64,000 nt of DNA, from assembly GCA_964036195.1 (NCBI GenBank), contig OZ038460.1, positions 7,071,504 to 7,135,503 on the forward strand. Direction: 5' to 3'. A program made the translations under genes and the position numbers. The notes under the pieces were generated by a model. It saw only the letters and a list, made by a program, of their open reading frames with translations. It made no database searches and was not told the origin of the DNA. This document shows positions 1 through 64,000 of the stretch, piece after piece. How positions within the stretch are numbered: position 1 is the first letter of the stretch; each line of letters starts with the position of its first letter. Source of the stretch: Sphaerolaimus hirsutus. Its lineage: Eukaryota > Nematoda > Chromadorea > Monhysterida > Sphaerolaimidae.

Positions 1-1161
1 CAGAGTCGCCCACCTACTTACGTTTTGGCACACTGAAATTTTGCGTCACGGAACACGACGCGTTTGATAGGTTAAAAATTCGACCAGGATGCTAATTGCG
101 CGAAGAATTACAAATTCATTTGATATTCTGGGATCGATCGATGATATCATATTCCAAAAATAACGATTCTTAAATGCCATTTGCGCACTTGCGGAACCAA
201 AACTTTCGAGTGCGTAACCAAACTTTTCAGTGTATTTACTAGAGTTTGAGGTTNNNNNNNNNNNNNNNNNNNNNNNNNNNNNNNNNNNNNNNNNNNNNNN
301 NNNNNNNNNNNNNNNNNNNNNNNNNNNNNNNNNNNNNNNNNNNNNNNNNNNNNNNNNNNNNNNNNNNNNNNNNNNNNNNNNNNNNNNNNNNNNNNNNNNN
401 NNNNNNNNNNNNNNNNNNNNNNNNNNNNNNNNNNNNNNNNNNNNNNNNNNNNNGAGAAAAATTTCGGAGATTACCCATACTCAGACGTAGAACAATCAAA
501 CAATTACATAGATGCATGTGTGTTTATAGGCATACATAACTGTATATACACATAAACCCTGCCCCTCACGGCACTCAATCATCAGTTTTAACGTGTGTTC
601 TGCATTGTACAGATGACAAACTGCAGTATTTGTCATGTACGTTCTCTTTACACTCAATTTTAGGGGGGGTATTTCGAGGGGGGGGGGGGTTATTATTTCC
701 TCACCCGAATTTTAGGGGGGTATTTCGAGGGGGGGGTAATTCAAAGGGGGTTAATTCGAGGTAATACGGTAGGCTTTTTCAATGCCTAGAAGGCAGAAAG
801 GCGAAAAATCGCTAAAAACGGGTTAAAAGTAGGCTAAAAATAGGTACCTATATAATCATGTGTTTAGGTGAAAGCCGCGATTTTGAAGGTGAAAAACTAT
901 AAAATGGTATGAAAATTAACGATTTTGAGCGAAAATTGTGGCAAAATTTCTCAGAAATCGCTCCAGATAGATAGGTAGCTGAGCGATTTGGGGGCGGGGC
1001 TCAGGGGGTAGTAGCCAAAGAGTAGTAGTTTGCCTCGGGATAGATAGATAGCTGGCGGATTTGGGGGAGGGGCAGCCCCCCTATAAGACCAAGACATAAA
1101 TAATTTTGGGCACATACTTTCCGGTCCGCCGAGTATACCAATGAAACAATCTATCAACAAC
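1..1161. other. Left flank: no gene seen, contains an assembly gap
   Basis: No coding exon is recognisable. Positions 254-453 are exactly 200 Ns, an assembly gap. About 660-770 holds G-rich repeat text ending in the recurring 'aatacggta' MITE terminus. About 960-1130 holds one arm of the 'agctatctatctat' repeat, followed by 'ccgagtatacca', one end of a repeat also seen near 9.8, 48.0 and 63.7 kb. The last two exons expected for MATH-BTB paralogue A are not here, so they either lie off the edge or are lost. Confidence 0.7.
254..453. other. Assembly gap of 200 N
   Basis: Exactly 200 unknown bases, a conventional gap size, so the real length is uncertain. Confidence 0.98.
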
Positions 1162-4100
1162 CTTTGAACGATGTGGTGGTCAGCGCGATCATGTTGAGCA
1201 TGACCCGGAAAGTGTCCGCGTCGGCGCCCCGAATCTGCAACATGTTCCGCTGGCTCTCCACACTCTGCTGCCACTCCGCGCCCAGCAGAATCCGACTGAA
1301 GTAGTCCGAGTGCAGCGACAGCAACTGCGGGAAAATGATATTTCAACCAGGGTAAATTCGATCTGACGATTTGAAGGAAGTTACAAAAACTGGCCTGAAG
1401 TAATGAATTTTGCAATTGGTTTCGAAACATAATTTTCTAATGATTTTGATATTATAGGCATGAAAGCAGCATAGAACGAACGGCCTTGTCGACGTGCAGC
1501 ACGGTGCCATTGTCGAACTTCAGGCGCACGTCATTCTCGCCACTCTTCTCCACGAAGGTTTTCAGCCGCGGCGGTCCACTGCATTTTTAAAGCATTTATT
1601 TACTATTATGTGAAAAGATTGAAATTCAGAAAAATGAAAATTGAAATAATGAAACGAGAGCGCACGTGATTCCGGCGACACGGTGCAACATCACTTTGGC
1701 ATTGACGATCACAGTGGTGTCGATCACACCTCTGACCGCTGGCGGCGTCCTCTGAAAACGTACTGTCCGTCCCATACAAGATCCCAATTACAACCTCAAA
1801 GCAAATCACTAACAACTTGCATGGAAGCATCAAACGGCTGGCCAATGAATGTCCGTTTTTTAACGCCGCACACACAGCGGTGGCCCAAGGATGAACTACG
1901 TATGATGGCGAAAGCGTCGAGCACCGCGCCGAAGTGCACCTCCCATCTGTTGGACAGGCTGTCCTGCAGCGACGCGCACTCCAGCGAGGCGCACAGGTAC
2001 GGCTCCTCCCAGTGCTCGTCGAGGCGCCACCGCAGCCTGATGTGCCTGCAATCAAAACATCTTCTCATCTCTTGTCGAGACCACTAAACAAATCCGGGAC
2101 CGGGACTGGATAATTTTTTCTCGGGACCGGGACCGCCCCAGTCCAGGGGTAGGAAGGGGGGGTTGGGGGCGGGGGTTACCCTCCCCCACAAACTGCCCAG
2201 CTATTTATCTATCCTGGAGGCCGCTCAGCCATCTATCTATCCTGGGGGCAAAATTTTGGGCTACTATCCCGTAACCCCCCCCCCCAAATCGGCCAGCTAT
2301 CTACCTATCTGGAGCGATTTTTGAGAAACACGACCCCAATTTTCGCTCAATATTCCTATTTTTGATACCCTTTTATAGATTTTCACCTCCAAATTCACTA
2401 GTTCATGTGTCTAACTGCCTATTGTCAGCTATGTTTAGTAGTATATGTGCATATAAACCATTTTTCACCTACTTTTAGCGATTTTTCTCCCTTTTCTTCC
2501 TTCTATGCCTATATATTGAACCCCCGCGAACCCCCCGCAGAAATTTTTCAGCTATCTAGACCTCCGGAGGAGCGATTTGCTATCTATCTATCCAACCCCC
2601 CAGAGGGTCGAAATCTAGAAGACCCCTGCGCCAGTCCCTTCTGTTTTCCAAACCATGTGCCGGGACCATAGTCCCACTTGAACCCTTTCCAGGGGTCTCC
2701 AACATTTTGGCCCTCGCTGGGGCTGGATGGATAGCAAATCGCTCATCCGGAGGGATAGATAGCTGAAAATTTTTCTGGGGGGAGGGCTGGGGGGCTTGGG
2801 GGTGGGGGTTCGCGTGGGCCAAAATATATATGCTTTTTCAATGCATAGAAGGCAGAAAGGTGAACAAATCGCTAAAAACAGGTTAAAAGTAGCTAAAACA
2901 GGCAAAAAATGGCTAAAAATAGGTATATAAACATGTGTATAGTCGAAAGCCGCAATTTTGAAGGTGAAAAAGTATAAAAAGGTACGAAAATAAGCGATTT
3001 TGAGCGAAAATTGAGGCAAAATTTCTCAAAAATCGCACCGGAAAGGTAGATAGATAGCTGGCCGATTTGGGGGATAGATAGACAAAAAAATTTGCCTCCG
3101 GGATAGATAGCTGAGCGGCCTCCGGGATAGATAGACAGCTGGCGGATATGGAGGGGGGCAGCCCCCCCCCCAGGAGAGCCCTGACCCTATCTGTTACCTC
3201 GTTGGATGACAAAATATCTAAAGTCCTAACTACTGGCTGGCACCGGTCGGCAGCAAGACCACAAATGCATTGCAAATTTCTCACAAAACAAACCATTTTA
3301 GGCCGCCGATATCCTCATTTTTTGAACACTCATCGTAATCGGATGGACTTGGGACGTCAAAAAAGTAATGTCTGACAGAGCCCACAGTCAATATCGCTGC
3401 GAGGTAAATAAGATATGTAATAAAGACACGCAAAAAAATTTTTTTGCAAAGTGCAGAAAAAGGAAAACGTTTTGCCGGAAAACAGAAAAATGACATGCTG
3501 GAAAACGGAAAGCATAATGTTGCACGGCACACTCAAATTTTCAGTTGCGGTTCGAACACTTTTTCAAGGGCGGAATTCAAAAGGGTGGAATTCAAAACGG
3601 GGGCGGAATCCAAAAACGTCCGAACCGCCCTCGATTTCAATTCCGCACACGAAACGTTCAAACACTTAGCACGATGGCGGAATTGGCTGGATTTGTGCAG
3701 GGGTGGAATTATTTCGGCAGGTCGGAAAGCGCAAAGCATTCGAACAACGTCCGCACTCTTTTTAAGCACTGATTGGTGATATCGTCTGCACATTTCGCAA
3801 AGCGTTTGAACAACATCCGCACTCTTTTGAGTGTGCGGTGCGCCATCTAGGCAAGAAAACATACGGACACTTTCTACCGGGGTGGAATTTAGGGTTCAAA
3901 CGGGACCGCGGTCCCGGTACATGGTTCGGCAAAAAGTCGGGACTGGGGCGGTCCCGGTCCTGACACCCCAGTCCCGGTCCCGGTCCCGGTCCCGACAATT
4001 AAAAAAAGCCAGTCCCGGTCCCGGTCCCGGTCCCGACCACCCAGTCCCGGTCCCGGTCCCGGTCCCGGAATTTTATAGCGGTCCCGACAAGGGATGGAAA

Positions 4101-5576
4101 AAACGTATCTTTCAAAAAATTTTGCCAGAAATGGCACTTTTCTAAAGCGATTTTGTAGGGACATATAAAAAATTTTTGCGCGCAAGCGCGCAAATACCCA
4201 GCCAATGATTACTATGTATTTTTCCATAATGTGACAGCGTTAGAACGGTCCCCAACATGATTCTAGTACGAAATATAGGTATATATAGATACCTATATTA
4301 TAGACGTTGGCGCCAACGCCAGCGCCAATGCTGGCATGGCGCTGGCGCCTACAACTGGCGCCGCCCCCCCCCTCCCAAAAAAATCCTGCGTACATTGTGT
4401 TTCATCATATATTCACAAGTTCAAGTGAAGATGGCAATGGAATACTGCTTGAATAATGTTATAAGAAAAGGCTAATACATTGAGAGTGGTCCTTCACACA
4501 GTGGAGGTGTGTGGAACAACATTGGCTGGATATTACATACCAATAAATTTCAAACAATACCGCGGTGCCGGTACCTGGTTCGGCAAATCCCAGTCCCGGT
4601 CCCGACCCCCCAGTCCCGGTCCCGACAATTGAAAAAAGCCAGTCCCGGTCCCGGTCCCGGTCCCGACCCCCCAGTCCCGGTCCCGGTCCCGACATTAGAA
4701 AATTTCTGGTCCCGGTCCCGGTCCGAACAACTGGTCCCGTTTGAACCCTAGTGGAATTCAGTTTCTGTTTACACAAATATGCCACACGGTGAACTTTAAT
4801 ATCATTAAAACAAGTGGATATTACAAAAATTTTTTTGTCTATTCATTTTTGAAGACAAAGCCTGAATCACAAATGACAAGATAAATAAGATGTGTTTCTC
4901 ATAACAACCTTCTCTAAGTGGTGTATCTCTTAAGTCAAGATGGGATTGAAAGTGTCCATATGTTTTTGAAACATTAGGCGTGCACATGTTACAACAAGCA
5001 AATGCCCAAAAACTGTCCGAACTTGGGTGGATCCGTCCGAATTTGGTCCGGACTTTGTTCGAATTCCGCCCCTTACACCGTTTTTGGCCGAACTCAAATC
5101 GTTTGAGCCGCCCTTGGAGTTCCGCTTTGGCGGAACTCAAAAACGTTCGAACCGCCCTTGAAAATTTTGAGTGTGCGGTGCGCCAATCTGTATGGAACGG
5201 AAAAATTTGCAAAACTTAGCTGGAATTTGAAAAAATTGCAGAAATTTGGCTGGAAAGTGAAAAATTAAGATAATTGGAAAACCTGAGTGCAGGTTTACCA
5301 GTTTGACTGGCACAGAAAGTGGGGCAGGAAAAAGGAGGTGGAAAAACAGAACATTTGCCAGAAAATGAGGCAAAAAGACAAAAGATTTGACAAGGAGCCA
5401 GCGAAACGGGAGAAATTAGCAACCAGAAAACGGAAACGTAAAAGGCAGGCGAAGGCGCAAAAGCACTCACGGGCGGTGCAATTCTGTACGCAACTGTGCG
5501 CCTCCCTGAGCCTCTTCAATGACGGTGCAGAAATTGACCTGTGAAGGCGCTTCACACCCGACGCAACTGATGCCAT
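1162..5576 (-). CDS. MATH-BTB domain protein, paralogue A (3'-partial)
   Basis: Six exons are visible on the minus strand: 5576-5471, 3396-3294, 2045-1814, 1751-1666, 1578-1482 and 1324-1162. Phases agree at every junction (1,2,0,2,0,1). Exon 1 starts MASVASGVKR and is short and basic. Exons 2-4 form a MATH-like fold with 'DIGGLKW' followed by 'HIRLRWRLDE' and 'SNRWEVHFGAV'. Exon 5 gives 'NDVRLKFDNGTVLHVDKA' and exon 6 'LLSLHSDYFSRILLGAEW', the start of a BTB domain. MATH-BTB proteins commonly act as substrate adaptors of CUL3 ubiquitin ligases; that role here is inferred. The remaining BTB and C-terminal exons found in paralogue B are absent from the left flank, so the model is incomplete. 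Exon sequence is nearly identical to B, which indicates recent tandem duplication. Confidence 0.82.
3890..4750. mobile_element. hAT-like MITE, TAGGGTTCAAACG ends, cccggt arrays
   Basis: Perfect 8-bp duplication GTGGAATT (3882-3889, 4751-4758). Ends TAGGGTTCAAACGGGACC and GGTCCCGTTTGAACCCTA. Terminal arrays of 'cccggtcccggtcc'. The centre contains the palindrome 'tgcgcgcaagcgcgca'. Confidence 0.85.
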
Positions 5577-8500
5577 GTTGAGGAAAATTTCGAAAAGTTG
5601 CGTTTTAAACCAGATCCAGGCAAACTGAGTGAAAAATGTTTTGGTGGTTGATTCGAAATGGGACGTGTGTGGAAAGATCACCGACGTAAATATATGGAAC
5701 TGTTGGAAGATAACAGAAAACAATTTGTTTTGCAAATTCATAATGTTTCATTGTTTGTTTATTTTATTTAGTAACGTATTTACGTATTTCTCACCTTTGG
5801 CAAGTTAGGTAAATGCGTGAATTAAATACGTGAACTGCATCCCAAACTCGCTGTGAATGAAACTAGGTATTCAGTGCGAAAACAAAACAAACCACCGAGA
5901 TAAAGTGGACCAAATGACGGCACAACATGAAGCAAAAAGCGATAAACAACAAATTCAGCCAATATGAGCGCCAAAGTCATTTAACCTACAAAACCGCTTG
6001 CAAAAATTTGAAATAAATATTCTAGCAAGCCACGTTCACACCACCGCGGCCAATGTGTGCAAGTTATCTTGTTCTTGCCGCGTTGACCCCGCCCAGCCCA
6101 GACGCTCCTGCAGTCGTATTTTATTGATAATTTGTGACTGAAAATAGAGCGTGACGGAACGACGAACCCTGGAAAATGAAAACCAGCAAGGCTATTATTG
6201 CAAGCGCTGATATGGTAGCGAATAATGATTTCAAAAAAGACGCAAGCAAATTAGGTAATAATTTAGGTGATCTCCAGTAGACACCTTCCACAACACGCAC
6301 CATGCTGTTAAAAGTACTGACCTTTAAAAAAAAAACGTAAACGTAAAGTATTTTATCTTTACTCACCACTGAATGCAGAAAACGTAAAGTAAATTTTTTA
6401 ATTTTACGCTGCGTAAGAGGTGAGTAAACGTAAATACAAGTAGTTTTACTCAGGGAAGATTAAAAACGATATATTTTCCGATTTTGTACCTAAGGAAACG
6501 TAAAAATGAATAAAAGTAGAAGCGAAAGTAGTCGCTTTCCCTACCTATCGCAACTTCGATCATTTCCGCTGCCATTTTTGCAGCCGTTTCAATTCGTTTG
6601 AGTTGTTTTTGCTTTTGACGCACCGAAATTTTCTTCTCAATTACGTTTTCAGTACCCGCGTATTCACTTTCAAAAAGTAAGCCAGTAAGTGAGTACCGGT
6701 TTTGGGGGGAGTAGGCATAGACGTAAATATAGACGAGTATACGTATTTATCGAGTAAACGTAAAAACGTTGGCAACTATGACACACACTTTGACATAAAT
6801 TCTGCAAGTAAAAAGTGTCAACAAGTAGGTTCAACAAAAAGTTCGGTAAGTATTAAAACGATTTTGATGTCAATTAGTGTGTGTGGGGAAATTGAAACAA
6901 TAAACGTCATGTATGGTGTAAATTCACAAAGTCACAAATTTCCCAAAATGATAACAGGTTTAGTATAAGGAAGATTAAATTTTCCTGGGATGTCAACAGA
7001 TTTCCCCTTGGCATTAATTCAAGGATTCAAGCTTTTATGTTTTTATTTACCCTTTCACAAGTATAAGAAAAACAGAAATCAAACCCCTAAAGCGGACAAA
7101 GCAGAAAGTGAAAACCAGTAATAATTCTTGAAGACACGATTCAAACCAGAATCTTAAACGCAGAGAAATTAAAATGGCGATACAACGAGGAACCATTAAC
7201 AACAAGGCAGCAGTTTGTCGAGTAAACGATAATTACATCAAATAATTTCAGTTTCAGAATTTCAAGTGTATGTATCAGAAATACCCAGGGGCCAGATTTA
7301 ATTGGTGTGCACTTAGCCACGGAAAATAAACGGGGGTCTGCCCATAGCGCAAGTAATCTCTCAGTGCAAGTAATCTACCTACTCCCAGTCAGAGTGTTAG
7401 TGTATTTGGATAGCTCCGCAATGGATGGCCTCCAAGGGGTTCATATAAATAGATAGCAAATCGCTCCTCCAAAGGGATAGATAGCTGAAAAAATCTATTT
7501 GGTGGTCGTTGGTGATCAATATACCCATAGGCTTTTTCAAGGTGTAGAAAAAGAGGGAGCATAATAGCAAAAAATAGGTGAAAATAACTAAAAATAGTTA
7601 TATAAGCGCATATACAGCCAAAAATAGTTGAAAATAGGTAATAATTCACATGACCGATAATTATTTTGAAATCTGTAAAATCACGATAGTGGTTTTTAAG
7701 GTGAAAACTTATTAAAAAGTGCATTACTTGCGCTGGCAGTTTACTTAGAAATAAACTACCAATCTCCAAGTCCAGAATAATCCTTAGCCCCGGGACGTAT
7801 CCAGGATTCTTGAGCGGGGGGGCTGCTTGTTTACGGAGCCCGGCGAACGGGGGGCTCAGCCCCGCCCCCTAAAATTTTACCCACATGGTAGCGGAATGGC
7901 GCCATGGCGCTGGCGCCATTCGTAGGCGCCACGCCATGGCGCCATTGGCGTTGGCGTTGGCGCCAGAAAGCGCACATATGTATGTAAATATACTTGCGTA
8001 TAGAGCGAAAAACAGGCCAATTAGTCTATTGAATAGTGAAGTGAAAGTACGAGGACCGGGATAGAAAGAATGAAAGTGAATAGAAAGTCTATTGAATCTA
8101 CCAAGAATACATCTGCGGGATGGGAAAATGCGCGCTTGCGCGCAAAAATTTTTACATTACACCTTCAAAAGTGGCACCAGAAGTTGCACTTTCACCGACT
8201 TTTTCATGTCTCACCCGGAAACGGGGGGAGGGCTGCAGCCCCCCCACGCCCCCCCCCCGTGGATACGTCCTCGCCTCAGCCAGAGCCTGAGCCGATCACT
8301 GCGCTCAAACTTTCGCCACTGTCACATCCACGTGTCACTGTCCAGGGACGTAGCCAGGATTTTCGAGCGGGGGGGGGCGGATTGTATACGGAGCCGGGCG
8401 AACGGGGGGGGGGCGGCGCCCCCCCCCCTAAAATTTGTAGTAGGGGAATAGCGCCATGGCGCTGGCGCCATTCGTAGGCGCCACGCCATGGCGCAACTGG

Positions 8501-8623
8501 CGTTGGCATTGGCGCCAAAACACCAGTATACATCTGTTTTTTACAGGACATATAGAGCGACATGGACAGGAATTGGGTTCATTTTCACTGGGTTTGAAGT
8601 CGCGGCGGCCGCCCCCCCCCTGG
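5577..8623. other. Spacer between MATH-BTB A and B: repeats, no gene seen
   Basis: 5760-7380 is AT-rich with recurring 'gtaaacgtaaa' words and no convincing exon. 7400-7720 is an 'agctatctatc / agcgatttt' repeat. 7793-8262 is a GACGTAGCC-type element with 'gcgccatggcgc' palindromes. 8263-8343 is GC-rich and continues the minus-strand frame of MATH-BTB B up to a TGA at about 8276. Confidence 0.6.
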
Positions 8624-8633
8624 CTACGTCCTT
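8344..8633. mobile_element. 290-bp TIR element with 10-bp TSD, ends in the MATH-BTB B coding region
   Basis: Ends AGGGACGTAGCCAGG and CCTGGCTACGTCCTT. Flanks GTCACTGTCC (8334-8343, 8634-8643) are a perfect 10-bp duplication, longer than hAT and closer to Mutator-like insertion. The centre has 'gcgccatggcgctggcgcc' palindromes. The TAG stop of MATH-BTB B comes from its terminus. Confidence 0.85.
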
Positions 8634-11600
8634 GTCACTGTCCAATCACTATGATTGGGCTTCTTCTCAACAATTTGAGCGACCCTCTCCAAAACCATCA
8701 CCAGACTCTGCTTGCTCAATCGCGCCAGGTCGTTTTCCCTGATGAACTGGATGCACGTCTCGCCCGTGTCCAACTGCTGCATGCACCAGTCGTCGAGCAT
8801 AGCCGAGTTGTACTGGGGGCAGTCCCAGACCCTGTCAAATGTCAAATATAATGCTAAGTGTCAAAGGTCATGTTAAATGTCCTGCAAGATGCCAAACGTT
8901 TGCCATTTTACAGGGCATTTTACATGACTTTTGACACTTTGCATGACATTTGACATTTTACAGGGTCTGGGACTGGCACCTGGTCGGCGATGAGCAGCCT
9001 CTCGAACACGGCGCCCATGTTGACAAGGAAGCGCTGCGTGCACAAGTGCCGCTCTGCCAGCGCGCGGATGTGGGGCACCAGGAAACGGTCGGCCAGCGAC
9101 AGAACCGCGATCGCTTCGGCATCGTCTGCGTTTGGGGGGTTGCCAGTTTGAAGGGCCTGAGTAAAAAATGTCAAAAACCTTTTATAGATTTACATTTTCC
9201 CCCTTTTTTCCATAATGGAAAGAAAAAGAAAAAAATTATTTCATTAATATTTTCTCTGCATTTTTAAGATAATTTAAATATATTTTCATTCTGAGATTAT
9301 ATTTTATCACATTTTCTCAAATTCAAACTCAAATTACATTTTCTCAAACTCAAATTTTCTAATTACATTTTCTCAAACTCTTTCTCTTATAATTACATTT
9401 TCAAAGCTAGCATGGGTGGGTGCTTGTACGGCGAGCGCACTTGCAGAGAAGTTATAGTTAATTGCAGAGCGAGCTTAAATGTAGAGAGAGTTCCGGCCGT
9501 TCAACGGGCTCTGCAGGGGTATTTTGTCTCAGTACCCATTTGTTTATTTGCTAATTGTTTTAACAAAATGGGTACTCAATATACTCGGCGGACCGCAAAG
9601 TATGCGCCCAAAATTACTTATGTCTTGGTCTTACCTTCACAAAAAAAAATATTTTAAAAACAAAAAGGCGGAGTCGCGTACAAGCGACGAATGTTTTTTC
9701 CCGAAAAGTTTTTCTTTTTTTGCTTCAAAATTCAAAATTTTCAATTTATTAACGATGATGTCATGATGGTGTTTCCTTCAGAACTATGCTTAGCCTGCGG
9801 TCCGCCGCGCCGAGTATACCTATGGGACAAATGTGACGCGTGAAGCTTTTAAACAGAACTGGAGCGATAGACACCAATAAAACACGAAACAATCTATCAA
9901 CAACCTTTGAACGATGTGGTGGTCAGCGCGATCATGTTGAGCATGACCCGGAAAGTGTCCGCGTCGGCGCCCCGAATCTGCAACATGTTCCGCTGGCTCT
10001 CCACACTCTGCTGCCACTCCGCGCCCAGCAGAATCCGACTGAAGTAGTCCGAGTGCAGCGACAGCAACTGCGGGAAAATGATATCTCAGCCGGGGAAATT
10101 TCGATCTTCCCATTTAGAATAATAGACATGAAACAACTGTAGACATTTTAAGTAACGAATTTCGCAATTTGTGTCTAAACATAATTTGATATTATAGACA
10201 TGAAAGCAGCATGGAACGAACGGCCTTGTCGACGTGCAGCACGGTGCCATTGTCGAACTTCAGGCGCACGTCATTCTCGCCACTTTTCTCCGCAAATGTT
10301 TTCGGCGCCGGTGGCACACTGTATTTTATAAGCATTTACTACATAGGTAATGTGAAAAATTTAAAAAAACGGGATTCAATAAGAAAACGAGAACGCACGT
10401 AATTCCGACAACACGGTGCAAAATTACTTTGGCATCGACGATTATACTTTTGCCCACAGGCGGCGTCCTCTGAAAGTGTACGGTATAAACCCATAAAAAT
10501 TTCTTATAATTATAACATCAAAGCCAATTCACTAACAATTTGCATGGAAACATCAAACGGCCGGGCATAGACTGTGCGTTTTTTTACGCCGCACACACCG
10601 CGGTGGCCCAAGGATGTATTATTCTCATAACGCGAACATTTCATGGCGAAAGCGTCGAGCACCGCGCCGAAGTGCACCTCCCATCTGTTGGACAGGCTGT
10701 CCTGCAGCGACGCGCACTCCAGCGAGGCGCACAAGTACGGCTCCTCCGAGTGCTCGTCCTGGCGCCACCGCAGTCGGATGTGCCTGCAATCACATTGTAA
10801 AGTGGACAGTAAACAGTACTGGGGGCAGATGGATAGCTCAAGCATTTAGGGGTGGTTACTAGGGTGTCAAATTTCCGTTTTCCGTTTTTCCGGCTCATTT
10901 TCCGTTTTCCAGCTAAATTTTCTGTTTTTCCGGCTTTTTCCGTTTTCCGGCTCAATTTTCTGTTTTTCCACCTTTTTCCATTTTCCTTTTCCACCTCATA
11001 TTCCCTTTTTCCGGCTCAACCGTCTGTTTTCTGTTTCTGCCAAACTGGGCCAAACTGCATGCAGGTTTTCAATTATGTTAATTTTTTCCACTTTCCATCA
11101 AAATTTCAGCAATGGTTACCATTTCCAGCAAATTTCAGCAATTTTTTCCGTTTCCATGCAAATTTTGTTCATTTTTCCGTTGCCGGTTTTCCGGCATTGT
11201 TTTCCGTTTTCCAACCACTGAATTTTTTTTTGACACCCTAGTGGTTACCCACAACACACTAAGACCTAACGAAAATACTTCAGAATTCCGGCATAAACTG
11301 CCCATTTCAATACTTGTATCTGCACCTGGCTATTTACCAGGCCCAAAATTTACCTAATTAGCAGGCAGCTTTCTGACACCTGACACTCCCTACATGCACA
11401 CAAGCCAAAACCTGATAAAACAGGATTTTATTGTACCCTGCATGTCAGGCGTATCCAGGATTTTTGAGCGAGGGGAGCTGCTTGTTTACAGAGGCCGGCA
11501 AAGGGGGGGGGTTGGGGGCTCAGTCCCCCAAAAGATTTAACCTTATTTAGAGGCAGAATGGCGTGTTGGCGCTGGCGCCATTCGTAGGCGCCACGCAATG

Positions 11601-14600
11601 GCGCCATAAGCGTTGGTGCTGGAGCACAGAAAACACTATATGCATGTAAATATACATACATAAATATAGTGCGGTTGGCACACCATTGAGTGCATTTAGC
11701 TTTGATTTGGGATGTCAGAAACCGATTTGTAGAGAATACCTCTTGTGTAGTTGAACGATGTGCACTCGCGCACAAAATTTCTACAAACAACGCGAAAATC
11801 GGTACTGAAAGTTGTATTTTCCTTCATGTTTTCTTGTCTCACTCGGGAATGGCGCTCCACACGCTGAAATGTCAACTGGTTTCAGTGTCAACTCGATTTT
11901 AGCTCAATTTTGGTTCCATGACAATTTCAAGGGCACATGCGTAGGGTGTCAACTTTCCGTTTTCCGTTTCCGCTTTCCGCAGGCAAATTTTTTTCCGTTT
12001 CCGTTTCCGTTTTCCGGCTGCTAAGTTTTTTTTCTGCTTCCGTTTCCGTTTTTCTGGCTCATTTTCCGTTTTCCGGTTAAAATTTCAGTTTTTCCGCTTT
12101 TTTTTCTGTTTTCCGGCTCAATTGTGTGTTTTTCCAACTTTTTTCCATTTTCTGGCTCAATTCTCTGTTTTCTGTTTCAGTCAAACTGGTAAACATGCAT
12201 GCAGGTTCTCACTTATGTGAATTGTTTCTATTTCTAGCAAGATTTCTGCAAATTTTTTGATTTCTGGATAAATTTCTGCAATTTTTTACCGTTTCCAGCA
12301 AAATTTCAGCAAATTTTTTCTGTTTCCGGCATAATTTCAGCAAATTTTTCCGTTTCCGTTTTCCGGGCTTTCATTTTTCCATTTTCCGGCAGGTGGAAAT
12401 TTTTTTCCGTTTCCGTTTTCCGGCAAGTGCAAATTTTTTCCGTTTCCGTTTCCGTTTTCCGCCAAAAAGTTTTTGTTGACACCCTACACATGCGACAATG
12501 TCGAAACGGAATCAAGTTTTCCATGTGCATTTGAACATGGTTTCGCAACCCATAAACTGAAACCTTGATGAAAACCGGTTGGTGCAGTTGACATCAGTTG
12601 ACATCCCAATGTCAACTAGTTAAATGGTCTTCATCAAGATTTAAGTTTATGGGTCGCGAAAACTTGTTCAAATGCACATGGCAATATTGATTCCTTTTCG
12701 ACATTGCCACATATGCACTTGAAAATAATCCTGCTACCTAAATTCAGCTAAAATGATTTGACTCCAAACCAGTTGACATCCCAGAATTTCCAGCGTGTGG
12801 AGCGCCAATGGGGGGGTGGTGCAGCCCACACCCCCTGGAGACGCCACTGATGCCAGGCACATGGCGCCGGACATGCATGCATGTCATGCTCTCGCTAGCG
12901 CCAGACTAGCCCTAAAATTGCAAAATGAGAAATTTATTGTGAGGCCTTGCTTTTTTTGGATCCAATAACGAACCCGGACATTTGAAATTACTAACTACTG
13001 ACATCTGTCGGCAGCAAGACCACAAATGCATGGCAAAATCCTAAAAAACAAACCATTTTAGGCCGCCGATATCCTTAGTGCGGGTACACTGATCGTAATC
13101 CAATTGACCATGGACGTCAAAGTGGTACGCGATAGAGCCGACAGCCAATATGGCTGCGAGGTAAATAAGGGAAGGAACAAAGACCACGGTTGTTAAAACG
13201 GGGCCAGGCCTGATACGCACACGTGCCCGATACGCACATATGCCCGTTTTTTTCACTTGACACTTTTTCAAGTGATTTTCAGATATGAGTAATATCAAAA
13301 AAAGTTGCGCGATGACATCAGTGAACTTTTTTCACTTCACTCAAATCTGAAAATCACTTGAAAATGTGTCAAGTGAAAAAACAGTGAAAAATAGCCATTT
13401 TTCACTGTTTTTCACTTGACACTTTTTCAAGTGATTTTCAGATATGAGTGAAGTGAAAAAAGTTCACTAATGTCATTGCGCAACTTTTTTCCACTTTACT
13501 CATATCTGAAAATCACTTGAAAAAGTGTCAAGTGAAAAAAACGGGCATATGTGCGTATCGGGCACGTGTGCGTATCAGGCCTGGCCACTGGAACAAGTGA
13601 AAAAAACGAAATGCAAATGCAGTGCAGTGTGTGAGACAAAAATACAAAGGATGTTAGCATACAGCAGCGAAAGCAGATGCACAGTGTGTATTATGCAGTG
13701 TATACACACCTATCTACCTGCAAGTTTTCCTGAAAGTTATGAGGAAAAAATAACTCCCTCCCTTGAATAACTCCCCACCCTTGAATAACTCCCCCCTCAA
13801 AAACTCTGACGAAAAAATAACTCCCCGGGGGACTTATTCAAGGATATACGGTACGCAATTACTGAGTAAATACGTTTACGTTTCCTTCGGGAAAAAATAC
13901 CAGTACCTACTCACCATTACGCGTACTTTTTGAATGTACGGAATGCAGAAACCGTAATTGAGAAATAGGTATTTGCGGCGCATAAAAAGCAAAAACCACT
14001 CAAATGAACTGAAACGGCTGCAAAATTGGCAGTAGGATTGATATAGAATTAGCGATGGGTGGGGAAAACAACGACTCCCGCTCACAGGGGATTTTGGGGT
14101 TAGCATTTTAGGGGGGGTCTACACTAGCACGTGTTTATATCTCGGGAACCGCCTCGATGAAAAATGTTGAAATTTGGATATATTATGGTTTCAGGTCGGG
14201 ACTCTCTCAGATTTCGACGAAATTTTTCTACGAGCCCCCAGACCGCAGTTAGGGTGGGTCTATAAAAAGATGGTCATTTGCGAAAATTTTGGGTGTTGCT
14301 CAGAAAATGCAAACTTCGCACATCAATTACTCGGCTAGTTCTGGGCCGATTTTGATCGTTCAACACTTAAAATGATCGGCACAACCTGTAGATTCCGTTT
14401 TTGTGGTCGGATAAGTGATGTCTATAGTCCTTATATCGATTTGACCCGGTTTGTCAACACGAAAAATAAATTTTTCTAAACATGCTATCATATACTTTAG
14501 ACTACAAGAATTCATATAAAACAAAAATGAGTTTAATATCTCTTTCCAATCAAAAATTACAGTGCTTCAAACTTTTTCCTCCCATCCACACAAATAACCA

Positions 14601-16542
14601 CAAGATGAAACATGCAATTTCAAAACTCCATATCTCGACCATTTCTCAGCCGATTTTCACCAATCAACACTTGAAATTATCAGAATAACATGGAGATATT
14701 GTTTTTATTCACAGTTTATCTGTTTGCATTTTCATGTATGTTGATTTCAGTCAAGAGTTCGCGTTATTTCCTTGTATGGCAAATCTTATAAAATATAGGC
14801 ATGACCTGGGAACAAAAATGCATGTTTAGAAAAAAATTTTGTTCGTGTTGACAAACCGGGTCAAATCGATATAAGGAATATGGACATCACAAATCCGACC
14901 ACAAAAACGACATCTACAGGTTGTGCCGATCATTTTCAGTGCTGAACGATCAAAATCGGCCCAGAACTAGCCGAGTTATTGATGTGCAATGTTTGCATTT
15001 TCTGAGCAACACCCAAAATTTTCGCAAATGTCTGGGGGCTCGTAGAAAAATTTCGTCGAAATCTGAGAGAGTCCCGACCTAAAACCATAATACATCCAAA
15101 TTTCAATATTTTTCACCAAGCGGTTCCTGAGATATAAACACGTGCTAGGGGTAGACTAGGGTGTCAACTTTCCGTTTTCTGTTTTCCGTTTCCGCTTTCC
15201 GCAGGCAAATTTTTTTTCCGTTTCCGTTTTCCGGCTGCTAAGTTTGTTTTCTGTTTCCGTTTCCGTTTTTCCGGCTCATTTTCCGTTTTCCAGCTAAAAT
15301 TTCAGTTTTTCCGCCTTATTCTGTTTTCCGGCTCAATTGTCTGTTTTTCCAACTTTTTTCCATTTTCTGGCTCAATTCTCTGTTTTCTGTTTCAGTCAAA
15401 CTGGTAAACATGCATGCAGGTTCTCACTTATGTGAATTGTTTCTATTTCTAGCAAGATTTCTGCAAATTTTTTGATTTCTGGATAAATTTCTGCAATTTT
15501 GTTTCCGTTTCCAGCAAAATTTCAGCAAATTTTTTCCGTTTCCGGCATAATTTCAGCAAATTTTTCCGTTTCCATTTGCGTTTTCCGGGCTTTCATTTTT
15601 TCGTTTTCTGGCAGGTGGAAATTTTTTTCCGTTTCCGTTTTCCGGCAAGTGCAAATTTTTTTCCGTTTCCGTTTTCCGCCAAAAAGTTTTTGTTGACACC
15701 CTAGGGTAGACCCCCCCTCCCTAAAATGCTAACCCCAAAATCCCGTGCTCCCGCTTCTACTAAGTTTCCTTCGGTACAAAATAGGAAGAAAAAAATTCGC
15801 TTTTCAGTTTTCCCAGAGTAAAAATACTGGTATTTACGTTTACCCATCTTTTACACAGTGAAAATGAAAAAAAATTACTTTACATTGTCTGTACTCGGAG
15901 TGAATAAAAATAAAATACCTTAAGTTGTTTACCGTATTTCCTCGTAATACCCCCAGGGGGTTTATTTTTTCAGAGTGAGAATTTTGATGGGGGGTCAAAC
16001 AGAGGGGGTATTTCGAGGGGGGCTTATTATTTCGGCAGAACATTTTTGAAATCTCAGTACTAAATTGTCGTTTGAAACGTACGCAGACGTCGAAAAATGC
16101 AACAAAAATCGCCATTTATAAGACTCTAAACACTTAAGTGTGTAAACGCATAAACACTGTTCTCACATAACAGAGTCATTGTTTTTAACGTGTGTTCTGC
16201 ATTGCCCGGATGACAAACCGCAGCCTTTGTCATTTACGCTCTCTATATACTAAATTTGGGGGCGGTATTTCGAGGGGGGTTTATAAGTTCATAGTGTTCT
16301 TGGGGGGGGGGGGGGGTCGTGGGGGGGTATTTCGAGGAAATACGGTACTTTGAAAAAGTTCAGTACTTTTAACTCTGATAAAGACACAAAACACAGGCCA
16401 CGGCGCAAAAACACTCACGGGCGTTGCAATTCGTTACGCAACTGTGCGCCTTCTTGGACCTCTTGAGTTTCAGGCTCGACGATGCAGAAATTGGGCTGTT
16501 ATCAGGGGCCGGCCGCTTGCCACCCGATGCAGCTGACGCCAT
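8624..16542 (-). CDS. MATH-BTB domain protein, paralogue B (complete, 8 exons)
   Basis: Exons are 16542-16419, 13153-13054, 10783-10537, 10469-10399, 10318-10222, 10067-9905, 9125-8980 and 8812-8624. They sum to 1137 nt, 378 aa, with consistent phases. Residues 1-41 are a basic leader (MASAASGGKR). About 42-180 is MATH-like ('IGGLKW', 'NRWEVHFGAV'). About 190-316 is BTB ('VLHVDKA', 'LLSLHSDYFSRILLG', 'LADRFLVPHIRALAERHL'). The rest is a helical BACK-like end ('YNSAMLDDWCMQQL', 'LVMVLERVAQIVEKKP'). It is a probable CUL3-type substrate adaptor by family. The last intron (8813-8979) is entirely an introner-like element. The stop codon TAG at 8624-8626 lies inside a transposon (8344-8633), so the C-terminus was probably altered by insertion. 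Some donors are GTTNGT rather than GTRAGT. Confidence 0.85.
8813..8979 (-). mobile_element. Introner-like element forming the whole last intron of MATH-BTB B
   Basis: On the minus strand the element begins GTGCCAGTCCCAGACCCTGT right after codon CAG, and ends GGTCTGGGACTGCCCCCAG right before codon TAC. Its ends are inverted repeats of one another (CAGTCCCAGACCCTG and complement), continuing into 'TGTCAAATGTCATG'-type arms. It therefore supplies both the GT donor and the pyrimidine-AG acceptor. In paralogue C the same codons (GCC GAC CAC TAC AAC) are contiguous, so the intron is an insertion into coding sequence. Confidence 0.88.
9580..9819. repeat. MITE with tatactcggcggac ends
   Basis: 'atatactcggcggaccgc' to 'gtccgccgcgccgagtatac'. 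Also at 47843-48034 (ATG4 intron) and about 63563-63754 (DAPK intron); one end at about 1130-1140. It probably inserts at TA. Confidence 0.65.
10860..11240. mobile_element. hAT-like MITE, TAGGGTGTCAA ends, ccgttt-rich, 8-bp TSD
   Basis: Ends are TAGGGTGTCAA and TTTGACACCCTA. The flanks GTGGTTAC (10852-10859 and 11241-11248) are a perfect 8-bp target duplication. The interior is almost all pyrimidine 'tttccgttttcc' text. Confidence 0.85.
11942..12486. mobile_element. hAT-like MITE, TAGGGTGTCAA family
   Basis: It has the same termini and pyrimidine-rich interior as 10860-11240. The target duplication is CACATGCG on both sides. It is nested in an older foldback element (about 11849-12808) whose two arms carry 'ccacacgct' and 'gttgacat'. 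Confidence 0.85.
13202..13586. repeat. Long near-perfect foldback next to MATH-BTB B exon 2
   Basis: The arms 'ggccaggcctgatacgcac' and complement continue through 'tttcacttgacactttttcaag' to a short centre, giving about 385 bp that can fold into one hairpin. It begins 48 bases upstream of exon 2 in the intron. Confidence 0.85.
14088..15744. repeat. Large foldback element interrupted by a hAT-like MITE
   Basis: Left arm 'gattttggggttagcatttta' and right arm 'taaaatgctaaccccaaaatc' extend inward for about 350 bp each ('gtctgggggctcgtagaaaa' and complement). The right arm is split by the element at 15157-15703 and its GGGTAGAC duplication. It lies in the first intron of MATH-BTB B. Confidence 0.8.
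15157..15703. mobile_element. hAT-like MITE, TAGGGTGTCAA family
   Basis: Perfect duplication GGGTAGAC flanks the element, which interrupts the right arm of the foldback at 14088-15744. It is nearly identical to the copy at 11942-12486, so recent. Confidence 0.85.
15931..16346. repeat. MITE with taccgtatttcctcg ends
   Basis: The two ends are 'taccgtatttcctcg' and 'cgaggaaatacggta', with G-rich 'gggggtatttcgagg' text inside. Related copies: about 660-770, 13750-13853, 29930-31036, 53478-53824 and 58985-59155. Confidence 0.7.
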
Positions 16543-18677
16543 GTTGACAAAAATATCGACAAGAATTTGGGTTTTAAAATGGATCCAGGTAAACTGTGTG
16601 AATTTTTTTTAGTAATTGATTCGAGGCGGGCGGTGTGGAAACAACACCGACAGATATAGAAGTGTTCTGAAAGACAACAGAAGACAATTTCTTTTTGGAA
16701 TACGTAACTTTTCATTATGTTTAATTTTATTAAGGAACATGTAATTTGCATATTTCTCAAGTTGGGCCAAAAGTAGGGTAAATGCGTGAATTATATACAT
16801 ACGTTCACTGCGCGACCAAATTCACTGTGAATGAAGCTACTATTCAGTCCGGCAACAAAATGAACACCTGAGATGAACAACACAAAATGACAGCAACAGA
16901 TTAAACAGGAGGTAATGGCCCTGCGCACACTAGATTTCACACGAAATTTCGAAAACTCATAAATGAGCTTTGAACGTGTTTGGGTTTTCCACAATGAGTC
17001 ATTTTTAATCTCCGTCAACAGTAGTTGACGGCCACCTCATTGTAGAAAACTCAACTGCGTTCTCAGCTGATTTGTGAGTTTTCGAAATTTCGTGTGAAAA
17101 CTAGTGTGCGCAGGCACAATAAAGCAAAAAGGCAACAAATCAATCAAATTTAGCTAATAAGAGCAACAAAGTCACGCTTGCAGAAATTTGAAATGAAGGC
17201 ACTTTTCAGCCTTCTACAGTCTATATTTTGAGCTACCGCGAGCCGCCCCACTTAATTTTTTCACTTATCTTTCCCTGAGAATGAGCACTTCCTATCTATC
17301 CAGCCCCCACGAAGGTCAAAATCCTGGAGACCCCTGCAACGTTCCTATGTGATAAAGCGTAGTTAATTTGATAGATATTGCGACACTTGATTTCAACTTT
17401 TTTCTGCAAGTTTGATGCTTAAAAATTTTGTTCTTGTTTTTAAGTTGACATTCAGTTGACACGAATTTGCCATGTCAACTAAAAATTGTGTTTGGGCCCC
17501 ACAGAACAGTTGGGCAGAACAGTTGCAAGTTGATGGTATTACCTCGAATTATTCCATCTTGAATTGACCCTAGGGTTCAAACGATATATCATATCGAATA
17601 TCGAATATCGGATATCGACCATTTTTTAATATCGAATATCGATATCGAAAATTTTGAAAAAATATCGAATATCGATATCGAAAATTTTGAAAAAATATCG
17701 AATATCGACCATTTTTTCGATATATCAAACCTGTATTGTGTCCCCAAATTTACTTTTCATTTTCATTTTGAGATGTTTATGGTTGATCTGATGTGCTTAT
17801 AGTATTGTATTTGATGAGTAAAAGTACAGTATTTATAATGTCATTGTTGTTGGAGTGCTAAATCTGAAGCCAGAAATACGCTGATATACTTTTTTTGCAA
17901 CATGCCCTTAAGCAATAAGGTTAGGATGAACTGTATAATCTACCAATTGTTATTTGTCCGATACACTTTGATTCATCATGTTTTTCTTCTATTTTCTACC
18001 ATTGAGTGATGTAAAGCTTGTTAAAATCACTCGCACCATTCAAATTTCATTAAAGAGATGATTAAACAACTGTGCAACCACATGAAAATACAATATGCCA
18101 CTTGAAATATGCCTTGCTATACCAAAAGCATATCGCAATATCGAAAATATCGAAATATCGAATATGGACCATTTTTCAATATCGAATATCGAATATCGAT
18201 ATCGAGGTTCCATATCGTATCGATATCGAATATCGAGTTTCAGAAAAAAATATCGAATATCGATATCGAAAATTTTGAGAAAATATCGAATATCGATATC
18301 GAAGTCATATCGTTTGAACCCTAATTGATACCCCCTCGAAATACCCACCATTTCCGATCCTACACGAAATTTTCTGACGAAATAATAACCTTCTTTAAAT
18401 AATCCCTTGAATTATGCCGCCTCAAAATTTGCTGTAGAAATAATACTCTAGAATTAAGCCCCCTGGGTGTATTTTGAGGAAATGCGGTAAATAATTCACG
18501 GTTTTGCTGAATAAAGCTAACAGGTTGCCAGCTACAAGCAATGCAAGTGAGCTCTCAAAACTGGACTCGTGAATGCGAAGTCATTACAAAGAGAAACGCC
18601 TTGAAATAATTGTAAAAGTGAAGATCCTTCAGACATTTACGTAATGAGGAAATTTTACCTTAGAAGCGTAACAAAAA
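16543..18677. other. Spacer between MATH-BTB B and C: repeats, no gene seen
   Basis: Contains AT-rich promoter-side DNA of paralogue B, the foldback 16918-17120, the atatcg element 17571-18323 and 'aataactcc'-type MITE text at 18325-18490. No exon recognised. Confidence 0.6.
17571..18323. mobile_element. hAT-like MITE, TAGGGTTCAAACG ends, atatcg arrays
   Basis: Ends TAGGGTTCAAACGATA and TATCGTTTGAACCCTA enclose arrays of 'atatcgaatatcgatatcg'. The flanking duplication is imperfect (ATTGACCC / ATTGATAC). It lies in the spacer between MATH-BTB B and C. Confidence 0.75.
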
Positions 18678-18959
18678 TCAAAAATCTGGATCGTAACGTT
18701 TAGATCCCTCCTGCAACTCGGCAACCCTTTCCAAGACCAACTGCATACTATCTTTGGTCAGTTTGGACAAATCGTTCTGCTTTATGAATCGCGTGCACCT
18801 GCAGAGTCTGGTTGCTATACGGTATTGAAAATCGAGTTTCTTTTCATACGATAAATCCATACCAAATTAATAGTTTTGAAACAAAATCAGATCAAATTGA
18901 TACCAAAAGATAAAATAAATGTGGTAATTTGAATGTTGAGCAATTATCGAACAGGGATT

Positions 18960-19470
18960 TAGCACAGGGGTATCTTGAATTTTGACTCCCCGGGTGGTTG
19001 GATAGATAGCTGTGCGGCCTTCAGGATAGATAGATAGCTGGAAAAAAATTTGGGGGGAGGGTTGGGGGGTTGTGGTGGTCCGATATACAGGCTAATTCAG
19101 GGTGTAGAAGAAAGAAAAGGGAGGAAAATCGCTAAAAGTAGGTGTAAAATAGCTCAAAATGGGTATACAAGAGCTTATCGTACTAAAAATAACTGAAAAT
19201 AGGTAAATAGGAACAACAACTAGTATTTTGGAGGTGAAAATGTATAAAAAGGTATGAAAAATAGCGATTTTGAGCGAAAATTGGGGTATAGTTTCTCAAA
19301 AAGAACTCCAGATAGGTAGATAGCTGAGCGATTTGGGGGGGGGGGTTTAGGGGATAGTAGCCCAAAATTTTGCCTCCGGGATAGATAGATAGCTGAGCGG
19401 CCTGCAAGATAGATAGATAGCTGGGCGGTTTGGGGGGTAACCCCTTCCCCCCATTCAAGACCCCTCATTT
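18960..19470. repeat. 'agctatctatctat' repeat with mirrored arms
   Basis: Poly-pyrimidine/purine arms with 'gatagatagctg' and 'aaaaatcgctaaaa' text. The same family is at about 960-1130, 2150-3180, 7400-7720, 40680-40905 with 41840-42060 (split by the element 40922-41831), 47460-47830 and 52320-52540. Confidence 0.75.
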
Positions 19471-21511
19471 AGCAGAGGGGCTGGAGGAGGCTAGTAACAG
19501 AGGACGCCGCTTTGGATATTCATAGGGATGGCCAGGGGTTTTTTTTCAAATGTTTTTTATTACAAAAAAACGTTTTATTTAGAAAAAACCGACCAGCGAA
19601 ACCGTTATTTTTAAACCTTGGCAAAATTTTTTAGTAGTGAGCACTAGGTACTTTGCATTTTTTTGCGCGCAAGCGCGCAATTTCACATGCCCATTATCAT
19701 TGGTGGTTGTTTTCATCGGTTTTAAGGCATCTTTTAGTGTGAAAGCTTCCATTTGTTCATACTATTGGCGCTACGCACACTGCAAAGTTTAACGATCGGG
19801 TCCGGACGTTTTAATATCCACCCGGCCATAATTATAAAGTTAGTTCGGACGATTTTATTTACGACACATCTAAAAACTACTGAAAATTGAGTCGGTTTGG
19901 ACGATTTTTAATTCCACCCCCTCTTTTTAATTCTGCCTTTGAATTCCACCCATGCAAAAATCGTCCGAACTTACCATTACACTGTGCAGTGTGCGGTGCG
20001 CCAATAAGCCGTGATATGTTAGTGTAGTATATAAATATCCTGTCAATGTGCCTCCATATACCTGTACAGTGTGAAAAATCACTGCTTATGAATTAGCCTT
20101 CTAATGTAATCTAATTTAAACACTATTCCATGGCCAACTTCACTTGAAGTCAAAAACATTCTGTCATGAATCTGTGTATTCAGCTGTTTTTTGTCTACAC
20201 GATTCAGAGCGTTTTTACCGCACTATTTCCCCTCTATCTCCACTTCACCGGCCGCTTGCCGCTGCAGTGCACTGCACTGGGCCCGGAGGTCCAGGTTATA
20301 AATGTGTGTGTAAATTTTAAGGAAACGTGTCCGAAGACGGTAGGTTTTTCAGAACGTGCAGTGAACCACTCGGGGCTTACGCTGTTCCGTTTCCCGCAGC
20401 ACGCACAGCGCCTACACTTAGCACAAGCAGCGCAGTAATTAGAGCAGTTGTTAATTAGCAACTTAGGGAAAACAGTTAGTACTTAGTGCCAATACAAAAA
20501 GGGGGTCCAAGTTGGGTTGAGAAGAGAGTTTATTTTTTAGGGCAATGGAAGAACAGTAGCGGCAGAGTAGAAGCAAAATCAATTTTCGCTGAATCGAAGA
20601 ATTGGGTGAAAAATAACAATTTCAGCTACTTATAAGGCAATTGAAACTACCATAATCGACGTGAATAAAAACTAAAAAAGGCATAATTTCATGAAGGTAC
20701 ATAATCACTTCTAAATCACATAAGCTCTGATGCGAATACTTAGTAAAATCATAATGTACAGATACTCATAAAAAAGCATAACTAATTAAGCTAATAAATA
20801 AAAAAAGGGGCGGTAACAATTAAGATTAGCTTATAAATGATAACTGAAAAAGCTTCGTGCGACATGGAGCTTAACATATTAATTACTGGCTTACTTAGTA
20901 CCACAATGACTTACTTTCATAATTACCTACAAATCCCTACTTAATCCAATATAATCTAAAACAAATAACAACGCAGTGCAATGCATACTTACAAAGAACG
21001 GGAATGGAAGAAATATGGCTAAGGGCAATTACGACATCATAAATTACTATAGAAAATCAAGCTAATAAGTAATTAGACAACTAATACAAGCTTACAACTA
21101 ATGTTAATTAATTAAAATACAAAGGTGATTAATTAAGCTCGTGGAAATGAAAGGCACTGGCATGAGACGATGTGTACAATAATTTGTAGATGTCACATGG
21201 GAACTTTGCGCGGGGGCTTTGTATTCATGAGTTACGGTAGCTAGTAGAATGTTCGTGGGCGCAAAATGCTTATCACCTCCAACCCCGCGACCCACTATTG
21301 TGACTATCCGGTCAGCTAGCGCCCGTGAGAAAGGTTTCAGCCCGATGGCCACACCCTTCCGAGCGCAAGGGGATATTTATGCTGGGGCGGCGGAAAAGTA
21401 TTTTTTTAGACTGCGACTTGTCACTTGGGGCGTTATCAGAAGCTGTTCCTACCACCCACCGGTACTAGATGACGCACAACAATCTAGTCAACATGGGGAG
21501 GAACACGGAAC

Positions 21512-21833
21512 TAGGGTGTCAAAAAAAATGTTTTACGGAAAACGGAAAACGGAAAGGTAAAATTTTTTCACTTTACGGAAAACGGAAACGGAAAGGTAAA
21601 AATTTTTCAGCCGGAAAACGGAAAAATGGGCCGGAAAAATGGAAACGGAAAGGTAAAAAATTTTCAGCTGCCGGAAAACGGAAAACGGAAAGGTAAAAAT
21701 TTTTCAGCTGCCGGAAAACGGAAAACGGAAAGGTAAAATTTTTTCGGCTGCCGGAAAACGGAAAACGGAAAGGTAAAAATTTTTCCTGCAGAAAGGCGGA
21801 AATGGAAAACGGAAACGGAACTTTGACACCCTA
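21512..21833. mobile_element. hAT-like MITE, TAGGGTGTCAA family (reverse orientation)
   Basis: The interior reads 'ggaaaacggaaaggtaaa' on this strand. Flanks are CACGGAAC / CACAGAAC, an 8-bp duplication with one mismatch. Confidence 0.75.
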
Positions 21834-22209
21834 CACAGAACAGTATTTATTTTGGTATTTTTTGAGTGAAATTCATTGTTCCTGGCTTCCGGTCGCCACC
21901 TACTTATCAGTTGTCAGTCTCCGCCTCTGCCCAAAGATAAGTAAAGGGTGGAATGTGCATTAGACCGCCCAGAAAGTCACAACAGTGTGCCGGCGACATC
22001 AAAGGCGTCCACACGCCGCGCCGCGGCATTTTAAAGTGAAAAATGTGAAATTCCCCTCTCACCTTGTACCACGTGGAATGTAGCTTACACTTAGACTAGA
22101 CATAACTTAGCTAACTTTACCTAAATAGTATTGGCGCTTCGAAAATAGCAGTTAACATGGGGGATAAGGAAACGAAAATGTGCAAAGCACTACAACCACT
22201 ATAAACATG

Positions 22210-22350
22210 GCGAACTCGGTCTGCCAGTGTAGCGGCGTCGATCTTGCGATGCAGTGCTCTGCCGGGGTACTGCGCAGCCCACTGCATGGCCGCGCCTGCC
22301 GCGCAGGCCCCGTAGCCGTCGAAAAGCCGTCAAAATATCTGAAAAGATTT
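22210..22350 (-). other. GC-rich coding-like segment, unrecognised
   Basis: Read on the minus strand this block gives 'DGYGACAAGAAMQWAAQY' with third-position GC bias like the real exons of the window. No acceptor fits that frame cleanly (an in-frame TGA precedes it) and I do not recognise a family. It could be an exon of an unseen gene or a captured gene fragment inside the 19523-22826 element. Confidence 0.25.
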
Positions 22351-22574
22351 ATTCAAATTTAGTTTACAAAACACGTAGCAGTTTACGTTCCGTGAATTAT
22401 TATTGCATTTGGTTGTCTAAAATTTTGTGGGGTGGTGTCTTTCCCATCGTAAAAAATGCTCTTACAATTCGACAAAAGCTGATATATGTAATAAGTCGAC
22501 ATAAAACAGATACCTATTTTTGACAGAAATCACCACTTATAATGATATCCCATGGCTCCACGGCCATTCAATGG

Positions 22575-22575
<1 letters not shown>

Positions 22576-22647
<72 letters not shown>
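22576..22647. repeat. (TA)n microsatellite, about 36 units
   Basis: Uninterrupted TA dinucleotides. Confidence 0.95.
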
Positions 22648-22648
<1 letters not shown>

Positions 22649-23877
22649 CATCACAAAGTACTGTCACCTGTCTGATTTACCTGTATATGTTGACTCATGA
22701 CCATATCTGGTAGCATTTGAAAAAATAAAATTACCCTACGTTTAACCTTTTAAAATAAAACCGTTTTTGAAAAAAAACGCTGTTTATTCCTTGTTGTTGA
22801 AAAAAAACTTTTTTCGGCCATCGCTAAATATTCATTTCTGAAATTCAAACAAGAAATAATGAAAAATGATTTTGCTGGTCAAGTTTGGTGATCGTTGCAC
22901 CACTGCACGACCGAGGCCTAGTACACATCTAAACCCATTAGTATTACACATCTAGACCCGCCACCCATCTAATTATACCCTTCATACATCTATGCTCTTT
23001 ACACGTCTAAATACCCCATAGATGCGTAATTGGGCTTAGATGTGTGATGAGTCTGATGGTGTGATAATTTCACCACTGCCCGACTGAGGCCTAGTATACA
23101 TCTTAACTAATTACACATCTGGACCCATAACACATCTAAGCCCATTACGCATCTATGGGGGTTTAGATATGTAATGGGCCTAGATGTGATGGTTAGAATT
23201 AGATGTGTGGCGGCTATAGATGTGTAATCGTTTTAGCTGTGTACCGGACCCCACTACACTTGTACACTATTGTTGTGCAACCGCATATTGTGCCACCAAG
23301 CGACCTGTTAGAAGTGGACAACTGTCGCATGCACCAGTCGTCTAGCTTCGCCAAGTTGTAGTGGTCGGCGATGAGCACCTTGCTGAACACGGCGCCCATG
23401 TCCTCCACCTGGCCGTCCACGTACAAGTGCCGCTCTGCGAGCGCGCTGACGCGGGGCATTAGGAAACGGTCGGCCAGCGACAGAACCGCAATCGCCTCGG
23501 TATCGTCTGCGTTTGGGCGGTAGTGATGTAATGGCGATTTTTTTTATTCAGGCTTATTTGTACTGTAAACCCACTGGTGGTAGACCCCGCCGTTGTGTAT
23601 TTTAGGGGGTATTGGCATGGCAGGACGTTGGCGGCAGCGGGTTTACATGACTAATACAGTACATACAGTAATACAAGTAGTACAGTACAGTTTAGCTAGG
23701 GCTGCAGTGCGCGTGCACCCACATTGTTTTTGGCAATATTTTGATGATACCACTCAAAGAAAAATTGAAAAAATAATCATTTGTTACGCGTTAAACTTGT
23801 TTTCAATTTTTCTTTGAGCAGTCTCATCAGAATAGTGACAGAAAATATGCGAGTGGGTACTAACTGCGGACCTAGCT

Positions 23878-24649
23878 TAGGGCTCGAATTTGACTCGACT
23901 CGACTCGACTCGTGACTCGAGGGTAAAACAGGGTACCGACTCGACTCATCTGACTCGACCGGAAAAATTTGGCCCAAACTCGAGACTCGAGGTTTTTGCC
24001 TGACTCGACTCGAAATTTTGGCAAATTTCGAGTCGGCGTTTCTATTGAATACTGTCCTAAAAACCCAATTTTGATATGAACTTTTAAACATATTTTTCAA
24101 AAAAATTTGCGCGCCCGCGCGCATTTCCATACCACATGCGTGATATATTGTCAATTGGCTTGACGTATGTATTGACTGGTGTTAAAACTCAAATTTCTTG
24201 TTACCATACAATTCTACAAAATGAAATACACACACCATCCTTGATCTACACACCACCTCGAATGCATTGCACAATGTTGGCACTGATTCAAAAAATGCTG
24301 CAAAAGATGTTAATTATCAATCCGTAGCCTGATTTTATTTTTGCAACTTTATTTGTAGCAACATGAGTGATAAAAAGTTCTATTTTTGCTTTATCTTGGT
24401 ATTTAAATGAACTGTTGGCATATAGACTTCATTAAGTGTGTGTGAAAACATTGGAAGAGAAACCAGTATCAAAAATTAAAGGGTCATACCGAAACGTAAT
24501 GCATCCGACTCGACTCGAGACTCGAGATTTTTGCCAGACTCGACTCGACTTTTCAGTGTCTTGCCTGACTCGACTCGCCGACTCGACCATAAAAAATTTG
24601 GGGTTGCGACTCGAACTCGAGTTTGAAAAAAATTGAGTTTCGAGCCCTA
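23878..24649. mobile_element. hAT-like MITE, TAGGGCTCGAA ends, actcg arrays
   Basis: Flanks ACCTAGCT / CCCTAGCT (7 of 8). Terminal arrays of 'gactcgactcgagactcgag'; 'gcgcgcccgcgcgca' in the centre. It lies in an intron of MATH-BTB C, inside an older inverted repeat whose arms carry 'gtttacatgac'. Confidence 0.8.
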
Positions 24650-26244
24650 CCCTAGCTACTTTACTGTACTCTACTTTTCATGTAAACCTGCTGCCGCTAA
24701 CCCCTGTGCCATGCCATTACCCCCTAAAATACATGACAGCCGGGTCTACATGACGAGTGGGTTTACATGACGAGAGCCACAGGGTTATGCCACCAGACCT
24801 TATGCCATTTAATTTTAAAAGAAAATTAAAAAATCGTTTTATCACCTTTAAAAGATGTGGTTGTCAGCGCAATCACGTTAAGCATGACGAGGAAAACGTC
24901 CACATTGACGCCCCCAATCTCCAACATGTTCCGCTGGTTCTCCACACTCTGCTGCCACTCTGCGCCCAGCAGAATCCGACTGAAGTAGTCCGAGTGCATC
25001 GACAGCAACTGCGGGAAAATGATGAATGTTTATTTGGAACATAAACGAAACTTAGTTAATTAGGCACATTTTTAATTAATGAAATGGAAATTAAAACGCT
25101 TCAGGCAAGAAGTGTCAGGCCAACTTTATGGACTTCATGTTATCTTGACTTATTGGCGCACCGCACACTGCAAAGTGTAACGATCGGGTCCGGACGTTTT
25201 AATTTCCGCCCGAGCAGAATTACCCCATCCACCCATGCAAAAATCGTATGAACTTCCCGTTACACTTTACAGTGTGTGGTGCGCCATTAAAACATGGAAA
25301 ATATTAGGATATTAATGGGCAGCTTTAACTGTGTGTAGGGCATCATTTCAAGCATGGAACGAAAAACATACGCATTTGTCTACATGCAGCACTGTTCCGC
25401 AGTCGAATTTGAGCCGCACGTCGTTATCGCTGCTTTTACCGACAAACGATTTCAGCGGCGGTTCCGCCCTGTATTCGGATGAGTTGGCATTACGCCGACA
25501 TTCACAAGGATTTTTTGTTCTATAGTTTACTTAGCTGGTTCGCAAGCGATTTCTTTTTAAAATACTTTTTAAACGCCTCATCAAATCCGTTCTCTAGCAT
25601 CGCTACCACAAATTTCCGTATGGATGCACTAGGTAGGAATAGATTAAAACGTTTTTAAGGGCACCTTTAAAAAAAGTTGTTGTTTTTTAATAAAAGCTCC
25701 CAGGTATCGTTATGAGCAGTGGCGTAGACAGAATGTTTAGCGGTGGGGGCGGATTGTTGATATCCGCAGCCGCAATTCATCGACAAAGAATTATTGCTGA
25801 AAAATAATAATTAGAATTCACTGAGCAAGTGTCAACGAACGGAATTCCGATGAAATCGTGCAACAAAACTTTGGCATCAACGGTGACCATCCGAAAGTGC
25901 ACGGGCGGCTGAAATCGCATAAACAAAGTTAAAAACTTCAAAGGGTGTATAGTAGGTTGTCTGCATTTTCAAATTTAAGCTTTTTTGCCAAACACCAGTT
26001 CAGAATTTTCGGGGGGGGGGGGCAGCGCGGCGCAATCATCTTTGATAGTATTACCGCCGCATATGGTGCATTTGCGTTGAGAGTTTTCGCCGTGTGGGCG
26101 TGGCAAAGATAATAGTAAAAATGGTGTAAATTTGCATTGGTTTGGATGTTTATTAGATGCCAGTTTATCAGATTATGTTTACTACAACAAAATAAACATG
26201 GTGTCTCGAAAAATTTGATTTAAATTATTTAAGGCGCCTTTTAC

Positions 26245-26685
26245 ACTGTGACGACTGTGATGACAAAAAATGCAATTTTTCAGCCATTTTTGTTGAATGT
26301 TTATGAAATATTTTACATGTGTGAAGCCTCAATCGATCATGACTTAGACAAACACTAAATTATATACATTGCGTGTTCATGCACACTAGATCACACTTTT
26401 TTGTTGTCGGAGGCTGTCGCTGTATTTGTTAAAGGGACGTTGTCGGCGGCCTCGTGAAAGGGGCTGGCAACAACAAGTCAGCGACTACCTCCGACAACAA
26501 GAAAAAAGTGTGATCTAGTGTGCATGAACACGCAATGTATATAATTTAGTGTTTGTCTTAGGCAGTGGGGCTGATCAAGTCATGATTGATTGAGGCTTAT
26601 GTAAAATATTTCATATACATCCAACAAAAATGGCTGAAAAATCACATTTTTGTCGTCACAGCCGTCACAGTCGTCAGTGTACTGT
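26245..26685. repeat. Foldback repeat with 150-175-bp arms
   Basis: Arms such as 'cattgcgtgttcatgcacac' match their complement in the right half; the loop is GC-richer ('ggacgttgtcggcggcctcg'). In an intron of MATH-BTB C. Confidence 0.7.
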
Positions 26686-26967
26686 TGAAATCATATCAAA
26701 TGCTGTCTAAATCATATTTTTAAATCGAGGAGTTTGAAAAAAAATCGATTTTTGACCCTATCTACACATAAAGGTAATTATCACCCAAACTTTGAAAACT
26801 TATCAATCCACTTTGAAATCATTTGAATTCTCTGGGATTTCTTGGAGATTTTCTTTTAATCCTCATCAACTGTAGTTGACGGTGCCGGAAAACTGAAATG
26901 GTTCAAAGTTTATTTATAAGCTTTCAAAATTTCTGTTGAGAAGTAGTGTGTATAAGCACATCCCAAC

Positions 26968-27880
26968 TAGTGATGGAATGGCGCCATGGCGCTGGCGCCA
27001 TTTGGGGGCGCCAAAGGGCGCCGCGCCATGGCGCCATTGGCGCTTGGCGCCCTTTTTCTGTGGCGCCCTTGGCGCCTGGCGCCCACATTCTGAAAGGCGC
27101 CATGGCGCTCTTGGCGCTTGGCGCCCTTTTTCCGTGGCGCCCTTGGCGCCTGGCGCCCTGCTTTTAAAGGGTGCCAAAAAGGCGCCAGCAGGGTTTCAAG
27201 GTGAGTGCTGTATAAATGGAAAAAAGATGAAAAACGCATTCATGGATGATCTGAATTCGCCCTAAAAGTGGACGAAGTGGTGTGAGTAGGTATAATTCTT
27301 TTGTGCAACGGTTCATGAGATGTGTCTGACAGATCATAAGACGAGAATGATGGAACATTGAACTTGCAATATCATAAATAAACAGATTCAAATCGTTGCA
27401 ATTCCGTTTTTTTCCATTTCGAGGAAACATTGATTGGAAAAGTCAATTTGAAGTGAATGGATTGTTGTCAAATGACAATATCCATTGTGTTTGAATTGTC
27501 ATGTGCATTTTACTCGAATTTTTTTGTTGCTAGTGTTGTCTTTGTTCATTACACCCTGGAGAACGCAAATTAAGTAGTGAATGCATGTGCTAGGGTGCTG
27601 TAGAAACACTTTTAGCACACGCATTGTGTTGTATGCACTTATTTATCCTGGCGCCTGGCGCCCTATTTTTCAAATGGCGCCATGGCGCCCTTGGCGCTTG
27701 GCGCCCTCTTTCCGTGGCGCCCTTGGCGCCTGGCGCCCGCTTTCCGAATGGCGCCATGGCGCCCTTGGCGCCTGGCGCCCTTTTTCTGTGGCGCCCTTGG
27801 CGCTTGGCGCTCACTTTCTGAATGGCGCCATGGCGCCATTGGCGCCTGGCGCCCTTTTTTCTGGCGCTTTTCCATCACTA
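26968..27880. mobile_element. hAT-like element, TAGTGATGGAA ends, ggcgcc arrays (copy 1)
   Basis: Perfect 8-bp duplication ATCCCAAC (26960-26967, 27881-27888). Both ends carry about 200 bp of near-perfect 'ggcgccatggcgcc' text able to form strong hairpins, around a unique AT-rich centre (27190-27650). The interior shows chance long open frames full of A, P and W, which are not genes. It lies in an intron of MATH-BTB C. Confidence 0.9.
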
Positions 27881-28165
27881 ATCCCAACCATTCTACACGA
27901 TAGTGAAAAAAGTGAATACAAACGATACACGATACAAAAAGTGAAAACTCACATCATCCGGTACGGAAACTCCAAAGGTAGTATTAAATTTACGACGTTG
28001 AATACCGCACATGCGGCTGTGGACGATCGAAATGGGCGCAGCATCATCAATGATGTTGATAGAAGCCTCGATCACAGCGCCAAAACTGACTTCCCACTTG
28101 TGGGACATGATTTTGTCCAGTTATGTGCACACCACCGTGACAAACAAGGGCAAGTCGTCTCTGTC

Positions 28166-28481
28166 CTGGGGGGCAGTGCCAGACCCTGTAAAAGACCCTG
28201 TAAAATGTAAAAGACCCTGTAAAATGTCAGGTGTCATGTAAAAGACCCGGTAAGTGTAAAGTCTCAAATATCATGTGAAAACCCTATAAAGCAAGATTTG
28301 GATGTAGACACATGGGATTTGGATACACATGACACTTTACAGGGTCTTTTACATAACATTTGACACTATACGGGGACTTTTACATGACACCTGATGTTAA
28401 AAAGGATTTTTTACGTGACACATGACGTTTTACAGGGTCTTTTACACTTTACATGGTTTTAACAGGGTCTGGGACTGGCGC
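28166..28481 (-). mobile_element. Introner-like element forming an intron unique to MATH-BTB C
   Basis: On the minus strand it runs from GCGCCAGTCCCAGACCCTGT (GT donor mutated to GC) to GGTCTGGCACTGCCCCCCAG. It carries the same inverted termini and 'TTTACATGACATTTGACA'-type arms as the element at 8813-8979. It interrupts the MATH-like exon after codon 'AAG'. Paralogues A and B read straight through the aligned position ('RLDEHWEEPYL'). Confidence 0.85.
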
Positions 28482-28585
28482 CTTGTCAACCCGAGATTTC
28501 GCTTTCACGCTCCTGCGATAATAAATTTCTGTTTTTTGAAATGTGCGCGTGATGACGCGACGAACCCTGGTAAATGAACGCCACC

Positions 28586-29010
28586 AAGGACGTAGCCAGG
28601 GGGGGGCGGGGGGGGCGGCCGCCCCCCCCTTCCCGGGTCGGACAAGAAATTATACCCGAAATGGTGCTTCCGTAAAGCGATTTTGTCGGCAGTCCGGAAA
28701 AATTTTGCGCGCAAGCGCGCATTTCGGCGCCGCACAGTATATTTAAGTTATACCTGTGGTTTACGACCAAAAAAGCACTGAAAATTCGCCCCCCGTCGCT
28801 GTATATGTATGTAAAATACATACAAGTACAGCACTATTTGGCGCCAATGGCGCCATGGCGTCGCGCCTACGAATGGCGCTGGCGCCAAGGCGCCATTCCT
28901 TTACCACAGGGGTCAAATTTAGGGGGGGGGGGGCGCCGCCCCCCCCCGTTCGCCGAGCTCCGTATACAATCTGCCCCCCCCCCCCGCTCAAAAATCCTGG
29001 CTACGTCCCT
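28586..29010. mobile_element. TIR element of the GACGTAGCCAGG family, 10-bp TSD
   Basis: Duplication GAACGCCACC on both sides. 'gcgccaatggcgccatggcg' palindromes and the 'gcgcgcaagcgcgc' motif inside. In an intron of MATH-BTB C. Confidence 0.8.
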
Positions 29011-29121
29011 GAACGCCACCACGGCCTTTATTGCAAAAGTGCATGGCATGGCAAATTATGATGACATCAGAACAAAAAACATAGCGGATTTTTCCGCACT
29101 ATAATATCACAAAGTGCTGCC

Positions 29122-29780
29122 TAGGGTGTCAACAAATTTTTTTTACGGAAAACGGAAACGGAAACGGAAAAATTTTTTCAGCAGCCGGAAAACGGAACGG
29201 AAAACGGAAAAAAATTTGCACTTGGCGGAAAACGGAAACGGAAATGGAAAAAAAATTCAGCGGCCGGAAAACGGAAAAATAGGCCGGAAAAACGGAAACG
29301 GAAAAATCAAATTTGCACGGAAATCTAAAAACTTGCTGAAATTTTGCCAGAAAATGGATAAAATTTGCTGAAATTTTGCTGGAAGTGGAAAAAATTTGCA
29401 GTAATTTTGCTGGAAACAGAATTTGTTTTACATCATTGACTATTTGCATGAATTTTTACCAGTTTGGCTGATCAGAAAACAGAAAGTTGAGCCAGAAAAA
29501 AGTGAAATGAGGTGGAAAAATGGCAAATTGAGGTGCAAATTGGAAAAAAGATGGAAAAACTAGAAATTGAGATGGAAAATGGAAAAAAGGCGGAAAAACT
29601 GAAAATTTAGCCGGAAAACGGAAAATGAGCCGGAAAAACGGAAACGGAAAAAAAGTTGCCGGAAAACGGAACGGAAAACGGTAAAAAAATTTCAGGAGCC
29701 GGAAAATGGAACGGAAAACGGAAAAAATTTGCCTGCGGAAAACGGAAACGGAAAACGGAAAACGGAAATTTGACACCCTA
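29122..29780. mobile_element. hAT-like MITE, TAGGGTGTCAA family
   Basis: Perfect 8-bp duplication GTGCTGCC on both sides. Interior is 'ggaaaacggaaacgg' purine text. It lies in an intron of MATH-BTB C. Confidence 0.85.
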
Positions 29781-30143
29781 GTGCTGCCATTTGCCTGATA
29801 TACCTGTATATGTTGACTCATTTCATAACCATATCTGGGAGCTTTAAAAAACTATTTTATTTAACGTTTTTACATGGCCGGGCATATTTCTGCGTCAAAC
29901 GATTTGCCCATGCCAATCCATTCAAGACTACCGTATTTCCTTGAATTACTCCCTGAATAAAGCACACCCTCGAAATACCCCACCCGAATCTAATGCAAAG
30001 AGGATAATCATGACAAAACTGCAGTTCGTGATCTGTGTCAAGCAGTACACACGTTAAAACAATGACTGAGTTGTAATAAGACGCAAGGCTCATACCGTCT
30101 GTAAACATATCATATTTATTTATGCCTATGGATGCTTATACAC

Positions 30144-30879
30144 TAGGGTTCAAACGATATGACTTTTCGATATCGATATTCGATATTTTTTTCTGAAACT
30201 TGATATTCGATATCGATACGATATGGAACCTCGATATCGATATTCGATATTCGATATTAAAAAATGGTCGATATTTGATATTCGATATTTCCGATATTCG
30301 ATATTGCGATTTGCTTTTGGTATAGCAAGGCATATTTCAAGTGACATATTGTATTTTCATGTGGTTGCACGCATGGTTAATCATCTCTTTAGTTAAATGT
30401 GAATGGTACAAGTGATTTTAACAAGGTTTACATCACTCAAAAGTAGAACATGTAGAAAAAAACATGATGAATCAATGTGTATCAGACAAATAACAATTGG
30501 TAGATATTACAGTTCATACTGATAACCTGATTGCTGAGGGCATGTTGCAAAAAATAGAATATCAGCATTTTCTGGCTTCAAATTTAGCACTCCAACAAAA
30601 ATGACATTATAAGTACTGTACTTTTACTCATCTTATACAATTCTCAGATCAGATCAAGCACATCAGATCAATCATAAATATCTCAAAATGAAAATGATAA
30701 CTTTTTTTAGGGACACAATATAGGTTCGATATATCGAAAAAAATGGTCGATATTCGATATTTTTTTCAAAATTTTCGATATCGATATTCAATATTTTTTT
30801 AAAAATTTTCGATATCGATATTCGATATTAAAAAATGGTCGATATCCGATATTCGATACGATATATCGTTTGAACCCTA
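30144..30879. mobile_element. hAT-like MITE, TAGGGTTCAAACG family, atatcg arrays
   Basis: Perfect 8-bp duplication TTATACAC on both sides. The interior is 'tcgatattcgatat' arrays at both ends around a unique centre shared with 17571-18323. It sits inside a larger element with 'taccgtatttcc' / 'ggaaatacggta' ends (about 29930-31036). Confidence 0.85.
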
Positions 30880-31720
30880 TTATACACCTAGGATATTGTG
30901 CGTTTTTTACACCTGAGTAGGTACGTGCAATTTCATAAAATTGCTGGTGAACAAAATGATCCCCCTCGAATAAACACCCCTCAAAATTTGCCGGTAAAAT
31001 GATAAACCCCCTGGGGGCATTTCGTGGAAATACGGTAATTATAATGTTCAAAAGACAAACCATAATAAGCCTCCGATGAGCACCGGGTCAGAGCATTTTT
31101 CCCAATCAGAATAAGCGGGGGTGCGGACGGAGTAATTTATCGTGCCAACAGCCGATATCGCTTGAAATGTATAAAACTGTGCAACAACAACTAGGTATAA
31201 AGGACGTACCCAGGTGTAAGGTTAGAAAAAAATTTTCAAACGCCTTGATAAACAAAAAATTGAATTTTGCAATAAAAATGGAATTTTTTAAAAATTCTCC
31301 AAAATGCGTCTATAGAGCAAAAATGTTTATGTGAACTGTCACATAATGTATTGTTGTCCATTGTGGTCATATTATGACTGTGCAACCATGGGATAGCATC
31401 ATAAAAGGTGATATGTCAAAAATATCGTAATTATAGACAAAAATATAAAAAATCTTATATCGCCTTTGTCAATGTCCACGACTTCAAATGAAATTGATTT
31501 ACCCAGGGAAAAACCAGGTACACCCTCGACTGTCAGTACAATATAGGTAGCACAGTAAAGACCACTCACGAGCGGTGCACCCATCCACGCAGCTTTGAAG
31601 ATCCCCTGGCTTTTTCGCCGGCGCTGCAGCAACGGCACTGTCATCCGGAGCGGGGCGCTTGCCGCCCAATGTGGCTGATGCGGACATGTCAGACGGCTCG
31701 ATAGAGAGTGCGACCGGATT

Positions 31721-31752
31721 GTGGTTTGACCTACACACACACACACACACCA
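31721..31752. repeat. (AC)n microsatellite just upstream of MATH-BTB C exon 1
   Basis: A run of 'acacacacacacac' lies about 40 bases 5' of the start codon of paralogue C. Confidence 0.85.
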
Positions 31753-31816
31753 GGCATTATAACTGCAGAGATTTCGTCAACTCATAAATCAGCTTCTAAA
31801 GTACTTGAATTTACTG

Positions 31817-32180
31817 GAATGGCCCCACACACGCTAGTTGACATCAACACCAAATGTCAACTGGTTCCGTTCCTAATTCAAAGATTGCGTTTGAACGTCG
31901 TTTGTCCACTCATCAGTTAGCTTTGAATCGGGATCAGCACCAGTTGACATTTGGTGTCGATGTCAACTAGCGTGTGTGGGCCCAATGTGGCCACACAAGC
32001 TAGTTTTCAACCGAAATTTTGAAAACTTGTAGATCTGCATTGAATGCATTTTGTTTTCTAGAATGAGGTGCCCGTCATCTACAGTTGACAGAGAGTAAAA
32101 ATGACTCATTCTAGAAAACTCAAGGCTGATTTACGAGTTTTCAAAAAGGAACATTGAAAACTAGCTTGTGTGGCCCCAAT
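31817..32180. repeat. Two adjacent foldback MITEs with cacac...tagtt ends
   Basis: 31817-31983 has 'acacacgctagttgacatc' arms; 31985-32180 has 'cacacaagctagttttcaacc' arms. Related foldbacks: 16918-17120, 38058-38955, 45696-45915, 52615-52825, 55047-55228 and inside 61899-62332. Confidence 0.65.
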
Positions 32181-32469
32181 GATGCAACGCATACTGGACG
32201 TCAACTGGTTTCGGCGTCAACTCAATTTTGACTGTGGGTCGTAGGACAATTTTCAAGTGCGCGTGCGGCAATGTCGAAGAGAAATTAATTTTGCCATGGG
32301 CATTTGAACACGGTTTCGCCACCCATAAACTAAAATCTTCACGAAAACCAGTCGGCCCAGTTAACGGTCATGTCTAGACTCATTCCAGTCAAATCAAATC
32401 CGTGAAAAGCTGATTTATGGGTTAAAAATTGTGTGTAGGCACGTTTTAACGTATCATTTAGGTAAATGG

Positions 32470-35400
32470 TTAATATGTTGCACGGCACACTCAAATTTTC
32501 AGTTGCAGTTCGAACACTTTTTCAAGGGTGGAATTCAAAAGGGCGGAATTAAAAACGGGGGCGGAATCCAAAAACGTTTGAACTGCCCTCGATTTCAATT
32601 CCGCACATGAAACGTTCGAACACTTTGCACGATGGCGGAATTGCCCCGGATTGTGCATGGGTGGAATTATTTCAGACAGGTAGGGAAGTGCAAAATGTCT
32701 GAACCGCCCTTGGAATTCCACCTTGGCGGAATGCAAAAACGTCCGAACCGCCCTTGACAATTTTGAGTGTGCAGTGTGCCATCTAGGCAAGAAAACATTG
32801 GGACACTTTCTAGACGGTGGAATTCAGTTTCGGTTTACACAAATATGCCACACGGTGAACTTCAATATCTTTTAAACAAGTATAATACAATACACCCCTG
32901 GGTCTTGCAACATCACAATTATGGGCCAAATAGCAACACCTTGGACAATGCCCATGTCCGTCAGAACTTTCAACGATGCGCTCATGCAACCCATCCGTCT
33001 GATTACACCAAATCTACAGTACCTATCAGGGGACTTAGTTACCTTCTGCACACGTGGAACGACAAACAATGGCAACACGCCAACAAGATGATCGCACAAC
33101 TCTGACAACTCAACAAGCGACATGATGTCCACCGGACGCTTAACAACCACACTACAAGCCCTACGCTTGGCGCGTGCGCGGGAACCCTGTCTGCCAAACT
33201 TCACTAGCTTGGTGCCTTTCGACCTAGCTACTCCGAAGGACGTTGGCTTCTGAGCTTTTCGGTCTACTTGGTTGCCACAGCTAACAAAGTCCGGACGCGC
33301 AAATTGCAAAAGCTTGCAGCTAATCACGTGCAGCTGTAATTCCCTTTTCTTGCCCACCAAATACCAAAGGTTTCTGGGCTGCAGTTTTCTTCAGCCTTTC
33401 AGCAGTTTTCTCAAAAATGCCACAAATTCCGGGCTCAATAAAAGCTGGCTCCATGGTCAAGTGATCAAGCAACCACTGCTGAGAAGCATCACTAATTATT
33501 TCACCATTGGGCAAAACAGAATCAATGACAAAATCACCGGCACCCTGAACCTTTTCCACATACATGGCCCTTTGCTGAACTTGAAACAATTCTGACTCGG
33601 GTTCAAAACTTTCAAAAACTGGGCCCGGTTCCAAATAGTCGACATCCCAGAAACCTTCCAGAACTGGCGCGCTTTCAGAAACGGAAACCAGACTAGCCCA
33701 CGCTTCAAAAACCGACAATTCAACCTCGTTCGAATGCAAACAAACAAAAGCGACCTCCATCACGATTTCACAAATTAGAATTAGAAGCAATTAAGATCCA
33801 CTAGCTGGAATGAGCCAATAGATTAAGTAGAGAATAGTTGCACTGGAGTAAGCTTGAATTACACTAGTTGGGTTTCTCAGATAACGTTGCAAATTCAAAA
33901 GGTTCCCAAAGTATTTAAATATTTCCAATTTACCCTTCAACTTTCCAAATCAACACATTAATATAAAAAATGACTAAATAACACTCAGAGTCACAAAAAC
34001 ATAACCAGACGGGTTGGGATAGTGGTACAGTACGTTGGTAAGAGACCACACAAGACTAGGTACTTATGTCCCAGCTCCGCACAGCCCACTATCAGATAAA
34101 GTTTACAAGTGATGTAGCACAGCCGTTTGGGCCCTATACAAAAGCCTAGAGCGAGTCAATAGGTGTCCCGGCCTACTTTAGCTTATACTACACCTAAAAC
34201 AAGTCCACAGAGGTCCAGACATATAGTAAGTGTCACAGATGGTGGGTTCTCCCCATACAACACCCTATCTTAGCTATATCGGCAGCTCCGTGTTGGCCAC
34301 TCCTGCCCCTGTGAACCTAAATGTCACTGTGCAGAGGGAAGAGAAGGCCTATGCCAGAGTTAGCAGAGAATGAATAACCAAGGGTAGGCTCATTTCAGCT
34401 GGTAAATCACTGGCTTAGTAATTAGAATTGGATTGAGTAGACTGATGATGATCACAGGATTGGGGCTCTATTTTATAGGTCTGAAATGCCCAAAACCGGT
34501 TTGCAGCCTGGGCGGAGCCAACCAATCACAAGAGTGCATTTGAAAGTGTAACAAAATTAAGTGACCTCAGCTGAACAGAGCCATGTACCACAAGGGTTAC
34601 TTTTTAATGGAACAAAGGGAATGGTGACTTGACATTCAGGAACACCTTTCTTCTGGCACTCAGCCAGCTAATAAAACCAACCCTGGAACTGTGCCAAACC
34701 AGGAAATAACCACCTACAGTAACCTACCAAATGTAAATACACAACCCAACAGTTTAAAGTGACTAACTGAGCGAGACTCTCAAAACTAAACGTGATATAA
34801 TAAAAAACATGCCGAGTAAATCTACAGGCTACTCAAAACTGCAAGCAAGTGCAAAAGGACCAAAAATACAAAAATAACCATGTTTGCTCAACCGTGAGCT
34901 CGTCCAGGCCATCGTACCATTCGACTGACGTGAAACAAAACACAAAGTGCAAAACACATGCAATTAGTGCAAAACACAGAAATAATTACAAACGTAAATA
35001 TGATCACAAAACACATGCAATTATCCCAGTTTAAAGGGGTTAGGTGGGTAAATAAATACAAATAAATACACATAAATACGCAATATATCACATGCCGCGG
35101 CACCTACCGCGCACCTACATCCTAACCCTACACCTACAACCTACAACATCACAAAACTCCTCCCTGTGGCAGCAGTGGCTGCGGGGTATGTGCCAGGTCA
35201 CAGACAACTACACAAAAATCGCCTTTTTGGCAACCTTCCAAACTTGGGATTGGCCCGTCTCTACTCCGAGGGACGTTGACCTCTGGAGCTATCAAGGCCG
35301 CTCCCATTTACTAGGCACATACCCCTCCAGAAGGGGTGACCCGTCTCTACTCCGAGGGACGTTGGCCTCAGGAGCTATCAGGGCCACTCCCTTCCGGTGG

Positions 35401-36612
35401 CCACTCCCACCAAGCTCTCTGAGCAGCCGGAGTTTCATCGCTCCACGGACACTCTGGCGGTCGCTGTCGTCGACGGTCGAAGGGCTGGGTTAAGGGGAAG
35501 GTTTGTAAGTTTTGAGCGATAAACTGTCGCCAAAACACGGCGACAGTACTTAGCCCCCCTCAAAAATACGCTCGGTGCCTTTTTCCGAAAGTTGGCACTC
35601 GGCCAAGAGTGGCCGATTCAACACTCAACAAAAATCCCCAAAACCACCCAAAATCCCCCTCTTCCTGGCTCCGGCGGTTAGCGGTCGTCGAATGACGACG
35701 GCGCGGCGCTGTCGCGGTCGTGGAAACCATCTGCCGGCGCTCGTTCAGCCGCCATGCTCAGGGACACTCAGTTTTCGGCTGGCGCTGCTTTTCTTTTTAA
35801 TGAAAGCGCCGTAACTTACACAAAAGTTAGGTTTCATACCGGGCGGCGTCAAATGACGTCACCTGGCCCATTTCACGACCAAATGTGGCTAATTAGGCAG
35901 TTCCGCTAATTGAAATTAGCGAAATAACGCCATCGACGCCTCATGCACAAATAATTCGCGCCGAAGCACAATCCCAGAGACGTTGATCTGGCACTTTTGT
36001 GATCTGGCGCCAATTACCGTAGTTGGCGTCGACTGCGCCGTAAGTTCCACGTAAGTTAGGTTTCATATGGGGCGACGTCGCGATGATGTCACTTGGTCTA
36101 AAAATGGCCCGTATGGCGTTTCCGGCGGCTAAAGCGCCATGATTAGGATTAGTAAGCGTTAATTGGCGCTGGGTCACAGTCCCAGAGACATGGGTCTGGC
36201 ACTTCTGTGGCCCGCCGTCAGTTATCGCATTACACAAGTGGATATTATCAAAAAATTTCTCTATTCATTTTTGAAGACAAAGCCTACATCTACCTATAAA
36301 ATTTTTTTCACAAATATATTTGGTAAGATAAATAAGATGTGCTTCTCATAACAACCTTCTCTAAAGGGCGTATCTATTAAATCAAGGGTGGAATTGAAAG
36401 TGTCCCAATGTTTTTGAAACGTTTTGTTATGATATGCAAATGGACAAAAACTGTGTGAATTCATCCGGATTTGTGTGAATTTCATCCGAATGCCCTAAAA
36501 ATGACACATTTTTCCTAAATAAAAATGTTCGAACTGCCCTTGGAGTTCTGCCTTGGCGGAACTCAAAAACGTTCGAACCGCCCTTGAAAATTTTGAGTGT
36601 GCGGTGCGCTTA
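32470..36612. mobile_element. Composite TIR element carrying a 3.35-kb insertion
   Basis: The outer ends 'gcacggcacactcaaatttt' and 'aaaattttgagtgtgcggtgcg' match a shorter copy at about 3523-5190. In that copy 'aaacaagtggatatta' is continuous. Here the sequence is split: 'aaacaag' ends at 32880 and 'acaagtggatatta' resumes at 36231. So 32881-36230 is an insertion with a 5-6 bp duplication (ACAAG). It holds two open frames and, near its right end, two diverged direct repeats (about 35822-36040 and 36045-36230). I see no LTRs and cannot classify it. Confidence 0.6.
32872..33790 (-). CDS. Unrecognised open frames in the 3.35-kb insertion
   Basis: Two overlapping minus-strand frames: 33790-33320 (156 codons, acidic, 'GDFVIDSVLPNGEIISDASQ') and 33360-32872 (162 codons, basic, 'GSRARAKRRACSVVVKRPVD'). 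They join if one base is shifted near 33340, so they may be one damaged protein of about 300 residues. The second frame's stop lies at the insertion boundary. I see no reverse transcriptase, transposase or protease motif. It is probably a mobile-element protein; function unknown. Confidence 0.35.
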
Positions 36613-37469
36613 TGTATCTAATTATGTTAACACACCACCAAAAGAAATAGAAGTGAAGGAAATAAAAAGCGGCAAGGGCTACCACCGACTAAAAAAGCAA
36701 AAAATATATCAAAACAAAGATCACAAAATCGATCCACGCGACGAATTCATTTACTTGCGAGTGATTAATGAGAAACAAATAAACAAAAATAAATATAAAT
36801 AAATATAAAAAGGTGAATAAGTCCGCATAATTCCATACTTCAGAAATAAGAGTGCACAATGCGGCTGCGCACAGTGAAGAAAGTGTTTTTCCGTTAAATC
36901 AACTACTACACGTTCAAACATCGGAGATAATTGGATGGCATTTTCAGATTCACCTCGGTAATTCTTATCCGAGTTTTCTGGGGTACCAATTAATCATCAA
37001 AAAATGGGTGGGTGTAGTGTAAATAACTCGTCACCATTACTCGACTTAATGTTAACCTTTTTATTTACTTTTGATTATCTGAGCTGACTTCAGAGGCTGA
37101 GAGATGAGTTTCAGTGCGCGCAGCCGCAATTCAGGATTATCATCACGAGTAAATCATTGACAAAAGGGAATGTATATTTGGAGAAAAACATTGCCACTTT
37201 CAGACCACTATCACTTCATATCTGGATATTTACCACTAAAGTATTACAAATCATGTTTCAGTAAAATGTACACACCAAGATTAGCAGCGACAGAATCAAA
37301 AGACAAGTTATGTTACGCTACTCCATTTCTCAATAATTAGAAAAGAATCGCAAAGTGAATCACACATGAAGATCATAAAAGTGAAGATCATTCACAAAGA
37401 AGGCATTAAAATAAGGGTTAAAATGCTCCTCGTAAAGCAGAAAATCAAGATAAACTAGACACGACAAAA
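36613..37469. other. AT-rich spacer downstream of CEP97, nothing recognised
   Basis: No exon, RNA gene or clear repeat seen; short A-rich open frames only. Confidence 0.5.
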
Positions 37470-40400
37470 TCAATCAAGCGACTCCACCCACTTCGCTTCA
37501 TACCAATTTTGGAAAACTGCCAAATGGTACATTTCCACAACTGAAGACCCAATGCAAGAAACTTGCAACGTTTCATCCACCCCAATACTATAAGTTGCTG
37601 CGCTGTCTCCAGAATCTTGTGACTCTTTTGATAAACTGGCAATTGGCGCCTGTTTGATGGAGTCTATCATTGGCACATAATCCAGGGTGCCTGGTGAACT
37701 TTCATAGCCGCCATTTGTTACAGCTGTCACCGTGAATCTGTATTTTGAGCCATTTTTAGGTGTCTTGGTGGAGATGAGTACGTACCGTATTTCGTCTGAC
37801 ATCTTACGGAAAATATGATTGACGAAATACGGTACATAAAAAGTGACGTACTTATTTTATGCGGCAACTTATGTAAAAAAAATCGAACCTATGAGGTTGC
37901 GATGTATCCAAATTGTCAATGTAGGCAGGTCTGCGCTTTATACTGCCGCAATCCTCGCCATCTATGGTAAATTTGTATTCTGAAAACAACAATAATACGA
38001 TAAAACCAAATTGATCAAAGAACAAATATCCCCGACAGCCAATCAGATTCACATTTAATGGCGGCCCGCACACTAGTTGACACACGTGTGTGAACTGGCT
38101 TGTGTCAACTCAGCTTTCGGCTTCAGAGCGATCGACAAATGCACATGCGGCAATCTTGACAATAAATATTACGGCATGTGCATTTGAAGGGTGTGCTTCT
38201 AAAAGTAACGATCTACAAATTTTTCAAATTTGAGTTAGGACCATTTTTGGGGTCCCCATAAAAATGCGCTTCAAAAATATATATAATATGTGGGGGGTGC
38301 GAAATTCAATTTTGAGATATGGGGGGTCGAAAAAAGCAAAAAAAAATCGCAAAATACAGTTTTTGAAATTTTAAAAGTACCGATCTACAAGCTTTTTCAG
38401 CTTTTGTATTTTTTAAAGTACCGATCTACACACATTTTTCAAAATTGTACTTCTAAATGTACCGATCTGCACTTTATTTTTTGTGCTTCTAAAAGTACCG
38501 ATGTCAGCTCGGCATCATCAGCAGCAAAAACTCAATTTGTGCTTTTTTACTATGGGTAAAAGTACCGATCTACATCTATCTGATTTTGTGCTTTAAAAGG
38601 TACCGATCTACATGCTATTACCAATTTGTTCCTTTAAAATGTACTGTACTACAAAAAATACGATTCACTAAATGTTATATAGCTAGTGTTATGTGTATAA
38701 ACAATGATTATACCCATGCATGTGGATACCCAACAATATGGCCGAAATACCCATACCCAAAATTCCCATACCCAATACCCATGTATGGGTATTGCATACT
38801 CCAAACTTTCAATTGCGATTATCTCAAAATCGATTTTTTTTGTAGATCGGTACATTTAGAAGCACACCCTTCATTTGCAGATCGCTCTACAACACGTAAA
38901 GCCAAATTTAAGTTGAAACAGACCAGTTGATAATGTCAACTGATGTGGGCCGCCACTCGGGCGGATTAGAATTTCAATTAAATGAACCCAGGCATAAACG
39001 CGTCCGATAAACTAAAACTAAGGCACTCAAAGACAAACCTCTGACAATATTCTCCTGACCAGTGACAAGCCACCTGAGAACGCCACCATCGTTTCCCTTC
39101 AGTTCAAACGTCAAATTTACAGGCCGCGGCAGTAATTCCGTCATGAACGTTTCCATGGCGCGCATACGTTCCCGCAACGTTTCACATTCGTTCAGGTGCC
39201 TGAAAAGGTGTGCAAGTTGAATAGAAGGGGTATCCAAATTGAAGTTCTGATCGAAGTCATGTCCCGCCCCGCATCATTTTAGAATGGAGTTATCAATTTT
39301 TGGTAGCCTTATTTGCGGGAAAAATGTAATTTGTGTTGAGAAATTGTCTTTACCATTAAAAGCGCACAACATAAATATTGTGTGACACGAAATAAATGCA
39401 AAAAAGATTCGAATGTAGGAACCAATAAAAATGTAGTGACTACAGTAATGAACTTAGTGACAAAACGTTCGCGATACACTCAGCGTACGGCCAGACCACG
39501 GTGAATGTACGCCATCCCGTCTGATCTGGCAAGTCAAGCACCTTCGGGCCGGGTTAGTACTTGGATCGGAGACGGCCTGGTGCTGTACGCTCTTTTTGCA
39601 CTTTTTTTTGCTATAGCGAAAATAGGTTGTGGAAACAACAAACATGACATGGCAACGTCTGAACATGGCATGGCACTCGCACAACTCCGGCGCCTGGCAG
39701 TCGGAATTTCAATTTTTTTTAAATTTTACACAATTTTAGCACCGTAAACGAAAAAATTGGGGGAAAACAGTAAGGCACAGCAAACCTGTTACCCCAATTC
39801 CACCAACCTCGCACATGACCACTGGTACTCCCTTTCACAATGAGCCAACTTATTTGTCAACTGGTGCATAATATCTGCAGCCGCGCTATTCACATCGGTC
39901 ATTTTGTCCAGTTCCAATCGCTGCTCAGTCACTAACAACTCCAAACGTTCGATTCTAGTGGTTACGGTAGCAAAATCGACGTTGAGAGAGTCTCTTGGGG
40001 TGTTCCTGGTTACGGTAGCTGACCTGCGATATCGAGATGTTAATGGTGGTCAGGTGGCAGTCCCGCAGCATGAAAAGTAACATGTATAGTGGCAAATGTC
40101 ATGTAAAATCATAAAATGTCAATTTTTAAAAAGAAAATATTCTTTACTGAACTTTTGACATTTCTCGTGACATTTGACGCTACAACTTTCAGAGTGCGCA
40201 TGTCGAGGTTCAAAAAACTATACAGACCTATCGTTTGTATTATGACGCACGTCCTTCCACCATCTTTGTATTTTTTCAGCTGCAGCCACTTTTGTCGGAT
40301 CATTAGATATCAGTGTGCTCTGCGTTTTTCATACATTACGGGATAAAAATACCATTCTACGACTGGATTTTGTGATGGGTGGGAATAAACATGTTAAATT

Positions 40401-43400
40401 CCGTCTCATTACACATAAAAATGTTTGTGGGTGAAAATAGAGGAGTTTTAAAATAAAACAGGCATTTCAGGATATTTGAATGTATTTGGATAGGTAGGTG
40501 TCGAGGGATGACTTTCACAGGAATCTTTCACTCAAATTTTCGCAAAAAAACTACCCATCCTTCCGTGCATAAATATGTCGTTACAAAGGTTTCAAAAAAC
40601 ATCCGTAGAACACTTGGGGATCACCGCCCAACCCCACAAATACACTTGTATGAAATAAATAGTATTAATAAATATCTGTAGCAGGGGTTTAGTAGAGGGG
40701 TTGGGGGGTTACCCCCCCCCCCAAATCCACCAGCTATCTATCTATCCCGGAGTCCCGCTCAGCTATCTATCTATCCCGGAGGCAAAATTTTTGGCAAAAT
40801 CTATCCCCCAAATCTTCCGATTTTTAAGAAATTTTCGCTCAATTTTCGCTCAAAACTGCTAATTTTCGTACCTTTTTATAGTTTTTCACCTTCAAAATAC
40901 TAATTCACGTTCCTTATTGCCTAGTGATGGAAAAGCGCCAGAAAAAAAGGCGCCAGGCGCCAATGGCGCCATGGCGCCATTCAGGAAGTGGGCGCCAAGC
41001 GCCAAGGGCGCCACAGAAAAAGGGCGCCAGGCGCCAAGGGCGCCATGGCGCCATTCGGAAAGCGGGCGCCAGGCGCCAAGGGCGCCACGGAAAGAGGGCA
41101 CCAAGCGCCAAGGGCGCCATGGCGCCATTTGAAAAATAGGGCGCCAGGCGCCAAGGGCGCCAGGATAAATAAGTGCATACAACACCCTGCGTGTGCTCAA
41201 AGTGTTTCTACAGCACCCTAGTACATGCATTCACAACTTAATTTGCGTTCTCCAGGGTGTAATGAACAAAGACAACACTAGCAACAAAAAAATTCAAGTA
41301 AAATTACCATGACAATTCAAACAGAATGGATATTGTCATTTGACAACAATCCATTCACTTCAAATTGACTTTTCCAATCATGTTTCCTCGAAATGGACAA
41401 AAAAACGGAATTGCAATGATTTGATTCCGTTGATATATGATTTTGCAAGTTCAACGTTCCATCATTCTCGTCTTCTGATCTGTCAGACACCGTTACACAA
41501 AAGCTTTATACCCAATCACACCACTTCGTCCATTTTTCTGGCGAATTCAGATCATCCATGAATGCGTTTTTCATCTTTTTCCATTTATACAGCACTCACC
41601 TTGAAACCCTGCTGGCGCCTTTTTGGCGCCCTTTAAAAGCAGGGCGCCAGGCGCCAAGGCGCCACGGAAAAAGGGCGCCAAGCGCCAAGGGCGCCATGGC
41701 GCCCTTCAGAATGTGGGCGCCAGGCGCCAAGGGCGCCACAGAAAAAGGGCGCCAAGCGCCAATGGCGCCATGGCGCGGCGCCCTTTGGCGCCCTCAAATG
41801 GCGCCAGCGCCATGGCGCCATTCCATCACTATTATTGCCTATTTTTAGCGATTTTTTGTACTTTATGTACTTAGAGACCTATTTCTAGCTGTTTTTCACC
41901 TACTTTTAGCGATTTTCCCCTTTTTTCCGTCTATACCTTGGAAAAGCCTATATATTGAACCCCCGCCAACCCCCCCCCAAAAAAAACAATTTTTTTTCAG
42001 CTATCTATCCCTCCGAAGGAGCGATTTACTATCTATATAAACCCCCGCCAGGGTGCAAATCAACTAAACCCATGATCTATAGTAACAATAAAATTAAAAA
42101 TAACAATTTATCGTAGACAAAAAATTTATGGACTAATTATACCTCGTCCGTCTGCGTGGCACTTTCAGTCAGGTTGGATAAAGAAACGCTCACAGCTCTT
42201 GCCGGCTTCACAGCACTCTCACGAGTGCCCACTTGCTTAGTCTTTTTCACAGACCCGCTGGTAATCAGTGGCCGCTTATTCACTGGCTTTCTGCCAACAA
42301 TTCCAGATTTCGGAGTGGAATAAGTGTGAGATCTGGAAATCGTGAATCTCGTGAATGTACAAAAAAAGACAGAAAACTTTGTCATTTTAATAGGGTTAAA
42401 ACGGAATCTCGGAAAATTTCGGGGTTTGGCAATCCTGATCCCAAAATCTCAAAAAACGAATCCTGATTCGGCACGAAAATCAAATCCCAACCCCTATCAC
42501 GATCCAGTGACTCCAATCCAGACCCCGGAAAAATTAGTGGTAATGATTTCAATAATGTTAAAAAGCTTTTTGCACTAAGAAATGTGTACGGAAACCTCCA
42601 GTGTCTAATTTATGCCATTTCTATGGCATCCAGGTGTATTTTGAGACCATTTTGTGGCAAATCATAGAAAAACGTTTTATCGTAGAAAAAACGGCAAATC
42701 TTAGAAAAACTCGATCCCGATAAACCAATCCCGATCCCGAAAACTCAAAAAACAATCCCGATCACGAAAAGTATTCCGGTTTGAGCTCTACATTTCAATC
42801 ACAAACCTGCCGACATTTGAATGACTGGTAATGGTCACACTCGTGTCAGAAACTGTAGATGGGGCGGGCAGAAAATGGTTTCGATTAGACGCAACCGCTG
42901 GTCTAGATTCATACTCATAGTAGGGGTTGTTTGCAGTTTCGTTGCCATTATTTGAAGTTGAAACGACTGGTAAAACTTGCTGCACGGGCGTCAAAGTCCG
43001 AACTGACTGTTGTGCCGTATCTGTGTGAAAGCGAAAGACGATATGTGCCAGAGTAGCACGATTAGCATGGGATGATGATTTTGGGAAAAAAGGACTGAAT
43101 AAAATATTAGGAAATCTCTCAAAAAGAAAAAATCGGTAATTAAATCCCTCTGAGAAAAGCTAGAAAAAAATATAAATGAATAGAAATGCGATTTTTTATG
43201 TTTTCTGATATTCTGAAAATATTATTAAACTTCTCTGGAAAATACTGGAAAAATGCTAATATAAAAAAACTACAATCTTAGATTTCTCTGATATTTTTTA
43301 AACACACCACTATCGCCCGAAGGCTCGGGGTTCGCGTTGTCATTGTCAAAGTCCAATTTTCTCCTGGCAGGTGACTTGTTCTCCTTATCAGGACTGCACG

Positions 43401-46230
43401 AAATCACTGACAATTCCTGGCAAGGCACTGGTGATTTGATCACTGCTGAAGGGGCAGGTGATGGGTGACCGAAAATCGATGTGCTTGACACCTGAAATTT
43501 GTTGACTTCCGGTATTCTATACCTCAGGGTTGACTTACGGTATTTCATCTAATAGAAGGGCAGGTCTCAAACAGAAGGGCGTCTCCAATAGAAATTGCAC
43601 TTTTTCGACTTGATTTGGGACACGTAATAAATAGAAGTGCGGTCTCCAATAGAAGGTACACAAAGTGCTGGAATTGTACCAAGTGCATAAAAAGTATATC
43701 ACCGGACGCTGTGATTTAGTGGCTTTGGTCCATTGATTTATGCTTTTTTAACATCAAATGTTGAATGAACTCTATGCATCGTCATTCTAGGAGCTGTCTG
43801 TGATGCAACACTTTGAAACGCCTTGGCAAAACTTGAAAAAGACTGGCAGCGAAATTGGCAAAAAATAGAAGGGCGTCTCCAATAGAAGGGCGGATGAAAA
43901 GTTGAAGAAAAAATAGAAGGGCGCCCCCCATTAGAAGAAATAAGGTGATCAGTCTCGCTATGAAGGATTGAAAAATTTTCCGCACCTGTGAAATCGTTCT
44001 AGCGCTGGAGGCGTCAGCATCCACGGCAGCCACTTCAGCCATATGCTGGCGTCTCTTCTCCAAAACTTTCTTCAATTTCTCATCGCCGATGGACAGGCTC
44101 TCAGACATCAATACCGAATCGGCAGTACCGAAAATCGATTCACTTTCCGGTAGCGGTGTGGGTGTTGATCGGGACATTTCGGTGGAATGCATCAAAGGGC
44201 AGGTGGTCTCCAAGTAAGCGACTAGCTGAGAGTGTTGGCCTGGTCTGTACGACCGCCCGCGACCCTGGCTGTAGATCCACTCGCCTGTGTGAAATAATAG
44301 CACTTCGGTGAGTGTGAATATATTTGTAGGTGTGAAGACTTATTCTATACATGTGTGTCATTCATTTGCATGAACAGAAAAAAAATTTGCAAAATATTAT
44401 TTGATATTTTTGCGCAACACCAGGCGTGACGCAAAACATCTCGCAAAATTGTTTGAATGAATGCACAACCAACCTTTCAGAGTGACATTTTCATCCAGCT
44501 TTACGCCATCCAAAATCTCCAGTGTCGGCACGCAACAGATTGCGTAGGGCCGATAATCGAACCTGGCGCCGATGACGCACTCGTTGTGGTCGAACGATAG
44601 CTCGTGCAGCGCGGCGAAACAGTGCAGGCTGTGCAGCTGCAATGGGAGTGTGGATGGTTGATGTGTACGGGTTCATTGGCACCAAACACGTCAACTGGTT
44701 TCGGTGTCAACTAGATTTTGCTTTGATTTTCAAGCGCACATGCGGCAATTCCGAAAGGAATAAATATTGTCATGTGCATCTGAACACGGTTTCGCAACCC
44801 ATCAAGTAAAATCTTAATGAAAACCAGTCGGCTCAGTTGACATCAGCTTTCATAAGTTTCATTGTCCAGGGACCTAAATTGAACTAAAATCGAGTAGACA
44901 CGAAAACCAGTTGACATACAGTATGTGGCGTCATTGGCACGCATTTTCAAAGTAACCAACAAACTGCAAACCTGACTGAGGTCGTTTACCAAGTTCCTTG
45001 CTAATTTCAACACCTTCAACCTGACCGATAGTGAATGCATTGCATTTTCTAACGAATATATTACATTTCCTTCCAAATTGAGAACCTCCAAACTGTTGAC
45101 TCTACTCAAATTCGGCAATGAACTGAGTCGATTATTTGATAGATCTATGGACGTCAGGCAGTCCATGTTGAGTAGAACAGGGAATTCCTGTATTGGGGTG
45201 CTAATGTATTTATATTTGGCCAGATGCACATATGCAAGGAACGCAATTTACGCATTCACTAAAATGTTCATAAATGACTCTCAACTGAATTTTCATAAAT
45301 AACTGAATGACTGACTTTTCATAAATAATAACCATAATGTCCATGTTTTTACTTAAGCGCTCAGCAGGGTGGGGGCAAAATCAAAATAGACCTAACTGTT
45401 TTTCACATGCACAAATTTGAGCTGTGTCTAATAGATAACCCTCAAATATTTTATACAAAAACTTTGACCTCACTTCAATTTGGTTGCCCTCCAAATCCAA
45501 AACATGCAAACGCCTGAACAAGTGCAGCCCATCCAAGGCACGTAGCTTGTTCCTTTTTGCGTACAACCTTCGCAGGGTGTTTTTCAAACTTTGGAATGAA
45601 GCCAGGCGAGAAATCTCATTGTCATTTACGTTGAGCTGCGAAATCATGCACCTTTGTAGATTATAACAAAAATAACCTTCTCAAATTAAGGCCCCACACA
45701 CACTAGTTGACATCGCAAATTCGTGTTAACTGAATGTCAACTAAATAACACAAAAAAAATTAAAAGAATCACACTTACAGAAACAATTAAAAGTAGTGTC
45801 ACAGACACGGTGTAATAGTAACTATGCACTAACACATAGGAAAGTAGAAATCACATAATTAACCAAAATTTTGTCAAATTTAGTTGACACGAATTTTGAT
45901 GACAACTAGTGTGGGCTCATTTGAACGAACGGTGTGCAAACGGCCGCATTTGGTCAGCCCATCGATTCTGGTCAATTTATTGCCACTCAAATCAATGTAT
46001 TTTAGAAGTGCACAGCTTAAATTGCTGTCAAACTCAGCCACACTGAACTTTACAAGACCAGAATGGCGTGCATTCAAAATTTCTGATTTGTCAAAAATGC
46101 TATTTTCCATGATCGAATGACTCAAATCTATCGCACTTTCATGACTACTGACTGAGCTCTGCTGTGGGAAACATGCAGTTCCCATGTATGGTGATGCATG
46201 GAGGCAGGTAGATCCTTTTGAAGTGGCCAT
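37470..46230 (-). CDS. CEP97: CEP97-like centriolar LRR/IQ protein with C-terminal FN3-like domain
   Basis: Thirteen exons: 46230-45931, 45635-45474, 45187-44972, 44636-44474, 44284-43986, 43491-43308, 43020-42807, 42332-42143, 40319-40228, 40023-39808, 39199-39039, 37979-37889 and 37737-37470. Total is 2556 nt, 851 aa; human CEP97 is about 865. Residues about 75-270 are leucine-rich repeats ('LDLSGNKL', 'LDLEGNQIE', 'IDLSNNRL', 'LNLEGNVI'). The cap 'FDYRPYAI' then '[20 protein letters not shown]' is the family signature. Exon 9 carries an IQ-like motif '[11 protein letters not shown]'. Exons 10-11 are coiled coil. Exons 11-13 form one FN3-like sandwich ('NLTFEL', 'VLRWLV', '[14 protein letters not shown]'), which I do not recall from the vertebrate protein. 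CEP97 works with CP110 to cap centrioles and restrain ciliogenesis. It starts 409 bp after ATG4 on the same strand. Confidence 0.88.
38189..38873. mobile_element. TIR element with aagggtgtgcttct ends and gatctaca arrays
   Basis: Ends AAGGGTGTGCTTCTAAA and complement, flanked by CATTTG on both sides. The interior is irregular copies of 'aaaagtaccgatctaca'. It is nested in a foldback MITE (about 38058-38955) inside a CEP97 intron. Confidence 0.65.
39482..39591 (+). rRNA. 5S rRNA-like gene (110 nt, about 10 nt short)
   Basis: The sequence folds a perfect terminal stem (5' AGCGTAC with 3' GTACGCT). It has the internal blocks 'ACGCCATCCCGTC', 'GATCTGGCAAGT', 'GGTTAGTACTTGGATCGGAG' and 'ACGGCCTGG', close to nematode 5S. 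A T5 run at 39593-39597, with T8 further on, would stop RNA polymerase III. Normal 5S is about 119-120 nt. Roughly ten bases are missing just after 'ACGGCCTGG', where a loop is expected, consistent with a deletion between short CTGG repeats. It may be a pseudogene or a divergent copy. It lies antisense in the CEP97 intron between exons 10 and 11. Confidence 0.75.
40922..41831. mobile_element. hAT-like element, TAGTGATGGAA ends, ggcgcc arrays (copy 2, inverted)
   Basis: Perfect duplication TTATTGCC (40914-40921, 41832-41839). It is the reverse complement of copy 1 across the full 0.9 kb, including the unique centre. Inserted in the 'ctatctatc' repeat within CEP97 intron 8. Confidence 0.9.
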
Positions 46231-46638
46231 TTTCTGTGAACAAAATGACTATTTTCAACGGAACTTCATCGGTATCTACCGGTAAAGTTTCAAATCAAAT
46301 TGGTGGACCAACCATACAATTTTTAGAAAAAGTAATCTGCCAAAGCAGCCAATTTGAGTTTTTTTAATCAAATAACTCATTTCAGTTTCAGCTTTAACAT
46401 TCAACTAGGTATTCAATGCTAGCTTTTATTAGTGACTAATAGCGAGCGATAAAACGCTGCATTAGGCAGCGCGTCAAGGAGAAAGTTAAATACTATTATA
46501 AAATTACAATTAGGAAATATATAATGTCAAAAAAATCAAAGTTTATCACACAGCCGGAAAAAAATCACGCATTCAAAAACTCACAATCAAAAAGGCACAA
46601 TAAATTGGTAAAAGTCATGCATATCTATCTAACCCAAA
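46231..46638. other. ATG4-CEP97 intergenic gap (408 bp)
   Basis: AT-rich. It follows the ATG4 stop and precedes the CEP97 start on the same strand. No hairpin or known spliced-leader signal is obvious. The short gap leaves room for shared transcription, which cannot be decided from sequence. Confidence 0.5.
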
Positions 46639-49600
46639 TCACACCCCACCCAATACTTCAAACTCATCATCAGTGTCAGGATTTCCCTCTAAAACTGCAT
46701 AATCGCCTATTGTAGGTGATGCGCTGCCAGCGGCTGGGTATGGATCCCACTGGGGCATGTAATCTGGCCGAGTGCCAATTACTTCGAACATTACTGGCGT
46801 GGAAAGAGGCAAGACGGCCTGGGAAATGGGTGGATTTTATTTAGGTTCATTGAAACCACCGGAATTTGTAAATATTAGATTACTGAGGATTTAGGAAAAA
46901 GATGGTTCAAATATGATAATGGTTTACATGTGATGATGGTTTAAATATGATTATGATTTACAATATTTATGATATCTTTCTTGAAACAAAATACAGTGGG
47001 TGACACGTTTACAAAAAATTTTTTGCGTCCAATGCAAATCACCGTGCAAAACTTATTTGAATTGGAAAATATGATGAAATCTAGGATCAAAAACTATTCA
47101 CTAATTATTTCCGTGACAAAAAAACCCAACCAACAAACATTCTTCAACCTAGCCACCAAATCCTGGTACTGCTCTAGTGTGTCGCAGAAAAATCCCAGCG
47201 CAACACTAGGATCACACTGGCGCACGTCCATGTGCAGCAAAAATGGGCAGTGATAAGATTCGTCATTAATCTCGCTGTCGGACACATCTAAATCCACAAA
47301 GTCCTGGCACTGGTGCGGGTCCAAATATATTAACTTGGTGCCGCAGCAGCCCAAAAAGTACAGGGCGTGGTTTGGGCGACCGCCGATCATTCCAGCGCAT
47401 TGTGGCATTTTGAAACAGGCCTGTAAATGCATAAAAGTCGTGTACCGCCAGGGGTTCATATGGGGGGTTGGGGGTAGCCCACCAAAAAAATTGACCAGCT
47501 ACCTATCTAGCTGAAGCTGGTTTTTGAGAAATTTTGCCCCGATTTTTACTCAAAAACCGTTTATTTTCATACCTGTTTTAAGTTCAAAATAGTTTTTCAC
47601 CTTCAAAATCACTACCGCGATTTTTCAGACTTCCAAATCATTTTCATTTATGTGAATTATTGCCTATTTTCAAAAATTTGTGCCTATATATTCATATTTG
47701 TAGAATTTTTCACTTATTTTTTTGCAATTTGCCTCCCTTTTCCCCTTATGTCCAGAAAAAGCCGATATATCTTGCACCCGCGAACCCACCCCCCCACGAA
47801 GTTTTTCTCAGTTATCTATCCCTCCAAAGAAGCGATTTGTTGTATACTCGGCGGACATCACACTTAGTATGGGAAATTGCTATAACCCATCTGATTAATG
47901 AACCAAAAAATTTACAGTTTTCATCATAACATCGCTTTTTCACCATGGGATAATTAATTACGAAATTTTTCACAAGATTTTATAATTTGAATTATGGTAG
48001 GATTCTGCACATCCTTTGCGGTCCGCCGAGTATACAATCCACGATTTCCTGGACGGGTCCAAATTCACTCAACCCCTGTATACCGAATCGCACTGCGGTA
48101 ATATTTATATAAAATTGGGTAATGCCGAACCTCCAAAGCTTCAATGTAGCAAATATTGAAACTGGTCAAGCCCAGTCTCAAAGGGATCAATATCAACAGT
48201 GGGCACCAATTTTTGCATTCGTCCCACTTGTCAGGAGTTGCGTCGGTACTCGAGCTAACCACATTTAAGCACACATCAGCGCGCAATGGCGAACTGGATG
48301 AGCTTTCTCTGCTTCGCGCACGACCTGCAGTAAATGACGGTTGAAAAAAACATAAATACTAGGCCCTGCCCAGGGGAGGGGGGGGGGGGTAGGGATGGAA
48401 AAAATGCCATTTAACGACCCCGTTTTAAGGCGGTTTTCCAAAAGCTCCAAAATATGGTTATCAGTATGTATGGAAAAGAGCGCTTTTTCAAAAAAATGTC
48501 CAGGCATTTCTAAATTTGTCATTTTCACACTCAAGACAAACTGCACGTTGCAGCTGCACAGTCAGACGATTATACGCCGGAGGATTCGTCACTTTACAGA
48601 GACACTGTTAAAAATCTCATAATCTTAATATGCCTTTTTCAATTCACAACCCGATAACAAAGAGGGTATCTCCCGGAACACATGGGTAACACCCCCTCCC
48701 CTGCCCACAACTACGCCCTTGCTTACCCCCACAAGCAGGGATGTATCCAGGATTTTTGAGCGGGGGGGGCTGCTTGTTTACGGAGCCCGGCGAACGGGGG
48801 GGGGGGCTCAGCCCCCCCCCTAAACTTATACCTATAAAGTGAGGAAATGGCGCCATGGCGCTGGCGCCATTCGTAGGCGCCACGCCATGGCGCCATTGGC
48901 GCTGGCGCCAAATATCGCTTATTATGTATGTAAATATGCCTACATATAGAGCGACAGGCCGGCCATTTAGTGCATTTAATACAGAATTGGGATTACAGGG
49001 CCGATTTTTTACAATACCTCTGTGTAATGGACGAATGCGCGCTTGCGCGCAAAATTTTTTACACCACACCTTAAAATTTGATAACAAAAGTTGATTTTCC
49101 CCGTGTTTTTCAGGTCCGACCTTGGGAACGGCTGCAGCCCCCCCCCCCCGCCCCCTTGGATACGTCCTTGCCCACAAGCATCAACAAAAAGCACCCACCC
49201 CCAGCTAGCTGCCATCTCCTGCAAACAGTCTTCCTAACATCTGCATCAATCAACAAACTATCCATAGCCACGTGCACTGCCAATTTGCTCCAGTCATCGT
49301 AAGCGGCCAATTTGCGGAGCACCTGGGAGACTGTGTTGGGGCCGAACCAAGAGCCCACTGTGCGACCTTCGGAGGCACCCATTTGGGCTGTGGAGGGGGG
49401 GGAGTTTGGGATTTTAGAGGGATTTTTTGGGATAATTTTAGGTGACAACGGTTTTGATAGTAGATTTTGAAACTTGTGGGTTACTGATTGCAGGATAAAA
49501 AAACATATTGCTGTAACACAAATACAGTTGAAGTTAACTTTTTGCAAAAAAAAACTTTCTCCATCCCAAACCGTTGTAGCATGTAATGGGTGTGAAAAAT

Positions 49601-50252
49601 GATTTACCAATTTGATGCAGAGAATATAGTCTGTCCTTCTTATCTTGGAACATTCGCAGCATGGTTAAGTAGTGTTTTCTCTTTTCATGATCATCCTTAT
49701 CTCTCAGCCATCTCCAGTCTAAAATGGATAAAAAATGGTCATTGCCAAAAAATGGTCCTCTACATACAAATGGCAAATAAAAAAACCTCTGCCCAAATGA
49801 TGCACTATCAAGCAGTGAGCTAGAATCATCTGTCCGCAGCGCAGCATGCAGCCCCATCCCTGATCCGAACTGGGACCCGTGCCACCTGATTACATTGAGG
49901 GAAATAACCTGTTTTGTTTAAGACATGTACTTGTTTTTAGAATGAAAAACGGACCAATGGCCGGAAAATGTCGTCTGTATGTGAGCCATATTCGCGAAGT
50001 TATGTCCGTCTTGACACTGTCCATGCCTGCAGATTAAAAGAACCACTGAAGGGTTTTTATACAAATATTGGCTGCGTGCCAAATAAACCTTTGCACAAAA
50101 ACAGGTGAAAACAAACAGAGGCGCGTGTCGTAAGACGTCCCAAGTAGCCACAAAGGTTCATCCGAGTCGAAAATAGCCTGTTCTTCATATTCGATGATCC
50201 CCGGCTCCAGATTTACACAGGACTCAAGCATCGCAAAATGCCCCTCGGTCAT
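46639..50252 (-). CDS. ATG4: ATG4 cysteine protease (autophagin)
   Basis: Eight exons: 50252-50117, 50026-49955, 49885-49787, 49718-49608, 49387-49199, 48324-48131, 47420-47139 and 46818-46639. They total 1263 nt, 420 aa, close to the family size. ATG4 cleaves the C-terminus of ATG8/LC3 and later delipidates it in the cytosol. Visible family motifs in order: 'SRIWLTYRRHFPAIGGTGP', the active-site 'DQGWGCMLRCGQM' (Cys82), 'GSWFGPNTVSQVLRKLA', 'LAVHVAMD', 'LILIPLRLGL', 'IGGRPNHALYFLG', the catalytic 'YLDPHQCQ' (Asp301, His303), and 'DESYHCP'. The last residues include 'DEFEVL', a C-terminal LC3-interacting (LIR) motif as in ATG4B. The start ATG has a strong context (GCCACCATGA). A 433-bp transposon sits in the intron 48325-49198. 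All catalytic residues are present, so it should be active. Confidence 0.93.
48737..49169. mobile_element. TIR element of the GACGTAGCCAGG family, in ATG4 intron 5
   Basis: Ends AGGGATGTATCCAGG and CTTGGATACGTCCTT; flanks CCCCACAAGC / GCCCACAAGC (9 of 10). Same internal palindromes as 28586-29010. Another likely member lacking a clear duplication is at about 7793-8262. Confidence 0.8.
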
Positions 50253-50722
50253 GGTGGCAAACGCATGCGCGCAGTCATCCTTCGTGCAAAAAAATTTTAT
50301 TTTGGTATTACGGTAGCGGCTAGATCAGTCACCAATTATGGTAATATTGGCGGCTTTAATAGATGATCGAATATGCGAATATCAGTTCTCGTAATGTGCT
50401 ATCTATAGTTCGAAATTTGCCAAAACATTTTAATATTGCAAGCCACGAGCTCAAAAATCAGTAGAGTACGAGTGTATCCTCTGATTCTTTTTCCTTTTAT
50501 TTTAAATATTTACTCATTTTGGATACACTATAAATTTAGTATCTCCGAAGTGCACCGAAACTTCCACCACATTCCCCCATCAACTCACACCCATCCCTCT
50601 TCCACAGATTCCCAATAAAAGGCTCGCAAGTAGGCGGGGCGGGGCCATCACCGCGACCTCCACTCATCCACTCGCCGAGAAGACCGAGCCGCCAGCCCCC
50701 CGACTGCAGCCAACGCGGCACC
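50253..50722. other. Divergent intergenic region between ATG4 and the MSP-domain gene
   Basis: The two genes are transcribed away from each other from this 470-bp region, so it should hold both promoters. From about 50570 it becomes C-rich, fitting the MSP-gene 5' UTR. No TATA-like element is distinctive. Confidence 0.5.
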
Positions 50723-53700
50723 ATGACCACCAAGGGCACCTACAAGCTCACGTCCGACCCCAAGGACAAGGTCGCTGTCTGGGATGAGTCGATGTAAAGC
50801 ACCGTGCAGCGCTGCACTGCTACTGCATTGCGTCGACTAGTGATGTAAAAGTACCAAACCAAAAAAGCACCATGGCGTTTGGCGCATGGCGCTTCTTACA
50901 TCACTAGCGTCGACAATGGTGGAAAATCTTTCCAAAATTACTGTCCGAAACATTGTTAAGAAAGGAATAAATATTTACATGCGAAGTGCCTGCCGTGGCA
51001 ACGTGCGACATTTTGTCCTAATTTGGATTCTTGCCACAAGCTTTCATCATGTCTACCTAATTTATAGTCTGCGTCAAGATTTGCACTCGAAAGAAAATTT
51101 CCGAAAACGCTCGAAATGGACCCCTCCCCCGATTAAATGAACGAAAATTTTTGTAGTTATGACAAACCAAACAGAAAACATTTGTCAATCGGCACTTAAT
51201 CAATATCGATTGCATTGTAAATACATCAACATGGCGTAAATACATTAGTAGGCGTAACAAATAGCCCAAATATCACCCAACTCAAACCCATCCCAACTAC
51301 ACCAGGTAACGTTCGCGGGTCCATTCGACGGCACGAACGAGCCCAAGGTCACACTGAAGCTGACCAATGCGGACGACAAGGAGCGCGCCTGGAAGGTCAA
51401 GTGCACCTCGAACGCCATGTTCAAGATCAGACCCGCCGTGGGCACCGTGGACAAGGCCGCCACCGCCACTGTTAGTGTAGGGCTGCTGGGCTACGCGCTG
51501 CTCTGGGGTCAGTCCCGTGCCGCCCTGTAAAGTGTGAAATAAGTGTGAAATGTGTCAAATGTCATGTAAAATCTCAATAAAAAAAGAAGATTTTATTACT
51601 AACTTTGCAGGGCAATTGGCACTTTGCCTGACACTCTGCATGACAATTGACACTGTCTGACACATTCTATGACAATTAACAATTTTGTATGATATTTGTC
51701 ATTTGACACTTGACTTGACATTTAAAAGGCTTGGGACTGACACATGGCAGCATGTATAAGACGCCCTATCAAGTGCATGTGTTAAATCTGGTGCTACTCC
51801 CACCCAGACCATGTAAAATAGCTGGTAAAATGTGAAATAAATGTCAAGTAAAAGTGATGTAAAAGGCCCATAAAATCAAGTAAAAAACTTATAGTATTTA
51901 CCAGTCGTTAGACTTTATTTTACAGGCATTTTACCTATATTACTTTTGACAAGAAGTTGACAGGGTCCCACATCTCTACCTCAACTACACTGGACATCAA
52001 GTCACATTCAAACCACCCCACCGCAGTGCACGCTGACTCTAAAGGCCCTCAAAGAGGCGGACGTCCCTGCGGACAACTACCACCTGTTCTCGATCTACCA
52101 CATCCCGCTGGGCGAGACCAAGGACGGCCGCAAGTGCTGGGCTGAGCACAAGGGCGATCCGGAGGGATCTTGTCGCCTGCCTGTGGTCAGTTGAGCGGCG
52201 TGAGGAAATGGAATGGAGTGGGAAATGGGCACTGCACTATTCCGCATGTAAACCCATCCCGCATGTTGACCCGGAACACATTTAATTATACCCGGCATGC
52301 TGAAAAAAGACAACAAAACTTGATAGACTTGATGATTTTGAAGGTGAAAATCTATAAGAAGTATGAAAATTAGCGATTTTGTGTGAGTAAAATTGCTCAA
52401 AAGCGCTGCAAATAGCTAGAGAGCTAAGCAATTTGCGGGGGGGGGGGGGTTGTTCAGGGGAAAGTAGCCAAAAAATTGCCCTAATAGATAAATATATAGC
52501 TGGACGGTGTGGGTGGGGTCACCCGCCCCTCTCTTACCCCTGCGGGTATAATGTGTCAATAATGGGTCTACATGCGGGATGGGTTTACATGCTTAATAAG
52601 CTTGACCCTGGGAAATGTGCTAGTGGTAATAGTGGTATATTGTGCCTTCACACGAAATTAAAAACAACTCTAAATCTGCTTAGAACGCATTTGAGTTTTC
52701 TACAATCAGTTGGCAGTCAACTACAGTCGACGGAGATTAAAAATCACTCATGGTGGAAAAGTCAATGTTCAAAGCTCATTTATTGAGTTTTCGAAATTTC
52801 GTGTGAAAACTAGTTTGCACAGGACAATTGACCAACGTCAGATTTATTTAGTAGTCATGCAATGGCCCCATCCGGAAAATGAAAGTTTAAAATGATGCCA
52901 ATACCGTATTTCGTCAAATAGAACTTCCAATAATAATTTCTAATATTTCTGATCTTCCATTCGAACGACACCTCCCACAAAAATAATAGAGCGGCAGCCT
53001 CCAACAGAACGCCACCACCAATAGAACGGCTGGTTAAAAAGTTGACGAAAAAAGAACGAAGCCATTCTATTAGAAGAAATACGGTAGCACAGGGCACACG
53101 GCATACGGTTGTATGGCGGTCATAATGCTAAGTGACCTCTGCCGCCATGCATTAATAGCTTTAATGCTAATCCACGCAACATTTGAGTAGCTCTCATTTT
53201 TCGTCATTTTGCCATGCTGCTTTAACAAACGTCGACTGGCCGTTTGCCATCCGTGCAATGTCCCGCTTGTCATCCACACCAGCACTTATTCAAGTTCAGC
53301 CACTGACCATTGTCCACCCCAACTGAAAAATTAACCAATCCGCGCGCAGACATTCGACAAGGCGGCGGGCGGCGGCGAGAAAAAAGATGCCAGCAAGGCC
53401 GCCGACAAAAAAGATGAGGAAAAGAAGGACGAGAAGAAGGAAGAGGAGAAGAAAGACGACAAAAAGGTGAATTCACCATATTACCTCGAATTACCCCCTT
53501 GAATTAGCTCCCCATTCGAAATACCCCCAGGTCTAAGCGAGTTAGGGAGATAATAAACCCCTCGAAATACCCCACCCAAATTAAGTGTAATGGGAATGTA
53601 CATTACAAACACCGTAGTGTGTAAAACAATGTAATCTTTGTGTAGAACAATGACTTCCAAAAAGTCCGCCGAGTTTAATGCAGAACACGCGTTAGACACC

Positions 53701-54489
53701 AATGACTTACACTTGGAATTTAAAAAAATATTGGGGAATAATAGACCCCTCGAATTCACCCCCACCGTCAAAATTTGCTGGCGAAAAAATAAACACGCTG
53801 AGGGTATTTCGAGGAAATTACGGTAATCGTAAAATGGAACCACCAACAAAATTCTAAATTCCTATCACGCAGGATGAAAAGACGGATGAAAAGAAAGATG
53901 ATAAGGAGGAGAAGAAAGATGAAAAGAAGGAAGAAAAGAAGGAAGATAAGGAAGACAGTAAGGAGAAGGAGGAGAAAGGTTAGCCATGTAGTGGATTGTA
54001 GTGGAATTGGGGGCCATGCATATTTATGTGCAGCCCTATTACATTATTCGGTGCCATTCCGAGATTGTGCCTATGTAGAGTACAGCAAAAAGGTAGCCTG
54101 TGAAGCGCAAAGGAAGCGGGCTGAAATGTGTGAAGCAGTCGGTCTACTTTCACATGCTTAAAAGAATTGTGGTCACACAGCTTCATACAGACTTCACATG
54201 CTTCCAAAATTGTTGAAGACAACCTCAAAATACCCACTCGTATAAACCCTCCTCGATATATCCCCTAGAATCAACCCCCTCGACATACCCCCTTGAATAA
54301 ACACCCCTCGAAATATCCCAATTAATTAACCCCTACCTCTAAATACCTCGTTGAATTTGACGCCCCTCGAAATACCCCCCGCCCCAGAATTGAGTGTAAA
54401 GGGTGTAATTACTAGGTTGGATCAAACGCAACCCAACACCAATCCGTTTTTCCACAACAGAGAAGTCCGACAAGAAAGAAGAGGAGTGA
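50723..54489 (+). CDS. MSP-domain protein with Lys/Glu-rich C-terminal tail
   Basis: Six exons on the plus strand: 50723-50770, 51306-51470, 52027-52185, 53350-53466, 53873-53978 and 54461-54489 (624 nt, 207 aa), phases 0,0,0,0,1. The start MTTKGTYKL has context GGCACCATGA. Residues 8 to about 110 form a major-sperm-protein/VAP-type immunoglobulin-like fold ('LTSDPKDK', 'VTFAGPFDG', 'VTLKLTN', 'MFKIRPAVGTVD', 'LTLKALKEADVPADNYHLF'). The last about 75 residues are almost only K, E and D ('KKDEKKEEEKKDDKK'). No transmembrane anchor follows, unlike VAPs. Exon 1 ends before a GTCGCT donor, the least certain junction. Such proteins are typical of nematode sperm cytoskeleton, but the function here is inferred. 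It is the only plus-strand protein gene in the window. Confidence 0.83.
50838..50906. mobile_element. 69-bp hAT-like MITE, TAGTGATGTAA ends
   Basis: Perfect 8-bp duplication GCGTCGAC. Ends TAGTGATGTAAAAG and CTTCTTACATCACTA with 'ggcgcatggcgc' inside. Inserted in intron 1 of the MSP-domain gene, about 70 bp after exon 1. Confidence 0.85.
51514..51745. mobile_element. Decayed introner-family element in MSP-gene intron 2
   Basis: It starts 'gtcagtcccgtgccgccctgtaaa' and ends 'aaaaggcttgggactgacacatggcag', with 'atgtcaaatgtcatgtaaaa' and its complement inside. The same family is recognisable by the inverted CAGTCCC/GGGACTG ends. It sits inside a larger intron (51471-52026) rather than defining it. 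A second 'tttacaggcattttac' fragment follows at about 51805-51965. Confidence 0.6.
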
Positions 54490-54754
54490 AATAGCCGGCG
54501 CCCGCCCACCCCGCCGCTGCATTGAAACTTTCCCGCCCATGAACGTTCTCGTTTTGTACAAAAAAATACCACGCGGCTGGCCGGCGGGTGATAATTTGAA
54601 AGGGCGCTCCAGCCCACAACTGATAATTTGCTGATTTCTGTGAATGAGCCTATGAATTTCCAATTATGTGCTGTGCCCTGTATCGATCCGATTTGTGAAA
54701 TGTAACAAAGTTCCCGGAAAATGTGCGAGCGAGCTTACTTGAGCTGGACTGGGA

Positions 54755-54760
54755 AATAAA
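54755..54760 (+). promoter_or_regulatory. AATAAA polyadenylation signal of the MSP-domain gene
   Basis: A canonical AATAAA lies about 265 bases after the stop codon of the MSP-domain gene, on the same strand, in sequence without further open frames. It is the likely mRNA 3' end signal. Confidence 0.6.
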
Positions 54761-55421
54761 GAATGATGCAAGCGTCGTCAAAGTTTCTTATCATGTTTTT
54801 TAAATACGACAAAACGTTCAAAAACCAAAAGCCTGTAGACCACCACGGATGACTAGACACCACAAAGAAATTTTTTGATACTCATATGACTCTTTTGACT
54901 TTTCGATTATCAATATTCGATTTAAAGAAAGCCACTTTCTTATTGACGAAAACCGAAAATCGGTCATCGAAAACGTAGGCACAAAACCGATATTCAATAT
55001 TGGTGCGCGCCTAAGATGAAAAACTACCATTTTTACGCTTTTCCAATGGCCCTGCGCACACTAGTTTTCACACGAAATTTGGATAACTCATAAATCAGCT
55101 TTGAGTTTTCTACAATGAGTCTCTTGAAATCTCCTGACGGACACCTCATTGTAGAAAACTCAAATGCGTTAAAAACTGATTTATGAGTTTTCCAAATTTC
55201 GTGTGAAAACTAGTGTGCGCAGGCACATTATGGCATGTGTGTTGCCGAAAAGTGATCAAAATGTTATCCAACGTCGTTCGCCCGATAGTCTGCTGACCGG
55301 TGACCGCACACATTATAACGAAAACTGCCATATCTCGTATGAAAACTCCATTAATTACTGTAAATCTTCCAGTAAGCCCCCAGGAATTTTTTTCGTCAGA
55401 CCGTTTGAAGTTATTCTGGGG

Positions 55422-56142
55422 TAGGGTTGGAAAAAAATCGATTTTTTTTAACGACCCCGATTTTTTAAAAAAAAAATCGATTTTTTTAATAAAAAAAATC
55501 GATTTTTTTAAATAAAAATCGCTGGGGTCAAAATTAGCCCCATTTCTGCCTAAAATCGCCTCTGGGGGTAATAAAAGCCATATAAATTGGTAGGGAGTGC
55601 ACACTTATACTTTCTGTGCTAATATAAGTACTGTAGAGCTTCGGAAAAGCTTCAAAGTCAGTTATTTTTAAGTGTAAATGAAATCAAATTGATCTATTTG
55701 TGACGTGAATCACATTTCATCGACCATTTGCAATTTTGTTTGCAGAAATAGCATGTTCTTGCTCAGAACAAAATATAAATGATATTGGAAGTGAACATGC
55801 ATGCATTTTGCATAAATGTTTGATGTGACAACACAAAGCATAACTATGAATACTTCCTAAAATAATTCACAGCCTACCTTACACGCTTAAAAGCACACAT
55901 AAATGGGTACTACACCCCCCAAATTGGTTGTCAAAGCCATGAAAAAAGAAACTTGTGGATTGTTTGCATGAAAGTGCGCGCTTGCGCGCAAAATTTTTGC
56001 ATTTTACCTAGTGCTTGAGTACCAAATTTTTTTGCCAGCGACTTTTTTAAAAAAAAATCGGTACGGGTGCTGCGATTTTTTAAAAAAAAAATCGGAATTT
56101 TTAAAAAAAAAATCGCTTAAAAAAAATCGCTTGCCAACCCTA
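55422..56142. mobile_element. hAT-like MITE, TAGGGTTGG ends, aaaatcg arrays
   Basis: Perfect duplication TTCTGGGG (55414-55421, 56143-56150). Ends TAGGGTTGGAAAAAAATCG and CTTGCCAACCCTA. Interior arrays of 'aaaaaatcgatttttt'; the palindrome 'gcgcgcttgcgcgc' is at about 55977. Confidence 0.85.
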
Positions 56143-57257
56143 TTCTGGGGTGTTGTTCGAGGCGATAAATCTTTTGAGATATCATCAAAATATTAAGTTC
56201 AATTGTTCAATATTCACTACGCCCAACCGTTCATTAGTAATAATCGTACCCGCACTACGTGCTACCATAATTCAGAAAATGGAAATAAATTGGGTGAATA
56301 ATAATAACTGTGCGCATTTGCCATTCGCAACCCATAAATGCACACGATTACTGACTTTAAAAAATGTGAGCATATTACAAGTACACTAAGCTGCTTCAAA
56401 ATAAAATCAGTTCTGCAAAACAAAAGCAAAGGATTATCACGATTAGCACAACATCTTAAAATGCTTATTTACAGCTTCCGCAGAGCACAGCCTCTCATTG
56501 CAATCCCACAAATCAGTACACTATGACATCACATTTGGTCAGCCAAAAACAAACAAACAAAACATTTGCCACTTAGAACGCTTTATAGATATTATAGCAG
56601 TGCCAATGAGGGTAATTCTTTTTAGTACAGATTTCCGTAAAGGGGTGATCCTTTGCTCCATTTAATACAACGATATCATGTTGTCAAAAAAACTAAATGA
56701 AACTGTTTGAGAGCAAGTTTGGTGCCGTGTTGCAGTAATTTTGACTACCTATAAAGCGTCCGCAGTGGATCTCTAAATATATGATCTTAATATCAACATT
56801 TCAATAGATTAAAAACAGCCCATCCCCACACCACAAAAACAAAACAGGTTGGTGCAAAAGCAGGAAGATTAATGCAGAGAGCATATAATGCACGTATCAT
56901 ACCAACGAAATCGTAGACAGTGCCAGAAAACGCGTGAAAAGGCTACGAAAGCAGTGTGGTGGCAACAAATTTTAATAGACAGAAATTTTTTCATTTGATC
57001 TTTCTGTTTTATGTCACTAAAATCGCCAACCAACGTAAAAAATTGTAGCAAGACATCAAGCCAGGCGTGAAAATTTGCTTTCACACTAAATATACCAATA
57101 AAGATATTTCAATAGACATAAATGTGTTCTCGCAAAACAGACCTATTGTTAAAACTAACCCTCAATATCACAATGTAACATTTTAAAAACAAAATTGCAC
57201 ATTCACAAACAAACACTCCGAATCGTCAATCACCATCCACTGGGCCTCGTCCCAATT

Positions 57258-60200
57258 TCACCTCGACATGGTACTATTGCTCCTGTGGCTGGCGGCGCTG
57301 GCGGCGCTGGTGGTGCTGCTGCTCGCCACCCCAGAGTCCCCCGAGCCAGACGCAGACGAACCCTCGACTTGGCTCCATTGGGACGCGGACCCTGAAATGA
57401 GGGTGAATTTGATAGCAGGTGAATGGGCTAGTTAATAAAACACTGGGCTAAATCTATTTACCTATTTATTATGGTAAATTGGATATGATTTCACTTCGAA
57501 TTCAAGCGCATGAAAGCTTTCCAAAAATTTATTCATTTTTATAATCTTTATTTTGAAAATGTTGTCTAGGTGATCTGCCGTTCGAAACCACGATTTAGGA
57601 ACAGAAAAGGAGCTTAAATGATAAGCATCCAGTCGTGTAAAAGCAAAAACACTCATTCACAAGTATTTATACAACCCCGTACTCAACCACCACAACCACC
57701 ACCCCCTCACCCACCAGCTCCACTATTAACCATCCCAGCCCGATTGTGTCCATCAACAGCATCACCATGTGCCTGCGCACCTCCGCCGCGCTGCCCTCCA
57801 GCCCCATCCGAGGGCGGGATCAACTCCGAACTGTTGGTGGCGTCGGAGCCGGCGCCGCCGCCGCCGCCCTGCCTGTGCGGCTGGTCGTCGCCGTTGCCGG
57901 TGGCGCCGCTGCCAGCTAGTGCCGTTGATGAGTCGTCGCTTGAGGATAGCACGTAGAGGGGTACCGTTCTGAGGGGGTGAGAGATGGGGTTGTGGGTGAT
58001 AGTGCACATTAAATATCGCTAATGTGTTTTGACCTTTCGGAGACTTGAATGTGGGTTAACGCCTCGACGTAGGCTCCCTAGACATGTCAACCCGCTCGAC
58101 ATGTAGACCCGGTTGACATGTAATCCTACCAGGTCGAAATGTATAGACCCGTCCGACAAGTATCCGGGTCGTACGTGTCCAGCGGCAGGGCAATAAAAAG
58201 TGTATACTTTTCATTTTTTACATTCTTGTCACTTAAAAAGTGAAAAGTAAAATACCTCTCAACCCAAACACAATCCAAAAAATCCACCCACCCACCTATA
58301 AATCGCCTGCAGGGCATCCTGTCTACCCAATTCCTCTAACACGTCGCACAGGGCGCCCACGGTGGCTGCGTGCGGCGCGGCGGCCGCCCACTCGGCCAGC
58401 AGTTGATCGGTGCGCGACAGTTGCTGCCCAGTGGAGTCCACGTCGGGCACGTGCTCGGTCAGGTTCAGTTTCACTGCTAGGATCGACCTGTGGAAGTAGG
58501 GAGGGAGGTTTTTTGTGACGGTGGTTTGGAGTGTAATCCCTCCAACCTCCCATACTGAACCCCTGCAGTTGCCATGTAGGCCCAGTGCTCAAGTACGTGG
58601 CCGTACTTAAGCACCGGGTCTACACAGGCACCGGAAATTGCTCCTTGAGCACCGGGTTTACTTGAGCAACGGCACAGTTGGGATAGAGTTTCAGAGTTTC
58701 TTTATAGGGGATTCTTGAATAAGTCCCCCTAGGTAGATGTTACTCATGGGGAGTTATTCAACCAAATAAGAATTCAAAATCAGACCAACCAATCCCTGCC
58801 CATCGAGTCAGCAGAATCCAGGAGAGTGGCCAGTTCCCTCCTGCCAGCGAGCGGCATGTGCGCCACGGACACATCCAGACCCAAAGTCAACTGTCCAGCC
58901 ACGTCGACGCTGCCGAAGCAAACCTGCGGCATGAACAGAGGGTGGTGTGTAAAATGTGCGGCTTTGAATTGAAAACAACAGTATTTACTTGAAAAATTCC
59001 CCTGGGGAATGATTTTTTCGTCAGACATTTTTGAGGGGTGGGGGGCTATTCAAGGGGGTATTTCAGAGGTATTATTCGAGCGGGGGGATTTTTTTAACTT
59101 GCCTAACAGAAGGGAATTATTCAAGTGCAGGGGGAATTATTCGAGTAAATACGGTATTCGGAATTGTGAAGCCCATTATCAACCGACAGTTTTCATCGAA
59201 ATTCTCTCGAAACCATCCCTTTTCCTCCCCCAAAATAACCCCAAAAACGAACCACACTGGTAAAGGGCTCCTCCTGATCGCCGCCAGCACTTTTAACAGT
59301 GACCCCCTCCTTCCTCTGCATGTGCATCACCGCGGCCGGGGGGTACACCGCGGGGCGGGGCGCGTGCATGCGTAAATCGACCGGCGACAAAAAGTGTCGC
59401 TCCAGCGGCAAGCCGGGGGCCACGTCGGCGCACGTTTGTTCTACCTGCGGGAGGGGGGGGGGGGGGGGATGAAGAATTGTAAAATTTTATTGCAATACAA
59501 ATTATCGCGTTTGTGCGATTATGCGGCACGAACTGCGCAACGTTCAAAGCCAAAACATGCTTGATAGAAATAACGAAATAGCCAGGGACCAAATAAAAAC
59601 GGTCTGGCTATACAGTATCAGTATTTTACGACACAATGGGACAGCATAAAAATAATTCCTGGTGCCACTCAAAGTCCCAGTAAAATGTCAAATGTCATGA
59701 AATGTCAAAAGTCATGTAAAATACCCTGCATAATGGCGAACTATTTCGCATTTTTACAAGGCATATCACATGGTTTTTGACACATTCCACGACAGGACCC
59801 CCCAAAACCCACCAAATTGGCCAAGTCCTCCAGAAAGTAGAAGCAGCTGGCGGCGTGGTCGGCTGGCCCGCGCACCACGATCTCCACACCGTCGTTGCGC
59901 GACGCCAACAGCCGCAGGAACGCCTCCATGCGACCTGCGATCGATCGGGGGTGTTGACTGAAACAGTTTGCACATTGGAATGTGAATTGTATCCACTTGA
60001 GGGGGGGGGCTAATCGAATCATGACTGGCCCTGCCAAAGAGAATGGTACTCACGTATATTGTATACGTGGCTACCGTAAACTTCCGAATATAACTACAAT
60101 GAAAATGAGGAGTTGCGAACAGTGTAATGGGCAAAGTAAAACATGTGATACACGGGTTCAGACAATCACACAGTAAACAATGAGCAATGACAAAACCATT

Positions 60201-63200
60201 TTTGTTCTTTCAGAAATAAATTGCACTAAAACAAATCAATCGACAATAACTGAGTGTTTGCCCCAGGTGCCAGTCCAAGTGTCAAAAGTGAATAGAATAT
60301 TTTCTTAATCACATTCGACACTTGAGTTGCCCCAGGAACCCCAAATTGCCTGGTATGTTGACTTCGTTCCGAAACTGCATAAAATACGTAACAACACAGG
60401 TTGGTAGACAGCGAATTCCTAACTACTCCATATAAAAAATCGCAATCGACCACAGATGACAAGTCACCTGCCACAAAATTTATTAATTAATACTCGATAT
60501 ATCTTTATGACTTTTCGATTATCAATATTCGATTTAAGAGATGTCATTTTCAATATGATATAAATGAAGCCCGAAACGTGAGGAAAACGGGTTCAGCTTT
60601 CGATGTACCCTCAACATGTGAAAAAAACAACAGAATGATCACATTCGATTACGAAGATGTCATGCATGTGCGAAATCTATATCTATATATCGATACCGAT
60701 TTAACCGCCGCCACTATGCACACAACCACAAAAAAACCTCAAACCCAAAAACCCCAAGTTCACCCCCCCCCCCAACCAACCAGAGCACATCTTGGAGCAC
60801 CCCCTCCACTGGTGGAGTTCGGCATCGAGGGGGTCGTGAAAGTCCTGCATGGACTGTCGCAGGGCGGTCTGCACGCGCGGCCACAGAGGCTCGAATTGAC
60901 GCTCCATGCCGCGGGCAGCTTGCACGCGCACGCCCCCGTAGACTGTCTGCGTGGGGGGTTGGGGGGTTGGGGTTGGGAGTGGTGGTTTCTGTGTTGATAT
61001 TAGTGGACACATATTGATAAGGATTCAAAGAGATTTCCAAATCTATCTCCAACTTGAAAATTGAAATACATAATGTAACGAAATATAACGCAACATTGCA
61101 AAAAAAGGATTCTACGACATTCCCCACGAACACATGGGGGCAGTCCCACCCAGACACTGTAAATTGTAAAGTTAGGTGTCAAATGTCATGTAGAATGTCA
61201 TGCAAAGTGTCAATTTTCATGACAGATGTAAAGTGTCAATTGTCATGCTCAAGTAAAGTAATAAAATATTTGTTGTTTTTGTTTTGATTGACATTTTACT
61301 TTACACTTTACAGGGTCTGGGATTGGCACCTGGGTGGCGCAATAAAAAAACCCCAGACACATTTTGCCTGTCACCTAATTTGACCCATCTCACTCAAATT
61401 ATCCCCCACCAACCTGCGGAGGGACAGCGACGCCCACATTCGACTGCAGCGGCTGCCAGGCGTCCCTGGGCCAGTCGACCATGTTGAACGCGGCGAACTC
61501 GTGTTCGTACTCGTCCAGCGGCGCGCACATCTGCAACGTGTGCAGCACCGACAGCAGCTGGTCGGCCGCGCCCGCGCCTGGGGGGGGGGTTATTTGTGTG
61601 TGAATGAAGCGATGTGGGTGGATGGTAGGGGATTGACATGCGTTTTGTATGAATGCCAAAAAGTGAAACGCATAATACCAGTGAAATGGTCAAATCTATT
61701 CGAACATCGCATCGCGATAAGACACATGTACAAAAACTGACTTTTCCACATGCTTTTTTATGCTTCCATGCCCACATTCGAAATAGAAAACGGCTCAATA
61801 TTCAACATGATCTACAGACTTTTTATATCAATACATGAATCTTTGCAGATCTTTTAGTTCATATAATACTCAAAAAAAGCTTAGGGATACGCCACATCTA
61901 GGGTGTCAACGGCCCCACACACGCTAGTTGACATCGACACCAAATGTCAACTGGTTCCGTTCCCAATTCAAAGCTTGCGTTTGAACGTCGTTCGTCGGCT
62001 CGTCGGCAAGCTTTAAATCGGGATCGGCACCAGTTGACATTTGGTCTCGATGTCAACTAGCGTGTGTGGGCCCAACATTCCGTTTTCCGTTTTCCGCAGG
62101 CGAAATCTTTCCGTCTCCATTTTCTTGCAAAATTTCATCAAATTTTTCTGTTTCTAGAAAATTCAATTTTTCTGTTTTCCGTTTTCCGGCATTTCATTTG
62201 TCCGTTTTCCGGAAAGTGCAAAAAAATCTCCGTTTCCGTTATCCGCTAAGTGCAAAAAAATTTCCGTTTCCGTTTTCCGTTAAGTGCAAAAATGTTTCCG
62301 TTTTCAGTAAAAAAAACGTTTGTGACACCCTAGTCACATCATTCCACGCTACCAAAAAACCCCACTCACCCGCATCAACCGGACACAACGGGGCCAAATC
62401 GTCAGCAGTGTAGCAACCAGTGATTCTAGCTCTAGACATGAACTCTGCACTTAGAAGGGTGCCAATCACGTGCGCGCCCAGCCATTCGGGTGACAAAACA
62501 ACCAGATCTAGTTCTTGGGCGTCGTTCTTGAGATAGACTACATCGCCGATTAGCTGTAGTTGTTGGACTACTTGCCTGGGGTGGGTGGGGGTTTGAGGAT
62601 ATATTGATATTGAAGAAGGTTTATTTTTAATTGTGAAAATGAACCATCGATCTAGCAGATTTTCAGATTGACGTGATTTGTCTGACAATTCTTTGTCGTT
62701 TTCTTTTTCTAAACAAAATAATCGGCTACTGTCACCAATAAACAATCCATTGATCAATTTCAGAATGAACAGCATGCTATTTTACATTCCCCATTTTGAA
62801 ATTTTTGTAAAATTTCCACTTTCATTTACCTGCAATGTGGCTCTCCAGCCAGCGGATTGACATCAGCCCTAATCCTCTGCATAAAATCAGGCCAGCCAAT
62901 AGCAGGAAGGCCGCAGAGAGGCGCCTTTCGCCGTTCCTGCGCCAAATATTGACTGGCGGTGTCGACTAGCGCCATTTGCCTGGGCAGGCGCGCCAGAACG
63001 TCCGTGCGCGCCTTGGCTAGACATTGGCGGAGTAGACGCATGCCTTGGGCGTTTGGCGACCCTGAGTGTGATGAGTTTCCAGTTTTGAAAATTGATGTTT
63101 AGTAGGTGAGTCATCAGTTGTGAAAACCCCAATTTGCCACGTTTCCCTAATTGTTTCAGACACTTTTGAACTCCAATTTCGGACGATTTTGAAGGAAAAA

Positions 63201-64000
63201 AACTGATTTCAATTTTTTTTCAAATCAAGGTTTGAAAAAATAAATCCCAACCCCAGTACAATACTCACCAAACAATCAACAAAACAACACAATCACCCAC
63301 CCCGCCAACTAAACACACTCACCAGTATCCACATAAACAATCTTCTCGTATATATCAAAGTCGCTGCCGAACCTCAGTCGCACAGTGCTTAACATGGCGT
63401 CCGCCTCGCCGCCGCCGCCGTTCCCGTTGGCCGACTGTTCCTCGGCATTCGTTGCTACAAGGATGACCGGGGCCCGTCGCGCTGACACGCCCATGTGGCC
63501 TGGGGAGGGGGGTTATTCGCATTATGGCAAGAAATGTTGAGGAGGAATGATAATTTTATTATACTCGGCTAGCCGCAAAGTATGCGCATAATCCTACTTT
63601 AATTGAATGAATAAAATCTTGTGATAAATTTCGTAAATTTTTATTCCATAGTAAGAACGAACTATTATGATGAATTTAGAAAAATAAGTTTTGGTTCATC
63701 ATTCAGATTGGTTATGGTAGGTTTCCATACTAAGTGGATGTCCGCCGAGTATGGCTCAAAATGTTTTTACGAGCAGCCAGATTCATGATTTTATCTTAAA
63801 TGGAACGCCGTTCGATCGGATGGTTTGCAGGCTTCGTGTCTTCGTTTAACATTTTACATGGCATTTTACATGACTTTCGACATTTTACAGGCCCTGGTAG
63901 TGACACCTAAATTCAACACTCACCAATAGGTTCCGTCGCGGTCACTCTGCCAGTGAGAAAGTTCATCCAATAGAGAACGTTGGCATACTGCGTTTCCGTT
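57258..64000 (-). CDS. DAPK1: DAPK1-type death-associated kinase, C-terminal part (ROC end, COR, death domain)
   Basis: Twelve exons, entering from the right edge: 64000-63924, 63499-63323, 63061-62830, 62575-62370, 61577-61414, 60946-60781, 59934-59813, 59444-59253, 58923-58790, 58487-58296, 57968-57715 and 57391-57258. All phases agree and encode 682 aa. Order: end of the ROC GTPase-like domain ('YWMNFLTGRV', 'RRAPVILVATNAEE'); COR region ('VNPLAGE', 'LDLVVLSPEWLGAHVIGTLL', 'TVYGGVRV', 'GVEIVVRG', 'RHFLSPVDLR', 'CFGSVDVAGQLTLGLDV', 'DSMGRDW'); a death domain ('TVGALCDVLEELGRQDALQA'); a Gly/Ser-rich tail ending 'SNSTMSR', like the serine-rich DAPK1 end. The family acts in cell death, autophagy and wound responses. 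Kinase, calmodulin-binding and ankyrin exons lie beyond the edge. Several introns carry introner-related sequence. Confidence 0.92.
61134..61329. mobile_element. Introner-family MITE in a DAPK intron
   Basis: Plus strand: 'gggggcagtcccacccagacactgtaaa' to 'tttacagggtctgggattggcac'. It has the same termini as the MATH-BTB introners, inserted in the intron 60947-61413. Related half-elements occur in other DAPK introns at about 59650-59800, 60259-60335 and 63845-63900, and in CEP97 intron 9 (40024-40227). Confidence 0.65.
61899..62332. mobile_element. hAT-like MITE of the TAGGGTGTCAA family with a second MITE inside
   Basis: Outer flanks GCCACATC / GTCACATC (7 of 8). Immediately after TAGGGTGTCAAC a different foldback is inserted (about 61910-62074, 'ggccccacacacgctagttgacat' and its complement), after which 'ttccgttttccg' text resumes. 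It lies in a DAPK intron. Confidence 0.75.

Follow-up and report, generated by a model that had tools for sequence, protein, structure and literature searches.

Introners of the DNA-transposon type were described as repeated introns with terminal inverted repeats (TIR) and target-site duplications (TSD), and in most families the length of the mRNA was unchanged after splicing (Gozashti et al., 2022, PMC9860276). The family in Chrysochromulina carried its own 5' splice site, took its 3' site from a 4-bp TSD and had no TIR, and introners were reported in only two animal groups (PMC9860276). The family described here was similar to those introners in being made up of repeated predicted introns with TIR and a putative flanking duplication and, as in Chrysochromulina, the 5' site was carried and the 3' site was borrowed. 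It differed in its animal host, in its 3-bp CWG triplets, in its near-complete palindrome and in an asymmetry of the ends that gives the element a direction. The main text of PMC9860276 contained none of the words Harbinger, palindrom- and hairpin.

Introners of Amoebophrya carried short direct repeats at their borders as well as inverted repeats and were capable of forming hairpins, and both in Amoebophrya and in the larvacean Fritillaria many borders were non-canonical and the repeats varied (PMC7789003). In contrast, the present elements formed a single family, mostly with GT at one end and with AG from the flank. Huff et al. in 2016 reportedly described MITE-like introners in Micromonas and Aureococcus whose splice site came partly from the duplication; these algal introners are said to have longer duplications and other termini than the present family.

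Within the PHIS (PIF/Harbinger) superfamily, the NuwaI group was described with 5'-CWG-3' duplications, with TIR usually starting with GGG and, in that account, from animals only (Han et al., 2015, PMC4482050). Its members were presented as transposons with open reading frames for a DDE transposase and a Myb/SANT protein, and the examined parts of the paper made no mention of introns (PMC4482050). The present family shared with NuwaI the CWG triplets and an animal host, and differed from it in being short and non-autonomous; GGG stood at the beginning of one end only (GGGG at the 3' end, GTGC at the 5' end). Triplets, this one terminus and host together point to possible membership in the NuwaI group of PIF/Harbinger. 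No link between Harbinger elements and introners in animals was found among the literature matches listed (titles and openings of abstracts).

How new introns originate has long been debated, and few of them seem to be gained through introners in animals. The present family is very probably an introner, i.e., a non-autonomous DNA transposon (a fold-back MITE of ~165 bp) which creates spliceosomal introns by its insertion. The mechanism is already known as a kind, and the host and the form are unusual.

Predicted intron in MATH-BTB gene B

The window, i.e., the whole 64-kb stretch of DNA analysed (Table 1), belonged to a host genome of 348 Mb in 762 contigs. It contained three MATH-BTB gene copies (A, B and C), a C54 (ATG4-type) peptidase gene, an MSP-domain gene, and a gene which we take to be DAPK-like from its Death domain and a COR-like one, the COR match being below the cut-off. 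Gene content suggests an animal host, possibly a nematode in view of the MATH-BTB and MSP-domain genes. The exons of the MSP-domain gene were spotted by reading the plus strand and were confirmed at E 9.5e-14.

On the minus strand gene B read ...GCCGACCAG^GTGCCAGTCCCAGACCC...GGGTCTGGGACTGCCCCCAG^TACAAC..., with 167 nt between both marks (8979 to 8813). The insert followed GACCAG, started with GTGCC, ended with CCCCCAG and preceded TACAAC. The first-pass annotation had proposed that 8813 to 8979 is exactly one intron in B which is absent in paralogue C. The prediction agreed with the alignment of spliced B to C, which was gap-free for 207 DNA columns spanning the junction and in which C was uninterrupted (GACCAC-TACAAC); the amino acids that had been quoted for B and C were also correct. 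In unspliced B the frame stopped after 19 element-encoded codons, the length of the insert being 3n + 2. The spliced B protein aligned weakly to human SPOP (E 0.054), and was gap-free at the junction. An alternative donor at +18 (CCT|GTAAAA), used with the same acceptor, kept the frame and added six residues; because it also keeps the frame, the exact donor of B was placed by means of paralogue C and, weakly, SPOP. The donor so placed, CAG|GTGCCA, was without what we take to be the usual bases at +4 to +6, and is weak.

The insert was not a chance inverted repeat, because 156 bp of it could be aligned, at 87% identity, to the reverse complement of the insert itself, and it was found again at 39 other places in the genome at 83-91% identity. 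The genome search with the element returned 1854 candidates; scores were computed for 40 of them, namely those 39 places and the copy in the window. It had also been claimed that the intron begins and ends with the element's own termini, and that the element brings both splice sites. This was so for the start of the intron and for the GT donor, which lay in the element, but not for its end: the element proper had 164 bp (8816-8979), the last 3 nt, CAG, look like one copy of a target duplication, and the AG acceptor lay in this flanking CAG.

Table 1. Location of the window and, in window coordinates, of gene B, its element and the other copies of the family; exon limits, introns and duplication copies are predictions
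Feature	Position	Strand	Remark
Window, 64-kb piece	7071504-7135503		Coordinates of contig C16
Gene B, exon preceding the element intron	8980..9156	-	Start placed from a TCAG acceptor
Left CAG, putative target-duplication copy	8980..8982	-	Final codon (Gln) of the upstream exon
Copy 1, element proper, 164 bp	8816..8979	-	GTGCCAGTCCC...GGGACTGCCCC, near-palindromic
Right CAG, putative copy of the 3-bp target duplication	8813..8815	-	Source of the AG acceptor; CWG match family-wide
Gene B downstream exon, BACK region	8624..8812	-	End uncertain, first stop inside repeat-like sequence
Paralogue C, uninterrupted counterpart of the B intron	23360..23361	-	GACCAC|TACAAC
Copy 2	61138..61332	-	Within a larger predicted intron of the DAPK-like gene
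Copy 3	59659..59806	-	Close to the start of a larger predicted intron of the DAPK-like gene; 5' end eroded
Copy 4	51506..51745	-	Within a predicted intron of the plus-strand MSP-domain gene
Copy 5, 316 bp including terminal CAG	28166..28481	-	Paralogue C, MATH exon; insertion probably exact
Copy 6, diverged	40053..40182	-	Flanked by two coding-like stretches (IQ-like motif by eye)
Copy 7, diverged	51788..51994	-	In the same MSP-gene intron as copy 4
Copy 8, fragment	63843..63908	-	In or beside the DAPK-like gene

Other copies in the window

At the site of copy 5, A and B were uninterrupted, and C rejoined across the copy gave 43 residues which aligned to B without an internal gap (14 identical); left of the junction, C and B shared two of nine residues. 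Copy 5 began with GC and not with GT, and an in-frame stop followed it in its host C. The presence of the element is probably reciprocal between B and C, because copy 5 appears exact in C while A and B read through. As judged from these alignments, the case for an insertion in a coding exon which is absent from the homologue is firm for B against C and weaker for C against A and B. Pfam searches of the three minus-strand frames around copies 4 to 7 gave nothing above the cut-off.

Only two of the eight window copies had an exon-exact look, and the other six were inside or next to larger introns, or had coding-like stretches on either side. The latter would agree with old introns having been invaded by the element, with erosion leaving little else of them and with loss of the intron from C (or, at the other site, from A and B); intron loss is common in animals. 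This course of events is nonetheless unlikely, as it would require two losses in opposite paralogues, neither B nor the rejoined junctions of conserved genes had residual intron sequence next to the element, and the flanking triplets tended to match within copies.

Abundance and structure of the element family

A 22-nt pattern of the AG-flanked 5' end had 3311 matches in the genome with up to one mismatch, and its reversed control had none. A scan of genome contigs and of viral contigs with a TIR pattern gave 0 matches, in a search from which records of the same genome were possibly excluded. The copy set was drawn from 70 of 80 fetched loci (eight palindromic duplicates that had been fetched again, L049 and L050 were left out), and comprised 82 copies with both ends recognisable and with distinct left flanks. 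A consensus of 165 bp was obtained from 64 of these 82 copies (155-192 bp long). It consisted of GTGC, a palindrome and CCCC, its arms matching throughout except for a one-base offset at the centre. The TIR were present in this consensus, and the remaining asymmetry was in the outer 4 nt, GTGC at one end and GGGG (read inward) at the other. The folding energy of the consensus was -141 kcal/mol, and the median divergence of the copies was 8.5%. In a separate count of end types in 63 paired copies, 50 had one GT and one GG end, three had both GT, one had both GG, and nine had other combinations.

The exact GT..AG limits of the copies in exons would also be produced if the element spread as RNA without a DNA transposase, by the reverse splicing that has been proposed for introner-like elements of fungi. 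Such a route is hardly credible for a family with TIR whose copies also occurred outside exons and whose CTG-flanked ends, found exactly at 563 sites, would have a duplication without AG. Fungal introner-like families, for their part, were described as having neither TIR nor TSD (PMC9860276).

Several loci were peculiar in their arrangement. At C1:30745338-30745507 and at C1:30980504-30980673, GTGCC-type ends faced each other ~170 bp apart, i.e., with a donor-type end on both sides. L018 and L041, ~270 kb apart on contig C7, were near-identical gene pieces with the element at the same codon, and therefore one insertion was probably duplicated along with the gene. L060 and L061, in opposite orientation on C1, were near-identical loci with two copies each, one of them in a zinc-finger exon.

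Flanking triplets

Without realignment, the flanks of the 82 copies were CAG/CAG in 31, CTG/CTG in 8, mixed CAG/CTG in 8 and other in 35. Identical CWG triplets were present on both sides in 39 of the 82 copies, with CAG/CAG as the commonest pair and CTG/CTG as the next. Where both flanks were CWG (47 copies), their middle bases agreed within the copy beyond chance (p = 5e-4). The loci retrieved with the AG-flanked 5'-end pattern were selected for AG; with these loci dropped (CAG/CAG 12, CTG/CTG 7, mixed 8), the match of the middle base had p = 0.061. Because of this rise in p, the identification of the CWG triplets as a target duplication is likely rather than proven. A sliding test of the duplication, in which the right triplet was moved up to 2 nt towards a match, gave stronger figures and was rejected (CAG/CAG 34, CTG/CTG 10, mixed 8; p = 4e-5).

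In the CAG case, the donor GT corresponded to the first two bases of the element and the acceptor AG to the right-hand CAG. With CAG flanks on the sense strand, B and several conserved genes regained their exact reading frame once the element plus one CAG was removed. An overall excess of CAG over CTG was considered and rejected, as there was none on C1 (64 exact AG-flanked against 70 CTG-flanked ends among the matches listed). Random insertion, with mostly spliceable copies being retained in exons, would account for the near-equal numbers of both ends on C1.

Open frames at rejoined junctions

Open frames were evaluated over a junction of 2 x 90 nt, and the expectation came from control windows within the same loci, 300 nt or more from the copies. 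The 30 loci of contig C1 were the first exact pattern places along it, coding being ignored. CAG/CAG junctions had open frames in 14 of 19 cases in the 30 C1 loci (5.4 expected) and in 9 of 12 cases in the other loci (3.5 expected), and CTG/CTG junctions had open frames in 2 of 8 cases (1.6 expected). The other flank classes had open frames in 20 of 43 cases (10.8 expected); since they were above the control, some exonic copies are among them too. The GC content was ~0.55 at CAG/CAG junctions and 0.43 in the control windows. By extrapolation, there may be roughly a thousand exon-exact copies.

Openness of the frame by itself was discarded as a criterion, as without a matched control it was 25/34 in the sense and 20/34 in the antisense direction. 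The open frames counted with the sliding test, 15/21 (5.6), 10/13 (3.6), 3/10 (2.1) and 18/38 (9.7), were replaced by the strict figures above.

Insertions in conserved genes elsewhere in the genome

Rejoined proteins were chosen by eye, chiefly from 99 open frames at 59 copies, and were tested with Pfam in batches of 6, 10 and 7 (L070 twice), i.e., 22 distinct proteins, apart from two of window genes. The rejoined flanks of a Na,K-ATPase alpha gene (L078) matched 8zyj (E 5.5e-22) over 75 gap-free columns, those of NSUN6 (L080) matched 9imb (E 5e-7), although the part left of the junction comprised just four residues, and those of BPNT1 matched 2wef (E 0.0023); zero residues were gained or lost at the junction in all three. 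Matches to OSCP1 (PF10188, E 5.8e-19) and to a C2H2 finger (PF00096, E 1.8e-7) also spanned the junction, the acceptor of the C2H2 case being three bases past the first-estimated end of the element and having been picked after the spacing of the fingers was seen. Intron phases were 0 (Na,K-ATPase), 1 (L066) and 2 (OSCP1). Predicted introns at different positions shared sequence up to both borders in B, OSCP1, Na,K-ATPase, NSUN6 and BPNT1.

A family or solved chain spanned the junction at E < 0.01 in 8 of the 22 proteins (L017, L022, L059, L060, L078, L080, L071 and L013). Among them, the Tudor match of L071 (E 0.0066) was below the Pfam cut-off, the kinase match of L013 was just below it, and the match of L022 was SLC9B2-like (E 0.0076). 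The VWD match of L066 was weaker still (E 0.014), and the LRR match of L010 fell short of the junction. In the remaining 14 of the 22 rejoined proteins there was no junction-crossing match at E < 0.01, and for 12 there was no usable match.

In L013 (second copy) and L022 the right triplet was CTG, and AG was absent from the expected acceptor. The diverged copy at L013:2102-2284 had TTG/CTG flanks and cut an exon of a protein kinase at DVW|SAG. If this element were spliced out at its borders, these would be GT..TG; the exon is therefore broken, or else the intron is a non-canonical one.

These two loci, the weak donor of B, the in-frame stop of C and the fact that B and C are duplicates would all suit insertions that are unspliced and disrupt their genes, the hosts being pseudogenes or non-functional duplicates. 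Insertions in conserved genes kept frames open on both sides, however, and the spliceable CAG class was enriched in open frames whereas the CTG class was not, so that unspliced insertions are a very improbable general explanation.

Proposed mechanism and significance

The first-pass annotation had read the B intron as born by insertion, and this was the best-fitting reading given the thousands of family termini, the in-frame rejoining in conserved genes and the probable reciprocity of B and C. In the mechanism proposed, the element would be moved by a transposase of PIF/Harbinger type, similar to those of NuwaI with their CWG duplications and GGG termini, and the CWG triplets would arise as target duplications. 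The donor may have been born by a change of one terminus from GGGG to GTGC, the acceptor would be supplied by the duplicated CAG, and the insert would be removed by the spliceosome. Four configurations are predicted from the order of the ends and from CAG or CTG, and selection would leave in exons mainly the one that splices.

The evidence leans towards the wider proposition that one palindromic MITE family has given rise to introns in the order of a thousand in one animal genome. Spliceability would be set by the order of the ends (GGGG to GTGC donor) and by the middle base of CWG (CAG acceptor, CTG none), copies with CTG would be a built-in control of selection, and in the RNA both splice sites would be brought close to each other by a hairpin of ~157 nt. 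With a family so abundant in an animal and controlled internally (CAG versus CTG, and the order of the ends), the cost of new introns and the rules by which splice sites are created would become measurable in one genome. If the Harbinger link is true, a defined group of transposons with a known CWG target would be tied to the creation of introns.

Other repeats in the window

Long inverted repeats were present at 27431-27880 and 40922-41380, which were 96-98% alike and ~13 kb apart. A second repeat family was found near the MATH-BTB genes (7861-7956, 8413-8508, 11523-11618 and 48812-48907), with a GGCGCCATGGCGC-like core adjoining long G/C runs. The sequence surrounding the first stop of gene B resembled the end of this GGCGCCATGGCGC-core family.
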